A DNA stretch of 64,000 nucleotides from Kordiimonadales bacterium. GTDB lineage: Bacteria > Pseudomonadota > Alphaproteobacteria > Sphingomonadales > Kordiimonadaceae. A program made the translations under genes and the position numbers. Below, in pieces: positions 1-64,000 of this stretch (its first letter is position 1; every line of letters starts with the position of its first letter). The DNA lies in assembly GCA_002401685.1 (NCBI GenBank), contig NVTU01000012.1, positions 1 to 64,000 of the forward strand, in the 5' to 3' direction. The notes beneath the pieces are model-generated. The model was not told the DNA's origin, searched no databases, and worked only from the letters and a program-made list of their open reading frames with translations.

Positions 1-1064
1 ATGCTTTCACCGAGAAACTGCACCACCAGCTGCTTGCGGTTTGCACCGAGCACTTTCCGCATTACCACTTCGCGTGCGCGCTGGGTGGACTTGGCTGTCG
101 CCAAATTCATGAAATTAATACAGGCGATCAACAGAATAAGCGCAGCAAGCGCCGCGAAAACGATCACCGTGGTTAAATCACCCGTTGGCCGCATGTCGGC
201 TGTTACCGATTTAAACCCGATAGAATTTAAGTGAATATCGGTCAGCGCCTGCGTTGAGAACCTAACAAGGTCAGAGGATTTTTCCACCGTTACGCCGGGC
301 AATAAAGCAGCCACGTCGATTGTTGCATCACTGTACGCATCAAGCCCAACCTGAATTGAGTTTATCGAGCTGTCGTTCCGCAATTTTATAAAGAGGAAAT
401 TATCGACATTGCCCCATTCCTGAAAACGCCCAGGCATATCAGCAAAATCAGCTTCGTCAATTTTCACGAGTGCAGGAATTGAAAGCGACGTCTTGCGGCC
501 AAGGTCTTCGTAAACAGCTGCGACGCGGAAATCCCGTTCCACATTGGCGAACCGTACGGTGATGGTCTCGCCCAGCGCTGACACATCCCCGAAATGTCGT
601 CGCGCAAATGAACGGCTTAAAGCAATGCTCGCGTTATCGGAAAGCGCTGCCTGCATATTGCCTTCCAGCACAGCGAAGTTGAATATTTTAGCGGCCTCCG
701 CATCGGCCCAGATAACCTGCTCGTTAAACTGTTTGCCGCCGTGCAGCATGACAGTGTTTACCGGTGTAAGCCGGGCTGCATATTCAATGCTGTCAGAGAA
801 AAATGTTTTGAACGAATCTTTAATTGGGCCTGATGTTTTGCTAGTAATATACGGGGCACGGCCGGGGATATTGAAGGTCATATGCACGCGGTGAATTTTA
901 TCCGCCTCAGCCCATTGGCTATCATAGGAGAATTCGTCGACCACGAAGATCGCGATAAGCAGGCACGCGGCCAAGCCAACGGCCAAGCCAACAATATTGA
1001 TGACGCTGTAGAGTTTGTTTTTGATCAGGTTTCTGACCGCAACTGCTATGTAGTTTTTATACAT
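1..1064 (-). CDS. MacB/FtsX-type ABC transporter permease, partial (fifth of the tandem set)
   Basis: Only the N-terminal 354 codons are present; the reading frame runs open into the window edge. The protein starts MYKNYIAVAVRNLIKNKLYS, followed by a first membrane helix (about residues 20-40) and a large periplasmic region of the MacB core type. It then has the second helix and the conserved CINFMNLATAKSTQRAREV segment before the edge. A GAGGAAA ribosome site precedes the ATG. It is closely related to the upstream permeases at 1124-3595 and 3680-6181, so it is a tandem paralogue. The family couples cytoplasmic ATP hydrolysis to movement of a substrate in the periplasm or outer envelope. No ATPase domain is fused to it; the ATPase at 11375-12058 probably serves it. 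The substrate is unknown. Confidence 0.9.
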   Translation of the reverse strand, partial: MYKNYIAVAVRNLIKNKLYSVINIVGLAVGLAACLLIAIFVVDEFSYDSQWAEADKIHRVHMTFNIPGRAPYITSKTSGPIKDSFKTFFSDSIEYAARLTPVNTVMLHGGKQFNEQVIWADAEAAKIFNFAVLEGNMQAALSDNASIALSRSFARRHFGDVSALGETITVRFANVERDFRVAAVYEDLGRKTSLSIPALVKIDEADFADMPGRFQEWGNVDNFLFIKLRNDSSINSIQVGLDAYSDATIDVAALLPGVTVEKSSDLVRFSTQALTDIHLNSIGFKSVTADMRPTGDLTTVIVFAALAALILLIACINFMNLATAKSTQRAREVVMRKVLGANRKQLVVQFLGES

Positions 1065-1123
1065 TTTATTGTTTCCTCTTAGAGCGTGCTGGCTAGGTAT
1101 CCGGCCGCGAACCTCCTTTTTAT

Positions 1124-3595
1124 TTATTCGTATCTTAGTGCTTTAATAGGGTTGGTCCGAGCAACGCTTGCCGCATTCCCGCCCACAGTTACCCAGGCGA
1201 TCGACAAGGCAATCGTACCCGCTGACAGGCAGAAGATGATCAGCCACCATGCTTCCAGCCGGTAAGGGAATGTCTCAAGCCATGTAACCAGCCCGTAGAC
1301 AACGATCGGCCAGGCGATCACGTTCGCAAGCAACACAGGCTTGGAGAACTGCCAGATAAGCAAACGCACAATATCAAACACCGTTGCGCCCATAACTTTG
1401 CGGATACCAATTTCCTTGGTGCGGCGTTCAGCGGTGAAGGACGCAAGCCCGTAAAGCCCGAGGCAAGCGATTACAATCGCAAGGCCTGCGAATACCGCTA
1501 GCAGGACGGATTGCTGGCTTTCTTGCTCAAACTCCGCCGCCATAACTGTATCAACAAAATCATGTCGGAACGGCACATCTGGCATCATTGTGCGCCAAAC
1601 ACCTTCAATGGCGGACGCGACAGGCGCCGGACTACCGGTATATTTAACAGTAAGCGTTCTGAAGTCCGCACGGTTCAGCAAATACATTTCAGGGCGCATC
1701 ACCCGGCGCAGCGACTGATACTGCATATCGCGAATTACAGCGATGATCTCCATCGACGCAGGGTTTCTGCCCATCCGAACGCGGGAGCCAACGGCTTCCT
1801 CAACTGAAGTGAAGCCCAAACGACGGGACGCCGCTTCGTTAATAATCAGTGTGCCCTGTGTTGCCTGCGCCTCAGCATCGCTCGGTATCGCCGGGGTACC
1901 GTCAGTGGCAAAATCACGGCTATATATTCTGCCTTTCAGCAGCTCAATTTCGTACGTATCGAAAAACTCGTAATCCACGGAATGAGTGCCAATAAGGACA
2001 CTCTCAGTCGCGGGATCAGCGCCTTCCCGCATAACGTTTCTGTTGCTCTCATTGCCGCTTGCGGGGCTGTCTGAGCTATAAGCCGCAGAAACAACACCTG
2101 GTAACCGCAGGACTTCCCTCCTAAAGGCATCCTGGTTCTGCTGTGCTCCCGCCCGGCCAACATTTCTGATAATCATCAGGTTATCTTTGTTGAAGCCGGG
2201 ATCCATCGAAGTGGCGTACCAGCGCTGGCCAAACACCGCGCTTGTCGCGATAATCAGGCCAATAGAAATAGCGAACTGTACCACAACAAGGCCGTTCCGG
2301 AGCGCGGCAGAGCCATTGGTTTCTGCTGATTTATTCGCCTTCAGAACAGTGGCTGGCAAAAACCCGGAGAGCACAAGCGCCGGGTAAACCCCGCCTATAG
2401 TGCCAACAAAAAGTACAAGGCCAACAAGCACACTTATGGTTAGCCCATCACCGTAATCAAACGCGAGCTCCTTGCCGACAAAGGCGCTGAAGGGGCCAAG
2501 GAACACTTCCACCAGAACAATGCCGAGCACCAAGCCCATAACAGCCACCATGACGGTTTCACCTAGGAACTGCGTCACAAGCTGGCCGCGTTTGGCGCCC
2601 AATACTTTCCTTAGCGCCACTTCCCGGGCCCGCTGTGTTGATTTTGCCGTCGCCAAATTCATGAAGTTAATACAGGCAATCAGCAAGATCAGTACTGCGA
2701 TCGAGACAAATATTATAACGCTTGTCATGCTGCCTGTCGGCTTCATTTCAGAGCCATTCCGGCCAAACGGGTAAAGCTGAATATCGGTCAGAGCCTGCAC
2801 CGAGAACTGCATGAAATCCGTGACTTGGCCCTCGCCACCAGAGGGTGGCGCAGACGCATTTATGAAAGTGTTAAGTTGACTGGTAATTACGCCAACGTCA
2901 GCGCCCTCTTTTAACTCGAAGAACAAATAATTATTGGTGCTGTACCATTCACCAAACTCCCAAGTCTGGCCCGTAAAATCGGCTTCATCAATCTTCGCCA
3001 ACGCCTGAATATCCAACACTGTGTTGTTAGGAAGATCTTCAAAAACCGCCGTAATCTTGTAGTCCCGTTCAATCTGGTAATTGGTCAGCGTCACGACCTT
3101 ACCGATAGGATCCGCATCGCCGAAGTAGCGTTTGGCAAATGTCTCATTTACCGCCAAGCTGCTGTTATCATTCAAGGCTTTATGGATATCACCAGCAACA
3201 ACGTTGAAGTCAAAAAGATCCGCTGTTTCAGGGTCTGTCCAAAAGATCTGCTCGCTGACAACTTTGCCTTCATAGCGGAGGACAGGGTTCATGCTATTAA
3301 ACCGCGTTGTCGCCGCGATCTCTTCAGGGAAATACTCTAATATCTGACTTTTTACCGGCCCAGGGGCTCTCACTGTTGGGATGGCGGCGCGGCCCGGCAA
3401 CGTAAAAGTGGTATGCAGGCGGTACAAGCTATCGGCCTTTGCCCACTGTGTATCGTAGGAAAGCTCATCCTTCACAAACAGCGCGATCATTACACAGGCG
3501 GCCAACCCGACAGCCAAACCAACAATGTTGATCGCACTATAAAGCTTGTTTTTGACCAGGTTCCTAACCGCAACCATTATGTAATTCTTAAACAT
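1124..3595 (-). CDS. MacB/FtsX-type ABC transporter permease (fourth of the tandem set)
   Basis: This 823-residue inner-membrane permease has the full MacB-like duplicated layout. It has an N-terminal helix (about 20-40), a periplasmic core domain to about 280, and three helices of the first FtsX domain with CINFMNLATAKSTQRAREVALRKVLGA near 310. A second periplasmic core follows, then a final FtsX domain with LYGLASFTAERRTKEIGIRKVMGA near 710. The C-terminus is the family hallmark NPIKALRYE. An AGGAAA ribosome site precedes the ATG. It lies about 85 nt after the previous permease and 60 nt before the next, in one minus-strand operon. The likely role is a mechanotransmission-type or export permease working with the operon ATPase; the cargo cannot be read from sequence. 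Confidence 0.92.
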   Translation of the reverse strand: MFKNYIMVAVRNLVKNKLYSAINIVGLAVGLAACVMIALFVKDELSYDTQWAKADSLYRLHTTFTLPGRAAIPTVRAPGPVKSQILEYFPEEIAATTRFNSMNPVLRYEGKVVSEQIFWTDPETADLFDFNVVAGDIHKALNDNSSLAVNETFAKRYFGDADPIGKVVTLTNYQIERDYKITAVFEDLPNNTVLDIQALAKIDEADFTGQTWEFGEWYSTNNYLFFELKEGADVGVITSQLNTFINASAPPSGGEGQVTDFMQFSVQALTDIQLYPFGRNGSEMKPTGSMTSVIIFVSIAVLILLIACINFMNLATAKSTQRAREVALRKVLGAKRGQLVTQFLGETVMVAVMGLVLGIVLVEVFLGPFSAFVGKELAFDYGDGLTISVLVGLVLFVGTIGGVYPALVLSGFLPATVLKANKSAETNGSAALRNGLVVVQFAISIGLIIATSAVFGQRWYATSMDPGFNKDNLMIIRNVGRAGAQQNQDAFRREVLRLPGVVSAAYSSDSPASGNESNRNVMREGADPATESVLIGTHSVDYEFFDTYEIELLKGRIYSRDFATDGTPAIPSDAEAQATQGTLIINEAASRRLGFTSVEEAVGSRVRMGRNPASMEIIAVIRDMQYQSLRRVMRPEMYLLNRADFRTLTVKYTGSPAPVASAIEGVWRTMMPDVPFRHDFVDTVMAAEFEQESQQSVLLAVFAGLAIVIACLGLYGLASFTAERRTKEIGIRKVMGATVFDIVRLLIWQFSKPVLLANVIAWPIVVYGLVTWLETFPYRLEAWWLIIFCLSAGTIALSIAWVTVGGNAASVARTNPIKALRYE

Positions 3596-3679
3596 CTAGT
3601 TTCCTATCGCTTCTTCTCGTGTCGTTCGGGGCTTTTAGTGCTCTAATGGCGTGCCCCTTTTGGCCGTTTTTCGTTTAGT

Positions 3680-6181
3680 TTATTCGTACCTGAGTGCTTT
3701 GATCGGGTTGGTCCGTGCCACACTCGCCGCGTTCCCACCAACGGTGGCCCATGCAATGAACAGCGCCGTCAAACCAGCGGCCAGGCAAAGCGGGCCCAGA
3801 AGCCAGGCATCCAGCCGGTAAGTGAAGGTCTCCAGCCAGCGCAGCATCGCGTATGTCACCAACGGCCAGGCAATCAAATTCGCCATCAAAACGGGTTTGG
3901 AGAACTGCCACACTAATAGCCGCACGATATCCATTACAGTCGCACCGAGCACTTTGCGCACGCCGATTTCCTTGGTCCGCCGTTCTGCAGTGAAAGCCGC
4001 CAGACCGTAAAGACCTAGGCATGCGATGCTAACTGCAAGCCCTGCGAAAATCGCAAGCAATATAGATTGGTTGCTTTCGCCTTCAAACTCAGCTGCCAAC
4101 AGCGCGTCTACATATTCGTATGTATAAGGCACTGTTGTAATCAGTGACTTCCAAACCCCTTCGATGCGCTCGGCCATCACGGCGCCGTCCCCTTCAAAGC
4201 GGACCGTCAGGTTATCAAACCCTGCCGGATACATCACGTACATTTCCGGCCGTGCGGCACTGCGAATTGATGTGAAAGGCATGTCTGGCACAACGCCAAC
4301 TATTGTCATGTCAGCGCGTATTGGCCCTGCCTCATTAGCGCCGATATACAGCTCAACAGTCTTACCAATTGATTGTTCTGGGCTACCAAACCCAAAGCGC
4401 CGCAAAGCGCCCTCATTAACGATTAGCGATCCTTGTTGGTTGACGCCGGCTGTTGCTGTCTCAGGCGTCGGCAAAACATCTGACGCGTAGACCCGGTCAT
4501 AGGCGCGGCCTGCCACGAACGGGATCTGATATGTTTCGAAAAAATCATAGTCAACAGCCTGCACGCCGATCAAAATTGTGCCGCCGCTTTCGTCACCCGG
4601 AACAGTAACTGACTGATTATTCTCATTACCGCTTGAAGGGGCGTCAGCAGAATAACTCACGTTTGTCACGCCCGGCAAGCGCAAGATTTCCGCCCGCAGC
4701 GCATCTTGCTTGTCCTGCGCCCCAGTGCGGCTGACGCCGCGCACCACCAACAGGTTGTCTTTGTTAAACCCTGTATCCAGGTTGGTGGCATATAGTTTTT
4801 GGCCAAAGACAACGCTTGTGGCCACAATCAGTGAAATTGATATAGCGAATTGAGAAACAACAAGAATGTTTCTTAAACCAGCGGACCCGCCAATTTCAGC
4901 GGACCGATTTGCTCCCAAGACCTTCGCCGGCAAAAACCCTGACAGCACAAGCGCAGGATAGGCACCGCCGATAACACCAACCACGACAACTAGCCCAATC
5001 AGCGCTGCGATCGTAGGCGCATCAGTATAATCAAAAACCAACGATTTGCCGACAAATTCACTAAAGAGCGGTAGTGAAATTTCCACCAAAACAAGGCCAA
5101 GCAGTAAGCCAACAATTGCCACCATGATGGTCTCGCCGAGGAACTGTGCAGCTAGCTGGAAACGCTGTGCACCGTGCACTTTGCGAATAGCCACCTCGCG
5201 CGCGCGCTGGGTTGACTTTGCCGTGGCCAAATTCATGAAATTGATGCACGCAATCAACAGAATGAAGCTGGCGATTGCGGCAAAAATATAAACTACAGCT
5301 ATGCTGCCGGTCGGCTTCATTTCACTGCGCGCACCAGCCCTTGGCTGTAATTGAATATCGATAAGCGGCTGCGTCGTGTGTGCAATGAAACTGGAGGCCT
5401 GAGCAGGCTCTCCGTCAGGTCCGGTACCCACATCAATACTTGCATCTGTAAAGGCACTGATCGCGTTATCAATTATCGCGATACCGCCGCCATCTTTTAG
5501 CTGAAAATATAAATAATTCGAAACGCTAAACCAGCTATCAAACATCCAGGACTGATTGACGAAGTCTTTCTCATCGATCATGGCCAAGGCCTGAAAGCTA
5601 AGCACTGTATTATGCGGCAGATCCTTAATCACTGCACCGATCCGGTAATCCCGCTGCAGGTCAAAAACGTCAACGGTCAATATTTTACCGAGCGCGGCTT
5701 CCTCCCCAAAATATTTCCGGGCGAAACTTTCGTTGATTACAAGGCTGGCGTTATCGTTCAGCGCCGCACGGACATCACCCGCGACAACAGTGAAGTTAAA
5801 CATGTCGACAGTATCCGGGTCCGTCCACACGATCTCTTCATTGAAGACATTGCCGCCGTAACCAACCACGGTGTCTCTAACATTGAAACGTGTGGCGAAC
5901 TCGATGTCCTCAGAAAAATAGTTCTTTAACGCTTGTTTGGCTGGACCCTGAGCCACCACGGTAACAAGAGGCTCTCTCCCAGGATTATTGAACGTGGTGT
6001 GTAGGCGGTGGATTTCGCCTGCTTTTTGCCATTGCTGATCATAGGAAAACTCATCACGCACAAACAGCGCGATCATCACACATGCTGCAAGCCCTACAGC
6101 CAGACCAATAATATTGATCGAGCTGTATAACTTGTTGTTTATCAGGTTCCTAAAGGCAACCGTGATGTAGTTTCTGAACAT
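3680..6181 (-). CDS. MacB/FtsX-type ABC transporter permease (third of the tandem set)
   Basis: This 833-residue permease opens MFRNYITVAFRNLINNKLYS and closes NPIKALRYE. It carries both FtsX domains, with the conserved sequence FTAERRTKEIGVRKVLGA near residue 720, and two periplasmic core regions. A GAGGAAAA ribosome site lies upstream of the ATG. Residue by residue it resembles the products at 1124-3595 and 1-1064 most closely, which suggests recent tandem duplication within this sub-group. Its spacer from the upstream gene contains the recurrent TCTCGTGTCGT motif described separately. It is expected in the inner membrane in complex with the single operon ATPase, as a homodimer or in combination with a sister permease. 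Confidence 0.92.
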   Translation of the reverse strand: MFRNYITVAFRNLINNKLYSSINIIGLAVGLAACVMIALFVRDEFSYDQQWQKAGEIHRLHTTFNNPGREPLVTVVAQGPAKQALKNYFSEDIEFATRFNVRDTVVGYGGNVFNEEIVWTDPDTVDMFNFTVVAGDVRAALNDNASLVINESFARKYFGEEAALGKILTVDVFDLQRDYRIGAVIKDLPHNTVLSFQALAMIDEKDFVNQSWMFDSWFSVSNYLYFQLKDGGGIAIIDNAISAFTDASIDVGTGPDGEPAQASSFIAHTTQPLIDIQLQPRAGARSEMKPTGSIAVVYIFAAIASFILLIACINFMNLATAKSTQRAREVAIRKVHGAQRFQLAAQFLGETIMVAIVGLLLGLVLVEISLPLFSEFVGKSLVFDYTDAPTIAALIGLVVVVGVIGGAYPALVLSGFLPAKVLGANRSAEIGGSAGLRNILVVSQFAISISLIVATSVVFGQKLYATNLDTGFNKDNLLVVRGVSRTGAQDKQDALRAEILRLPGVTNVSYSADAPSSGNENNQSVTVPGDESGGTILIGVQAVDYDFFETYQIPFVAGRAYDRVYASDVLPTPETATAGVNQQGSLIVNEGALRRFGFGSPEQSIGKTVELYIGANEAGPIRADMTIVGVVPDMPFTSIRSAARPEMYVMYPAGFDNLTVRFEGDGAVMAERIEGVWKSLITTVPYTYEYVDALLAAEFEGESNQSILLAIFAGLAVSIACLGLYGLAAFTAERRTKEIGVRKVLGATVMDIVRLLVWQFSKPVLMANLIAWPLVTYAMLRWLETFTYRLDAWLLGPLCLAAGLTALFIAWATVGGNAASVARTNPIKALRYE

Positions 6182-6259
6182 TTATTTTCCTCTAGCAGTC
6201 TCGTGTCGTGCGGGACTATTTTTGCTCTAACGGCGCGCCCCTTTTTTTCGAAGATTTGT

Positions 6260-8689
6260 CTATTCGTAGCGTAGGGCCCTAATCGGGTTTGCGCGCGCCA
6301 CTTTGAACGCGTGACCAGCAACCGTGGCCCAGCCAATCACAAGGACGGCCGAACTAATCAGCAAAAGCGGCCAGGGGCTCAGCTCAATTCGGTAAGCGAA
6401 ACCACTTAACCATTCGTTTGAAATATAGAGTGCGATGGGCAGCGCAGCGGCCACAGCAACCAATATTGGTTTCGAGAATTGCCACAGCAGCAGCAGCGAA
6501 ATATCACCGTACCGAGCCCCCAGCACTTTACGGATACCAATCTCCTTGGTGCGGCGCTCAACCGTGAAGGACGCCATGCCGAACAGGCCAAGGCAGGAAA
6601 TGATGATCGCAAGAACCGTGAAGGCAGTCAGTAAATTACCGATCCGGGCGTCGCCCTGATATTGCCGTTCAACCATTTCGGCCATGGACCGTGTTTGCAT
6701 CACTTGGCCAGGAAAGAAAACCTGCCATGCTTCACCAATTGCGGCTTGTGCAGCTTCAATATTTGCCGCGTCAATACGAATACTCATGTCTGAACGGCGA
6801 AACTCATCTAAATAATAGATGCCCGGGCGAATAACATCTCTGGCACTGTCAAAGTGGAAATCCGCGCTAACGCCGACAATAGTCGCGTCAAATGCAAAAT
6901 CAGAGGTCAGGTTGGTGCGAATGGTTTGACCAATGGCCGCTTCTGGGGACGCAAAGCCAAGCAGGCGCGCGCCTGCAGCGTTAATCACAATATTAACGGC
7001 CTCTCGGTATTCCCGTGTTTCCCGGGTCCGGAAGTTATCTACGCCAACAGATGCGTCGAGCGGCCGGCCGGCTAGCATTGGAATGTTGTAGACCTTAAAG
7101 AAATCAGGTCCTGTTGGCAAACCGTCCAGCTGGGCCATATCACCGCCTGCGACAGGGCGCATTTGGAGCCGGTCCTCGCTTCCTTCTGTTGGTACATCAG
7201 ACGAACGTCCTACTGATAGGATGAAAGGGCTCTCCAACAATTTAGCTTTAATGGCATCGGAGTCCTGGCCGTTAGTGCCGCTCAATACCACAAGGTTTTC
7301 TTTATCAAAACCAAGATTAAGCGTACGCGCATATTCTGTTTGCTTGGTAACAAAATAGGCCGTTGTCATCAAGGCGATGGCAATTGTGAATTGGCCCACA
7401 ACAAGCGCCGTCCGAAATCGCTGTTTGCCGCCATCCCGTGCGCCGTTACCCTGCAATACCGAACTTGGCTTAAGAACAGCAAAATAGGTGGCGTGTAAAC
7501 TTCCAGCACTTAAACCTACCACGATACCCAGCAGCGTAAGCCCTGCCAGCAAAAGCGGATTACTGAATAGATCAAACTCAATAACGGAGGCCAGAACATC
7601 ATTATAATACGGTAAGGCAAGTTCCACCAACGCTAGTGCAATCACTAGGGAAACCAACGCTAAAACGACAGATTCAGTCAAAAATTGCACAAGAACTTGG
7701 CGAGGACTGGCACCTACCGTTTTGCGAAGCGCTACTTCCCGTGCCCGGTAGGAAGTCCGAGCCATAGAGAGATTAAGAAAATTCACAACCGCAATCACAA
7801 GGATCAACAAACCGACAACCAAGAAACCCTGCAACGTTGCAAGGTCGCCGGTCAGCTCCATCCGGTAGATATGCAAGTCTTTCAAGCCAATGAGATTGAG
7901 GATCATGCCGCGGCCACGCCCAGTTTCCTGGCCGCCCGTTTCCTGAGGCATATGCTGTTCAATCAAGGCTGGTAGTTGCGCTGTAACACCAGCTACATCT
8001 GTCCCTTTCTTGAAGCGTACATAACTTCTACGCAGTGGAAAGCGCCAATCTTCGGTGAACCAGCGTCGGCCAACAAAATAATCACGACTAAAAGGAACAA
8101 TAATCTCAAAACTGAAATGCGAATTGTGCGAGAAATCTTTGATAACCCCTGCGATACGGTAGTCTTGTGTTTCGCGAACAGTTGAAGTTACAACTTTACC
8201 AAGGGCGCTCTCCCCAGGGAACAACTTGGCGGCAAGGCGCTCTGTGATTACAATTGAATTTAGATTCAGCAAGGCGCCTTCGGCATTGCCTTCAACAAAT
8301 TCAAACTGAAAAAAGTCAATAATATTGGGGTCCGCAAAGGCAGCAGGTTCCCTGAATAAATTGTCCCCCAAACGCAAATCCATGCTCGCACTGAGGTAGC
8401 GGGTAATGTCTTCCACTTCAGGATACGTTGCTAGGAATAAGTCTTTAAGCGGATCAACAGCCCCAGGCGACACACGGTCATCCCTATCAGGGTATGTCAA
8501 CGTGGTTTCAAGTTTATATGTATCTGCGCTGCGGTGCCAATTTTGGTCCCAATTATATTGGTCTCGTACGAACAGTAGGATCAATATAAAGGCTGCAAGC
8601 CCAATGGCGAGCCCTGTTATATTGATGAAGGAAAACAGTTTATGCCGTGCAAAGCTACGCAGGGCTGTCACCAGATAATTCTTATACAT
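6260..8689 (-). CDS. MacB/FtsX-type ABC transporter permease (second of the tandem set, divergent)
   Basis: This 809-residue permease begins MYKNYLVTALRSFARHKLFSF and ends NPIRALRYE. The fold is the same as its neighbours: an N-terminal helix, a periplasmic core, a first FtsX domain with VVNFLNLSMARTSYRAREVALRKTVGA near residue 300, and a second FtsX domain with FTVERRTKEIGIRKVLGA near 690. It diverges clearly from the other four: NLSMARTSYRAR replaces NLATAKSTQRAR, and the periplasmic regions differ. It may therefore be a functionally distinct subunit, for example the heterodimer partner. That is an inference; only the divergence is seen. A weak GGAAAGAG ribosome site precedes the ATG. Confidence 0.92.
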   Translation of the reverse strand: MYKNYLVTALRSFARHKLFSFINITGLAIGLAAFILILLFVRDQYNWDQNWHRSADTYKLETTLTYPDRDDRVSPGAVDPLKDLFLATYPEVEDITRYLSASMDLRLGDNLFREPAAFADPNIIDFFQFEFVEGNAEGALLNLNSIVITERLAAKLFPGESALGKVVTSTVRETQDYRIAGVIKDFSHNSHFSFEIIVPFSRDYFVGRRWFTEDWRFPLRRSYVRFKKGTDVAGVTAQLPALIEQHMPQETGGQETGRGRGMILNLIGLKDLHIYRMELTGDLATLQGFLVVGLLILVIAVVNFLNLSMARTSYRAREVALRKTVGASPRQVLVQFLTESVVLALVSLVIALALVELALPYYNDVLASVIEFDLFSNPLLLAGLTLLGIVVGLSAGSLHATYFAVLKPSSVLQGNGARDGGKQRFRTALVVGQFTIAIALMTTAYFVTKQTEYARTLNLGFDKENLVVLSGTNGQDSDAIKAKLLESPFILSVGRSSDVPTEGSEDRLQMRPVAGGDMAQLDGLPTGPDFFKVYNIPMLAGRPLDASVGVDNFRTRETREYREAVNIVINAAGARLLGFASPEAAIGQTIRTNLTSDFAFDATIVGVSADFHFDSARDVIRPGIYYLDEFRRSDMSIRIDAANIEAAQAAIGEAWQVFFPGQVMQTRSMAEMVERQYQGDARIGNLLTAFTVLAIIISCLGLFGMASFTVERRTKEIGIRKVLGARYGDISLLLLWQFSKPILVAVAAALPIALYISNEWLSGFAYRIELSPWPLLLISSAVLVIGWATVAGHAFKVARANPIRALRYE

Positions 8690-8857
8690 TGCTCGCTCTT
8701 TCCTACTATCGTGACCCGTGGCCTTTTGGCCTTCTTTGGTCTTGCATTTGGTGTGTGGCGTGTCTCGGAACGCCGTATCCGGTACCTTTAGTCTTGCCCC
8801 AATCGTTATACTTATTCAGCCATCAGTCGTGCCCAGGCTTTCACCCGTGCACAGTTC

Positions 8858-11332
8858 TTACTCGTATCTCAGCGCCGTTATCGGATTAGCGCGCGCCACC
8901 TTGGCTGCGTTGCCGCCAACAGTTGCCCACGCAATAGCAAGCGCCAGCAATCCTGCGATCACACAGAGCGGCGCCATCAACCACGCATCAATTCTATAAG
9001 GGAATGTTTCTAGCCACTGCATCATGCCCCACACAGTCACAGGCCATGCAATCAAATTGGCAAAAAGCACCGGCTTGGAGAACTGCCAAACAAGCAGCTT
9101 GACGATATCAAACACTTGCGCGCCCATTACCTTGCGCACGCCAATTTCCTTGGTGCGGCGCACGGCCGTAAAAGCAGCCAGCCCGTACAAGCCCAGGCAG
9201 GCAATAAGTACTGTAAGCGTCGAGAATAGCCCTAAAAGGTTTCCGGTGTTACGCTCCAGCGCAAATTGCTCACCAACGATCTCTTCAATAAATTGGCTAT
9301 CATAAGGTGTGCCTTGCATAACCCTTTTCCAAGCATCCTCAACCGCGGCATTAATGACTGCAGGGTCTCCTGAAAAGCGCGCTGTCATGGCATTGATCTG
9401 GGTAGGCCACAGCGCATAAAATTCAGGCTTTACTGGTAGCTTCAAGCCTCTGAAATACGTATCTGGCACAACACCAACAATAATGAAATCTGCCCTATTG
9501 CCGCCACCAACTGTCATATTGAGCACTTTACCAAGTGCCTCGTCTGGCGACGCAAAGCCAATCCGTTTCAAAGCGCTTTCGTTAACGATTGCAGCACTTG
9601 TTAGGGTCTCGCCTTCAGGCGCGGTTTGGCGGAACGGGAACACATCGGTAGAAAAATCACGGCTGAACGAGCGGCCAGCGAGCAAGGGGATTTCATAGGT
9701 TTTGAAATAATCGTAACCGACCGTCTGGCGGCTGATTACTACATCTCCAATTTCAGCATTCCCGGGTACCCTGATGCTCTGATTACGTTCGCTGCTTGCA
9801 AACGGCGTATCAAAGCCAAAGGTAACGCTTTCAATGCCTTGGATACGTTCGACCTCGGCCCTGAAGGCCTCGTGTTTCTGACGGGCAGCAGCTTGGTTAA
9901 AACCGCCAACCACCAACATGTTTTCTTTAGTAAAGCCTGGCTCAAGATTGTTCGCATACAGCATTTGCCCGTAGACAACACCCGTCGCAACAATCAAGCC
10001 AATTGAGATGGAAAACTGAAATGTCACCAAGCCACCGCGTAGCAAATTGCTACCTTTTGTCTCGGTAGCGCGACTGGACTGCAATACCCGTGACGGGCGG
10101 AAGCCAGAGACCACAAGCGCAGGATACGAGCCGCCCAAAATACCAACAAACGCGACCAAACCGCCTACAAGTCCCCAAACCTGAAGGTTGTCGTACGGCA
10201 TATTCAGCTCTTTTCCGAGCACAGCGCCAAGATACGGTGCCCCAACTTCAACCAGCGCTATCGCCAAAAGCATGCCAATAACAGCTATCAAGGTACTTTC
10301 GCCCAAAAACTGCAGTACCAACTGACGGCGCTCAGCACCCATCACTTTGCGCATCGCCACTTCGCGTGCGCGGCGCGTGCTGCTGGCGATCGCCAAATTC
10401 ATAAAATTGATACAGCCGACTATAAGGATAAGGCCAGCTATTGCCGAAAACATGGTAACGCGCGCTATGTCGCCTGTTGGTTTGAAATCACCGCCCTGCA
10501 GGTGTGACGAGCCGAGCTGGATATCAACCAACGCCTGCCGGTGAAGCCCAAGAAATTCGGTCGCAGGGCCATCATTGCCACTACGCACTGCCGCCGGGAT
10601 AACAGCTTGGGTATCGACAAACGCTTTCATGCGGGCATCAAAGGCAGCCACGTCGGTGCCTTCCTTGAACTGTACAAAAACCATACCCTGCACATTGTAC
10701 CAAAAGTTTGGCTCGCGCTGATCGACATACAAGGAGATCGCCGGCATAACGAGCGCCGTCGTTGTCGGCAGGTCTTCATATATAGCGCCGACAATGGCAT
10801 CCTGTTTCTGGTTGCCTATTGTTACAGTCAGTGTTTGTCCCAGCGCGACATCAGCGCCAAAATATTTAGTCACCAACGTCTCACTAAGGGCAATCATGCC
10901 AGGGTTCCCAAGAACCTCCGCCATACTGCCCTGCAAGACCGTTAATTGGAACATATCCTGGAAATCAGGATCGACCTGCAGGACCAATTCTTGAAAGCTG
11001 TTGCCGTCCTTTTCAATAATCGGTTGTGCAGGACGCAAGCGGGTGGTTTTTTCGATGGCATCAGCAAAATAAGTTGCAGCAGCCGTACGCGCCACGTCGG
11101 GCGCGTAGGCAAGAGGCATAGGCTCCCTGCCAGGTAATTTGAAAGTCGTGGTAATACGGTGCAATTGTTCCGCATTCGCCCAGTGCTTATCGTAAGAAAT
11201 CTCATCGCGAACAAACAGCATGATCGCAATACAGGCGGCAAGGCCAACGGCCAAGCCAACTGTATTGATCACGCTAAATAGTTTGTTTTTAATCAGGTTT
11301 CTAAGTGCAACAACAACGTAATTCTGGAACAC
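8858..11332 (-). CDS. MacB/FtsX-type ABC transporter permease (first of the tandem set)
   Basis: This 824-residue permease starts at a GTG codon (GTG TTC CAG AAT) behind a GGGGAAAG ribosome site and ends NPITALRYE. It has an N-terminal helix, a periplasmic core, a first FtsX domain (CINFMNLAIASSTRRAREVAMRKVMGA near 310) and a terminal FtsX domain (FTAVRRTKEIGVRKVMGA near 710). It is the permease nearest the ATPase gene, with a gap of about 42 nt, so it is the best candidate for the core partner. The family includes MacB, LolCE and lantibiotic-resistance permeases; without a fused ATPase it resembles the split permeases found with HlyD-like adaptors and sigma54 two-component genes in many Gram-negatives. 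Confidence 0.92.
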   Translation of the reverse strand: MFQNYVVVALRNLIKNKLFSVINTVGLAVGLAACIAIMLFVRDEISYDKHWANAEQLHRITTTFKLPGREPMPLAYAPDVARTAAATYFADAIEKTTRLRPAQPIIEKDGNSFQELVLQVDPDFQDMFQLTVLQGSMAEVLGNPGMIALSETLVTKYFGADVALGQTLTVTIGNQKQDAIVGAIYEDLPTTTALVMPAISLYVDQREPNFWYNVQGMVFVQFKEGTDVAAFDARMKAFVDTQAVIPAAVRSGNDGPATEFLGLHRQALVDIQLGSSHLQGGDFKPTGDIARVTMFSAIAGLILIVGCINFMNLAIASSTRRAREVAMRKVMGAERRQLVLQFLGESTLIAVIGMLLAIALVEVGAPYLGAVLGKELNMPYDNLQVWGLVGGLVAFVGILGGSYPALVVSGFRPSRVLQSSRATETKGSNLLRGGLVTFQFSISIGLIVATGVVYGQMLYANNLEPGFTKENMLVVGGFNQAAARQKHEAFRAEVERIQGIESVTFGFDTPFASSERNQSIRVPGNAEIGDVVISRQTVGYDYFKTYEIPLLAGRSFSRDFSTDVFPFRQTAPEGETLTSAAIVNESALKRIGFASPDEALGKVLNMTVGGGNRADFIIVGVVPDTYFRGLKLPVKPEFYALWPTQINAMTARFSGDPAVINAAVEDAWKRVMQGTPYDSQFIEEIVGEQFALERNTGNLLGLFSTLTVLIACLGLYGLAAFTAVRRTKEIGVRKVMGAQVFDIVKLLVWQFSKPVLFANLIAWPVTVWGMMQWLETFPYRIDAWLMAPLCVIAGLLALAIAWATVGGNAAKVARANPITALRYE

Positions 11333-11374
11333 GTACTTTCCCCTTACGACCGACTAAGCGGCCGCTCCTATAGC

Positions 11375-12058
11375 TTACTGAGCCGCCCGAAGGTTTTCTG
11401 TCACTACATGACCATCAAACAAGTTGATCGTGCGGCGGGCATAGTCTGCGTGGGATGGGCTGTGTGTAACCATCACGATAGTTGTGCCTTCTTCGTTCAG
11501 TGACTGGAGCATCTCCATCACTTCCTGACCGTGCGCACTATCCAAGTTACCAGTTGGCTCATCCGCGAGGATCATCGCTTGGTCACCAACAACCGCGCGC
11601 GCTACAGCGACACGCTGCTGCTGACCACCTGAAAGCTGACTTGGCATATGCTTGGCACGGTGGGCAATACCAACCTTGTCCATCACATGCGCAACGCGCT
11701 CTTTCCGAATTTTTGACGGGATATTATGGTACAGCAGTGCGAGCTCAATGTTTTCCGCAACTGTCAGCTCGTCAATCAAGTTAAACGACTGGAAAATGAA
11801 GCCAATGTTCTGCTTCCGGATATTGGCAAGCTTTGCTTCTGAGTATCCTGCAACGTCTTCACCCATGAAGACATATTCGCCGCTAGATGGGTTATCGAGC
11901 ATGCCGATAATATTCAGGAGCGTAGATTTACCGCACCCTGAAGGGCCCATGATTGCAACAAACTCGCCACTTTCAATCTCGATATTGACGCTGTTGAGCG
12001 CCACTGTTTCGACTTCATCTGTCCGGTAGTATTTTGATAGATTATGAAGCTTGAGCAT
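11375..12058 (-). CDS. ABC transporter ATP-binding protein, LolD/MacB type
   Basis: This 227-residue ATPase powers the permeases encoded downstream. Walker A is GPSGCGKST (residues 38-46), the Q-loop lies at FIFQ (about 87-90), the signature LSGGQ is at 142-146, Walker B with ADEP at 165-168, and the switch histidine at 199. The size and the QSFNLIDELTVAENI segment are typical of the LolD/MacB/FtsE class that works with FtsX-fold permeases at the inner face of the membrane. It is the only ATPase gene in the operon although five permeases follow, so it is probably shared. An AAGGAC ribosome site lies 6 nt before the ATG. Confidence 0.95.
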   Translation of the reverse strand: MLKLHNLSKYYRTDEVETVALNSVNIEIESGEFVAIMGPSGCGKSTLLNIIGMLDNPSSGEYVFMGEDVAGYSEAKLANIRKQNIGFIFQSFNLIDELTVAENIELALLYHNIPSKIRKERVAHVMDKVGIAHRAKHMPSQLSGGQQQRVAVARAVVGDQAMILADEPTGNLDSAHGQEVMEMLQSLNEEGTTIVMVTHSPSHADYARRTINLFDGHVVTENLRAAQ

Positions 12059-12287
12059 TTATATGTCCTTTCGTCGCCTCTAAAACTTGGGCTTTTCCCC
12101 AGTTGGCGGTTCTCTCGCAGAACCACCTGGTTATTCATTTCAATTGTTAATCGTGTCTCGGGTCTTAAATCTCTATTAGTATATTACTTGGGTCGTCTCT
12201 CGTGTCGTGTCTCGGGCCCTATTTTTTATGGCCTCATTTTTAACCGCCCCATTTTTCACCTGCTTCAGGGACGGAGTTCTGGGCTCC
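12059..12287 (-). other. 229-nt intra-operon spacer with repeated TCGTGTCTCGGG
   Basis: There is no gene here. The spacer between adaptor and ATPase genes carries two exact copies of TCGTGTCTCGGG (12151-12162 and 12205-12216, plus-strand reading), the second preceded by TCTCGTGTCGT. Related motifs recur in spacers between permease genes. It could hold a secondary promoter, a processing site or duplication debris. Confidence 0.5.
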
Positions 12288-13652
12288 TTAATCAGACCCC
12301 AGTTTCAGACGGTCCATTTCTACGAAGCTAGTATAGGGCGACGTCACTACACGCTCACCAACCTCAAGACCATCCAGCACTTCGATGAAGCGCGCATTCC
12401 TCCGGCCCAAACGGACAGACCGCTTTACCGCCTGGCTACCGTCTTCGGAAACCACAAACACCCAGTTACCGCCAGTATCCTGGAAGAAGGCGCCATTCGG
12501 GATAAGTTTCGCTTTTGTAGCATCGCCAAGTGTCAAACGAGTTTGGATCGTTTGGCCGCGGCGGATACCCGTTGGCTGTGCGCCGTTAAATACGAAATCA
12601 ACAACGAACTGGCCATTATTTACCTGAGGGTAAATTTTGGAAATGCGCATCGCATAATTGATACCAGTGCGCTCAAACGTTGCCGCCTGACCAAGATCAA
12701 CACGACCGAGGTAAAATTCGTCAATATTCGCTGTCAGCTTATAATTGTCAGGATCATCAATCTGCCCTAACCGGTTGCCGCGTGGGATGCTCTGGCCAAT
12801 CTCAACATTGAAGCCAGAAAGCTTGCCGTCCACAGGCGCCCGTACATTCAGGCTATCCAAGTTTCTGCGCGCAACCACAATGCTCTGCTCAAGCCGCTCA
12901 CCCGAACTACGCAGAAACCTCAGCTGGTCTTCTTGCAAACGTGCATCGGTAGTCTGGCTCTCCAGCGTTATTTCACGCAGGTTAATTTGATACTCAAGAC
13001 TATCCTCAGTATCATCTAGGCGGGTGCGTGTAATCGCTCCTGTTTCAAAAAGATCGCGTTCACGGATGGCTTGGCGGGTCAACGTTTTGATTTGATAATT
13101 GATATCAACCAGACTTCGCTTATGCCCAAGACGCGTGCGTTCTAGCGCCAATTCCTGGGTGCGCAAATTATTCAGCTGCTCTGTTACCCGTGTTTCGTTG
13201 GCCGTGAAGCTAACCTGCAGATTGCTGTTGGAAAGTTCAACGATCAAGTCGCCCTTTTTAAGAGCGGCGCCGTCTTCAACCATAATGCGCTCAACTCGGC
13301 CGCCTTCGATCGCATCCAGATACAGCGTCTTAAGAGGTGTCACCCGGCCGCGTACCGGAATAAAATCCTCAAACGTGCCTTCGCTAACACTGGAGACCAC
13401 AAGCCTGCTGGCAGGTACCTTAAAGCTTCTGCCACCTTGGGCATCCTGCACCATTGTGAAAATGAAATATGCGGCACCCATTGCAACGGCGCCATAGGCG
13501 AGCCACTTTAGCGGCTGTTTCTTCTTGGCAAACACACGGTCCATGCCTTCACCAGACTGAGCCTTGCGGTCCGTTGAGCCTAAAGGCTTCATCGAAATAG
13601 GCTTTGTACCGGTCGGTCCCTCGGTCCCTGATTTTTTCTGCTCTGCTGGCAT
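12288..13652 (-). CDS. HlyD/RND-type periplasmic adaptor (membrane fusion protein)
   Basis: This 454-residue adaptor is the first gene of the exporter operon. It has a cytoplasmic N-terminus rich in Lys and Gly, and one membrane helix at about residues 50-67 (LKWLAYGAVAMGAAYFIF). A lipoyl/barrel-sandwich half follows (GGRVERIMVEDGAALKKGDLIVELSNSNLQ), then a long coiled-coil hairpin (about 140-275), the second lipoyl half (VRAPVDGKLSGFNVEIGQSIPRGNRLGQI) and beta-barrel and membrane-proximal domains. Such proteins bridge an inner-membrane ABC permease to an outer-membrane channel. No TolC-like gene is seen in the window. A second in-frame ATG lies at residue 37 (MDRVFAKKKQ); I keep the first because GGA sits at ribosome-site distance before it. 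Confidence 0.92.
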   Translation of the reverse strand: MPAEQKKSGTEGPTGTKPISMKPLGSTDRKAQSGEGMDRVFAKKKQPLKWLAYGAVAMGAAYFIFTMVQDAQGGRSFKVPASRLVVSSVSEGTFEDFIPVRGRVTPLKTLYLDAIEGGRVERIMVEDGAALKKGDLIVELSNSNLQVSFTANETRVTEQLNNLRTQELALERTRLGHKRSLVDINYQIKTLTRQAIRERDLFETGAITRTRLDDTEDSLEYQINLREITLESQTTDARLQEDQLRFLRSSGERLEQSIVVARRNLDSLNVRAPVDGKLSGFNVEIGQSIPRGNRLGQIDDPDNYKLTANIDEFYLGRVDLGQAATFERTGINYAMRISKIYPQVNNGQFVVDFVFNGAQPTGIRRGQTIQTRLTLGDATKAKLIPNGAFFQDTGGNWVFVVSEDGSQAVKRSVRLGRRNARFIEVLDGLEVGERVVTSPYTSFVEMDRLKLGSD

Positions 13653-13721
13653 TTAAAATTCCATTTTCTTGTTAGTGCTCGCAAAAATATAACCGCTCTT
13701 TTGGCGGCACCCTCATAATAT

Positions 13722-13738
13722 AGCAAGGGGCGTGCCAC
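13722..13738 (-). promoter_or_regulatory. sigma54 (RpoN) promoter of the exporter operon
   Basis: On the minus strand this reads TGGCACGCCCCTTGCTA. The -24 element TGGCACG and -12 element TTGCT have the exact spacing of the RpoN consensus. The expected start is near 13711, giving a leader of about 60 nt before the adaptor ATG. The sigma54-activator gene lies immediately on the other side of this gap, which makes the assignment coherent. Confidence 0.85.
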
Positions 13739-13776
13739 ATGCTAACATACTGAATTTATGAAATTTAATTTGACAC

Positions 13777-13792
13777 TGTCCAATACCGGACA
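13777..13792. promoter_or_regulatory. Candidate activator site 1 (UAS), palindrome
   Basis: TGTCCAATACCGGACA is an inverted repeat with TGTCC/GGACA arms, lying about 40 nt upstream of the -24 element. It matches 14 of 16 bases of TGTTCAATACCGAACA found before the orphan permease. It is probably bound by the NtrC-family regulator encoded at 13883. Confidence 0.7.
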
Positions 13793-13800
13793 CATTATTC

Positions 13801-13816
13801 TGTACGATTTCGAACA
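13801..13816. promoter_or_regulatory. Candidate activator site 2 (UAS), palindrome
   Basis: TGTACGATTTCGAACA has the same TGT-N10-ACA frame as site 1, with its centre 24 bp away. It shares its first eight bases with site 3. Confidence 0.62.
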
Positions 13817-13821
13817 CTTAG

Positions 13822-13837
13822 TGTACGATCACGGACA
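13822..13837. promoter_or_regulatory. Candidate activator site 3 (UAS), palindrome
   Basis: TGTACGATCACGGACA is centred 21 bp (two helical turns) from site 2 and lies about 45 nt before the regulator's own start codon. That position would also allow autoregulation. Confidence 0.62.
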
Positions 13838-13882
13838 GACTCTTTTTCGTGATATAACGCAGAATATGGCAGGCTCAGTACG

Positions 13883-15295
13883 ATGGCAAAAGAAGGTAAA
13901 ATTCTAATAGTTGACGACGATGAGGACATTTTGATCGCCGCTAAACTACTGTTAAAAAGACACTATAAAACGGTCCTTACGTGCAACCGGCCTGAGCATG
14001 TGCCGACGATGATGGCCGACCATGTATTCGAAGCCATTTTGCTTGATATGAATTTTAGCCCTGGCGAAAGCTCTGGTGAACAGGGTTTTATACTGCTTGC
14101 CAAAATACTGGAGATCGACCCGCAAGCTGTTGTCGTGATGATAACTGCGCACGGGGGCGTCAATATTGCCGTAGAAGCGATCAAGCAAGGCGCGACAGAT
14201 TTTATATCGAAACCCTGGGAAAACCAGAAGGTTATCGCCACGCTTTCAGCCAGCGTGAAACTGCGGCGCTCGCGCTCAGAAGCCGAGCAACTAAAAAGCA
14301 CCAACAGGGCCATCGCCAAAGTTGTTAGCACGCCGAGCCAGCCGATCCTCGGCGGCAGTAAAGCAATGAAAGATATGATGTCTGTTATTGCTCGCGCAGC
14401 GCCCACGGACGCTAATGTTTTGCTGCTGGGTGAGAACGGTACAGGCAAAGAACTTGCGGCTCGTGAGCTGCACCTACAATCAAACCGAGCCGATAAAATT
14501 TTCATGTCTGTGGACCTGGGCGCGGTCACAGAAAGCCTCTTTGAAAGTGAGCTGTTTGGTCACAAAAAAGGGGCCTTTACCGGCGCAAATGAGGACCGGG
14601 TTGGCCGCATTCAGGCGGCAGCTGGGGGCACGCTTTTTCTGGATGAAGTAGGTAATTTACCGCTTCACCAACAGGCCAAGCTTCTAACGGTTTTGGAACA
14701 ACGGAAAGTGCTGCCCGTCGGGTCTGATCGGGCCATCTCTATTGATGTGAGAGTGATCGCAGCCACTAACGTTCCGCTCGCAAAATTACGGGATGAAGAT
14801 ACTTTTCGGCAGGATCTGCTGTTCCGGCTCAACACGGTGGAGATCACTATCCCACCGCTCCGCGACAGGGCGTCTGATATCGCCGAGATCGCCAAGCATT
14901 ATGCCGAGTTTTACTGCAAGAAATACAACAAGCCAGTTAAAGGTTTTTCCGCTGACGCAATGGCCGCCATTCAGGCTTACAGTTGGCCGGGCAACGTACG
15001 GGCACTGCGCCACACGCTCGAGCGGGCGGTCATTCTCTCAAATGACGACCAATTTATGCCAGAGGATTTCCAGCTGAACGCGCAGCCGCGCCAAGCTGGC
15101 GATGTAGCACCGGTTGCCGGCAATAATACGGCAACTGATATTAATCCGCAGGCCGATCTGAATTTGGAACGGCTTGAATATAGGGCCATTGAGCATGCAT
15201 TAAAGAAGCATCGCTATAATATCAGCCACGCGGCAAAGGAATTGGGCCTAACGCGCGCAGCACTATACAGAAGGATGGAAAAGCATGGGCTTTAA
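13883..15295 (+). CDS. NtrC-family sigma54-dependent response regulator
   Basis: This 470-residue transcription activator has three domains. The receiver (about 5-125) has the acidic pocket DDDED at 11-15 and phospho-acceptor Asp55. The AAA+ sigma54-interaction domain (about 155-385) has Walker A GENGTGKE near 183, the GAFTGA loop near 230 that contacts sigma54, and Walker B GGTLFLDEVG near 250. The C-terminal Fis-type helix-turn-helix (about 425-470) reads HRYNISHAAKELGLTRAALYRRM. It overlaps the kinase gene by 11 nt, so the two are translationally coupled. It diverges from the exporter operon, whose promoter is of sigma54 type, and is its likely activator. The ribosome site is weak (AGGCTCAG). 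Confidence 0.95.
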   Translation: MAKEGKILIVDDDEDILIAAKLLLKRHYKTVLTCNRPEHVPTMMADHVFEAILLDMNFSPGESSGEQGFILLAKILEIDPQAVVVMITAHGGVNIAVEAIKQGATDFISKPWENQKVIATLSASVKLRRSRSEAEQLKSTNRAIAKVVSTPSQPILGGSKAMKDMMSVIARAAPTDANVLLLGENGTGKELAARELHLQSNRADKIFMSVDLGAVTESLFESELFGHKKGAFTGANEDRVGRIQAAAGGTLFLDEVGNLPLHQQAKLLTVLEQRKVLPVGSDRAISIDVRVIAATNVPLAKLRDEDTFRQDLLFRLNTVEITIPPLRDRASDIAEIAKHYAEFYCKKYNKPVKGFSADAMAAIQAYSWPGNVRALRHTLERAVILSNDDQFMPEDFQLNAQPRQAGDVAPVAGNNTATDINPQADLNLERLEYRAIEHALKKHRYNISHAAKELGLTRAALYRRMEKHGL

Positions 15296-16637
15296 ACGAT
15301 TTAGCATCTTCTTAGGGATCCGCCTGATTATCATCATGGTTGCCCTTTTAGGCCTCACGTTTTTATATAATGCGGAGCGCTTTTTTGCCTCGACAATCCT
15401 CGCTTTCGCGGTTGTTGTTGTGCTCAGTTTTGAGATGATCCGGTTCGTTTCAAAAACGAATGCCGAGGTTACGCGGTTCCTTGATGCTGCGCGTTATGCA
15501 GATTTTGGCCAGCGATTTAACTTCCAGGGGATGGGCGCAGGCTTTGGCGATCTCGGCGACACATTCACCGATATTCTTAAGCGCTTTCAAGTCGTTAGGG
15601 CAACAAAAGAAGCTGAGCTCAGGCACTTAAAAGCGCTAATAGAACACGTGCCGTCGCCCCTGATCTCTGTGCATGCCGACGAAAAGCTGACACTATGGAA
15701 CAATGCTGCTCGGCGCTTATTCGGCAGCGCCCATGTAACGCGCATTACTGATTTGGCCCAGTTCGGTGACGACTTTAAAAAGGAAGTACGCGACATAAAA
15801 GCAGGCCAACGGCGGCTGGTCACTTTCGAGGTAGACGGCATCGAACAACGCCTAACCATCGCCTCCACGCAAATCATCATCGGCGGCCATATTGAACGCC
15901 TCGTAAGCTTGCAGGACATCCAAAGCGAACTTGATGCAGCCCAGCTACAGGCATGGCAGGACCTCGTACGCGTGCTGACCCACGAGATTATGAATTCCAT
16001 TACACCAGTAGCGTCGCTGGCTAAAACCGCCGTTGATCTGGTGGATGACGTATTGGGTAAAATCGAAGGCCAACCCGAAATACTTGAAGAATTGAATGAC
16101 GTAAAAGACGCTGTTAACACGGTGGCGCGTCGCTCTGATAACTTGATGAAGTTTGTATCAAGTTACCGCAGCCTTACACGCCTGCCACCACCTGAAAAAT
16201 CCTTAATTCGCATTGATGACCTGCTTGCTGGTGTTGCCAAAGTTGCCACACAGGGCTGGAATGAACGCGGCCTGTCGCTCGTAAGCAGCGTAGAGCCCAG
16301 CGAGCTGGACGTTATGGCGGACAGGGACATGGTAGAGCAGGTTCTGATCAATCTATTACAAAACGCTGGGCAAGCGCTCGAAGGCACTAAAGACGGTACA
16401 GTATGGCTTAACTCACACCTCAATAAACGTGGTCATATTATCATCGAAGTGGTCGACAACGGTCCCGGTATTCCCGCAGATATAGCTAAGAAAATTTTCG
16501 TACCCTTCTTCACCACAAAACGCGAGGGCAGCGGCGTTGGCCTTGCCTTAACACGGCAAGTGATGATCGCGCACGGCGGTGCTGTCTCGGTTGCGGAACG
16601 CGAAGAAGGCGGTGCCAAATTCACGCTTACATTCTAA
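15285..16637 (+). CDS. PAS-domain sensor histidine kinase, NtrY-like
   Basis: This 450-residue membrane kinase is the partner of the preceding response regulator. Two closely spaced N-terminal helices (about 8-27 and 32-50) leave almost no periplasmic loop, so it may sense membrane or intramembrane signals, or the state of the transporter. That is an inference. A linker and PAS-like domain span about 100-215. The phospho-acceptor H-box is LTHEIMNSITPVASL near 235. The ATPase domain has an N-box (INLLQNAGQALEG near 355), the G1 box VVDNGPGIP and the G2 region GSGVGLAL. Start and context agree: the gene begins inside the last codons of the regulator. Confidence 0.93.
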   Translation: MGFKRFSIFLGIRLIIIMVALLGLTFLYNAERFFASTILAFAVVVVLSFEMIRFVSKTNAEVTRFLDAARYADFGQRFNFQGMGAGFGDLGDTFTDILKRFQVVRATKEAELRHLKALIEHVPSPLISVHADEKLTLWNNAARRLFGSAHVTRITDLAQFGDDFKKEVRDIKAGQRRLVTFEVDGIEQRLTIASTQIIIGGHIERLVSLQDIQSELDAAQLQAWQDLVRVLTHEIMNSITPVASLAKTAVDLVDDVLGKIEGQPEILEELNDVKDAVNTVARRSDNLMKFVSSYRSLTRLPPPEKSLIRIDDLLAGVAKVATQGWNERGLSLVSSVEPSELDVMADRDMVEQVLINLLQNAGQALEGTKDGTVWLNSHLNKRGHIIIEVVDNGPGIPADIAKKIFVPFFTTKREGSGVGLALTRQVMIAHGGAVSVAEREEGGAKFTLTF

Positions 16638-16652
16638 GAGCAAGCGGTTGTA

Positions 16653-16672
16653 GATAGAGATAGAGATAGAGA
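16653..16672. repeat. GATAGA microsatellite (3.3 units)
   Basis: Three perfect copies of GATAGA plus GA fill the 45-nt gap between the stop codons of the convergent kinase and hydrolase genes. There is no intrinsic terminator in this gap. Confidence 0.9.
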
Positions 16673-16682
16673 ACCTGGGCGG

Positions 16683-17603
16683 TTAAGCGAAAGAAGAGGC
16701 AGCTCCTGTCGGGACGAAATCGTTGCGTGCAGGCTGCTCATGCACACTGTCACCAAACAACATTTCCAAGTGCGCTTCGACGCAGCCTTTAGCGGCTTCA
16801 ATCAATAGAGGCGTCAGATCTGTATATATCTCTTCAACGATGGCGCTTGGTGCACGCACTCCTCGCCGGACACAGGCTTCAACTTGTTTGTGGCGCGCCA
16901 TGCGGTGGTCACGCACATCTGAAATACGCTTTGCCGGGCTTTCAATAACAGGCCCGTGGCTCGGCAGCATTGCTGAGGTAGGATATCTCGCAAGCTTGTC
17001 CAATCCTTCAAGATATTCTTTCAAGTTGCCAAGCGGCGGTATAATCGCCGTTGTCGACCACCCCATCACATGGTCGCCTGAGAAAATCATGCCCTTGTTT
17101 TCAAGCCGGTAACACATGTGGTTGGGGAAATGCCCCGGGGTATGAAGCGCCGTTATCTGCCATGCCCCGTCGCCAAGCGTTTGACCGTCCGAAAGCGCTA
17201 AATCCGGCACGAAATCAACGTCAACTTCTTCATCCGTAAGCGCCATTACTTCAGCTGAGAGCGCGCCAAATCCGTATGTTTTTGCCCCAGTCAGCTGCTT
17301 CAAAGGCGCGGCGCCTGGGCTATGATCCATATGGGTATGCGTCACCAAAATGCCTGCCACAGCACGCTCGCCAACCGCAGCCATCACAGCACAAACATGC
17401 TGATCACAGCTTGGGCCCGGATCGATGATCCAAACCTGCTCATCGCCCACGATATAGGTATTGGTACCAGGGCCCGTATAGTCTTTTGGGTTTTCAGCAA
17501 GGACAACAATGATGCCGGGAGAAACTTCGCTCACGGATCCGTAGTTTGCATCAGCGCAAAGTTTCTTGGCGGCAATCGGGCTTGGTGTCGCAATAGTTTT
17601 CAA
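16683..17603 (-). CDS. Metallo-beta-lactamase-fold hydrolase, LACTB2/glyoxalase II-like
   Basis: This 306-residue hydrolase has the dinuclear metal motif HTHMDH at residues 89-94. Further ligands are visible in LHTPGHFPNHM, FSGDHVMGW and LPSHGPV. The C-terminal part (about 225-290) resembles the small helical winged domain of LACTB2-type proteins. The exact substrate is unclear; relatives include thioester hydrolases and RNA-processing enzymes. The start is a TTG codon (TTG AAA ACT) behind AAGGAC; no in-frame ATG lies near. It is convergent with the kinase gene and separate from the exporter operon. Confidence 0.88.
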   Translation of the reverse strand: MKTIATPSPIAAKKLCADANYGSVSEVSPGIIVVLAENPKDYTGPGTNTYIVGDEQVWIIDPGPSCDQHVCAVMAAVGERAVAGILVTHTHMDHSPGAAPLKQLTGAKTYGFGALSAEVMALTDEEVDVDFVPDLALSDGQTLGDGAWQITALHTPGHFPNHMCYRLENKGMIFSGDHVMGWSTTAIIPPLGNLKEYLEGLDKLARYPTSAMLPSHGPVIESPAKRISDVRDHRMARHKQVEACVRRGVRAPSAIVEEIYTDLTPLLIEAAKGCVEAHLEMLFGDSVHEQPARNDFVPTGAASSFA

Positions 17604-17726
17604 TGACGGGTCCTTAACATACTCTTGTCTGTTCTATACTCGGCTGTATCTACCACCTGCAAAGGAAAGTTTGCAGTCACCCTTATTCACACTTGAGTGA
17701 CACATCGGAAATGTGCCTCTTCAAAA

Positions 17727-18545
17727 CTAGGTAACCTGCCACCAAACCAACCAAAATTGGATAAAGCGATATATAAAATGCGAGACCCCGACACCAACGA
17801 AAATTATAAAGGCCTTGGCTAAAGAAACCAATATTCCGCCGCCATACATCTTTTTCTGAGCAAAAAAGCTGTAAATAAACAATGGTGGGAAAAGCATTAA
17901 TGCGGGGTACCAGAGCGATAACGCGCCATCTGGCTTCAACAAAGCAATCACCGTATTCAGGGCCACAAGAACCATTGGCCACACCAACACAAATGAATAA
18001 ATATGTACGGAGAATACAGTATGATCGATCAGGTAAAAACGGCGCTGCGGGTTGATCAGCCATACAAAGGGCACCAAAAAAGGCACGCTAATAATGACTA
18101 TTGATTTAGCCACCAACTCGCTCGTCATATTATAAACCACTGCGAGTTCATCAAATGTTTTACCGCTAGTCGCAATTTCATTTTCGATGATCGCCGTTAA
18201 CCAGCCCCCATATGGCTGCAGCTTCTGGTCATGCAGCGGCAAGGCAAAATCTGTTAAATTCGAAACCAAAAAATACAAAACGTTGATGAGAAGAAATAAG
18301 GTAAGCGGCCTGATGTAGGGTTTCCGGACACCGCGGTAATGCGCAAGAGAGAGCTCGCCGGGGCGCATCATAAAGGCTTTCGCCGTCCGGAAGAGCTTAC
18401 CGTCAAGCGAGGAAACTTCTTCAAGAAGCTGGCCAAACAACACGCTGACTTTGCGCTGGCCGTCTTCAAGCTTGCGTTCCCCGCAACCGTGGCAAAAACC
18501 ACCCGCAAAAGGTGTTTGGCAACTCTGGCACCGATCCTCGGACAT
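17727..18545 (-). CDS. DUF3667-like membrane protein with N-terminal zinc ribbon
   Basis: This 272-residue protein starts with two CxxC pairs (CQSCQTPFAGGFCHGCGE, residues 6-23) that probably bind zinc. An amphipathic region follows (FGQLLEEVSSLDGKLFRTAKAFMMRPGELSLAHYRGVRKPYIRPLTLFLLINVLYF), typical of the DUF3667 family. About four or five membrane helices occupy residues 80-265. The family has no established function. The ATG is preceded by GGGAGC. It stands alone, between the hydrolase and the Lrp gene. Confidence 0.75.
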   Translation of the reverse strand: MSEDRCQSCQTPFAGGFCHGCGERKLEDGQRKVSVLFGQLLEEVSSLDGKLFRTAKAFMMRPGELSLAHYRGVRKPYIRPLTLFLLINVLYFLVSNLTDFALPLHDQKLQPYGGWLTAIIENEIATSGKTFDELAVVYNMTSELVAKSIVIISVPFLVPFVWLINPQRRFYLIDHTVFSVHIYSFVLVWPMVLVALNTVIALLKPDGALSLWYPALMLFPPLFIYSFFAQKKMYGGGILVSLAKAFIIFVGVGVSHFIYRFIQFWLVWWQVT

Positions 18546-18732
18546 TTAGCTCCCTTTCAGCCTTCTAGAGCGCTGTCTAGCAATTAACCTAAGGTCAAAA
18601 TTACAAATACTCTGCCTATTGAAATTCAATACAGCCTGCACTCCATGCACTGCAATCCTCCGCCGTAACCATATTGTCCTTAAGCAAAAAAATGTCCCCA
18701 GCGCTCAGAAACAGAAAAGCCTCATCGCGGCC

Positions 18733-19164
18733 CTACCCCGCTCTATCAAACTTGGTAGACAAGACCACACTTGTTTGAGTGCGTTCAACTCCTTTTAACA
18801 AAGCAATGGCGTCAATGGTGGCATCAAGTTCGGCTGTTGTTTCGGTTTGCAACACCGCAACAAGGTCAAATTCACCCGAAATCGTTTGCAGCGTTGTGAC
18901 AGACGGCTGCGCCCGACAAAAGGCCACCACCTCGTCTTGGGCTTTGGGAACAATCTTCAGCATCACCTGCGCCCGGATCTCACGTGCTGCGTAATCCTGC
19001 CCGAGTTTAACAGTGTACCCACTGATAACGCCGCGTTTCTCTAACTTGCTCAGCCGATCCTGTATGGTGGAGCGAGAGACACCAAGGATGCGGGCAAGCG
19101 AACTTAAGCTCAGCCGCGCATTCTGCCGTAACTCCATAAGCAAATCTTTGTCTATTCTGTCCAC
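18733..19164 (-). CDS. Lrp/AsnC-family transcriptional regulator
   Basis: This 143-residue regulator has an N-terminal winged helix-turn-helix (about 4-50: LSSLARILGVSRSTIQDRLSKLEKRGVISGYTVKLG). A C-terminal RAM ligand-binding domain (about 65-140) ends TQTSVVLSTKF. The start is GTG, preceded by AAGG. It is transcribed divergently from the amino-acid catabolic genes that begin at 19349, so it probably senses the amino acid they degrade and controls the shared 184-nt gap. No binding site could be called with confidence in that gap. Confidence 0.92.
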   Translation of the reverse strand: MDRIDKDLLMELRQNARLSLSSLARILGVSRSTIQDRLSKLEKRGVISGYTVKLGQDYAAREIRAQVMLKIVPKAQDEVVAFCRAQPSVTTLQTISGEFDLVAVLQTETTAELDATIDAIALLKGVERTQTSVVLSTKFDRAG

Positions 19165-19348
19165 GCCTTGTCCTCGCCATTATAATGCCGGGTATGCCGG
19201 TAAATCGTATGATATTTTTAAACATTTTGTACAGCCTGTCCATTTAAATCACCGGAACTGTCCCCTAAAATGCATTCAAGAATGTAGTCACCTGCCCGAA
19301 GGCAGAGTAGCTACGTCAAGGGACAAAAGACTTTTTTAGGAGTATCCA

Positions 19349-20443
19349 GTGAAAAACATCCTGCTTATGGGCGCCGGTAAAATCGGTGAAATGATATCAA
19401 CTATGTTGTCAATTTCAGGCGACTATCATGTAACCGTTGCTGACATCAGCGCCCGCGCGCTTGAGCGCATGCCGAAGAATGATGCCGTTTCAACACTGGA
19501 ACTGGATGCGACCGATAAAGAAGCAATGGCTGCTGCTCTAAAAGGCAAATACGCCGTTCTTTCTGCCTGCCCATATACGATGACCCGTATCATTGCTCCT
19601 GCAGCCAAGGCCGCTGGCGTTCACTATTTTGACCTGACAGAAGATGTAGAAAGCACACGCCTGACACGCGAACTGGCAGAAGGCAGCGAAAGCGCTTTCA
19701 TTCCGCAGTGTGGTTTGGCGCCGGGCTTTATCTCCATCGTCGCCTACGACTTGGCAAAGCGCTTCGATAGCCTCCAGAACGTGCATATGCGCGTTGGTGC
19801 CCTGCCAAAGTACCCGTCCAACTCGTTGAAATATAACCTCACATGGTCAACGGACGGCTTGATCAACGAATATTGCAATCCGTGCGAAGCGATTGTGAAC
19901 GGCAAAGTAACGGAAATGCCACCTCTTGAAGAGCTGGAGCATTTCAGCCTCGACGGTATCGAATATGAAGCCTTTAACACCTCCGGCGGCCTCGGCACGC
20001 TTTGCGAAACTTTGGACGGCAAGGTAAGTAACCTCAACTACCGCACAGTGCGCTACCCGGGCCACCGCGACATCCTGAAACTGCTATTGCATGATCTCCG
20101 TCTCGGCGAGCGCCAGGATTTGATGAAAGATATTTTCGAGCATGCGTTGCCGATCACGATGCAGGATGTGGTTCTTGTATTCGTAAACGTATCCGGCGAA
20201 AAGGATGGTCGTTTCATTCAAGAAACTTACGCGCACAAAGTCTATGCAGCGGACATCGGTGGCAAACGCTTCAGTGCCATTCAAATCACAACAGCCGCCG
20301 GCATTTGCACCATGCTCGACATGCTGGCTAACGGAAAGTTGCCACAAAAAGGCTTTGTACGACAGGAAGATGCTGATTTTCAGGATTTCATTGAAAACCG
20401 GTTTGGTAGCGCCTATGCCCGTTCAGTAGAAGTTGCTGCTTAA
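19349..20443 (+). CDS. Saccharopine dehydrogenase-family protein, probable lysine 6-dehydrogenase
   Basis: This 364-residue enzyme has an N-terminal NAD(P)-binding Rossmann fold (ILLMGAGKIGEMI, residues 4-16, then VTVADI at 28-33). Its saccharopine dehydrogenase-like catalytic domain contains GLAPGFISIVAYDLAKRF and RTVRYPGHRDILKLLL. The length and these motifs match single-domain lysine 6-dehydrogenases rather than saccharopine reductases. Such enzymes oxidatively deaminate lysine to 2-aminoadipate 6-semialdehyde (piperideine-6-carboxylate). The ALDH7-like enzyme two genes downstream would use exactly that product. The start is GTG after TTAGGAG. It is divergent from an Lrp regulator. The specific substrate remains an inference from context. 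Confidence 0.8.
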   Translation: MKNILLMGAGKIGEMISTMLSISGDYHVTVADISARALERMPKNDAVSTLELDATDKEAMAAALKGKYAVLSACPYTMTRIIAPAAKAAGVHYFDLTEDVESTRLTRELAEGSESAFIPQCGLAPGFISIVAYDLAKRFDSLQNVHMRVGALPKYPSNSLKYNLTWSTDGLINEYCNPCEAIVNGKVTEMPPLEELEHFSLDGIEYEAFNTSGGLGTLCETLDGKVSNLNYRTVRYPGHRDILKLLLHDLRLGERQDLMKDIFEHALPITMQDVVLVFVNVSGEKDGRFIQETYAHKVYAADIGGKRFSAIQITTAAGICTMLDMLANGKLPQKGFVRQEDADFQDFIENRFGSAYARSVEVAA

Positions 20444-20572
20444 GGGCTGGTCAATAATTAGTGCCGTAGCCAGTCCGCCCCGAGCCTCCCTTCAGTGGGA
20501 ACCAGAATAGGGCGGCGTGATAATATGGTGGGCAGGCAGCGGCACTGAATTGACAAAAAACGGGAACGATAC

Positions 20573-22234
20573 ATGACTATAGATCAGCAACAGATCACCG
20601 GCGGCGAAGCTCTTATTGAGGCATTAACCGCAAACGGTGCGAAACTGGCCTTTGGTGTGCCGGGGGAAAGTTATCTCGCTGCGCTTGATGCAATGCACGG
20701 TGCTGATCTGGAATTTATCACCTGCAGGCATGAAGCCAGCGCTGCCAATATGGCGGAAGCCTACGGCAAGTTAACAGGCAAGCCGGGCATTTGTTTTGTT
20801 ACACGTGGCCCCGGGGCGACACACGCCACTATCGGCCTGCACACTGCGTTTCAAGACAGCACACCGATGATCATACTGATCGGCCAAGTTGCCAGCGACC
20901 AAGTAGAACGCGAAGCCTTTCAGGAAATTGACTACCGCCGTTTCCTCAGCGAAGTCACTAAGTGGACGGCTGAGATTAACGATGCCTCCCGCATCAGCGA
21001 ATATATTGGTCGTGCATTTCGCGTAGCCACCTCTGGACGGCCGGGGCCCGTGGCGCTTGCTCTGCCCGAAGACATGCTAACCGATTTTTGTGCGCGTCAG
21101 GACATCAAGCCTTATACGCCTGCGCTCGCCCATCCTGGCCCGTCAGACATGGATACACTGAAATCCCTACTGGAAAACGCTGAGCGTCCGCTGGTTATGC
21201 TTGGCGGTAGTGGTTGGTCAAACGACGCAGTGGCGCAGGTTCAAACGTTCGCTGAGAACAACAACCTGCCGATCACAGTATCCTTCCGCTGTCAGGACCG
21301 GTTCCACAATAATCACCCGAACTACATTGGCGATATGGGCATTGGCGCGAACCCTGCCCTGATCAAGCGCATGACAGACGCGGACGTATTGGTGGTGCTT
21401 GGCTCTCGCCTCGGCGAGATGACCACGGGCGGCTATGCACGCCTGAAAGTTCCGGTTCCGGACCAAACGCTGATCCATATCCACCAAGGGGCTGAAGAGC
21501 TTGGCCGCGTATTCCAGCCGGACCTCGCCATTAACGCCACACCGCAAACCATTGCGCCGTTGCTGGCAGACATGAAGCTTGCGAATTCAGACCGCTGGGC
21601 TGACCGCACTACTGAGGCGCGTGCGTCCTTCGAAACTTGGACCACCCCAACAGACAATCCGGGTGATGTGAAGATAGCCGCGCTTTACGAACATATGCGC
21701 GACGAACTGCCCGAAGACACCATCTTCTGTAACGGAGCAGGCAATTACGCCGCTTGGCTACACCGGTTTTACCGTTACCGCGCTTTCCCAACCCAGCTTG
21801 CGCCCACGTCTGGCGCAATGGGTTATGGGGTGCCTGCAGCCATTGCAGCCAAAATCGCTTACCCAGATAAAACAGTAATCGCCTGCGCTGGTGACGGCTG
21901 CTTCATGATGAGCAGCATGGAATTGGCAACGGCCATGCGCTACGGCGCCAACGTTATATTCCTAGTGTTCAATAACAGCATGCTCGGCACCATCCGTATG
22001 CACCAGGAAATGCATTATCCGGAACGCGTATCAGGCACCGATCTGACCAACCCGGATTTTGTCGCCTTCGCCAAAAGCTTTGGCCTGCACGCCGCGCGCG
22101 TTGACGCAACTGAAGAATTCCCTGCGGCCCTCGCTGCAGCGCGAGCAGCGGGCAAGCCTGCGCTCATCGAAATCACAATTGACCCGGAAGCCATTGGCCC
22201 AACCGCTACGCTTTCGAGTTTAAGAAATAAATAG
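20573..22234 (+). CDS. ThDP-dependent enzyme, acetolactate synthase-like
   Basis: This 553-residue enzyme of the IlvB/benzoylformate decarboxylase superfamily has three domains. The N-terminal pyrimidine-binding domain has the catalytic Glu in CRHEASAANMAEAYGK near residue 52. A central Rossmann domain follows (about 190-330). The C-terminal diphosphate-binding domain has the metal motif GDGCFMMSSMELATAMRYGANVIFLVFNN near 440-470. It is shorter than most anabolic AHAS proteins and no ilvN small subunit is adjacent, so a catabolic or decarboxylase role is more likely. It sits between the dehydrogenase and aldehyde dehydrogenase genes (gap only 19 nt to the latter), so it belongs to the same pathway or operon, but its step is unknown. 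Confidence 0.88.
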   Translation: MTIDQQQITGGEALIEALTANGAKLAFGVPGESYLAALDAMHGADLEFITCRHEASAANMAEAYGKLTGKPGICFVTRGPGATHATIGLHTAFQDSTPMIILIGQVASDQVEREAFQEIDYRRFLSEVTKWTAEINDASRISEYIGRAFRVATSGRPGPVALALPEDMLTDFCARQDIKPYTPALAHPGPSDMDTLKSLLENAERPLVMLGGSGWSNDAVAQVQTFAENNNLPITVSFRCQDRFHNNHPNYIGDMGIGANPALIKRMTDADVLVVLGSRLGEMTTGGYARLKVPVPDQTLIHIHQGAEELGRVFQPDLAINATPQTIAPLLADMKLANSDRWADRTTEARASFETWTTPTDNPGDVKIAALYEHMRDELPEDTIFCNGAGNYAAWLHRFYRYRAFPTQLAPTSGAMGYGVPAAIAAKIAYPDKTVIACAGDGCFMMSSMELATAMRYGANVIFLVFNNSMLGTIRMHQEMHYPERVSGTDLTNPDFVAFAKSFGLHAARVDATEEFPAALAAARAAGKPALIEITIDPEAIGPTATLSSLRNK

Positions 22235-22253
22235 GTATTTAGGAGACCAAACC

Positions 22254-23762
22254 ATGCAATCACGCGTAGCCGACATTTTAAAATCAATGGACATCGACCC
22301 CGCCCTTTTCGAAAGTGGCAACCTGGATGTGATCTCCCCAATCGACGGCAGCCTGATGGGCCGCGTACAGATGGACACCGTAGCAACGGTAGCCCAAAAA
22401 ATCAGCGATGCTGATGCGGCCTTCAAAGCATGGCGCATAGTTCCAGCCCCTCGCCGCGGCGAACTGGCACGCTTGCTCGGTGAAGAACTGCGCACACACA
22501 AGGACGCGCTCGGCGCGCTCGTAACGGCTGAATGCGGCAAGATCCTGGAAGAAGGCAAAGGCGAAGTTCAGGAAATGATCGATATCTGCGAGTTTGCAGT
22601 AGGCGTTTCCCGGCAGCTCCACGGCCTGACGATTGCGTCAGAACGCCCTGGCCACCATATGCGCGAATATTGGCAGCCAATTGGTGTTGTCGGCATTATC
22701 TCAGCTTTCAACTTCCCGGTTGCTGTTTGGGCATGGAATACGGCGCTCGCCATCGTTTGCGGTGACCCGTGCGTCTGGAAGCCTTCTGAGAAAACACCAA
22801 TGGTAGCCGCGGCCTGCCAAATCCTGTTTGACCGCGCAGTGGCCAAGTTTGGCGATGATGCCCCTACAGGCCTTTCTGCCGTTCTTCAAGGTGGCCGCGA
22901 CATCGGTGAAGCCATGGTTGACGACAGCCGCATCGCGCTTGTCTCTGCTACCGGCTCAACCCGTATGGGCCGCGACGTAGGCCCACGTGTTGCCAAACGT
23001 TTCGGTAAATGCTTGTTGGAGCTTGGCGGCAACAACGCCATCATCATCGCACCGTCCGCTGATCTCGATATGGCGATCCCTGGCATTGTATTCGGTTCTG
23101 TTGGCACTGCGGGCCAGCGGTGCACCAGCACGCGCCGTCTGATCGTGCACACAAGCGTTTACGACACACTCGTACCAAAACTGAAAGCAGCATATGCTGG
23201 CATTCGCATTGGTGATCCGCTGGCGCCCAAAACACTGGTTGGTCCTCTGGTCGACGAGCAGTCTTTCGGGGGCATGGAAGCAGCCTTGGAAGCAGCCCGC
23301 GCTGAAGGCGGCGTTATCACAGGCGGTGGCCGAGTTTTGGCAGCCGAGTACCCGAACGGTTACTATGTGAACCCAGCGATTGTTGAGCTGGATAGCCAAA
23401 CAGCCAGCATGTGCGAAGAAACTTTCGCGCCGATCCTTTACATCGTGAAATACGATACGTTTGATGAAGCGATCGCGTTGCAGAACGGTGTGCCTCAGGG
23501 CTTGTCGTCTTCCATCTTCACCACGGATGTACGCGAGGCGGAAGCCTTCATCGCAACCGGCGGCTCAGACTGCGGCATTGCCAACGTCAACATCGGCACT
23601 TCTGGCGCTGAAATAGGCGGCGCATTTGGCGGCGAGAAAGAAACTGGCGGCGGTCGCGAAAGTGGATCAGACGCATGGCGCGCCTACATGCGCCGGCAAA
23701 CATCGACAGTGAACTACAGCCGCGAACTTCCGCTCGCACAAGGCATCAAGTTTGAGATTTAA
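22254..23762 (+). CDS. ALDH7-family aldehyde dehydrogenase, probable 2-aminoadipate-semialdehyde dehydrogenase
   Basis: This 502-residue NAD(P)-dependent aldehyde dehydrogenase has catalytic Cys290 in GTAGQRCTSTRRL and general-base Glu256 in LELGGNNAI. The ending GAEIGGAFGGEKETGGGRESGSDAWRAYMRRQT is diagnostic for the ALDH7/antiquitin group. Members oxidise 2-aminoadipate semialdehyde/piperideine-6-carboxylate to 2-aminoadipate in lysine degradation (AmaB-type). A strong AGGAG site lies 8 nt before the ATG. It is the last gene of the three-gene set. The following sequence has a small GGTCGCAAAAGACC hairpin and later a T-run (23818-23825), a plausible but imperfect terminator. Confidence 0.9.
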   Translation: MQSRVADILKSMDIDPALFESGNLDVISPIDGSLMGRVQMDTVATVAQKISDADAAFKAWRIVPAPRRGELARLLGEELRTHKDALGALVTAECGKILEEGKGEVQEMIDICEFAVGVSRQLHGLTIASERPGHHMREYWQPIGVVGIISAFNFPVAVWAWNTALAIVCGDPCVWKPSEKTPMVAAACQILFDRAVAKFGDDAPTGLSAVLQGGRDIGEAMVDDSRIALVSATGSTRMGRDVGPRVAKRFGKCLLELGGNNAIIIAPSADLDMAIPGIVFGSVGTAGQRCTSTRRLIVHTSVYDTLVPKLKAAYAGIRIGDPLAPKTLVGPLVDEQSFGGMEAALEAARAEGGVITGGGRVLAAEYPNGYYVNPAIVELDSQTASMCEETFAPILYIVKYDTFDEAIALQNGVPQGLSSSIFTTDVREAEAFIATGGSDCGIANVNIGTSGAEIGGAFGGEKETGGGRESGSDAWRAYMRRQTSTVNYSRELPLAQGIKFEI

Positions 23763-23854
23763 GGTCGCAAAAGACCACTAAATCTCAGTTCGAATTAAAG
23801 GCGGCTTCCGGGCTGTCTTTTTTTTGCACTGCATCCCTCGCATATACCCACGCC

Positions 23855-25057
23855 TTATAGCAACCCTGCCCGGTCCTCGGTGCCTTCAGCCGTTTGCGCT
23901 GGCGTGAGAGTATCCTCATCTGCAAGGAAAGCTTCTGCCAAATAGAAATCCCGCACCATATTGAAAAGTGGTTTTTCTGTTAAAGCGTCGACAGGATAAA
24001 GTTCTCCCCCTCCCGGCTCGTAGTTCGAAGATATTTTCCCCATAGTTATGGGGGTCCCAGAATATTGCGTCATACCAAAGGTGGTCTCGGACCAGCTTTT
24101 CATGGCCGTTTGGTTCAAAAACTGAAAGATGCATCGTCCCAGAAAGTTTGCCCGGTGCGTTGTCGCCTCTAATTGGCCCTTCACGAAGCTGGCCTGGTCA
24201 ATCGGGGTAGCAACTGCAGACCCAGCCTGGATAGGCGCTCCTGTTTCGTGAAAGAAAAACGGTAAATCAGGGAAATATTTAGGAAACGCCTTATTAATAT
24301 AGGCCTTCAGATGCCTTCCGTCGTCGAACGGGTTAACGCTGGCCACAAATCGGCTATCCCAAAAATTTGCGGCTGCGGGTTTCAGCGCCGCATTTGCGTT
24401 GATCGCCCTTTTAAGGTTTTGGAGGGCTACGACACCAGGGGCACGAGGGGCATATCTGTCAAAAGAAATAGGGGCCGTGACCGGCAACCTGTTCTCTGCC
24501 AAAATACCCAGCACGGTTTCGGCCTCATCCAGGTATTCAATCGCCATTACAACGTCTCCGACATCGAAAACCGGACTGCCCTGATCAAATTCATTGCCAA
24601 TTGCCCACATGCCAGCCCCTGCAGGGGTACTGGTTTGCCTATTATAAACTTCGGTCACAATCGCCAAAATCGCGGCTTTGACTTCTTCCCCTTTCCCACG
24701 GTGTATTTGCCGCAGAAACTGATTAGAGATAGGCACCAGAACCTTGATATCCCGTTTGCTGCATTCCCGCAGAAACGGTAGATGATTTCGCTGTTTTTCT
24801 TCGGGCTCATATCCCGGAGCAGGCGGGACACTCCAGTGATGCAAACGCAAAAAATTCACGCCAATATCGCTCAGGTTTTTGATGTCGCCGCGCCCATTAT
24901 TTATGCTTCCCCAAAGCAGGGAAAAAGTTTCATTTGTAAAGTCAGTGTCAAAATATTTTTCAGGTGGCCTTGATGCGCTGTCTGACGGCACAGGAGCGTA
25001 AGATACACCCCGAATAGGGACAAGGTCTTCCAAGTTCGCAATAGCAGAAATAGGCAC
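23855..25057 (-). CDS. Glycoside hydrolase clan A-like TIM-barrel protein
   Basis: This 400-residue protein looks like a (beta/alpha)8 glycosidase. Visible landmarks are RGVSYAPVPSD near the N-terminus, INFLRLHHWSVPPAPGY, the acid/base-type motif MWAIGNEFD (NE near residue 150) and a late strand FFFHETGAPI with a candidate nucleophile Glu near 270. This is the order expected for clan GH-A. There is no signal peptide, so it may be cytoplasmic or an inactive scaffold. The start is GTG with AGGAGACG upstream. I cannot assign a numbered family or substrate. It stands alone, convergent with the lysine gene set. Confidence 0.65.
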   Translation of the reverse strand: MPISAIANLEDLVPIRGVSYAPVPSDSASRPPEKYFDTDFTNETFSLLWGSINNGRGDIKNLSDIGVNFLRLHHWSVPPAPGYEPEEKQRNHLPFLRECSKRDIKVLVPISNQFLRQIHRGKGEEVKAAILAIVTEVYNRQTSTPAGAGMWAIGNEFDQGSPVFDVGDVVMAIEYLDEAETVLGILAENRLPVTAPISFDRYAPRAPGVVALQNLKRAINANAALKPAAANFWDSRFVASVNPFDDGRHLKAYINKAFPKYFPDLPFFFHETGAPIQAGSAVATPIDQASFVKGQLEATTHRANFLGRCIFQFLNQTAMKSWSETTFGMTQYSGTPITMGKISSNYEPGGGELYPVDALTEKPLFNMVRDFYLAEAFLADEDTLTPAQTAEGTEDRAGLL

Positions 25058-25449
25058 AGTCGTCTCCTGTATAGAAGGTCATCGTTACTGAATGAAGTAG
25101 CGGTCGGAACACCAAACACGTAGGCCAGAGGTAAGACGAACAAGGCAATCTCAAGTGCAGAACTGCCACGAGGAAGCCACCACCGGAATACCATTTGTTT
25201 GATTAAAAAGCCGTAAACAGGGGAGACTTTCAACCCTAAATTTGTTTAATCAACCTGTACTGAGACACGGCCCAACGGCAAGCAACAAGCCGTTTCGCCC
25301 CCTCGCCCACCAAATCTCACTGACAATCTACCATACCACAAAATGGGGTATTTAATGCCCAACCCAACAGCCTAAACCCAAAATTCATGAGTAAAAACAG
25401 GTATAAGATTTGCATGTTCCCGAACTTTTGGACCATTGCGGGGACAATT
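25058..25449. other. 392-nt intergenic region
   Basis: This stretch lies between the divergent glycosidase-like gene and the gene at 25450. No convincing ORF, repeat or RNA structure is seen; it presumably holds the two promoters. Confidence 0.5.
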
Positions 25450-26325
25450 ATGCCGATACAGGAAACTTCATCATTCAACCCTTTTCTGCAACAAGGGGCG
25501 CGACCACAACAAAATACAAGCGGTGCATTTGCTGCCGCCCTACACCAGGAAGACACGTCGGAAAGCCGCGGTTTCATCGGTGTTAACAGTAGCCCGATCA
25601 AGGCGGGGCAATCCTTGCTTTCACCGGACTTATGGCCAGAGCGCTGGAACGCCGGGCTCGACGCGGGCGCGGAGAAAATTGGTCTCGACCGCGATACCTT
25701 GAAGGAAAAGTTTGCCTCGATTCTAGAAAAAGCGACCGCCACCGATGGCTTTAGTGACCCAAAATCATTTCTAAAGAGCCTGACGGCTGACGAGCGAGAG
25801 ATTTTGCAGGTCACCCAGGGTTTAGCAGTCCCCATTAGCGCGCGGCACATTGACGCCATGTCAGCCGAAGGCGCGCTCAACTTGATGCTACCGCGCGGGG
25901 CGCAGCGCGATTGGAATACAGACGGCATATATACGACTGGAGCAGGCCACAGCTTCCGCTTCCCGACAGACAGTACACCCGCCGCTGTGAAAGCAGCTTG
26001 GGCAGAAACAATTGAAGGCATGAGCGATAAGGAGCGCATGTTGGCAGAGGGCAAAATGATGATCGAGCAAATGTCTGCTAATGCCAGGGTTGGAGCCGAC
26101 GGAAAATTTGCTGGGTTTTACGAACCTGGCGAACCAGAATATCGCGATGCCTTTGGGTCGCTGGACTTCTCTGCACTGGCAGATAAGGCTCTGAAGTGGA
26201 ACGAATATATCCGCCCCCAAATTTCAGAGGAGCAATATCAACGTGACTATAATTTCTGGACCAAATTCGGCGATGCACTTGACAGAAACGGCGTGTCCAA
26301 AATTGGTGCCAAAGGGTCGGTATAA
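25450..26325 (+). CDS. Hypothetical protein
   Basis: I do not recognise this protein of 291 residues. I chose the ATG at 25450 (MPIQETSSFNPFLQQGARPQ) because GGGGA lies 6 nt upstream. The frame is open to an earlier ATG at 25387, but the extra 21 residues look non-coding. The sequence is hydrophilic, has no membrane helix or signal peptide, and is rich in Ala, Glu and Asp. Segments such as LKSLTADEREILQVTQGLA and MLAEGKMMIEQMSANARV suggest mostly helical structure. The short polar N-terminus resembles proteins of the flagellar or secretion machinery only superficially. The terminator at 26395-26429 lies 70 nt downstream and could serve it. Confidence 0.7.
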   Translation: MPIQETSSFNPFLQQGARPQQNTSGAFAAALHQEDTSESRGFIGVNSSPIKAGQSLLSPDLWPERWNAGLDAGAEKIGLDRDTLKEKFASILEKATATDGFSDPKSFLKSLTADEREILQVTQGLAVPISARHIDAMSAEGALNLMLPRGAQRDWNTDGIYTTGAGHSFRFPTDSTPAAVKAAWAETIEGMSDKERMLAEGKMMIEQMSANARVGADGKFAGFYEPGEPEYRDAFGSLDFSALADKALKWNEYIRPQISEEQYQRDYNFWTKFGDALDRNGVSKIGAKGSV

Positions 26326-26394
26326 AGCTGGCGCTATAGCAACTCAGGACCTGCCGGAGCGTTCCCATGAATGATTGTGCCATCTGAGAAAACA

Positions 26395-26429
26395 AAAACC
26401 CCTCGGCCGCACGCTCCGAGGGGTTTTAA
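26395..26429. terminator. Intrinsic terminator, duplicate of the rpsU terminator
   Basis: ACCCCTCGG and CCGAGGGGT arms with flanking A and T runs form a hairpin that works in either direction. The same stem, with a one-base-different loop, follows rpsU at 28598-28638. It now ends the gene at 25450 and/or the minus-strand gene at 26715. Confidence 0.8.
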
Positions 26430-26450
26430 ATTCTACGCTCGTTTGCCCCA

Positions 26451-26578
26451 GTAACGGCTACGAGCCACCGGGCCCGTCACGCTCAAGCCGCTTAGGTTCC
26501 AGTGTACGTACAGGACACGTACAGCCGCAGCTTGCTCAAGGGCCCTCTTTTCAGATGGCTCTTCCTAGAAGCCGCATC
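26451..26578 (-). pseudogene. rpsU 3'-end fragment, decayed copy
   Basis: The stretch aligns with the last ~43 codons of intact rpsU (28660-28878), including the shared block ACAGCCGCAGCTTGCTC. It has several indels: one extra base near the GGGCCC, two near the GTACAGGACAC and one near the upstream end. The stop codon position reads GTA instead of TTA. The 5' part of the gene is absent. The duplicated terminator lies at the expected distance on its 3' side. It is non-functional; it marks an old duplication or integration around the gene at 26715-28310. Confidence 0.85.
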
Positions 26579-26714
26579 TTGCTGGATACCTTAGAACGCC
26601 CGCCGAGAACTGGTCCTACAAACTCCTTGCCTTTGGTAATAAGACTGAGCTCAGCAATTCCAACCATAACTTGGGACCTGCGGTTAATGCGCGCTATCAA
26701 GGATACAGGCGCTT

Positions 26715-28310
26715 TTACTGTTCTTTTTGGAGTCGCATTTTTTCGAGCAATTCCTGTTGCTTGGCCTTTTTCACTCGAGCGCGCCCCCCTACTTTATTGC
26801 TACCGGATTGATCAAAAAGTTGCGGCATACGCAAATAGGAACATTCATTCTTAAGCACCAGCACAGCGAGTAACAAGCCGACCTGGTCTGAAAAGAAGAA
26901 CCGCTCATCAGTCTTGTTACACTGATCAAATCTGTACCTAAGGTACGCCGAGATAGCGCGAGAAAACAGGCGTCCACTAGGATTGGCAGGCACACCGGTT
27001 GCACCTGCGCCTATATTGCTCCAGAAGGCGAAGTGAGCCTTCCGGTTAGATTCTAGAGCCAGCGTTGATAGCAAAACAGCGTCTTCCCGATCCTGCCAAA
27101 TAGCGTCTTCGCTGGTACGCAATACACCGTCAATGTCAGTAATGATCACGCGCTCATAGCGGTCAAGGTATTCCGGAAGATACATATAGCGCGCGCCCGC
27201 ACAATATCCCTTCATCAAATCAGGGGTTAGCGCCTCCAAAGACTGAGCATCCAAGGTAACGTTGATACCTATATTGAATTCTGTTTCCATCTGCGTAATA
27301 CGCTTTTGTTCGGGCTCAAAATCTACGGCGTGTATGTGGACAATTCCGCCAGGGTTATGGAGTGCGAAACTCGCAACAAATCCCTTAATATACATGTAGA
27401 AATACCCGCTATCACAAGAAACCAGCGTACAGCTCTTGGCTTTTTGGTGCTGCATTTTAAAGCGTAATGATGGCTCGTCGACATAGTCTCGGTCCGCGAA
27501 TTCCCTCATTAAATCAAGCGAAACAACGTTGGCCCCTGAACGGAAATATTGACTATAATATCCTTGTTTTAAGTCTTTCGACGCGTGTAGAGAAACTGCA
27601 TCTTCAAAACGCTTCTCGATACACGCAATTACGCCCAGATAGTTTTTAAGGTGCGGATTGGTTGCCCCCAATTGCGCTACACAAAGGTCGTATGAATCTT
27701 TCAACTCAGCAATGTGGGGCTGTTCAATGTTATTTTGAAATATCCGACTGGCCAGCAATTGGTAGGATGCTTCGAAATGAAAATCGCAATAAAGCTCACG
27801 CTGCCGAAACGGCAAATCGCTCCTTGCAAAAGCAAGCCCAGTATACCGTTTCACTGCTTGATGATTTCGCTCTGCATATAGGATTGTTATAAATTCAAAC
27901 AACAATTCTGGGCTTAAGTATCGAATATCCTGCAACTCTTCCTGATACGCTAAAAAGGACTGTCTCTCCCTTTCATTCAGCTGAAGGAGCCTCATAATCA
28001 AGCCGGTATAAATAATAAGGTTATATCCTTGAACAACCTCCGCAGCTGCCACTTTCCTCAGGTTTTCTGCTGCCGCCAAACGAGCGGCTTTAGGCAAACG
28101 TGATTTCCAGTAAAAATACGGCACCCTATAATATTGCCCAATTACGTCCCGCTGCTCAACTGACCGAACCAGACCAGAAAACGCCAAGAATGGAAGAAGC
28201 TCCACAGCTTCACTAGAAAGCTGCTCGATTTGATCATCAATTTTCTTGTCAGAAGAATATTCACTTTTTTGGAATAATTTTCCGGCTTTTTTTAGAACGT
28301 TTTTAAACAT
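26715..28310 (-). CDS. Large protein with helical-repeat N-terminus and glycosyltransferase-like C-terminus
   Basis: This protein has 531 residues from the ATG at 28310 (MFKNVLKKAGKLFQKSEYSS). The frame extends 23 codons further upstream but that part looks untranslated. Residues 30-280 are mostly alpha-helical and look TPR-like (for example FEFITILYAERNHQAVKRYTGLAF and HLKNYLGVIACIEKRFEDAVSLH). The second half, with TLVSCDSGYFYMYIKGFVASFALHNP and ARYMYLPEYLDRYERVIITDIDGVL, resembles GT-A-fold glycosyltransferases, DID being a candidate metal-binding DxD motif. No signal peptide is seen. It looks more AT-rich than its neighbours. It lies between an intact rpsU and an rpsU remnant, which suggests acquisition. 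The function is inferred, not certain. Confidence 0.7.
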   Translation of the reverse strand: MFKNVLKKAGKLFQKSEYSSDKKIDDQIEQLSSEAVELLPFLAFSGLVRSVEQRDVIGQYYRVPYFYWKSRLPKAARLAAAENLRKVAAAEVVQGYNLIIYTGLIMRLLQLNERERQSFLAYQEELQDIRYLSPELLFEFITILYAERNHQAVKRYTGLAFARSDLPFRQRELYCDFHFEASYQLLASRIFQNNIEQPHIAELKDSYDLCVAQLGATNPHLKNYLGVIACIEKRFEDAVSLHASKDLKQGYYSQYFRSGANVVSLDLMREFADRDYVDEPSLRFKMQHQKAKSCTLVSCDSGYFYMYIKGFVASFALHNPGGIVHIHAVDFEPEQKRITQMETEFNIGINVTLDAQSLEALTPDLMKGYCAGARYMYLPEYLDRYERVIITDIDGVLRTSEDAIWQDREDAVLLSTLALESNRKAHFAFWSNIGAGATGVPANPSGRLFSRAISAYLRYRFDQCNKTDERFFFSDQVGLLLAVLVLKNECSYLRMPQLFDQSGSNKVGGRARVKKAKQQELLEKMRLQKEQ

Positions 28311-28597
28311 ACATGCTCTGCGTAAATTATACTGAAGCCGCCAGATTCGACTGAACCCAATTAATACCAGCAAGGGCAAGGGGTCAAATATTTCTTCTTA
28401 GTAGAATCGACTCTTTGTAGGATCAATTCAAGACTTGACCCTCTTTTCATCCCAGAACACATCTTTCATCACAGCACACTTCATCCTCCAAGGCGGCTGA
28501 ACCAAGGTGCCTTAAAGAGGTTAATCCGTATTCAAGAATGGCATGCGCGGTCGAAAAAAGAGCCAAGTCGGTTGAAAGGCATAAACAAACCCGCGTC
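28311..28597. other. Intergenic region between rpsU terminator and the preceding gene
   Basis: No supported ORF or RNA gene is seen. It likely holds the promoter of the minus-strand gene ending at 26715. Confidence 0.45.
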
Positions 28598-28638
28598 AAA
28601 AAAAAACCCCTCGGGCATCACGCTCCGAGGGGTTTTAA
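28598..28638 (-). terminator. Intrinsic terminator of rpsU
   Basis: On the minus strand, the stem AACCCCTCGG / CCGAGGGGTT with a 10-nt loop is followed by a run of nine T, 20 nt after the rpsU stop codon. Confidence 0.92.
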
Positions 28639-28659
28639 ATTCTGTTATCGATTACCGAA

Positions 28660-28878
28660 TTAACGGTTACGAGCTACCAGACCGTCACGCTCTAGGCGCT
28701 TACGTTCTAGTTTGCGTGCACGACGTACAGCCGCAGCTTGCTCACGGGCTCTCTTTTCAGAGGGCTTTTCGTAGAAGCGGCGCATTTTCATTTCGCGGTA
28801 AACACCTTCGCGCTGAAGTTTTTTCTTCAGAGCACGTAGGGCTTGGTCCACATTGTTATCACGAACGGAAACCTCCAT
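28660..28878 (-). CDS. rpsU: 30S ribosomal protein S21
   Basis: This 72-residue basic protein starts [25 protein letters not shown] and ends with an Arg/Lys-rich tail ([21 protein letters not shown]), the classic S21 pattern. It binds the 30S platform near the 16S rRNA 3' end and takes part in initiation. A strong AAGGAG lies 8 nt before the ATG. It is monocistronic with its own terminator. A decayed copy of its 3' half lies 2.1 kb away at 26451-26578. Confidence 0.97.
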
Positions 28879-29192
28879 GGGTTTCTCACTCCTTTTCTAA
28901 GCCATAATTTGCAAGCAACAAGAAAGTTGCCACTTACAGGGCACGCGCCATATAGCAAAGCTATTGTTGGCACACAAGTTAAAACACAAAGAAAGCCTGT
29001 CGCACCCACATTGGGGCCCGTCACGCCTTCCTTAATCTGTTCAGACCATACCACAAAACCAGGTCACACACCAACTTTACCGGAATGCGGCACTATGCCA
29101 CTCGCACGCTTGTGCATATAATGCTATTAACAGGCAAGAGGCCCGGAGATGACCGGTAGCTGCCATTACCATACTGCGCGAAAGCATAGGCC
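28879..29192. other. 314-nt intergenic region, divergent promoters
   Basis: This gap lies between divergent rpsU and the COQ9-family gene. It contains no ORF of note and presumably holds both promoters. Both an alternative short ORF and an RpoN-like match here were judged unsupported. Confidence 0.5.
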
Positions 29193-29858
29193 ATGAGCGA
29201 ATTAAACAAAGATGACATGACACCAGAGGAAATGCGGGCCCCTTTGTTGCAAGCTATGCTGCCTCATGTTGCTTTTGACGGTTGGACCTCAGCGGCTCTT
29301 ACGCTGGCTGCGGAAGATTTTGGCATTTCGGACGCAATGGCAGAGCTGGCATTCCCGCGCGGTGCAATTGAAGTGCTGGAAGCCTATCTTGATACAGGCG
29401 ATTCGGCCTTGGCAGCGGCGCTTGAGGCCAAAGACCTGCCATCAATGAAAATCAAACACCGCATCACAGTGGCCGTCCGTACCAAGCTGGAGCTTGAAAC
29501 CGAGCACCGCGAGGTTACACAGCGCACGCTTGCAGCACTGGCCCTACCGCAGCATCTGGTACTGGGCAGCAAAACCTTGTGGCGCACAGCCGACACCATG
29601 TGGCGCGCTGCAGGTGATACATCCACCGACCATAACTATTACACCAAGCGTATGACGCTTAGCGCGGTGTATAGCGCTGTTGCGGTCTATTGGCTGGGCG
29701 ATGAAAGCGATGATTACGAGGATACATGGGCGTTCCTTGATCGCCGCATCGAAGATGTGATGAAGATCGAGACAGCAAAATACCAGATGCGTAAAGCCAC
29801 AGAGAATATGCCGTCCTTATCACGCTTCCTTGGCCACCTCCGGTACCCGGGCGCTTAA
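29193..29858 (+). CDS. COQ9-family ubiquinone biosynthesis protein
   Basis: This 221-residue protein shows the COQ9 layout: a TetR-like N-terminal helical part (FDGWTSAALTLAAEDFGIS, residues ~28-46) and a C-terminal domain with the family signature WRTADTMWRAAGDTSTDHNYYTKRMTLSAVYSAVAVYWLGD (about 130-170). COQ9 proteins bind isoprenoid intermediates and present them to COQ7-type hydroxylases at the membrane; bacterial members occur mainly in alphaproteobacteria. The xerC frame follows after only 2 nt, so the two are cotranscribed. Confidence 0.93.
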   Translation: MSELNKDDMTPEEMRAPLLQAMLPHVAFDGWTSAALTLAAEDFGISDAMAELAFPRGAIEVLEAYLDTGDSALAAALEAKDLPSMKIKHRITVAVRTKLELETEHREVTQRTLAALALPQHLVLGSKTLWRTADTMWRAAGDTSTDHNYYTKRMTLSAVYSAVAVYWLGDESDDYEDTWAFLDRRIEDVMKIETAKYQMRKATENMPSLSRFLGHLRYPGA

Positions 29859-29860
29859 TA

Positions 29861-30820
29861 TTGACCAACGAGGAAGATAGCTTTCTCCTAAGCGGCACGC
29901 TGGACTGCCTCACCGCAGACGCGTCTACTCTTGTCACCAAATGGCAGCGCTATCTTACCAGTGAAAAACGAATGTCCCGCCACACGGTTTCGGCTTACGG
30001 CCGCGATTTTGGCGGCTTTGTCCAATTTTTGCGTGGGTATAAAGAACGCGCCACTTCAATGGGCACGTTGTCCTCCCTTGAAGTCCGCGATTTTCGTGCC
30101 TTCCTAGCCAACCGGCGACAAGCAGGTGTTTCAGCGCAAACGATCGCGCGCGAACTATCAGCTATCAGGAATTTTTACCGCTATATCGCCCGCAGCGAAA
30201 GCATCAGCAACGACGCGATCAAAGCGGTACAGAGCCCCAAGTTACCCCGCCGCCTGCCCCGCCCACTGACCGAAGAAAGTGCGCGCACCGTATTGGAAAG
30301 CATCGGCGATACAGCCTCTGAGGATTGGGTGGCCGCGCGCGACGGCGCTGTTATCGCCCTACTGTATGGCTGTGGGATGCGTATTGGCGAGGCGCTGGCA
30401 ATGAACGGTGCGGACGTGCCTTCTGGCGACACCATGCGCGTTATCGGCAAGCGCAGCAAAGAACGGATCGTGCCAGTACTGCCTGTGGTACATGCCGCCA
30501 TTGCTGACTATCAGCGTCTGTGCCCTTACACAGCGGAGCCTGACAGCCCGCTTTTCTTGGGTGTACGCGGTAAAAGGCTAGGCGCACGCGCTGTGCAGCT
30601 TGCCATGCAGAAAGTCCGCGCCGCGCTCGGCTTACCAGACAGCGCGACCCCACACGCCCTCCGTCATAGTTTCGCAACGCACCTGCTATCCCGCGGCGGA
30701 GACCTACGCACAATACAGGAACTTCTCGGCCATTCAGACTTAAAGGCTACACAAATTTATACAGAGGTTGATAGCGCCCGGCTAAAAGACGTATATGATA
30801 AAGCGTTCCGCAGGGCCTAG
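29861..30820 (+). CDS. xerC: Site-specific tyrosine recombinase XerC
   Basis: This 319-residue recombinase resolves chromosome dimers at dif together with XerD. The N-terminal SAM-like core-binding domain (about 20-110) includes TLSSLEVRDFRAFLANRRQAG. The catalytic domain carries Arg174 (CGMRIGEAL), His265 and Arg268 (HALRHSF), His291 (LLGHSDL) and nucleophile Tyr300 (TQIYTEVD), all five present. The start is a TTG codon two bases after the COQ9 stop; no better start is close. The lack of neighbouring phage genes and the match to the length of housekeeping Xer proteins favour XerC over a phage integrase. Confidence 0.92.
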   Translation: MTNEEDSFLLSGTLDCLTADASTLVTKWQRYLTSEKRMSRHTVSAYGRDFGGFVQFLRGYKERATSMGTLSSLEVRDFRAFLANRRQAGVSAQTIARELSAIRNFYRYIARSESISNDAIKAVQSPKLPRRLPRPLTEESARTVLESIGDTASEDWVAARDGAVIALLYGCGMRIGEALAMNGADVPSGDTMRVIGKRSKERIVPVLPVVHAAIADYQRLCPYTAEPDSPLFLGVRGKRLGARAVQLAMQKVRAALGLPDSATPHALRHSFATHLLSRGGDLRTIQELLGHSDLKATQIYTEVDSARLKDVYDKAFRRA

Positions 30821-30865
30821 CTGTGCAGAGCTTTTGAAAACACAGCCGCAGGACCCTGAGCCGTT

Positions 30866-31186
30866 ATGAATAGCCGACCTCCACCAACCGACATTGACCG
30901 TTTCCGTGGCTGGACCCTAATAGCGCTTTATGCCGCCCTTACGGTTTTTAGCCTGATGCTGCTGTACGTGTTGTACCTTGCGCAAAGCGAGCTTACAGCA
31001 TCCACACTAACCATATACGGCATGGGAATATCCTGCATCGCGTCCGCGCTTTTTAACGCATGGACAACAGTACGCCACTTCAACATAATCCGCAGCGGCA
31101 CAGAATTACCGCGCCTCGCGCTCAAACCCTTTTTGTTTATGGCAATCGCCCTCACATTCGCCGGGCAGGTATTTCAAGGCTTCTAA
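30866..31186 (+). CDS. Small membrane protein, unknown
   Basis: This 106-residue protein has three predicted membrane helices: about 15-38 (TLIALYAALTVFSLMLLYVLYLA), 48-66 (TIYGMGISCIASALFNAW) and 86-104 (LFMAIALTFAGQVFQGF). No family is recognised. It follows xerC by 45 nt on the same strand and may be cotranscribed. It is convergent with the orphan permease. Confidence 0.65.
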   Translation: MNSRPPPTDIDRFRGWTLIALYAALTVFSLMLLYVLYLAQSELTASTLTIYGMGISCIASALFNAWTTVRHFNIIRSGTELPRLALKPFLFMAIALTFAGQVFQGF

Positions 31187-31221
31187 ATCCTAGCGCCCCT
31201 AATAACGAGCCCTCCTAAAGG

Positions 31222-33645
31222 CTATTCATAACGCAACGCTGTGATTGGACTTTGGCGTGCCACTTTTAGGGCATGCACCGCGATGATAACCCAGGACAGA
31301 AGCGTTGAGACCACTCCGGCAAAAATAATCCAATAGATTGCGCCATCGATTCGCTCTGCAAACAGCATAAGATATTCCTCAGCCCCGATGTAAGCCAGCG
31401 GTACCGCGATCAGGATCGCCAACATTACGGGACGTGAAAACTGTAAAATCAGCATCTGCACTAACTGACTAATGCCAGCCCCTAGTATTTTTCTCAGGCC
31501 AATTTCCTTCGTGCGCTTTTGAGCCATAAAAGCAGCGATCCCAAACAGGCCAATCAAAGCCAGCAAAACAGCGAGCGTTGCAAAGCCTGCGATCACTCCG
31601 TTCACCATTCGCATCACTTTGAAAGCCTCATCAAAATCAGCATCGAGAAAACTCCAGTCAATGGGATTTTCCGGCAGGACGGTGGCCCAAACACGTTCGA
31701 TGCTCTCGATGGTTTCTGGCCCCGCGCCCTCCGTAAGCCGGAGGGATAATCTGAAATTGAAATCGGGCTCCATCAACATTATGAAAGGCACGACGTCATT
31801 TTGAAGACCTAAAATGTTGCGGTTTTCCATCACCCCGACAATTTGATATTCGAAGGGATTACTAGCGCCATTATAAATGGATTGCCCTACGGCTTCTTCT
31901 GGGCTGCTAAAGCCAAGCTGCTGGCTGAACAAACGGTTTACCAATATGTTACGCCGGCGCACCGTGCTGTCCCGCACATCGCTAGAGACTTCACGAGAAA
32001 AATCACGCCCTGCAATGATTGGAATATCGTAGAGCTTCAAAAAATCATAATCGATGTGCATATTATTGGTGCGGACGGTATTATCAGCGTCGCCCTTAAG
32101 GCGCGACACCCGCATGCCCCAATTCTGCGCCATAAACGGCACTTGGCTGCTAAAGCTGGCCAAGGAGACACCTGGTATTGCCCGCAGTTCACGCGTCAGA
32201 ACCTCGCGTCGAGCTGTGACATCCTCGTTGAAGACCCGGCTAAGCACGATCACCTGCCCCTTGGGGAAAATAGCGCTGCCCTCAGCAACTTTTTCGTTCT
32301 GGGCATAAATAACAAAGACCAAGGCCATCATCACAATTGTTATGACAAATTGGCTAACCATCATCAGTTTACGGAATCCACTACCCGTGCTGCCTTTCGT
32401 CGCCACGTCTTTCAACGCTTCAACTGGGCTGGTGCCTAAAATAACAAAAGCCGGATATGCGCCCGCTGCGAGGCCGACAAGAACCGTGGTACCAAACAGC
32501 CAAGGTAGAGTGGTCAGATAGTCGAACATAAGAATTTTATCGGTGACTTGATTAAAGACCGGCACCGCCAGTTCCACCAAGGTCAAAGCCAGAACCATTG
32601 CCACCAAGACAATCGCCTGGCTTTCGATCAGAAATTGGATGAGCAGTTCCTTTCGGCCTGCACCCAAAGTTTTTCGCAACCCAACCTCGCGTGACCGCCC
32701 CATGTTCTGGGCCGTTGCCAGATTTGCGTAATTGATAACAGCAATCGCCAGCACAAGCAGACCGAGCACTTTTAGTGTGGCTATGAAGGGCACACCAAGC
32801 TGGTTCCAATAGCTCAAATTTGCTTCTTTTAACAAACGAGCATTCAAGCCAATCACAGAACGGTCCACGAGGTTAGAAACCGCCTGTTTGAACAGTGTAT
32901 TAAGCTGTTGATTAAGCGTTTCGGCAGACAAGGCGCCATCTGTCATCACATAGAGAACATTCGCGGTCTGAACGCGGTTAAAGTCCGTTTCAACTTCCCA
33001 ACTATCGTCATAGGTTGCGTAATTTTCCAGGAGCGTGAATGCATCTAACGAAGCCAATTCATCAACGCTGCCGCTGAAGTGGCTATCTTTTGCGACATCA
33101 GCAATCACCGCCACGATGACCATGTCAGCCTTTTTGTCCAAGTTTATCGACTGCCCAACCACATCGGTGCGGCCAAAGATCTTCTTAGCAAGCGCGGCGC
33201 TCACCACCATCATATTCGGGCCGGATAGGCTGTCAGCACTGCCGTGCAAATAGGTGAAATTGAACATTGCTATGAAATCCGCATCAACGAATTTTACAGT
33301 CTCATAAAAAGATTTTTCGCCTGCGGATATCAGAAACTCGTTTTCCATACGTCTCGCAACGCCCTGTAGCTGCGGCATTTGCGCGGCGATGATCGGCTGC
33401 AAACCGGTATAGCTGCCAGTGCTTTCAACGTCGCTGTTACTATAAGCCGGATTCCAGACGCTCGAGACCATATAAATGCGGTCGTTGTTGGCGAACATGC
33501 TGTCATGATTGCTCTCATAATCGGCAATCAGCCCCGCCATTAGATAAACCGAAAGGCCTACCGCCAAACCGACTACATTTATCAAAGCATAAAGCCGATT
33601 GCGTGCAAGTTGACGCAAAGCAATCTTTATATAATTGGATAACAT
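31222..33645 (-). CDS. Orphan MacB/FtsX-type ABC transporter permease
   Basis: This 807-residue permease has the same architecture as the tandem set at 1-11332. It begins MLSNYIKIALRQLARNRLYALINVVGLAVGLSVYLMAGL and has a periplasmic core. The first FtsX domain carries VINYANLATAQNMGRSREVGLRKTLGA near 305, the second carries FMAQKRTKEIGLRKILGA near 700, and the C-terminus is PITALRYE. AGGAG lies 5 nt before the ATG. No ATPase or adaptor gene is adjacent, so it must borrow them, most likely from the operon at 11375-13652. Its upstream region has an RpoN-type promoter and two palindromes like those of that operon. It is a distinct, diverged lineage of the same family. Confidence 0.92.
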   Translation of the reverse strand: MLSNYIKIALRQLARNRLYALINVVGLAVGLSVYLMAGLIADYESNHDSMFANNDRIYMVSSVWNPAYSNSDVESTGSYTGLQPIIAAQMPQLQGVARRMENEFLISAGEKSFYETVKFVDADFIAMFNFTYLHGSADSLSGPNMMVVSAALAKKIFGRTDVVGQSINLDKKADMVIVAVIADVAKDSHFSGSVDELASLDAFTLLENYATYDDSWEVETDFNRVQTANVLYVMTDGALSAETLNQQLNTLFKQAVSNLVDRSVIGLNARLLKEANLSYWNQLGVPFIATLKVLGLLVLAIAVINYANLATAQNMGRSREVGLRKTLGAGRKELLIQFLIESQAIVLVAMVLALTLVELAVPVFNQVTDKILMFDYLTTLPWLFGTTVLVGLAAGAYPAFVILGTSPVEALKDVATKGSTGSGFRKLMMVSQFVITIVMMALVFVIYAQNEKVAEGSAIFPKGQVIVLSRVFNEDVTARREVLTRELRAIPGVSLASFSSQVPFMAQNWGMRVSRLKGDADNTVRTNNMHIDYDFLKLYDIPIIAGRDFSREVSSDVRDSTVRRRNILVNRLFSQQLGFSSPEEAVGQSIYNGASNPFEYQIVGVMENRNILGLQNDVVPFIMLMEPDFNFRLSLRLTEGAGPETIESIERVWATVLPENPIDWSFLDADFDEAFKVMRMVNGVIAGFATLAVLLALIGLFGIAAFMAQKRTKEIGLRKILGAGISQLVQMLILQFSRPVMLAILIAVPLAYIGAEEYLMLFAERIDGAIYWIIFAGVVSTLLSWVIIAVHALKVARQSPITALRYE

Positions 33646-33739
33646 ATTTACTCCTGAGACATGACATCAATGAGCAAGACGATCGGACGCTCCATGCTCA
33701 AACGCTGGCGGACTTCAAAACTCCTGCGCCAATCCATTG

Positions 33740-33755
33740 AGCAACAAATATGCCA
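33740..33755 (-). promoter_or_regulatory. sigma54-type promoter of the orphan permease
   Basis: The minus strand reads TGGCATATTTGTTGCT: -24 TGGCAT (consensus TGGCAC) and -12 TTGCT with the correct spacing, identical in length to the element at 13722-13738. The predicted start is near 33728, 83 nt before the ATG. Confidence 0.75.
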
Positions 33756-33827
33756 GACCCAAAAATATAAATATATATAGTTTTCATACACTTATGTTGT
33801 TGCTGCAGCATAACATTCATAAAATTT

Positions 33828-33843
33828 TGTTCGGTATTGAACA
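33828..33843. promoter_or_regulatory. Candidate activator site A (UAS)
   Basis: TGTTCGGTATTGAACA lies about 75 nt upstream of the -24 element. It is the exact reverse complement of site B at 33848-33863. Confidence 0.72.
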
Positions 33844-33847
33844 AGTT

Positions 33848-33863
33848 TGTTCAATACCGAACA
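33848..33863. promoter_or_regulatory. Candidate activator site B (UAS)
   Basis: TGTTCAATACCGAACA is centred 20 bp (two helical turns) from site A and differs at only two symmetric positions from TGTCCAATACCGGACA at 13777-13792. This points to the same regulator. Confidence 0.74.
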
Positions 33864-34021
33864 CTGATAACTTCCCATTGGTGCAAAATCATGGAGCTGA
33901 CAGGACTGCGCTCAATCCCATTTACTCTGGCTGTTTGGAGCAATGTTTAATCGGTAACAGCGCGCTCCCTGCACCGTATAACAAGAGTGTTATGACTGCC
34001 CGATTTCCTAAAAACGCCCAT

Positions 34022-34058
34022 AAAAAAAGCCCCGGATCCATGATCCGAGGCGGTCTTT
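34022..34058. terminator. Decayed duplicate of the lpd terminator
   Basis: The core CCCCGGATCCATGATCCGAGG copies the hairpin at 35385-35423, but mismatches (GAGGCGGTC in place of GGGGCG) have weakened the stem and the T-run is shortened to TTT. Confidence 0.75.
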
Positions 34059-34082
34059 GAATACTAAAAAAGTGCAGATGCA

Positions 34083-34281
34083 CTACATATGAATTGTACG
34101 CTTATGGGCGGCTAGCGCCGCTTCCTTCATCGCCTCAGTTTCAGTCGGATGCGCATGGCATGTTAGCGCAATATCTTCTGCTGAAGCCCCAAACTCCACC
34201 GCTGTTGCAGCCTGCGCAATCATGTTGCCCGCGTCCGCACCTATGATATGCACACCCAGGATGCGGTCGGTTTCCTCCCCC
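34083..34281 (-). pseudogene. lpd 3'-end fragment, displaced copy
   Basis: This matches the last ~65 codons of lpd (35448-36854), from about [18 protein letters not shown] to the terminal HKRTIHM and stop. It includes the catalytic HAHPTETE segment and then the terminator. About 15 of ~195 bases differ. Nearly all are silent; visible changes are Met to Val, Val to Ala and Lys to Glu. Homology ends abruptly near 34281, and the open frame continues into unrelated codons ([12 protein letters not shown]) to a stop with no start codon. It cannot make a working enzyme. Confidence 0.88.
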
Positions 34282-34384
34282 TTTAATCCAGTGAAAATAT
34301 AGATTTCAGGATTGATCTGAAAAGGGGTGATCTTGCTAAGACCATGCTAACGACAGCCAGGGCACTGGAGTTGCGGGTGCCTAT

Positions 34385-34930
34385 CTAGCCAGCCGCTTGC
34401 ATGGCTTTGCTAAAAGCCGTCTTAGCGTTCGGTGCAGCAAAACGCTTTTTCCGCCGGTCCTCACCTTGAAATTCTTTTTTAAACCGCCTGCGGCTCGGGC
34501 CAATATACGTACTTGTGCGGATAAACTCTTTTGGCTTACCCGACACGGCGACCAAACGCTCCTCAAGCTGTTTACCCGTGAAAGGCACGCTCATGATCTC
34601 GCTCACACCGGCGTCCCGAGAATCGACAACCTTTTCAATATCTGGCGTCGACATGATCATAATGATCGGCGCCTCAGCCACAGGCCCGTCTGTCATCCGA
34701 ATGAAACGACTAAAGTCCGGTCCACCAAACTCTTCAAGGTGATGGCCAATAAAAAAATGTGTGAAGTCGAAGTCGCGCATGCGGCTAACCGCATCTTTTG
34801 AATGATGCACCAGCTGCACATGCCCCGCACCGTTATTTTTCAAAAAATGCCAAACATAGTCAGCCAACTGCTTATTTGACAAAGCAACTAACACTTTCAT
34901 CGCCCCAAAATCTACTCGGCGGCCAGTCAT
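34385..34930 (-). CDS. Degenerate receiver-domain (CheY-like) protein
   Basis: This 181-residue protein has residues 11-135 that fit a receiver fold: MKVLVALSNKQLADYVWHFLKNNG, then FDFTHFFIGHHLEEFGG, IIMIMSTPD and AGVSEIMSVPFTGKQLEERL. The usual phospho-acceptor Asp after the third strand appears replaced (FFIGHHL), and the N-terminal acidic pair is missing, so normal phosphorylation is unlikely. The basic C-terminal tail (SRRRFKKEFQGEDRRKKRFAA) could bind nucleic acid or a partner. GGAAG lies before the first ATG; a second ATG at residue 11 starts the domain directly. It lies between intact lpd and the lpd remnant, which suggests acquisition. Confidence 0.75.
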   Translation of the reverse strand: MTGRRVDFGAMKVLVALSNKQLADYVWHFLKNNGAGHVQLVHHSKDAVSRMRDFDFTHFFIGHHLEEFGGPDFSRFIRMTDGPVAEAPIIMIMSTPDIEKVVDSRDAGVSEIMSVPFTGKQLEERLVAVSGKPKEFIRTSTYIGPSRRRFKKEFQGEDRRKKRFAAPNAKTAFSKAMQAAG

Positions 34931-35384
34931 TTCGATGCTTCCTAAACATGAACCAAAGCTATAGGTTCGGCGTTAAAAACAAAGCTGCGGATACAACGCA
35001 GCTACATGCCTCGCCCCACCCTCGGTAGTAAATTCTAAGACTAACGTCAATAAATTTGGAGCAAGACCTTAGTGTTTAGCAAGTATAGATACGTAAAATA
35101 GGGATGTATGGATGCATTCTCACGAAAAATTTAGCGCTCGTTATCAATAGGTAAGGGAAAATTTAACCATGAATCTTAGATTTTGTAGAAAAGATTTAAC
35201 AATAAATTACAAAAATATCATTAAGTTAGGTTAGGAAGACTAGATCAAGGAAAGAACGAATCACTTCGTTCCTATACTTATATAAAGACCCAACCTTTAA
35301 TTATGGTCTTCCAAGGCCCTTTATCTCGCATGCATTGTGAAGAAAGTACTTCAACGACAGTATGTCATGCCAGTCAGACGCCAA
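34931..35384. other. AT-rich intergenic region
   Basis: About 450 nt carry no supported gene. The part at 35155-35240 is markedly AT-rich and could hold the promoter of the receiver-like gene. No RNA gene was recognised. Confidence 0.45.
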
Positions 35385-35423
35385 CAAAAAACGCCCCGGA
35401 TCCATGATCCGGGGCGTTTTTTT
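35385..35423. terminator. Strong bidirectional terminator after lpd
   Basis: A near-perfect palindrome (ACGCCCCGGATC / GATCCGGGGCGT around a CAT centre) has A6 on one side and T7 on the other, 25 nt after the lpd stop. It terminates the TCA operon. Confidence 0.95.
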
Positions 35424-35447
35424 AACACCGAAACTGCGGTGATAGCA

Positions 35448-36854
35448 CTACATATGAATTGTACGCTTATGGACGGCTAGCGCCGCTTCCTTCATCGCCT
35501 CAGTTTCAGTCGGATGGGCATGGCATGTTAGTGCAATATCTTCTGCTGAAGCCCCGAACTCCATCGCTGTCGCAGCTTGTGCAATCATGTTGCCTGCGTC
35601 TGCACCAATGATATGCACACCGAGGATGCGGTCAGTTTCCTTGTCCGCAAGGATCTTCACAAAGCCTTCAGTAGCCTGATTGGCCTTCGAGCGGCTGTTT
35701 GCAGTGAAGGGGAATTTACCAACATTGTAGGCCGTACCGTCTGCCTTCAAATCTTCTTCCGACTTGCCAACAGTTGCTACTTCAGGCGCTGTGTAAACAA
35801 CGCCTGGAATAACCGCGTGATTAACGCTGCCGTTCAGGCCCGCGATATTCTCAGCGCAGGCAACGCCTTCGTCTTCTGCTTTGTGCGCCAGCATTGGTCC
35901 TTCAACCACATCGCCAATCGCCCAAACACCCGCAACGTTGGTTGAGAAATCGGCGCCAATTTTAATGCGGGACCGTTCGTCCATCTCAACGCCAATGGTC
36001 TCAAGCCCAAGTCCGTAGGTATAGGGATGCCGTCCAACGGCCACCAGTACAACATCTGCCTCTATCGTGGTGCTGTCGCCGCCTTTAACAGGCTCGAACG
36101 TCACCTTGGCCGATTTGCCATTATTTTCAACAGCCGTCACTTTGTTGGAAAGCTTCAGGGTCATGCCCTGCTTCTTCATCATGCGGCCAAAGGTCTTGCG
36201 CACTTCCATGTCCATGCCCGGCAGGACCTGATCCATAAATTCTACAACGGTGATGTCAGCGCCCAAGCGGCCCCAAACAGAACCGAGCTCCAATCCGATC
36301 ACGCCGCCACCAATAACAACCATGCTTTTAGGGGCTGGGTTCAGATCAAGCGCCCCAGTGGACGACACTACTATTTTTTCGTCAATTTCCACGCCTGGCA
36401 AGCTCGCAACGTCACTACCAGTGGCAATGATGGTATTCTTGGCCGTTACAGTGCGGCTACCGCCGTCATTCAGCGCAACTTCGATGGTGTCTTTACCGGT
36501 GAACTTGCCAGCGCCTTTGATCCATTCGATCTTGTTCTTTTTGAATAGAAACTCGATGCCGCCCGTGAGGCTTTTTACGGTTTCGTCCTTTGATGCCAGC
36601 ATTTTTCCAATATCAACGCTGAGGCCTTTCACTGACAAGCCAAACTTTTCAAAGTCGTGCCCGGCCTCGTGGTACAAGTGCGATGCATGCAGTAGCGCTT
36701 TTGAAGGCATACAGCCCACGTTCAAGCACGTCCCTCCAAGCGTTTCGCGCTTCTCAATGCAGGCCACATTCAAGCCGAGCTGTGCAGCTCTAATAGCAGC
36801 CACATAGCCGCCAGGCCCAGATCCAATTACAACAACATCAAAAGCGTCAGACAT
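35448..36854 (-). CDS. lpd: Dihydrolipoyl dehydrogenase (E3)
   Basis: This 468-residue flavoprotein reoxidises the lipoyl groups of 2-oxoglutarate dehydrogenase, passing electrons to NAD. It has the FAD-binding motif GSGPGGYVAA (residues 11-20) and the redox disulfide Cys43/Cys48 in GGTCLNVGCMPSKALL. The NAD-binding motif is VVIGGGVIGLELGSVWGRLGA near 180, and the C-terminal catalytic HAHPTETE is near 447-454. It is the last gene of the mdh-sucCDAB-lpd operon but is separated from sucB by a hairpin terminator at 36905-36943, so it may have partly independent expression. A copy of its 3' end lies at 34083-34281. Confidence 0.97.
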   Translation of the reverse strand: MSDAFDVVVIGSGPGGYVAAIRAAQLGLNVACIEKRETLGGTCLNVGCMPSKALLHASHLYHEAGHDFEKFGLSVKGLSVDIGKMLASKDETVKSLTGGIEFLFKKNKIEWIKGAGKFTGKDTIEVALNDGGSRTVTAKNTIIATGSDVASLPGVEIDEKIVVSSTGALDLNPAPKSMVVIGGGVIGLELGSVWGRLGADITVVEFMDQVLPGMDMEVRKTFGRMMKKQGMTLKLSNKVTAVENNGKSAKVTFEPVKGGDSTTIEADVVLVAVGRHPYTYGLGLETIGVEMDERSRIKIGADFSTNVAGVWAIGDVVEGPMLAHKAEDEGVACAENIAGLNGSVNHAVIPGVVYTAPEVATVGKSEEDLKADGTAYNVGKFPFTANSRSKANQATEGFVKILADKETDRILGVHIIGADAGNMIAQAATAMEFGASAEDIALTCHAHPTETEAMKEAALAVHKRTIHM

Positions 36855-36904
36855 GTCTCAGTCCCTTGTATTTCGTTTATTCTTATTCGCGGGAATTGCC
36901 CCAC

Positions 36905-36943
36905 ACAAAAAAGGCCGAACTAACTTTGTCGGTTCGGCCCTTT
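36905..36943 (-). terminator. Hairpin between sucB and lpd
   Basis: On the minus strand the stem GGCCGAAC / GTTCGGCC is followed by TTTTTT. It could reduce read-through from sucB into lpd. Confidence 0.8.
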
Positions 36944-36949
36944 ATTAAA

Positions 36950-38197
36950 TTACATATCCAGCAGCAAACGTGTCGGATCTTCAAGCGCTTCTTTAACCCG
37001 CACAAGGAAGGTCACGGCTTCGCGGCCGTCCACAATCCGGTGGTCATAAGAAAGCGCCAGATACATCATCGGTCGGATCACAATTTCGCCGCCAACAACA
37101 ACCGGACGTTCCTGAATTTTGTGCATCCCAAGAATACCTGACTGTGGTGCGTTCAAAATCGGGCTTGAAAGCAGGGAACCAAAAACGCCGCCATTTGAAA
37201 TAGTGAAGGTACCGCCCTTCATGTCAGCAACGGTCAATTTGCCGTCACGGGCCTTACGGCCGTACCCAGCGATCGCCAGTTCTGTTTCCGCGAACGTCAT
37301 GTCCTGCGCTTCCCGGATAACAGGAACCACAAGGCCGTTCGGTGCAGATACTGCCACACTGATGTTGGCGTAATTGCGGTAAACAATTTCTTCGCCTTCA
37401 ATCTGCGCATTCACTGCGGGCACTTCGCGCAGGGCGAGGCAACAGGCCTGTGTGAAAAAGCTCATAAAGCCAAGCTTGATGTTATGCTTCTTTGCGAACA
37501 GATCTTTATATTTAGTCCGCGCTGACATAACTGCTGACATATCAACTTCATTATAAGTCGTCAGCATCGCCGCAGTATTCTGGGCATCCTTCAAGCGGCT
37601 GGCCAAGGTTTTGCGCAGACGCGTCATTTTCACGCGTTCTTCACGCGGGCCTGCCGGTGCCGCTGCAGCTGCTGCAGCTGGGGCAGTAAGCGTGCGGGCT
37701 TTCCCGTTCTCGATCGCAGCCATCACATCGGCTTTAGTCAACCGACCGTCTTTGCCCGTGCCTTCAACCGACATCGGGTCGATATTATAATCTTCTACGA
37801 TCCGGCGCACGGCTGGTGACATTGGCATTAAGGACTGAGGCGCGACCGCCGGAGCAGCGATGGGAGCAGCGGCTGGTTGAGGCGCTGCTGGTGCAGACGC
37901 GGCAGCTGCAGGGGCTGCCGCTGTTGCCGCAGCTTTTGGCGCAACTGTCGCTGCGCCATCTGTATCGATCTTGGCAATCAAGGCGCCAATTTCAACTGTG
38001 TCGCCTTCGGCTACAAGCTGTTCCGTCAACACGCCTGCCACAGGGCTTGGTATTTCGACGGCAACCTTATCAGTTTCCACTTCAACAATGGGCTCATCCA
38101 TCGCTACCGCTTCACCAACTGCCTTCAGCCACGTACCGATAGTACCTTCAGTGACCGATTCTCCCATTGCCGGGATTACTATTTCTTCGATTGCCAT
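36950..38197 (-). CDS. sucB: 2-oxoglutarate dehydrogenase E2, dihydrolipoyl succinyltransferase
   Basis: This 415-residue core of the 2-oxoglutarate dehydrogenase complex has one N-terminal lipoyl domain (about 2-78) with modified Lys44 in [12 protein letters not shown]. An Ala/Pro-rich linker (about 83-120) is followed by the peripheral subunit-binding domain (about 126-163: [32 protein letters not shown]). The catalytic domain (about 185-415) has the active-site [13 protein letters not shown] near 385. The order sucA-sucB is kept, with 23 nt between them. The single lipoyl domain and this context distinguish it from pyruvate dehydrogenase E2. Confidence 0.97.
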
Positions 38198-38220
38198 TGG
38201 GTGTGCTCCTACCCTGTCAA

Positions 38221-41124
38221 TTAATCTGTAAGTGCTTGTTCAACAAGCGCTGATTGCTGGGCTGCATGCACTGATGCTTGGCCCGTTGCCGTTGCGGCGC
38301 TTGCTGCGCGGCCTGCGTATTTGGCCCGCGGCACTGGTAATTCGAGTTTCAAAAGCACGCTCTCAAGCGGCTCGTTAATATAGGCCCAGGAGCCCATGTT
38401 TTTAGGTTCTTCCTGACACCAGACAACATGTTCAACATTCTTGAACCGGCCCAACTCTTTCGAAAGAGCATGCTCAGGGAATGGGTATAACTGCTCAACA
38501 CGAAGCAGATAGGTATCATCCTGTCCGCGTTTGTCGCGCGCTTCCATCAAGTCGAAATAGACCTTACCGGAACACAGAACGACGCGTTTAATTTTGTCGT
38601 CGGTCTTCAATTCGATTGAACCGCCAGCTTCGCTTTGGGCGTTGTCCCACAGTACGCGGTGGAACTGTGATCCCGGACCAAATTCAGCAAGGCTGGAAAC
38701 GCACTTCTTATGCCGTAGCAAAGACTTTGGCGTCATAATTACCAATGGCTTGCGGAAGTCCCGGTGCATTTGGCGCCTGAGAACATGGAAGTAGTTGGAC
38801 GGTGTGGTGCAGTTTACGATCTGCCAATTATCTTCAGCAGACATTTGCAAGAAACGCTCAAGGCGAGCGGATGAGTGCTCAGGCCCCTGGCCTTCGTAGC
38901 CGTGTGGCAACAACAGCACCAAACCTGACATCCTCAGCCATTTGGCCTCAGCTGAACAGATAAACTGATCGATGATAATCTGCGCACCGTTGGCGAAATC
39001 ACCAAACTGGCCTTCCCAAAGGGTTAGGCTGTTTGGTTCTGCCGTTGAATACCCATATTCAAAACCCATCACACCGAATTCAGACAGGTGACTGTCCAAA
39101 ACTTCAAAGTGTGTATCTTCATTGATATGCTTCAGCGGTACATAGCGTTTTTCGGTTTTCTGATCGACAAACACGGCGTGACGCTGGCTGAACGTTCCAC
39201 GGCCACAATCCTGCCCAGAGAGGCGAACCTTGAAGCCTTCGCGCAGCAAGGAACCAAACGCCATCGCTTCAGCTGTTGCCCAATCAAAGCCTTCGCCTCG
39301 CTCAAACATCAGGTGCTTGTTATCGAGCACGCGCTTCAGCGTGCGGTGCATATTAAACTCTTCAGGGGCTGACGTAATTGTTTCGCCAATTTCGCGCAGC
39401 ATAATCTCAGCAACGCCGGTTTCAGCACGGCGTTTTTCGTGGTCTTTGTCGGCCAGGCCAAGACCCTGCCATTTACCCTCAAACCAATCCGCTTTATTGA
39501 CGCTATAATCTTTTGACGCGTCGAACTCATCTTCGAGATAGCTGATAAATTCAGATTCCATGCTCGCAAACTGCTCGGCGGTAATAACGCCTTCAGCAAC
39601 CAGCTTATCGGAATAGAGCTTCAGCACACTTGGGTGCGTTTTAATCGCAGCATACATCAACGGCTGCGTGAAGGCTGGCTCGTCGCTCTCATTGTGGCCA
39701 AAGCGGCGATAACAGAACATATCAATCACCACATCGCGCTTAAATTCCATACGGAATTCAGTCGCCAGTTTAGTCGCGTAGACCGTGGCCTCTGGGTCGT
39801 CGCCGTTCACATGGAAAATTGGTGCTTGCACCATTTTCGCAACGTCACTTGGGTATGGGCTGGAGCGCGCAAATTGCGGGCTTGTGGTAAAGCCGATTTG
39901 GTTGTTCACAATGAAGTGGATCGTGCCGCCGGTATTGTAGCCGCGTAGGCCGGACATGCCGAAACATTCTGCGATCACACCCTGGCCAGCAAACGCCGCG
40001 TCGCCGTGCAGCAGCAGCGACAACGTATCATTATGCTCTTTGTCGCCCTTCATTTCCTGCTTGGCGCGCACTTTACCGATCACCACCGGGTTAACGGCTT
40101 CAAGGTGAGACGGGTTGGCGTTTAGGGAAAGGTGTACTTTTTTGCCGTCAAATTCGCGGTCTGCATTGGTACCCAGATGGTACTTCACATCTCCCGAGCC
40201 CTGCACATCGTCAGGCTTGGCAGAGCCGCCGCCAAATTCGTCAAAGATCGCGCGGTAGGGTTTCTGCATCACATTCGCCAGCACATTCAAGCGCCCGCGG
40301 TGCGGCATGCCGATCACCACTTCCTTCAGGCCGTGCATGCCCCCGGTTTTGAGAATACTCTCTAGCGCCGGCACCATGCTCTCGCCGCCATCAAGGCCGA
40401 AGCGCTTGGTGCCGGTGAACTTCTTACCGAGGAAGCGTTCAAACTGAACGGATTCAATAAGCTTGTTCAGGATCGCTATTTTGCCCTTGTCGGTGAATTG
40501 AATTTCTTTATCGCGGCCTTCGATTTTTCGCTGGATCCAGGATTTCTCCGCCGGATCATTGATATGCATAAATTCGACGCCGAGATTGGCGCAATACGTG
40601 CGCTTCAAAATAACAAGTATTTCGCGCACAGTCGCTGTCTCTAGGCCTAGCACGCCGTCCATAAAGATCGCTCGGTCCATATCCTCTGGGCCAAAGCCGT
40701 AACTTATAGGGTCAAGTTCCGTATGCATCGGGCGCTCTTCAAGCCCAAGCGGGTCGAGGTTCGCGACCAAATGGCCCCGTACTCTGTACGTACGAACCAT
40801 CATCAATGCGCGGATACTGTCTATTGTCGCGGCGCGTACTTCATCAGCAGAAACACCGCCAGCCGCTGGGGCTTTGGGTTTGCCTTCGATGAACATATCG
40901 GAGCCGTCGAGGCCCGTCGTAAGATCATCATTTGGGCGCGGCGGCCAGTCGGCCCGCGCCCAACTTGGGCCTGATGCAGTAATGGCCGTTTCCATGCCTG
41001 CGAAATAATCCTGCCAGCCCTGATCAACAGAGGTTGGGTCTGCGCTAAATTGCGCGTAAAGCGATTCTACAAATTGAGGGCTTACGCCCTCTAGAGCAGC
41101 GATTTGGTCGAGATCTGCACCCAT
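38221..41124 (-). CDS. sucA: 2-oxoglutarate dehydrogenase E1
   Basis: This ThDP-dependent E1 of 967 residues decarboxylates 2-oxoglutarate and succinylates the E2 lipoyl group. The family N-terminus is [26 protein letters not shown]. The transketolase-like core has [26 protein letters not shown] and the ThDP segment [12 protein letters not shown]. The C-terminal half has [29 protein letters not shown] and ends with the usual E1o tail. I use the ATG at 41124; a TTG two codons earlier keeps the frame and has GGAG at suitable distance, so the start is uncertain by 6 nt. It lies in the operon mdh-sucC-sucD-sucA-sucB. Confidence 0.97.
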
Positions 41125-41175
41125 AAGCAAATGGCGCGGCTCCGTGCCGCGCCCCTCTGTTAGTCGTTTACTCGG

Positions 41176-42048
41176 TTAGCCAATTGCTTTCAGGAGCGTT
41201 GTACCGAGGCCCGCCGGGCTGTCGGATACAATGATGCCTGCAGAGCGCATTGCTTCGATTTTGTCTTCAGCACCACCTTTGCCGCCAGAGACGATCGCCC
41301 CAGCGTGGCCCATAGTACGGCCAGGAGGAGCTGTAAGACCCGCGATGAAGCCAGCAATTGGCTTCTTGATCTTGTTGCTTTTGATAAACTCAGCAGCTTC
41401 TTCTTCTGCAGAGCCACCAATTTCACCGATCATGATGATGCTTTCAGTCGCATCATCAGCAAGGAACATTTCCAAACAATCGATAAAGTTAGTGCCGTTC
41501 ACCGGATCACCGCCGATACCGATACAGGTGCTTTGGCCAAGGCCAGCAGCAGTTGTCTGGGCAACGGCTTCGTAAGTAAGCGTACCAGAGCGTGATACGA
41601 TACCCACGTTACCCGGCTTGTGAATGTGACCCGGCATAATACCGATTTTACATTCGCCCGGAGTGATAACACCTGGGCAGTTAGGGCCAATCAGACGTGT
41701 GCCTGAGTTTTTAAGCGCCTGCTTCACACGCACCATATCCAGAACCGGGATACCTTCGGTGATGCAAATTACAAGCTCAATGCCGCAATCGATGGCTTCG
41801 AGAATACTATCCGCAGCGAATGGAGGCGGTACGTAAATGACAGAAGCATTTGCGCCTGTCCTGTCCCGCGCTTCGCCAACAGTGTTATACACTGGCAGGT
41901 CAAGATGCGTTTGGCCGCCTTTGCCTGGCGTTACACCGCCAACCATGTTTGTGCCGTATGCGATGGCTTGCTCAGAGTGGAATGTACCCTGTGCGCCTGT
42001 GAAGCCCTGACAAATAAGCTTCGTGTGTTTTCCAACAAGTACAGACAT
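41176..42048 (-). CDS. sucD: Succinyl-CoA synthetase alpha subunit
   Basis: This 290-residue subunit has an N-terminal CoA-binding Rossmann domain ([23 protein letters not shown], residues 11-33). Its phosphorylated active-site His248 lies in [25 protein letters not shown]. With SucC it interconverts succinyl-CoA and succinate with NTP formation. The start codon overlaps the sucC stop by one base, which fits coupled translation of a heteromeric enzyme. Confidence 0.98.
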
Positions 42049-43217
42049 TACGCTGCCTCCTTCACGGCTTTAACGATCTTCTCAGCCGCGTCGTTCAAAT
42101 CGTTGGCAGAGATGATTGGCAGACCACTGTCAGCCATAATCTGTTTGCCAAGCTCAACATTTGTGCCTTCAAGGCGTACAACAAGCGGCACAGAAAGCGC
42201 CACTTCACGGGCCGCAGCCACAACACCTTCAGCAATCACATCACAGCGCATAATGCCGCCGAAGATATTCACTAGAATGCCTTCAACATTATCGTCTGAA
42301 AGGATGATTTTAAACGCTTCAGTCACGCGTTCTTTCGTGGCACCGCCACCAACGTCTAGGAAGTTAGCCGGTGAGCCACCTTTAAGCTGGATGATATCCA
42401 TCGTTGCCATCGCAAGACCAGCACCGTTCACCATGCAGCCGATAGAACCGTCGAGGCTGATATAGTTCAGCTCGTACTTGCCAGCTTCAATCTCTTTAGG
42501 ATCTTCTTCGCTTTCGTCGCGCAGTTCCCGTACATTCGGGTGGCGGAATAAAGCGTTAGCGTCGAAGGACATCTTGGCGTCAAGAACAACCATTTTGTCA
42601 TCTTCGGTTAGCACAAGCGGGTTGATCTCCAGCATTGCAGCGTCTTTATCAGTGTAAGCGTTATAAAGAGAGGCAACAACTTTCTGACATTCCTTCGCTG
42701 CAGAACCTTCAAGCCCAAGACCAAAGGCCACGGCCCGGCAGTGGTGCCCCTGAAGGCCTGTCGCTGGGTCGATGGTTACGTTGAAGATCTTCTCAGGTCT
42801 GTTTTCCGCAACTTCTTCAATATCCATACCGCCCTCAGTGGACGCCATAATAGTGATCTTGCCAGAGGCACGGTCGAGCAGCAGTGCAAGGTAAAACTCG
42901 CTTTTGATCATGCAGCCGTCTTCAATATAAACGCGCTTGATCTCTTTGCCTTCAGGGCCAGTCTGGTGGGTTACCAGAGTCTTGCCGATCAGCTCTTTGG
43001 CAACAGCTTCAACGTCGTCAAGCGACTTCACCACTTTTACGCCGCCCGCTTTACCGCGGCCACCAGCGTGGATCTGTGCTTTAACAACCCAAACTGGACC
43101 GCCAAGTTTTTTTGCTTCGTCCACAGCTTCCGCTGCAGTATAGGCAACACCGCCACCAAGGACAGGTGCGCCGTATTCTTTCAACAGGCTCTTCGCCTGA
43201 TACTCATGGATATTCAT
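42048..43217 (-). CDS. sucC: Succinyl-CoA synthetase beta subunit
   Basis: This 389-residue subunit opens [19 protein letters not shown] and has the ATP-grasp fold ([22 protein letters not shown] near 45). The nucleotide-specificity region follows, then the CoA-ligase part with [14 protein letters not shown] and [19 protein letters not shown] (about 280-335). It lies 44 nt after mdh and overlaps sucD by one base. Confidence 0.98.
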
Positions 43218-43261
43218 ATTTCATCCAACTCCTAAGGAGTGCCTTAGTTAAGTTTCACCAA

Positions 43262-44971
<1,710 letters not shown>

Positions 44972-45709
44972 ATGCACATAAAACCTTTTAATAAGCTGCG
45001 TAGCTTGCTTATCGGTAGCTCATTGGTAGCGAGCCTATTTTGCGCGTCAGTCCAAGCCGCCGGGAATCAGCTGAATGCCCAACCCACGCCTGCCCCCGTT
45101 CATTCGATGATATTCACCTGGATCAACGATCATTCGGCAATACACCCCTACCGCAAAGACGCGCTGCCCGCCCTTCTCAAACAAGGTGCCGTATGGACCC
45201 ATCTCTCTTTTCCAGACAGCCTGTATACCAATGGCTTTGATTTTGCGACGGTGCCTGACGAAATGCATATTATGCGCTTCGACGACGCCAGCCATATGCA
45301 GAGCGTCTTTTCGTCGCCCGAATATACCGAACCCGCCGAAAAATATTTCGACCGGGCTTTTTCCAGGGCTGCGGGCTACCCCGCCACCGGGGCGGACCCA
45401 ACGCTCGGGGAAAACGGCAATTTCAGAAACTATTTCGCAATTGGTCTGATTGATCTGGCAGATACCAGCTTATCAGCAGAATTTGTTACTGCTTTTGAAA
45501 AAGCCGCTGAGCCCTTTGGCTTAAAGGGTATTTCTATGCTCACGCCAATGTTCCCCGACACGCCAGATTTGCTGGTGGTTTCAAGCTTCACCGACAAAAG
45601 CGGCTACGATGCATTTATGACATCTACTACAGGCATTGCGCTTTTCAAGTCCCAGACGACGCGGTATGCACTGGTCGGGGGATATGACACCAAACAACCA
45701 CGCCTATAG
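44972..45709 (+). CDS. Secreted protein of unknown function
   Basis: This 245-residue protein has a Sec signal peptide (about 1-30, LRSLLIGSSLVASLFCASVQA, cleavage near AGNQ). The mature part contains two similar halves of about 95 residues. MIFTWINDHSAIHPYRKDALPALLKQG with MHIMRFDDASHMQSVFSSPEY corresponds to YFAIGLIDLADTSLSAEFVTAFEKAAEPFG with LLVVSSFTDKSGYDAFMTS. That pattern suggests tandem dimeric alpha/beta-barrel (ferredoxin-like) units, by inference. It is monocistronic. Confidence 0.68.
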   Translation: MHIKPFNKLRSLLIGSSLVASLFCASVQAAGNQLNAQPTPAPVHSMIFTWINDHSAIHPYRKDALPALLKQGAVWTHLSFPDSLYTNGFDFATVPDEMHIMRFDDASHMQSVFSSPEYTEPAEKYFDRAFSRAAGYPATGADPTLGENGNFRNYFAIGLIDLADTSLSAEFVTAFEKAAEPFGLKGISMLTPMFPDTPDLLVVSSFTDKSGYDAFMTSTTGIALFKSQTTRYALVGGYDTKQPRL

Positions 45710-45983
45710 GCGCCCGCGTGCGCCGGGCCTGCCATATAGGTTTCCGGTGGCAAGGGCAAACAGGGTACTGTCGGCCTCCTGCTGTAAAGGAATTCGCGGG
45801 GCGCTTATTGCGTCTCGCCTAGCGTGCAATGACGCCTCAAAAACCCGGTCCCACTATTGCAAATCATAGGCATGCCAAGGACCGGCATTTAAAGCCGAGA
45901 AACCGTTATCACACTGTAAGGCGTGCCAGCATGCATGCCGGGTCACAGTCGATTGGTACGACCTGCTGCCTGTAGGCCAGGCA

Positions 45984-47216
45984 TCACCCATCAACAGCCA
46001 ATCCGTGCCCGCGGTGCAAATAAACGTCGGATTGCATTTCCACTAACCTTGATACTGTGCGCTCAAATTCGAATGCCCCGTCTCCCGCCGGGTATAAGTC
46101 TTCGGGCAGCACATCAGCCGAGCACAGGAACTTTACGCCGTGCTCATAAAGCGCATCGATGAAAGTAACAAAGCGTTTTGCTTCATTGCGTTTCTCTTTG
46201 CTCAGCTGTGGGATAGCCACCATAATGATAGTGTGATAAGCCCGCGCTATTGCCAGATAGTCCGCCGCGCCCAAAGGGTTAGCACAGAGCCTTTTAAACG
46301 AAAACACCGCAACGCCGCGCGCTGCCCGTGGCACAAAGATTGTGCGTCCCTGCACCGACAATTCCGCCGACGGTACCTTGTCCGCATCTGCAACTTCGCG
46401 GTCGGTTAGACGGAAGAAGGCGGCCGACAACTTGTCCGTTGTCTCTGCATTGACCGGCGAATAGTAGGTCTCCACACCCTTAAGTCTGTCATAGCGGTAA
46501 TCCGTCGGGCCGTTCAGATCGACAATATCAAAGTCTGCCTTGATCCGGTCAATAAACGGTTCGAACAGCGGTCTGTTTATCCCGTCCTTATACAGATCAT
46601 CCGGGGGCCTGTTGGACGTAGCCACAACAATCACGCCGCATTCCATCATTTCGCCAAACAGCCGCGACAATACCATCGCATCTGCAATGTCCGTCACCTG
46701 TAGTTCGTCGAAACACAAAAGGGTCGCTTCCATCGCCATTTGGCGCGCTACAGGCGGAATGGGATCATCCTCGCTTGCTCTGCCGCCGAGGGCCGCTCGC
46801 TCTTTACCACTTGCTGAACGCCACACTTTCATCCGTGCATGTACATCCAGCATGAATTCGTGGAAGTGCACGCGTTTTTTCGACTTGAGCGGCGCGCCTT
46901 CAAAAAACAAATCCATCAGCATGGATTTCCCGCGCCCAACACCGCCGTATAAATAAACCCCGCGCGGTACTTTTTTATCGCCACCGGACCAGCGGAACAT
47001 CTGGGCAAAGCGCCAGCTTTTTATGGATAACCCGCGAGATTTCCCAGTGATTTCAGGATAACCGATCAATTCACCATGTAACCGGTCAAGATAGTTGAGA
47101 ATGCGTAGCTGATCATCGTCAGCGCGAATTTCGCCTTCTTGCTCCAGCAGGCGGTATGCCACAGTGGGGGTAGGCTGATCAGAGGACGCGGACGAAGGGG
47201 CTTTCACTGCAGGCAC
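45984..47216 (-). CDS. zapE: ZapE/AFG1-type ATPase
   Basis: This 410-residue P-loop ATPase of the AFG1 family has Walker A GGVGRGKS (residues 91-98). Further hallmarks are KKRVHFHEFMLDVHARM, the Walker B-type LLCFDELQVTDIADAMVLSRLF near 165 and VVATSNRPPDDLYKDGINRPLFEPFI near 195. In bacteria ZapE associates with the division ring; mitochondrial relatives aid respiratory complex quality control, consistent with nearby TCA and sdh genes only as a loose link. The start is GTG behind AAGGAAAT. The mature length fits the family. Confidence 0.93.
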   Translation of the reverse strand: MPAVKAPSSASSDQPTPTVAYRLLEQEGEIRADDDQLRILNYLDRLHGELIGYPEITGKSRGLSIKSWRFAQMFRWSGGDKKVPRGVYLYGGVGRGKSMLMDLFFEGAPLKSKKRVHFHEFMLDVHARMKVWRSASGKERAALGGRASEDDPIPPVARQMAMEATLLCFDELQVTDIADAMVLSRLFGEMMECGVIVVATSNRPPDDLYKDGINRPLFEPFIDRIKADFDIVDLNGPTDYRYDRLKGVETYYSPVNAETTDKLSAAFFRLTDREVADADKVPSAELSVQGRTIFVPRAARGVAVFSFKRLCANPLGAADYLAIARAYHTIIMVAIPQLSKEKRNEAKRFVTFIDALYEHGVKFLCSADVLPEDLYPAGDGAFEFERTVSRLVEMQSDVYLHRGHGLAVDG

Positions 47217-47463
47217 GGGCAGATTTCCTTAAACTTAACGATCACGCCTTAAGCGCACTTGCCATTAGACACCGCGACCACCACTTGTCAAAGGTTAGAT
47301 GCCAGGCGCTCGAAAAATCTTAACTAAAAGAATATTTTCGCCCAAGTGTTTAAACTTTTTAAACCCAACATAGATTATAATTCTAAAGCACAGTGTTTAT
47401 GGTTAATAGTACCGTAAAACCTGAGGCATAATCATTGCGGAACCCTGGAAAGACCCCGACAAT

Positions 47464-48258
47464 ATGACTATTGAAACGCGTATCATCCCCCTTGGCGGAG
47501 TGAAAAACTTTCGCGACATGGGTGGCTACAAAGCCCAGGACGGAAGAATTATGAAGTGGGGCCGCATTTTCCGGTCAGGCAAACTTTCCGACTTAACCGA
47601 GACATGCGGCACAGAGATGCTCGCCCGCGACATTGAAACTGTGATCGACTTCCGCTCTGAACCAGAAAAAGAACGCCACCCGGTGCATTGGCCCAATGGC
47701 TGGATCCCCGACTATAGGCCTGCCCCGATCGGCGGCAATGCCTCAGCATGGATCAAGGAATTGTACGCAACCCTTGCGGAAACGGAATTTCCGGCAGAAG
47801 CCCTGCGTGACCAATTTATAAAAGCCTTCCAAACCATTCCCATTGATAATGCCGCCGGTCTAAAAACCTTCTTTGATACGCTCATTGACCACCATAAAGG
47901 CAACGCTGTGCTGTTTCACTGTACTGCAGGCAAAGACAGAACCGGCATTGCGGGCGCTCTGCTGATGAAAGCGCTCGGAGTAAATGACGAACAAATCATG
48001 GAAGATTTTCTGCTAACGAACCAGGCCGTCGGCTTGGAAGCCACTTCTGTTGGTGTGGCTGAATGGATATCGACCAAAGCTGGCAAAACCATTGCACCAA
48101 AAGACGTGATGCCGCTCGTAGGCGTTGAGCCCGATTTCCTGATCGCTGCGTTCAAATCAATTGAAGCCAACCATGGGTCAATTGAAAGCTACTTGCGCGA
48201 TACTATGGGCCTCAGTGCCGCACGCAAGCAGACGCTCAAGAACCTATTCCTGCAGTAG
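47464..48258 (+). CDS. Tyrosine-protein phosphatase (Y_phosphatase3-like)
   Basis: This 264-residue dual-specificity-like phosphatase has the P-loop HCTAGKDRTG with nucleophile Cys153 and Arg159. The N-terminal NFRDMGGYKAQDGRIMKWGRIFRSGKLSDLTE is characteristic of the Y_phosphatase3/MptpB-like group, and VIDFRSEPEKERHP follows. No signal peptide, so it is cytoplasmic. The substrate is unknown. It is followed by short tandem repeats and a long hairpin, then by a flippase gene on the same strand. Confidence 0.88.
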   Translation: MTIETRIIPLGGVKNFRDMGGYKAQDGRIMKWGRIFRSGKLSDLTETCGTEMLARDIETVIDFRSEPEKERHPVHWPNGWIPDYRPAPIGGNASAWIKELYATLAETEFPAEALRDQFIKAFQTIPIDNAAGLKTFFDTLIDHHKGNAVLFHCTAGKDRTGIAGALLMKALGVNDEQIMEDFLLTNQAVGLEATSVGVAEWISTKAGKTIAPKDVMPLVGVEPDFLIAAFKSIEANHGSIESYLRDTMGLSAARKQTLKNLFLQ

Positions 48259-48266
48259 GCCTCAAG

Positions 48267-48290
48267 TCGCCAGATCGCCAGATCGCCAGT
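48267..48290. repeat. Three tandem copies of TCGCCAGA
   Basis: The octamer is repeated three times (last base of the third copy differs) eight nt after the phosphatase stop codon. Confidence 0.9.
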
Positions 48291-48306
48291 TTACCTAGCT
48301 GCGCCC

Positions 48307-48360
48307 TTTTCCAACACCGCTATCCTGCACTTTTGGTGCGGGGATAGCGGTGTTGGAAAA
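48307..48360. repeat. Long near-perfect inverted repeat (hairpin)
   Basis: Left arm TTTTCCAACACCGCTATCC pairs completely with right arm GGATAGCGGTGTTGGAAAA, and the inner GCAC/GTGC extends the stem around a TTTTG loop. No T-run follows on either strand, so it is not a standard intrinsic terminator. It may be a transcript-stabilising or insulating hairpin. Confidence 0.85.
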
Positions 48361-48415
48361 CTTTCCATTCCGCCATAAGTAGGGTAGACAAAATATTCAA
48401 CAGTAACAGTCGGAT

Positions 48416-49951
48416 ATGCGTCTTTTAATGAACGATAACTCAACAGACCCTCCAAACGAGGCAGAGCCAGGCAGCCTGCGCCAAAAAGCATTTTGGGGCG
48501 CGGCTATAATGGTGGCCACGCGCTTTTCTGTGCGCTTTCTGGGTTTGATCTCCGCGGCCTTTCTGGCGCGCCTGCTCACGCCAGAAGATTTTGGCCTGTT
48601 CGGTACGGCCGCCTTAGCGCTGAGCTTTTTCCTTTTGATTAAAGAAGTTGGTATGAGCGAAGCTGTCATAAAACAGCAAGACCTTACCAAACAAGACCTG
48701 GACACGCTGTGGACAATACGCTTCCTACTCAGCTTCTTAAGTGCAGGAGCCCTACTGATAGCCGCACCTTTTATAGCCATATTCTTAAAAGACCCGCGCG
48801 TACTGGCGGTTTTGCAAATTATGGCGTTGGTTCCTGTCATCGATAGTTTCGCCAGCCCAGCCTCTGCACTTATGCTAAGGGACTTTAAATTCGGCTCAGA
48901 CTTCCTCTTGAAATCAAGCGACAAGCTGGTTCGGGTTATTGCAGTGATCGGCGTTGCACTTATTCTTAGGTCCTACTGGGCGCTGGTATTCGGCGCGCTT
49001 CTGGCCTCAGTATTTGGTGTGATCATCAGCCATATCGCCCGGCCGTACCGCCCAAAATTCACCCTCATCAATCACCGCGATCATATTAACTTCGCGCTCT
49101 GGACCTATGTGAGGAATGTGGCAAACTATGTCGCCCGCTCCTCGGACGAATTCATTGTTCGCGGCATGGCCTCAACCAGCTTTTTCGGTTTTTACCACAT
49201 GTCCCGTGACCTTGGCCGCACCTTGATTGGCGAGTTAATCACCCCTGTCGGCGAAGCAATGTTGCCAGCACTTTCCAAGATGCAACAAGACCCCGCGCGC
49301 TTGGCCGCGGCTATTTCAAATGTGTTTGGTGCAGCCCTTATTGTCGGCACTGCCGTTTCCTTTGGTGTCGCCGTCACGGCACATGAACTGGTCCTCGTGA
49401 TCCTAGGCGACCAATGGATGGCGGCTGCACCGTTTCTAACGATGCTGGCCGTTGGCTGTGCTTGCAATTCCATTGGGGAAATAAACCGCAGCAGCTTTAT
49501 CGCGGCAGGATTGGCCAAAACCTCCACGAACTTTTGGCTGCTCCGCGCGCTTATTTACAGCATCGGCTGCCTGATTGCCGGCCTTTATGCTGGGCCAACG
49601 GAAATTGCACTTACCTTCTCGGCTTTATCTGTGTGCATGCTCTTTATAGAGGCGCGCCATTTATTTAGGGTTTTGGGCCTACCGGCTCGAATCTTATCTT
49701 TAGCGGTACGCCCGCTCCTATCTGGCCTTACTATGGTTGCGGCGGTATATTTCCTACCTCTGCCAGACACGTTTCCCCTTGTCGTCATTCTTCTTTCCAA
49801 GGCTGGCACAGGCGCCCTGGCATTTGGTGCTGCGGCGGTGCTGCTATGGAAAATCGGCGGTTACCAAGACGGGCCAGAGCTAACCGTATACGCTAGCCTT
49901 CCAGAGAAATTAAGGGCTATTCTGCCAATTCAGCCCCTTAAAAAACAGTAG
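48416..49951 (+). CDS. Wzx-like polysaccharide flippase (MOP superfamily)
   Basis: This 511-residue protein has about 12-14 membrane helices and the lipopolysaccharide-flippase opening GSLRQKAFWGAAIMVATRFSVRFLGLISAAFLARLLTPEDFGLFGTAALALSFF. Family members move lipid-linked sugars across the inner membrane. DEFIVRGMASTSFFGFYHMSRDL near 240 and GEAMLPALSKMQQDPARL near 280 are typical. No other glycan genes are adjacent, so its substrate is unclear. The ATG at 48428 (MNDNSTDPP) is an alternative start. Confidence 0.88.
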   Translation: MRLLMNDNSTDPPNEAEPGSLRQKAFWGAAIMVATRFSVRFLGLISAAFLARLLTPEDFGLFGTAALALSFFLLIKEVGMSEAVIKQQDLTKQDLDTLWTIRFLLSFLSAGALLIAAPFIAIFLKDPRVLAVLQIMALVPVIDSFASPASALMLRDFKFGSDFLLKSSDKLVRVIAVIGVALILRSYWALVFGALLASVFGVIISHIARPYRPKFTLINHRDHINFALWTYVRNVANYVARSSDEFIVRGMASTSFFGFYHMSRDLGRTLIGELITPVGEAMLPALSKMQQDPARLAAAISNVFGAALIVGTAVSFGVAVTAHELVLVILGDQWMAAAPFLTMLAVGCACNSIGEINRSSFIAAGLAKTSTNFWLLRALIYSIGCLIAGLYAGPTEIALTFSALSVCMLFIEARHLFRVLGLPARILSLAVRPLLSGLTMVAAVYFLPLPDTFPLVVILLSKAGTGALAFGAAAVLLWKIGGYQDGPELTVYASLPEKLRAILPIQPLKKQ

Positions 49952-49987
49952 CAAACAGCAGCGTCTAGGTTCCCCGCTATACGGCAT

Positions 49988-50026
49988 AAAAAAGGGTGCC
50001 CGCATATTACTGCAAGCACCCTTTTC
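49988..50026. terminator. Bidirectional terminator between flippase and sdhB
   Basis: The stem AAAAGGGTGC / GCACCCTTTT lies between convergent stop codons and serves both genes. Confidence 0.9.
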
Positions 50027-50046
50027 CGTATTTTCGTTAGCACGCT

Positions 50047-50823
50047 TTAGCCGTGCCGTGAAACCATCATCTTCTTGGTTTCTGCAATCGCCTTGGCAGG
50101 GTTCAACCCTTTAGGGCACGCGTTTGCACAGTTCATAATCGTATGGCAGCGGAACAGTTTGAACGGATCTTCCAAGTCGTCCAACCTGTCGCCCGTGCTT
50201 TCGTCGCGTGTATCGATAAGCCAGCGGTAAGCCTGCAGCAGCGCCGCAGGGCCGAGATACTTATCACCGTTCCACCAATAACTTGGGCAACTTGTTGAGC
50301 AACAGGCGCACAAGATACATTCGTACAAACCATCGAGCTTCTTACGGTCCGCAGGAGACTGAAGCCGCTCTTTCTCAGGTGTCGGAGACTGTGTCTCCAA
50401 CCACGGTTTGATCGACGCATACTGAGCGTAAAAATTGGTCAGGTCCGGCACCAAATCCTTGATGACTTCCTGGTGCGGCAAAGGGGTGATCGCAATATCG
50501 CCCTTCACATCTTCAATCGCAGTCGTACAGGCAAGGCCGTTTTTGCCGTCAATATTCATCGCACACGACCCGCACACACCTTCGCGGCAAGACCGCCTGA
50601 AGGTTACGGTGCTATCCATCTCATCTTTAATTTTGATGAGCGCATCCAGCACCATTGGCCCACAATCATCCAAGTCTACTTCAAAAGTATCCATGTGTGG
50701 GTTTTTGCCGTCATCCGGATTCCAGCGGTAAACGCTGAAATTCTTGGTGTTTTTGGCGCCTTCGGCTTTAACCGATTTGCCTTTACCCACTACCGAATTT
50801 TTAGGAAGTGAAAATTCAACCAT
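50047..50823 (-). CDS. sdhB: Succinate dehydrogenase iron-sulfur subunit
   Basis: This 258-residue subunit carries the electron relay from FAD to quinone. The 2Fe-2S ligands lie in [22 protein letters not shown] (about 77-98). The C-terminal 4Fe-4S and 3Fe-4S ligands lie in [16 protein letters not shown] and [21 protein letters not shown]. It is the last gene of sdhCDAB, 14 nt after sdhA. Confidence 0.98.
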
Positions 50824-50837
50824 TATTCTATCCTTCC

Positions 50838-52625
50838 TTAATACACACGGGCTTTGGGTTTAATATACTCGACTTCGTTGGTCAGCGTATAGTCATGCAC
50901 TGGCCGGTCGCCGAGGGTGACTTTCTTGCCGTCAAACCAAGAGGCCGTATGTTTCATCCAGTTTTTATCGTCGCGGTCTGGGTAATCTTCATGCATATGC
51001 GCACCGCGGCTTTCTTTCCGCGCTGCAGCGCCGTGCATTGTCAGTACAGCTTGAGGCACCAGATTTTGTAGCTCAAGCGTTTCGATCAGATCACTGTTCC
51101 AAACAAGCGAGCGGTCTGTCGTTTTAATGTCGTCAATATTGGCCGCCACCGCGTCAATTTTCTTCACACCTTCTGCAAGCGAATCTTTAGTGCGGAACAC
51201 CGCGCAGTGGGTTTGCATCGCGCGCTGCATTTCTAAGCGGCGTTCCGATGTGGACGCAGACCCATTTGCATAGCGTGCTGCGTCTAGGCGACCAAGTGCC
51301 ATATCGCTGTAGCCCGCAGGCAGTGGCTTTTGCGTCGCGCCTGCCTTGGTTATTTCAGCAACACGGTGCGCAGTAGCGCGGCCAAAGACCACAAGATCAA
51401 TAAGCGAGTTAGACCCAAGCCGGTTTGCACCGTGCACAGATACACACGCCGCTTCACCAACGGCGAACAAGCCCGGCACAGTTGCGTCTGGGTTGTCTTT
51501 GGTCGGGTTAATAACCTCGCCGTGATAATTGGTCGGAACCCCGCCCATATTATAGTGGCAGGTCGGGATAATGGGGATCGGCTCTTTGTTTACATCAACA
51601 CCAGCGAACACTTTTGCCGATTCTGAAATACCTGGCAGGCGCTCGGCTAAGATCGCCGGATCAAGGTGGTCCAGATGCAGATACATATGATCTTTGTCTT
51701 TACCAACGCCTCTGCCTTCGCGGATCTCATTCGAGATCGAACGCGATACCACATCGCGTGATGCAAGGTCTTTAGCTGACGGCGCATAGCGCTCCATAAA
51801 GCGTTCGCCTTCGGAGTTGATCAATATGCCGCCTTCACCGCGCGCACCTTCCGTGATCAATACGCCCGCACCGTAAATGCCGGTTGGATGGAATTGCACG
51901 AATTCTAGATCCTGCATCGCAAGACCTGCGCGCAGTGCCATGCCGCCGCCATCACCCGTACAAGTATGGGCTGAGGTGGCGGAGAAATAGGCCCGGCCGT
52001 ATCCGCCAGTTGCCAAAACAACAGTTTGGCTACGGAAGGCATGCATTGAGCCGTCTTCCATATTCATAGCAATCACGCCGCGGCATTCGCCGTTTTCCAT
52101 AATCAGATCAAGCGCGAAATATTCGATATAGAAGTCACTGTCATACTTGAGTGACTGCTGATAAAGGCCGTGTAGCATGGCGTGGCCGGTACGGTCAGCG
52201 GCAGCACACGTGCGCAGGGCTGGCGGGCCTTCACCAAATTCGGTGGTCATGCCGCCAAAAGCACGCTGGTATATTTTGCCTTCTTCAGTACGCGAGAACG
52301 GAACACCGTAATGCTCAAGCTCGTAAACCGCAGCCGGCGCTTCGCGCACCAGATATTCGATCGCATCCTGATCACCAAGCCAATCAGCCCCTTTAACAGT
52401 GTCATACATATGCCACTGCCAGCTATCTTTGCCCATGTTGCCAAGCGACGCGGCAATGCCGCCCTGCGCTGCAACAGTGTGCGAGCGTGTTGGGAACACT
52501 TTAGTGATACAAGCTGTTTTCAGCCCGCTTTCAGCGAGGCCCATAGTTGCCCGAAGGCCCGAACCACCTGCGCCAATAACAACGGCGTCATAAGTGTGTT
52601 CTGTAATTGGATAACTGCTGCTCAT
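50838..52625 (-). CDS. sdhA: Succinate dehydrogenase flavoprotein subunit
   Basis: This 595-residue catalytic subunit has the FAD dinucleotide motif [19 protein letters not shown] (about 16-34) and covalent-flavin His in [18 protein letters not shown] near 48. Active-site segments [21 protein letters not shown] near 250 and [16 protein letters not shown] near 405 are present. The C-terminus is KPKARVY. It oxidises succinate on the cytoplasmic face. It lies 3 nt after sdhD. Confidence 0.98.
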
Positions 52626-52628
52626 GGC

Positions 52629-53018
52629 CTAGCCCCCAAATGCAATGCGTAAAACTGAGAAAATGCTAAGCCCGGCGATCAACACACATACGAACGTGAT
52701 CAGCAGGTTGACGGTGAACTTGGTGCCGTGGCTCTGGATATAATCCTCAACCACTTCCTTAAGGCCAGCCCGCATATGATGCGTGAAATTGGCAATAAAG
52801 AGGATCAGCAGGACAGAGACCAGCGGCTGCTTCAGCCATGCCACCCATTCGGCGTGGCCTTTACCGGCGTTCCCGACGAAGGACACAACAAAGAAAATCA
52901 CCAGCGGCACATTGGCAATGGCCGTTATGCGGTGAGTAAGCCAAGCGGCCGAGCCTTGTTTGGCAGAACCGAGGCCGCGCACTTTGGCGAGCGGGTTATT
53001 AAAATCAGTCATGCTCAA
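52629..53018 (-). CDS. sdhD: Succinate dehydrogenase membrane anchor subunit
   Basis: This 129-residue protein has three membrane helices (about 30-48, 59-80 and 101-122). The heme/quinone region HHMRAGLKEVVEDYIQSHGTK (about 80-100) is characteristic of the SdhD anchor. Its start overlaps the sdhC stop by 4 nt (ATGA), giving coupled translation. Confidence 0.95.
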   Translation of the reverse strand: MSMTDFNNPLAKVRGLGSAKQGSAAWLTHRITAIANVPLVIFFVVSFVGNAGKGHAEWVAWLKQPLVSVLLILFIANFTHHMRAGLKEVVEDYIQSHGTKFTVNLLITFVCVLIAGLSIFSVLRIAFGG

Positions 53019-53410
53019 AAGGCCCCCATTACTTTATAGGCTGCTATCCAGATCACAACGGTCATCACAGCGGCGAAAACAAATGTCGCAACGGCCGTGT
53101 TGCGGTTGGTCTTAAGCTCATACAATTTGCCCGCGTCTGTAAACAAATGGCGAATGCCGGAGGCAAAATGCTGCATCAGTGCGAAGGTAAGGCCGAACAG
53201 GACCAACCGTCCAACCGGATGGCTTGCATAGCCCTGAACTTCGTTAAAATACGCATGCCCATTTGCAAGCGCTACCAACCACCAAGTGAGGAAAATCGCA
53301 CCAACCGCGAGCGCAGAGCCCGTAATACGGTGGATAATCGATGCAGCCATAGCCGCACTGAATGTATAAACTTGGAGGTGGGGAGAAAGCGGTCGTTTCG
53401 CCTTTGCCAT
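53015..53410 (-). CDS. sdhC: Succinate dehydrogenase cytochrome b556 subunit
   Basis: This 131-residue membrane subunit starts MAKAKRPLSPHLQVYTFSAAMAASIIHRITGSALAVG, with the SdhC signature (SxxHRxTG) for quinone and heme binding and three helices. The second heme-type His lies in MQHFASGIRHLFTDAG. I use the ATG at 53410 with AGGGGA upstream; the frame stays open to 53506 but the added part is not SdhC-like. It is the first gene of sdhCDAB. Confidence 0.95.
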   Translation of the reverse strand: MAKAKRPLSPHLQVYTFSAAMAASIIHRITGSALAVGAIFLTWWLVALANGHAYFNEVQGYASHPVGRLVLFGLTFALMQHFASGIRHLFTDAGKLYELKTNRNTAVATFVFAAVMTVVIWIAAYKVMGAF

Positions 53411-53675
53411 GAAGTGTCCCCTGACAGGAAGTAAGACCGACCGATACTGGCCGATGAGAGTTAAATAATCCCGGCCCACGCAACAGCCCTGCCGCGCAAG
53501 CCTCATTGAAAAGTTTTTTACGCCCTAACCCCCTTAGCTGCAAGCAAAGATATCAGAAAACAGCAACTTGTGAAAAGGCAGAAACGGACAAAACGCACCA
53601 TCTGACAAAGCAATTGCCAAAAGCTGCTACTTTAGTTAGTGCTACACCTAGCGTATTTTTGACGGGGGTCCAGTG

Positions 53676-55622
53676 ATGCAAAACAAATTCTTAATAGTTT
53701 TAGTTTCGGTAACGTTTTTATTTATTGGCGAAAGCCAGATAACATTGGCAAGCCAAACGCCAGCGGACATTCCCGCCAATTCCTTTGCTGCTTTAGCCGA
53801 TTTTGAAAACCCAAAATTGTCACCGTCGGGTGGCAGCGTTGGCTATATCACGACTGAGAAAGGCCGCAGCCTGTTGATGGTTCAGCCTTTGGGCGGTGGC
53901 TCGGCTTACGCCATTCCACCACAACCAAAATCCGAAATTCTGAACTTTTACTGGGCTAACGAAAACACCGTATTACTCGAACTTGTCCTGACGCTGAACC
54001 GGCGTGAGTTTATAGGGAAAACTACAGAAACTCGTATTTTCGCCTATGACTTAAATACAAAAAAGGCCACGTGGCTTGGCAAACCAAAGAACCAGGGAAT
54101 TGGGTCGTCGACAGTGAAAGAAAGCGCCTCACAGCACGAGGTAGTCCTCAACTTTTTGCCGGACCAACCCAAGCATATTTTGATGCGCTTTGATTTCCAA
54201 TTGGACGGTAGCCCCGCGATTTACAAAGTTAGCTTATCCACCGGCAAACGCCGCGTTGTGAAAACCGGGAATGACGGCATCCAGAACTGGATGGCCGACC
54301 AACAGGGTACTGTACGGCTTGGAACTGGGTATAAAAGGCGGGGCGGATACAGGGCGATTTTCCAGGACGAAAACGGCAAGTGGAAGAACCTCGAGAATAT
54401 AGACTGGTACAAAAAATACCGTGTGGTGGGTTTCACGGTCGATCCGAGCATTGTCTTTGTCGAAGGCGCGAGCCAATACGGCACCGACGGCCTGTTCAAG
54501 CTTAGCCTAAACACCGGCACCATAATTGAAACGCTTTTCGTCCACGAAACGCTCGATTTCGACCATGCAATCACGGACCGCGAAACCGGCCTGGTGATCG
54601 GTGCTATGTATAATGATGACCTGGAACGTGCTGTCTATTTTGACGCTGACTATAAAGCTTTGCAGGCAAGCTTGGACGGCGCTTTTCCGGGGGCCAGCAA
54701 CATAGTAGTAGAGCGGTCCAGCACAGCACGTAGGTTTCTCATTAAAACCAGTACCCCCCAAAACCCCGGTAGCTATTATCTTTTCGATCAGGCCACCGGG
54801 AAGTTCAGGGCGCTAGCCAATAAAATGGAAGCAATCTCACCCCAACTGATGGCACCCTCAAAAATGGTGAGCATACCCGTTCGGGACGGCACCAGCATAC
54901 CGGCAGTTCTCACATTGCCGCAAAATACGGATACATCTAAAAGCATTCCCTTTGTTGTGCTTGTGCACGGCGGCCCTTCCGGCCAGGACATAGCTAATTG
55001 GGACTATGAAGCGCAGTTTTATGCAAGCCGTGGCTACGGCGTGCTGCAACCAAATTTCCGAGGATCAACTGGATACGGTCGAAAATTCCGGCGGGCTGGC
55101 GTCCGGCAATGGGGCGGCTTGATGCAGGACGATGTAACCGATGCCACCAATTGGCTGATAAGCGAAAACATCGCGGACGGATCGCGGATTTGCATCGCGG
55201 GGTCATCATACGGCGGATACGCAGCCATGATGGGCGCGATCCTTGAGCCCGATCTCTACCAGTGTGCCATTTCGGTAAACGGTGCGCCGGACCTGCCGCG
55301 TTTAAAGGAGGCTGACCTATCGACACTCGGCGGATCAAGTTGGGGTAAATCGAGGGGCCTGAACGGTAAGAAAGACAAAGAAGTATCGCCGTATCACCGG
55401 GCAAAAGAGATTACGGTGCCGATGCTGCTGATAGCCGCCAAAGACGATGCTCGCATCCCGTACCAACATACGAAAGACATGCACAAACGGCTTAAAAAGC
55501 TTGGTAAAGACAGCCGTTATGTACAGCTGAAAAACGGAACCCACTATATGGTTACGGCTGAAGCCAGGCTGAAAGTGCTGCGCGAAACTGAGAAATTTTT
55601 AGCCAAACATATAGGAGATTAA
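53676..55622 (+). CDS. Secreted S9 (prolyl oligopeptidase family) peptidase, copy 1
   Basis: This 648-residue serine peptidase has a signal peptide (MQNKFLIVLVSVTFLFIGESQITLAS), an N-terminal beta-propeller-like part (about 35-400) and an alpha/beta hydrolase domain (about 405-648). The oxyanion region is LVHGGPSGQD, nucleophile Ser511 lies in AGSSYGGYAAMMG, the acid in AAKDDARIPY near 590, and the His in NGTHYMV near 625. GGGGG lies before a GTG-ATG pair; ATG 53676 is chosen. Relatives act as acylaminoacyl or dipeptidyl peptidases on peptides in the periplasm. It is the first of four paralogues. Confidence 0.93.
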   Translation: MQNKFLIVLVSVTFLFIGESQITLASQTPADIPANSFAALADFENPKLSPSGGSVGYITTEKGRSLLMVQPLGGGSAYAIPPQPKSEILNFYWANENTVLLELVLTLNRREFIGKTTETRIFAYDLNTKKATWLGKPKNQGIGSSTVKESASQHEVVLNFLPDQPKHILMRFDFQLDGSPAIYKVSLSTGKRRVVKTGNDGIQNWMADQQGTVRLGTGYKRRGGYRAIFQDENGKWKNLENIDWYKKYRVVGFTVDPSIVFVEGASQYGTDGLFKLSLNTGTIIETLFVHETLDFDHAITDRETGLVIGAMYNDDLERAVYFDADYKALQASLDGAFPGASNIVVERSSTARRFLIKTSTPQNPGSYYLFDQATGKFRALANKMEAISPQLMAPSKMVSIPVRDGTSIPAVLTLPQNTDTSKSIPFVVLVHGGPSGQDIANWDYEAQFYASRGYGVLQPNFRGSTGYGRKFRRAGVRQWGGLMQDDVTDATNWLISENIADGSRICIAGSSYGGYAAMMGAILEPDLYQCAISVNGAPDLPRLKEADLSTLGGSSWGKSRGLNGKKDKEVSPYHRAKEITVPMLLIAAKDDARIPYQHTKDMHKRLKKLGKDSRYVQLKNGTHYMVTAEARLKVLRETEKFLAKHIGD

Positions 55623-55630
55623 GGGTTTAT

Positions 55631-55654
55631 TTGGCCTGATACTTTTCAGGCCAA
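55631..55654 (+). repeat. Perfect hairpin between S9 copies 1 and 2
   Basis: The stem TTGGCCTGA / TCAGGCCAA has a 6-nt loop, 8 nt after the stop codon. No T-run follows, so it is more likely an RNA-end stabiliser or attenuator than a full terminator. Confidence 0.75.
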
Positions 55655-55758
55655 CGGTGAAAATACACATCCCTTCATCGCAAGCCAAACACAGTTTTAT
55701 TGCATACAATCAAGCTGATACCTATAGATGGGTACGAATTTATGACGGGGGTCCAGTG

Positions 55759-57780
55759 ATGCAACGCAAATTCTTAATAGCTTTATTATCTGGTTTTTTC
55801 GGCATCCATGCTCCCAGCGTGGTCGCATTTGACATAGTGCCTGAGGCATCAAGTTTGGGCGCTGCAATTGCGCCTTTTACTGAGAGCAAAGCTGCTCATC
55901 GCGCTAAAACCGGTAAAGCAAAGCAAATACCGTTAGAGTATTTTGCTCAATTGCCCAATTTGGATGGTGCCAAGCTATCCCCTAACGGCAGTAAAATCGC
56001 TTACCTTATATCCCAAGAGGGTCGGCAGCATCTTTATGTGCAAGAATTATCAAACAATAAAACGATCGCAGTGCCACCACTAAACAATACTGAAATCGAC
56101 ACTTTTTACTGGGCAAATGCAGATACGATATTGCTGCTACTATCGACCGAATCTAGCCGATTCCGGGGATCCCGCGCGGTTCGAGAAACAAAATTACTCA
56201 CTTTCAATATCAAAACTCATGAAAGGATTTGGCTTGCGAAACCTGACATTCACAAGACCAAATCAGGTGTGGGTCAGCGTCCTTCGCAGCATGAAAAAAT
56301 CATAGACCTCCTGCCTGACGAACCAGATTTTATTCTGTTAGAACTGGACTTTGAGCTCGATACACGCGTCGCGCTTTACAAAGTCAATGTGCGTACGGGA
56401 AAAAGGTCACTGGTACAGTACGACCGTTGGGGTATCCAAAACTGGTATACAGACCAAAGCCATCAGGTACGATTTGGCTACGGCTATACACGCAAAGGAA
56501 AACGCGAGGCAGTGTTCAAAGACCACGCTGGCAAATGGATCGATGTTAAGGATCTAGACTGGTCTAGAAAATATAGTTTCCACGCCTTTACCGAGCGCAA
56601 TGACGTTGCTTATGTAAGCGGCATCACTGAGCATGGTACGGCAGGAATATTCACTCTGGATTTAATCTCAGGTGAAATTCTTGAGACAATATTTGCGCGC
56701 AAGCACGTGGATTTCGACGACTTGGTCCAGCATCCAGTGACGCGGCAAATAGTTGGCGTTTCTTACCATGAGAAAGGCCTCAAAAAGCATCAATATTTCA
56801 GCAAAGAGCTTGCCACGATCCAGCAGTCACTAGAGGTAAAAATTCCTGAGGTAAAAATCCAGATTGCGAGCAAAGCAAAAGACAAACCTCTATATTTGAT
56901 TGCTGCAAGAAACTCACAAATACCCGGGCTGTATTTTCTGTATGACGCCGAAAACAAGACTTTAACCTACCTAGATTCCAGCAAGCCAGGCATCGCCGCG
57001 AAAGATATGGCCGCTGTTAAACCCGTCAACATTGCAGCAAGAGACGGCACGCCATTGCCTAGCATTTTGACTATCCCCCAAAACTACAACAGAGGCGACA
57101 GATTTCCGTCGGTTATCCTGCCACACGGGGGTCCACAGGGCAAAGACACCGCGCACTGGGATGAATGGGCGCAGTTTCTTGCCAATCGCGGATATATTGT
57201 ACTGCAGCCGAACTTTCGGGGTTCTTCTGGTTTTGGGTACGCGTTTGAACATGCAGGGAAAAACCAATGGGGCGGTTTGATGCAGGACGATCTAACCGAC
57301 GCCACAAAATGGCTCATCTCGGAAGGCTATGCCGACCCAGACAAAGTGTGCGTCATGGGCGCGTCATATGGCGGGTACGCAGCGTTGATGGGCGTCATCA
57401 AAGAACCGGGCCTCTATAAATGTGCCATTGCAATCAATGGTGTAGTTAACCTGCCTGGCCTAAAGAAAACAGACCGAATTCGTACAATTGGCGGCAGCAA
57501 TTGGACCAAATCAATGGGGCTTGAAGGGGTCGAGGACAAAGGCGTATCACCTTACCACCGCTTTGAAGAAATAAACGTGCCCGTACTTTTGATTGCGGCA
57601 AAAGACGATACCCGTATTTCTTACAAACAATCTCGCAACATGCACCGTAAACTGAAGAAACAGCATCTTAGTACTTATGTGCAAATTGAGGACGGTGGCC
57701 ACTATCTCAACACTGAAAAATCCCATGTTGTTATTTTAACTGAAGTTGAGAAATTTCTTGCAAAACACATCGGCGGCTAA
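55759..57780 (+). CDS. Secreted S9 (prolyl oligopeptidase family) peptidase, copy 2
   Basis: This protein has 673 residues from ATG 55759. The translation start context (ACGGGGGTCCAGTGATGCAA and following codons) is nearly identical to that of copy 1, which fixes the start; the frame runs 34 codons further upstream without support. A signal peptide (MQRKFLIALLSGFFGIHAPSVVA) is followed by an extra ~40-residue Ala/Lys-rich linker not in copy 1, then propeller and hydrolase domains. Catalytic motifs are LPHGGPQGKD, GASYGGYAALMG, AAKDDTRISY and EDGGHYLNT. It ends at a bidirectional terminator. Confidence 0.93.
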   Translation: MQRKFLIALLSGFFGIHAPSVVAFDIVPEASSLGAAIAPFTESKAAHRAKTGKAKQIPLEYFAQLPNLDGAKLSPNGSKIAYLISQEGRQHLYVQELSNNKTIAVPPLNNTEIDTFYWANADTILLLLSTESSRFRGSRAVRETKLLTFNIKTHERIWLAKPDIHKTKSGVGQRPSQHEKIIDLLPDEPDFILLELDFELDTRVALYKVNVRTGKRSLVQYDRWGIQNWYTDQSHQVRFGYGYTRKGKREAVFKDHAGKWIDVKDLDWSRKYSFHAFTERNDVAYVSGITEHGTAGIFTLDLISGEILETIFARKHVDFDDLVQHPVTRQIVGVSYHEKGLKKHQYFSKELATIQQSLEVKIPEVKIQIASKAKDKPLYLIAARNSQIPGLYFLYDAENKTLTYLDSSKPGIAAKDMAAVKPVNIAARDGTPLPSILTIPQNYNRGDRFPSVILPHGGPQGKDTAHWDEWAQFLANRGYIVLQPNFRGSSGFGYAFEHAGKNQWGGLMQDDLTDATKWLISEGYADPDKVCVMGASYGGYAALMGVIKEPGLYKCAIAINGVVNLPGLKKTDRIRTIGGSNWTKSMGLEGVEDKGVSPYHRFEEINVPVLLIAAKDDTRISYKQSRNMHRKLKKQHLSTYVQIEDGGHYLNTEKSHVVILTEVEKFLAKHIGG

Positions 57781-57810
57781 AAAAGGGGCAGGCAAATGCC
57801 GACCCCTTTT
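57781..57810. terminator. Bidirectional terminator between convergent genes
   Basis: AAAAGGGG / CCCCTTTT arms with a 14-nt loop lie directly after the stop codon of S9 copy 2 and 28 nt from the stop of the opposing gene. Confidence 0.88.
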
Positions 57811-57838
57811 ATACTTGCGCAGCTGTTTTAGCGGCAGA

Positions 57839-59410
57839 TCAGGCGTCTTCTACCGTTACTGTGGCAAGGGATCGCTTATGAGCCGCAGCAGCCGCCTTGA
57901 GCCCTTCCATTCTTTTCTTGAGCGCGCGCAAATATTTGTCGCTAAAAGCCCAATCGATCATCAGCTGCAACTTCGCCTTTGCTTCGTCGTATCGCTTTGC
58001 TTTCCGCAAGGCGGCTACTTCCATTGACTTGCCGTTATTGAGTGCCGGCGCGAGGTATCTAATAGATTCCAGTATCTCAAAAGTTTCTGGCTTTACCTCC
58101 ACGTCTATGCGGAACGTCATATAGACGTACGCTGTCAGGGCCGGCAAATATGACGGATCAATTTTTATCGCTTTGGCATATAGGTTTTTGACACGGCGTA
58201 ACAGCGCTGGTGAATTCTCCTTATTTTCCGGAGATTCGTCAAGAATCTTGCCCTTCAACGTCAGGGCGGCGACGTTATCAGGCGCGATCTCGAGCGCAGC
58301 ATCTATATATTTCCCTGCACTGGTATAATCATCATCAACCCGAGCAATGCGCGCTAAATACATGTTGAGGTCCAGGGGGCGAACGCCTGCGGCAAGTGCC
58401 TTTACGAAACGTTTCTTCACCTCTTTTTTGCGGCGTTTGGCTTTGCCGCCACTATTCCAAAGCTTGCCAGTTAACAGCAGCGCCTCATCAACGATGATCT
58501 TAGATTCCGCTTTTGACAACGCACGCACAGTAGATAATTTAAAGTCAGGCATTTTGTCCGTAAGGTCAATCACGCCCACAGCCAGTTCCCTGCCAAACCA
58601 GTAAGATTTTACTTCTTTGTCAAAATCCGAAAACGATGTTTTAAAAGTTTCTTGAAAAAGCTTTTCGTAATCTGAACCCGGCTGGTTTATGCCTTTGATA
58701 AAGTCCCCGATCGCGGTGGTTCGGCCCCGTCCGGAATTATGGATATAGTGTGCCAGAAGCCAGCCTTGTGCATACATTTCGCCGAGCCGGTTCTGGTTAC
58801 GCACCTTACCTACATACTCCCCTTTTATTTTGAATATTTCATTCATCCGCAACCAATTACGGTCCGTTTTAAGGAGAGGAAATCGTTGAACTGCAGGTTT
58901 GCCGATAATGGCTTTCTTGCCATCGAATTCCATTGTGCCGAGATATTCGGCAAAGCCTTCACTGTACCAGCGCGGGTAATTCAAGGAACTATACTGGTTC
59001 GTAATGTGATGCACATACTCATGAAAAATGACTTGGATCCCCGACGTTTGCCAGATCTTCTTACCATTTTCGAGCGACATCGCCGATGCAGCACCGTTGG
59101 CGGAGGCCTGATAAATTCCAAGCGTGCGCGCTTCGTTCATATCTTTCTGATATGTTTTAAGTTTGCTAAAGCCATAGATCTTCAAGCGCGGTGCTGGGTC
59201 TTCGCTCAAATCCAAACCTGTCAATTGGCCAACCGTAAAACGGAATTTCTCAAGGTCCAAAATAACCTTTTTGGCGGCCTCTTCATCTAAGTCCGTGTAG
59301 AAAACGAAATGATCGCTCTCAAGGTGCAGCCACTGTCGCGGTGCAGCCTGAGCGGGCGCGGCAACCAGCGACACCAGAAGCAACGCTAAAAAGGAACAGA
59401 AAAAACGCAT
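57839..59410 (-). CDS. Secreted HExxH peptidase (peptidase MA-like) with C-terminal TPRs
   Basis: This protein has 523 residues from ATG 59410 with GGGGG upstream; a longer frame to 59479 lacks a signal peptide at its start. A signal peptide (MRFFCSFLALLLVSLVAAPAQA) is followed by a gluzincin-type domain with HEYVHH at 130-135 and the third zinc ligand region WYSEGFAEYLG (Glu151). The region 350-500 has TPR-like repeats (YTSAGKYIDAALEIAPDNVAALTLKG, LYAKAIKIDPSYLPALTAYVY). It is probably a periplasmic or outer-membrane-associated metallopeptidase. It is embedded in the S9 peptidase cluster on the opposite strand. Confidence 0.85.
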   Translation of the reverse strand: MRFFCSFLALLLVSLVAAPAQAAPRQWLHLESDHFVFYTDLDEEAAKKVILDLEKFRFTVGQLTGLDLSEDPAPRLKIYGFSKLKTYQKDMNEARTLGIYQASANGAASAMSLENGKKIWQTSGIQVIFHEYVHHITNQYSSLNYPRWYSEGFAEYLGTMEFDGKKAIIGKPAVQRFPLLKTDRNWLRMNEIFKIKGEYVGKVRNQNRLGEMYAQGWLLAHYIHNSGRGRTTAIGDFIKGINQPGSDYEKLFQETFKTSFSDFDKEVKSYWFGRELAVGVIDLTDKMPDFKLSTVRALSKAESKIIVDEALLLTGKLWNSGGKAKRRKKEVKKRFVKALAAGVRPLDLNMYLARIARVDDDYTSAGKYIDAALEIAPDNVAALTLKGKILDESPENKENSPALLRRVKNLYAKAIKIDPSYLPALTAYVYMTFRIDVEVKPETFEILESIRYLAPALNNGKSMEVAALRKAKRYDEAKAKLQLMIDWAFSDKYLRALKKRMEGLKAAAAAHKRSLATVTVEDA

Positions 59411-59685
59411 AGAAATAACCCCCAATATAGTAAACAAAAGTTCAACCGCAATGTTATGAACAAAACAGAATGGAAGCAAGCCGATCTCACGAAAATATCA
59501 ACTATAAAGCGACAGAAAATTCTTGCCCTAGCAAGAACAAACTTACAAGTTTAGGCAGCAGGCTCAGAATAAAAGCCGAACAAGCTGCACACGCCCACTC
59601 TACCATTCATTGCTTTACATATAAGCGAAAGTATATAAATTCAGGGTAGGGATTAAGTGCCTTTGGCACTTCTTTGGGGGAATTC

Positions 59686-61686
59686 ATGAAACATCTACTT
59701 ACGCAGGTCACTGCTATAGTTTTCTTATGCGCGTTCAGCGCTCACGCATCCAATACAGCTTCAAACAAAGTCCCGCTGGCAACTTTCGCCGCCAAACCGG
59801 ATTTGCGCGCCGCAGAGCTATCTCCAAACGGTGAAAAAATAGCCTTCATTGCCCGGTTTGCAGGCAAGGATAACATTGTTTTTCAAAACTTGGACGGCAC
59901 CAACGGTGTACTTGTTAGAACACCCGAGCAACTGGACGTGGAGAACTTTATTTGGGCCAACGATACGGTAATTATAATGGTTGTCGGTGGGCTACGCACA
60001 TGGGGTGCCCTTCAGAGCACAAGGAAAGTCCCGCGCACCACCGCGTTTTCTTACGATCTGATTACCAAAGAATATACATGGCTCGGCGCGCCTGATCGGC
60101 GCGGCATAGGTAGGAAAGGATTTAGCTCTACCGAACGGCTAAGCCAGTATGAGACGATTTTCGACCGACTACCCAATGACCATGACCACATCCTGATGAA
60201 GCTTGATTTCGGCTTAGACGCTTCTAAAGGGATCTACAAAGTCAATATCCGCACGGGCCGTCGCGGCAAAGCCCTAGCAAATATTGACGGCATTTCAAAT
60301 TGGTATGCGGACCAATCTTCAGTTCTTCGTATTGGCTTCGGTAAAAAAGGCCGAAAAAGGGATCGACCCTACGGCGTTTATAAAGACGCTGATGGGACTT
60401 GGATTACGATAAAAGAATTAGCGTGGCGAAAAGAATATAAATTCGAGGGCCTTACGTCAGACCCAAAAATTATATTTGTGAAGGGCTTAGCCGATCATGG
60501 CAGAGACGCCCTTTACAAGCTTGATATCAGTTCTGGCGAAATACTTGAAAAAACATACCAGCGCGAGGCAGTAGACGTCGGCACATTGCAATATGACGCA
60601 TGGTCCGGGGCAGCAATCGGCATTTCCTATACCGAGGAATTCCGACATGTGAAGTATTTCGATAAAGGGTACCGCACTGTCCAGAAAACCATGAACAAAG
60701 CACTGAAAGGCGCAACCAACAGCATTGTTGGCCATAACCCCACCAAAAACCTATATCTTATATCCTCTCGAACTGACCGAAATCCGGGTCACTATTACCT
60801 GTATGACCGTGCTAATAAGGCACTCACCTTCATTGCTGAAACCAGAGCAGGTATTGACCCCAACACAGCAGGCTCCACCCGTGGCGTGACAATACCCGTC
60901 AGAGATGGCACTGAGATCACAGCTTTTCTCACCACGCCCTCAGAGACAGTGCACAAGGCCCTCCCAACCATAGTCATCCCCCATAGCACCCTTTCCACAC
61001 CGGATAACGCTGAATGGGATTATTTGTCGCAGTTTTATGCCAGCCGCGGGTATTTGGTTCTTCGGCCCAATTACCGCGGGTCTAAAGGATACGGGGATGC
61101 GTTCCTAGAACAGGGATCAATGCAATGGAGCGGCCTGATGCAGGATGACATCACCGACGCCACAAAGTGGCTGATCAACAAAGGCCTTGCAGACCCTGAC
61201 CGCATTTGCATCGTAGGTATTTCTTACGGAGGTTATGCCGCGCTGATGGGCACAATCAAAGAACCAAGCCTCTATAAATGTACTGTCTCAGTGAATGGCG
61301 CCGTGAATATTCCAAGGTTAAGGTACCTTTTCAAAACCAAGTTTAACGGTGACCCAACAAAAACCGACGGCACCAAAAGAAGCCGTGACGACAACGCTGT
61401 GCGCTGGCTCAAACACATGGGCCTAGATGGTTACAAAGACAAAGAGATATCGCCTTATCACAGGGCTAGGGAAATTAACGTGCCCGTTTTGCTAATGTCT
61501 TCCAAAGACGACTTTTTTGTCCCTTTCCACCTGGCTGCGACGCTTGATCGCCGATTAGGCAAACTTAAAAAAAATAGCAAATATGTGAGAATAGATATCG
61601 GTAGCCATCTGGTTACACGCGAAGATGCACGGCTTACATTCTTAAAGGAAACCGAAAAGTTCCTAGCGCAGCATATTGGTGATTAA
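59686..61686 (+). CDS. Secreted S9-family peptidase homologue, copy 3, altered oxyanion motif
   Basis: This protein has 666 residues from ATG 59686 (GGGGG, then 5 nt). A signal peptide (MKHLLTQVTAIVFLCAFSAHAS) precedes propeller and hydrolase domains. The nucleophile motif GISYGGYAALMG, the acid SSKDDFFVPF and the His DIGSHLVTRED are present. The HGGP loop found in the three sister proteins, which builds part of the oxyanion hole and cap, is replaced by PHSTLSTPDNA (His433). There is also a ~17-residue insertion after YLFKTKFNGDPTKTDG. Activity may be changed or reduced. Confidence 0.9.
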   Translation: MKHLLTQVTAIVFLCAFSAHASNTASNKVPLATFAAKPDLRAAELSPNGEKIAFIARFAGKDNIVFQNLDGTNGVLVRTPEQLDVENFIWANDTVIIMVVGGLRTWGALQSTRKVPRTTAFSYDLITKEYTWLGAPDRRGIGRKGFSSTERLSQYETIFDRLPNDHDHILMKLDFGLDASKGIYKVNIRTGRRGKALANIDGISNWYADQSSVLRIGFGKKGRKRDRPYGVYKDADGTWITIKELAWRKEYKFEGLTSDPKIIFVKGLADHGRDALYKLDISSGEILEKTYQREAVDVGTLQYDAWSGAAIGISYTEEFRHVKYFDKGYRTVQKTMNKALKGATNSIVGHNPTKNLYLISSRTDRNPGHYYLYDRANKALTFIAETRAGIDPNTAGSTRGVTIPVRDGTEITAFLTTPSETVHKALPTIVIPHSTLSTPDNAEWDYLSQFYASRGYLVLRPNYRGSKGYGDAFLEQGSMQWSGLMQDDITDATKWLINKGLADPDRICIVGISYGGYAALMGTIKEPSLYKCTVSVNGAVNIPRLRYLFKTKFNGDPTKTDGTKRSRDDNAVRWLKHMGLDGYKDKEISPYHRAREINVPVLLMSSKDDFFVPFHLAATLDRRLGKLKKNSKYVRIDIGSHLVTREDARLTFLKETEKFLAQHIGD

Positions 61687-61787
61687 CAGAAAACTGGTCT
61701 CGTGCGCCGGCCATTAGGCGGCGTCTATACTTTCGAATAAGTCCGACACACTTACGGATCAAGAAATACACACCTAGGGGGTACCAA

Positions 61788-63737
61788 ATGAATAAGTCGG
61801 TCAAACATCTAGCAATAGCCTGTGTGGTGTCGGCATTGTCGGCTCTATCGCCAGCAAATGCCAATAATGAAATGCCTTTAGAGGCCTTTGCCGCGCTGCC
61901 AAGCTTCAGCAATGCACGGCTTTCCCCAAACGGCGAAAAAATCGCCTATTCTATCAGTGCTCGGGGACGCAAACACATACTTTTTCAAAATGTTGACGGC
62001 ACCGGACAAGGCATTATAGCGCCGCCCAATGGGTGGGAGCTGAACAACTATCACTGGGCCAACGAAAATACACTTATTCTCTCGACAGGGAAATTACTGG
62101 ACCGGGATGCGTTTGCATCGGAAGCATATAATACCCGACTGTTTTCCTATCTGCTGAAAGAGCAAAAGTATGTGTGGCTTGGAAAACCTAAAGTACGGCG
62201 TGGGAGGCAAACCAGCGGCTCTTCCCAACAACGCGTTTCGCAGCAAGAAACTATCACCGATTACCTTTACCAAAATCCAAAATATATCCTGGTCTCGCTT
62301 GATTTCAATCTCGATTCCAACCCAGAGGTTTTTCGAGTAAACGTAAGAACTGGCAAACGAAAGCGTATTCGGCAGCAAATAACCGGAGTGAACACTTGGT
62401 ACACTGATCACACATCAACTGTTCGCGCCGGTTTTGGCTACACCGGCATCAGCAGAGACATTTGGTTTGGTACGTTCAGGAATGCCGAAGGTAACTGGAT
62501 CAGTATCGCCAAGCAGACATGGTCCAAAAAATATTACTTCATCGGCTTCAGCGCTGATCCCAACATTCTGTATGTTGGCGGTAACTCAAAATACGGGACT
62601 GACGCTGTTTATACACTTGATGCTAGAACCGGCGAAATTGTTGCCGAGGTATTCTCACACCCGACTGTAGATATGGACTATGTAGCCAAGCACCCAGCCA
62701 CCGGCCACCTTGTGGGTGTGGGCTACACCGATGATTATAGTCGCATAAAGTATTTCGATAAAACCTTGCGCAAAATTCAGCGCAGCATCAACAAGGTTCT
62801 CAAAGGCACTGTCAACACACTGGTTGGTCGTGCAAGCAACAAAGAACTTTACCTCTTTTACGTCCATAGCGATACCAACCCTGGGCAATATTATATTTAC
62901 GACCGCGAAAAAGGAACTCTGGGCTATATCGCGCTCGTTAGGGACGGCATCGACATCAATCAAACTGCATCCACCACGCTCGTCTCTGTCCCTGTTCGCG
63001 ACGGCACTAACATTCCTGGGTATTTGACAGTGCCGAAGGGGCTGTCTGCTAAAAATTTGCCAACGATCATAATGCCTCACGGCGGCCCCGGCGCCAGGGA
63101 TGACGCCAGTTGGGGCTATAAGGCACAATTTTATGCCAACCGTGGCTATCTCGTACTCAAACCACAGTTTCGCGGTTCCACGGGGTACGGCGATGCATTT
63201 TTCTACAAAGGCCGACACCAATGGGGCGGGTTAATGCAAGACGACATTACCGATGCCACGCGCTGGTTAATCAGCGAAGGAATGTCCGACCCTGAGCGAA
63301 TTTGCATCGTCGGGGCCTCTTTTGGTGGGTATGCAGCCTTGATGGGCGTCATCAAGGAACCCGGTCTCTACAAATGCGCAATATCCGTCAATGGAGTGGC
63401 CGACATTCCGCGCCTGAAGAATAATGATAAAAAATCTGTTGGCGGAAAAGCCTGGATAAAAAAGATGGGTTTAAAAGGCGCGAAAGACGAAACCGTATCA
63501 CCGTACCACCGCGCACAAGACGTTAGCGCGCCGGTTCTATTGATATCATCCAAAGATGATCAGCGCGTCCCGTACAAAATGTCAAAAGCCATGCACCAAC
63601 AACTGAAAAAGCTGAAAAAACCGAGTGTCTATGTCGAAGTCAAGGACGGCGGACATTCAATGGTGTCGGAGGCGGCTCGCCTGACGCTGTTGAGAGAAAC
63701 AGAAGCGTTCCTAGCGAAGCATATCGGAGGTGAGTGA
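61788..63737 (+). CDS. Secreted S9 (prolyl oligopeptidase family) peptidase, copy 4
   Basis: This 649-residue protein has a signal peptide (MNKSVKHLAIACVVSALSALSPANA), an N-terminal propeller-like domain (LEAFAALPSFSNARLSPNGEKIAYSIS at its start) and a hydrolase domain. Catalytic motifs are MPHGGPGARDD, GASFGGYAALMG, SSKDDQRVPY and DGGHSMVSEAA. AGGGGG lies before the ATG. It ends LAKHIGGE, the shared ending of the family copies. It follows copy 3 by about 100 nt and a terminator lies 160 nt downstream. Confidence 0.93.
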   Translation: MNKSVKHLAIACVVSALSALSPANANNEMPLEAFAALPSFSNARLSPNGEKIAYSISARGRKHILFQNVDGTGQGIIAPPNGWELNNYHWANENTLILSTGKLLDRDAFASEAYNTRLFSYLLKEQKYVWLGKPKVRRGRQTSGSSQQRVSQQETITDYLYQNPKYILVSLDFNLDSNPEVFRVNVRTGKRKRIRQQITGVNTWYTDHTSTVRAGFGYTGISRDIWFGTFRNAEGNWISIAKQTWSKKYYFIGFSADPNILYVGGNSKYGTDAVYTLDARTGEIVAEVFSHPTVDMDYVAKHPATGHLVGVGYTDDYSRIKYFDKTLRKIQRSINKVLKGTVNTLVGRASNKELYLFYVHSDTNPGQYYIYDREKGTLGYIALVRDGIDINQTASTTLVSVPVRDGTNIPGYLTVPKGLSAKNLPTIIMPHGGPGARDDASWGYKAQFYANRGYLVLKPQFRGSTGYGDAFFYKGRHQWGGLMQDDITDATRWLISEGMSDPERICIVGASFGGYAALMGVIKEPGLYKCAISVNGVADIPRLKNNDKKSVGGKAWIKKMGLKGAKDETVSPYHRAQDVSAPVLLISSKDDQRVPYKMSKAMHQQLKKLKKPSVYVEVKDGGHSMVSEAARLTLLRETEAFLAKHIGGE

Positions 63738-63896
63738 CACTAGTTTCGAACACGACGGCAGGGTCTTTATTCTACGATTCGTCGTCAATGGTGAGCTTTC
63801 ACCTAATTTCACTTTGTCTGAAGCGATTTTCTTTATCAAACAAAGTAACAACTGAAACAAATACTTGCTCTGCAGGTTAGAATAAAAAACTAATTT

Positions 63897-63935
63897 CGCC
63901 CTTGGAATTCTCATATTTTCCGGGGCGTTTTTTTT
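63897..63935 (+). terminator. Likely terminator downstream of S9 copy 4
   Basis: CGCCC, then GGAA, pair with TTCC and GGGCG, followed by an eight-T run. Confidence 0.7.
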
Positions 63936-64000
63936 ACATTCAGTTTCAACTAAAGTATAAAAAACCCGGGAACTAAAGTTGGGGTTCGATAGACTTGGGA

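Follow-up and report, generated by a model that had tools for sequence, protein, structure and literature searches.

The closest described systems are the RpoN/bEBP regulons with paired palindromic enhancers, namely those of NtrC, GlrR/QseF and NorR, the last with three sites. Their activators have the same receiver, AAA+ and Fis-type HTH arrangement as the regulator discussed below, and two or three palindromes lie upstream of a -24/-12 element, as they do here. The operator is another matter. The GlrR/QseF enhancer reads TGTC-N10-GACA (PMC4987338, PMC8745638), whereas our sites are 16 bp long and read TGTNC-N6-GNACA, and as far as the accessible text of these two papers goes our palindrome differs from the consensus of NtrC, PrpR, FhlA and GlrR alike. 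The enhancer sequences listed for the Salmonella activators in that text of PMC4987338 do not include it either. The targets are also unlike those of the known regulons, being an ABC exporter and scattered permeases. The present system we take to be a bEBP/RpoN regulon, of a kind already described, whose targets are unusual: an exporter, permeases without an ATPase, and an undescribed small protein in one genus.

A link between sigma-54 and such permeases has been drawn before. In gamma-Proteobacteria, Opitutia and Bacteroidia, a 2025 study (PMC12316311) found predicted sigma-54 promoters enriched at FtsX-like/COG0577 permeases, a link that its authors call the first of its kind. In its accessible portions the link is a statistical enrichment; no activator or operator is named for these permeases, alpha-Proteobacteria are not listed and the word 'orphan' does not occur. 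The accessible portions of PMC3162934 mention neither permeases nor exporters, and our literature search returned no report of the present operator, the activator assignment, a scattered-permease regulon or the peptide. What the present locus adds is a candidate activator, an operator code and a defined set of targets.

On the transporter side, the darobactin exporter DarB/DarC/DarD and the MacAB-type tripartite exporters have an adaptor, a separate ATPase and an FtsX-type permease, and so does the exporter in the window, by which we mean the whole 64,000-nucleotide stretch of DNA analysed. All of its genes are on the minus strand. By domain and family matches the first encodes a periplasmic adaptor of the HlyD/MacA type (12288-13652) and the next an ABC ATPase that is MacB/LolD/DarD-like (11375-12058). 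Four permeases called from their reading frames and domain matches follow, A (8858-11332), B (6260-8689), C (3680-6181) and D (1124-3595), and inspection of the genome gives a partial fifth (3-1064), truncated because contig C1 starts within it. Several permeases per ATPase set it apart from both the darobactin and the MacAB-type exporters, and the darobactin models (NF038007, NF038010, NF038008) stay below their cut-offs, with 278.4 of 375 bits for DarD, 207.6 of 450 for DarC and 106.4 of 700 for DarB.

The exporter promoter lies 20 kb from a duplicated FtsX/MacB-type permease of 807 amino acids (31222-33645, minus strand) that has no ATPase gene beside it, and which we call the orphan. It passes both Pfam cut-offs, each domain in two stretches, with 82.4 bits against 27 for MacB_PCD (PF12704) and 71.5 against 25.5 for FtsX (PF02687). 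In MacB proper the ATPase is fused to the permease; the orphan scores 28.1 bits on that model (PRK10535) where 966 are needed, and has no ABC_tran. It is like ADOP (TIGR03434) in being a duplicated MacB/FtsX permease, over residues 6-807, without an adjoining ATPase gene, and here too it falls below the cut-off (246.9 against 622.3 bits).

Read in the orphan's own direction, the order is two 16-bp palindromes, 72 bp, an RpoN-type -24/-12 element and the permease gene. The promoter-proximal palindrome, TGTTCGGTATTGAACA, is at 33828-33843 (plus strand), and the other, its exact reverse complement, is at 33848-33863 (minus strand), 20 bp away from start to start. The -24/-12 element TGGCATATTTGTTGCT (33740-33755, minus strand) has one mismatch against TGGCAC-N5-TTGCW. 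The exporter promoter carries three copies of the 16-bp palindrome on the minus strand, TGTCCGGTATTGGACA nearest the promoter (13777-13792), TGTTCGAAATCGTACA in the middle (13801-13816) and TGTCCGTGATCGTACA as the distal one (13822-13837), together with a sequence match to -24/-12, TGGCACGCCCCTTGCT (13722-13737, minus strand). The copy nearest the promoter equals TGTTCGGTATTGAACA at 14 of 16 bases, and both differences are symmetric. A preliminary description of this DNA had pointed to the inverted pair with its 20-bp offset, to the RpoN-type element and to the symmetric 14-of-16 match, and all of them were found in place.

The same description held that chance recurrence was unlikely, and here it is important to realize what is being counted. 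Single operators with up to three mismatches occur 3 times in the window against 0.45 expected, a count that 2 of 100 shuffles also reach, and over the whole genome they number 78, with 67 for the pattern reversed as a control, an excess that hardly lifts the single site above the genomic background. Elements of the -24/-12 type with one mismatch number 6 in the window where 3.9 are expected. Taken singly the sites tell little, and the claim holds for the composite. This is defined as a pair of operators spaced by 18-36 bp and followed 25-110 bp downstream by a -24/-12 element, and it occurs in the window only at the exporter and orphan promoters and in none of 100 first-order Markov windows. 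A strict tandem pattern gave no match to its reversed control in any of 59 genomes; since it requires TGTTC at one outer end, it overlooks pairs whose outer letters differ. It is the composite that is not due to chance.

Next to the exporter, on the plus strand, is the proposed activator, an NtrC-family response regulator (13883-15295) with a receiver, a sigma-54 AAA+ domain with GAFTGA and a Fis-type HTH. Its proposed partner is a histidine kinase (15285-16637, plus strand) with PAS and HATPase_c domains, in which HEIMNSITP is likely the H-box. In NCBIfam the regulator matches the PEP-CTERM regulator PrsR (TIGR02915) best, at 368.8 bits below the cut-off of 502.6, and the kinase gives 78.4 bits with PrsK (TIGR02916), below the cut-off of 300. 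A 96%-identical counterpart of the regulator exists in MAG NORP254, which puts the organism close to Kordiimonadaceae, and rpoN is encoded in the window's own genome. The sequence features that one looks for in an RpoN/bEBP regulon are present: a -24/-12 element, paired upstream enhancer sites, a GAFTGA activator and an encoded RpoN.

We believe it very probable that the regulator, at tandem upstream activating sequences (UAS) and with RpoN, switches on the exporter, the scattered permeases and a small-peptide gene, although the binding and the sharing of an ATPase belong to the interpretive part of this proposal. The kinase would sense a signal and presumably phosphorylate the regulator, which would then bind the paired palindromes as tandem enhancer sites and activate RpoN polymerase at -24/-12. 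The adaptor-ATPase-permease exporter, the scattered permeases and the peptide gene would thus come on simultaneously. With the operator control in common, permeases that lack an ATPase would be made together with the exporter's ATPase, and they may serve as exchangeable specificity subunits using that ATPase and its adaptor.

How far this control extends can be seen in the window's own genome, a MAG of 2.68 Mb in 63 contigs that is 77% complete. The strict pattern finds five places and no controls (the exporter, the window's orphan, two places on C24 and one on C49), and every one of them precedes the exporter or a permease of the orphan's family. Nine permease loci that are not part of the exporter operon were inspected, and paired operators with -24/-12 were found at six stand-alone permeases, the orphan at C1 31222, one each on C50, C49 and C26, and two on C24; the pairs on C50 and C26 each include one operator that matches at 7 of 8 positions. 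Two of the eight stand-alone permeases, on C22 and C51, have no operator, nor does the C46 permease, which comes after the ATPase gene of another system. The nearest kin of the C22 permease (C22:23357-25831) in G009, G014 and G015 do have one, and a loss of operator control is possible in this case. A 42-codon reading frame on C63 has the eighth promoter in front of it, made up of a full operator, a 7-of-8 operator and TGGCACGGAGCTTGCG. The set reached by inspection is therefore the exporter, six stand-alone permeases and one basic-peptide gene. The preliminary description had one kinase/activator pair controlling six permeases at two loci. Its idea of shared control is well supported by the comparative evidence below, while its scope has to be redrawn to eight promoters: those of six stand-alone permeases, of the exporter operon, where four permeases are whole and a fifth is partial, and of the peptide gene.

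The operator scan fixed eight positions, and what the sites have at the others is informative. Every one of 134 distinct full sites has R at position 6 and Y at position 11. A or T stands at position 8 in 131 of them and at position 9 in 133, and position 4 favours T (86) or C (35). From these counts the site reads TGTYC-R-N-WW-N-Y-GNACA over 16 bp, or TGTNC-R-N4-Y-GNACA with position 4 left free. The gap from the nearest operator to -24 is 38-41, 50-53, 60-65 or 69-75 bp at 86 of 88 promoters, centring on about 39, 52, 63 and 72 bp. In the window's own genome the gaps are 39, 50, 62, 63, 72, 73, 73 and 74 bp, and these eight promoters, taken by themselves, are phased so strongly that a fraction of 0.0009 of random sets equals them. 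A period of 11 or a little above fits best, rather than 10.5. Face-of-helix spacing is no more than suggested by these gaps, orthologous promoters not being independent.

Relatives provide the broader comparison. We searched 59 genomes, the window's own and 58 relatives, calling the regulator at E<=1e-90 and permeases at E<=1e-30. The regulator is found in 36. Strict tandem pairs occur in 29 of these and in none of the 23 genomes without it (Fisher p 1.7e-10, kinship ignored). The remaining seven regulator genomes (G012, G016, G019, G033, G045, G051, G056) all have operators beside the regulator on a relaxed scan. All 35 regulator loci inspected, that is all but the one in G029, have at least two operators (7/8 or better) and a -24/-12 (8/11 or better) towards the adaptor gene, and 18 have three operators in a row. 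The permease family is present in all 36 regulator genomes and, among the matches listed, in at least two of the 23 others, G008 and G022, both of them fragmented drafts with no detected regulator.

Away from the regulator there are 32 strict places in the relatives, each with a -24/-12 (8/11 or better) facing the next gene, which is a permease at 26, a peptide gene at 5 and a TolC-type gene at 1. Conservation of the operators in relatives had been proposed as a check, and it is seen at the regulator loci and at these 26 permease places. A relaxed scan of 20 stand-alone permeases of relatives, missed by the strict pattern and picked by hand among the matches listed (G017 left out), found paired operators with -24/-12 at 12 and no operator pair at 8. 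The spacing is 33 bp in five of the 12 and 31 bp in one. Those five promoters (L208, L210, L211, L212, L218), with 33 bp against the usual 19-24, all have the -24 variant TGGCCC. One of the 26 permease places, L160 3157-3194 on G029 C90, is inside an exporter cluster, with a permease gene on either side, and its operator pair with -24/-12 would be an internal promoter of that cluster. That one kinase/activator pair controls the exporter and the orphan permease through RpoN is, as a prediction from these comparisons, well supported.

The alternative that survives best accepts the shared regulator and disputes the shared motor. The orphans may work with another ATPase, or not transport at all, for example as envelope-stress proteins induced in parallel. 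FtsX itself acts in signalling, not transport, and the window's orphan shares only about 30% identity with the permeases of the exporter in its genome. We give this alternative a substantial chance, somewhat short of even. The history of the orphan argues against it. In a quick tree of 70 permeases (6 of 70 rows unlabelled, context labels set from coordinates, operonic rows mostly best matches to the window's orphan, long branches at L012, L130, L117 and L163) the orphan groups at SH-aLRT 100 with exporter-cluster permeases of G023 and G025 and with one permease of G006 whose context is ambiguous. In the next wider clade 14 of 17 rows are operonic, and in G051 the orphan's relative adjoins the exporter ATPase. 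With its nearest kin in exporter operons and this position in G051, the window's orphan most likely left such an operon, and would now be a former exporter-operon permease that stands by itself with its control retained. Ten changes of the label 'orphan with operator' have to be placed on the tree, and well-supported branches force 8 of these; from these changes the scattering of permeases seems to have occurred repeatedly.

A second argument against separate motors concerns what lies around the orphans. No homologue of the exporter ATPase (E<=1e-3) occurs in the orphans' flanks, the only regions searched, among 42 sequences of unequal and sometimes short length; the matches in those 42 are confined to the window's exporter, the exporter clusters of L148 and L160, and L037, which belongs to another system. 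The permeases themselves speak less clearly. Over 64 of them the best-conserved segments are two around [GL]xRKxLGA motifs, at 2.7-3.2 bits per 15-residue window, against 0.8 to 2.7 bits in periplasmic windows, and their majority residues are near-identical between orphans and operonic permeases. By topology these segments are predicted to be cytoplasmic. Conserved cytoplasmic loops would fit the use of one ATPase, yet they are a general feature of the FtsX family.

The boldest form of the sharing proposal could be called 'one motor, many channels': a single ATPase-adaptor pair serving about ten interchangeable permeases, six of them tied to it only by the operator, with the peptide as cargo, signal or feedback inhibitor. 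Taken as a whole we think this rather unlikely, and put it forward tentatively. The narrower point is that the operator appears to link ATPase-less permeases transcriptionally to one exporter, and this offers a testable answer on the role of duplicated FtsX permeases without an ATPase and on their tie to a motor.

The remaining alternatives concern the operators. Another NtrC-family activator could bind those of the orphan, or several activators could share them, and the genome does encode five more NtrC-type activators, recognised by their sigma-54 AAA+ matches. We consider this improbable given that the operator pair stays beside the regulator gene at every inspected locus and that the strict pair is missing from all 23 genomes without the regulator, all of which presumably have other activators of the family. 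Still less credible is that the inverted pair is no protein site and acts as an RNA hairpin or terminator, with a 16-bp stem and a 4-base loop. The orphan's two sites are perfectly complementary in the window, but this is true of only 2 of 110 distinct composites, on which ground we reject the idea. Over the 8 variable positions the match averages 3.89, compared with 3.69 (sd 0.11) for shuffled partners, direct comparison gives a higher 4.31, and no T-run follows the orphan's inverted pair. As for chance resemblance of AT-rich promoter DNA, it might account for single 16-mers with up to three mismatches, which barely exceed their control genome-wide, but for the composite it is refuted and has next to no probability, as the composite and tandem controls are zero and the sites precede one gene family.

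The small peptide gene deserves separate mention, since an undescribed co-regulated protein may point the way to the substrate of the exporter or to its signal. The copy in the window's own genome encodes a basic peptide of 42 residues (C63:62674-62796, minus strand, L011). A PilZ gene is convergent to it, and an acyltransferase gene then follows on the peptide's strand. Peptide genes of 31-42 amino acids occur in six of 29 genomes of the family, all within the window's genus (19 of the 29), at L011, L132, L133, L134, L137 and L138, each behind an operator pair with -24/-12. The peptides are rich in arginine, with MxFLNEV-like starts and RRRxRRYK-like ends. Six members searched against NCBIfam and Pfam gave no family up to E=1. 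A profile scored below 1e-4 for its six seeds only, matches at 0.0096 to 1 being set aside as noise, so there is no new member. Two PDB matches at E about 0.06 we take as chance, and one Rfam match was far below its gathering score. An inverted repeat and a T-run, read by eye, follow the reading frame in four of the six (G001, G004, G006, G011). The leader has a recurring CGACAGCRAGGA-like stretch ahead of the start codon.

Several smaller observations remain. The single TolC-type gene, an outer-membrane gene (PF02321) at L129 3551-5254 in G055, stands behind a paired operator with -24/-12. As a general member of the regulon TolC was rejected, operators being present at one of nine TolC-type loci examined, in G055 only, and at E<=1e-40 a TolC query matched nothing in the genome of the window itself. 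In a different phylum, a Tenacibaculum MAG has a locus (L128) where adaptor-ATPase faces regulator-kinase. The DNA separating its adaptor and regulator genes holds a paired operator, one site full and the other matching at 7 of 8 positions (L128 2936-2973). A slightly looser tandem pattern finds only this place in that genome and has no match in the Bacteroidales genome of L127, and L128 shows no -24/-12 at our thresholds. Back in the window, just upstream of the orphan's operators, a weak receiver-domain reading frame (34385-34930) sits between two copies of the 3' end and flank of a dihydrolipoyl dehydrogenase gene (35448-36854). The copies, 34014-34276 and 35378-35641, are 1365 bp apart and match over 197 nt at 93% and 56 nt at 82%; this repeat pair is a local duplication or insertion.
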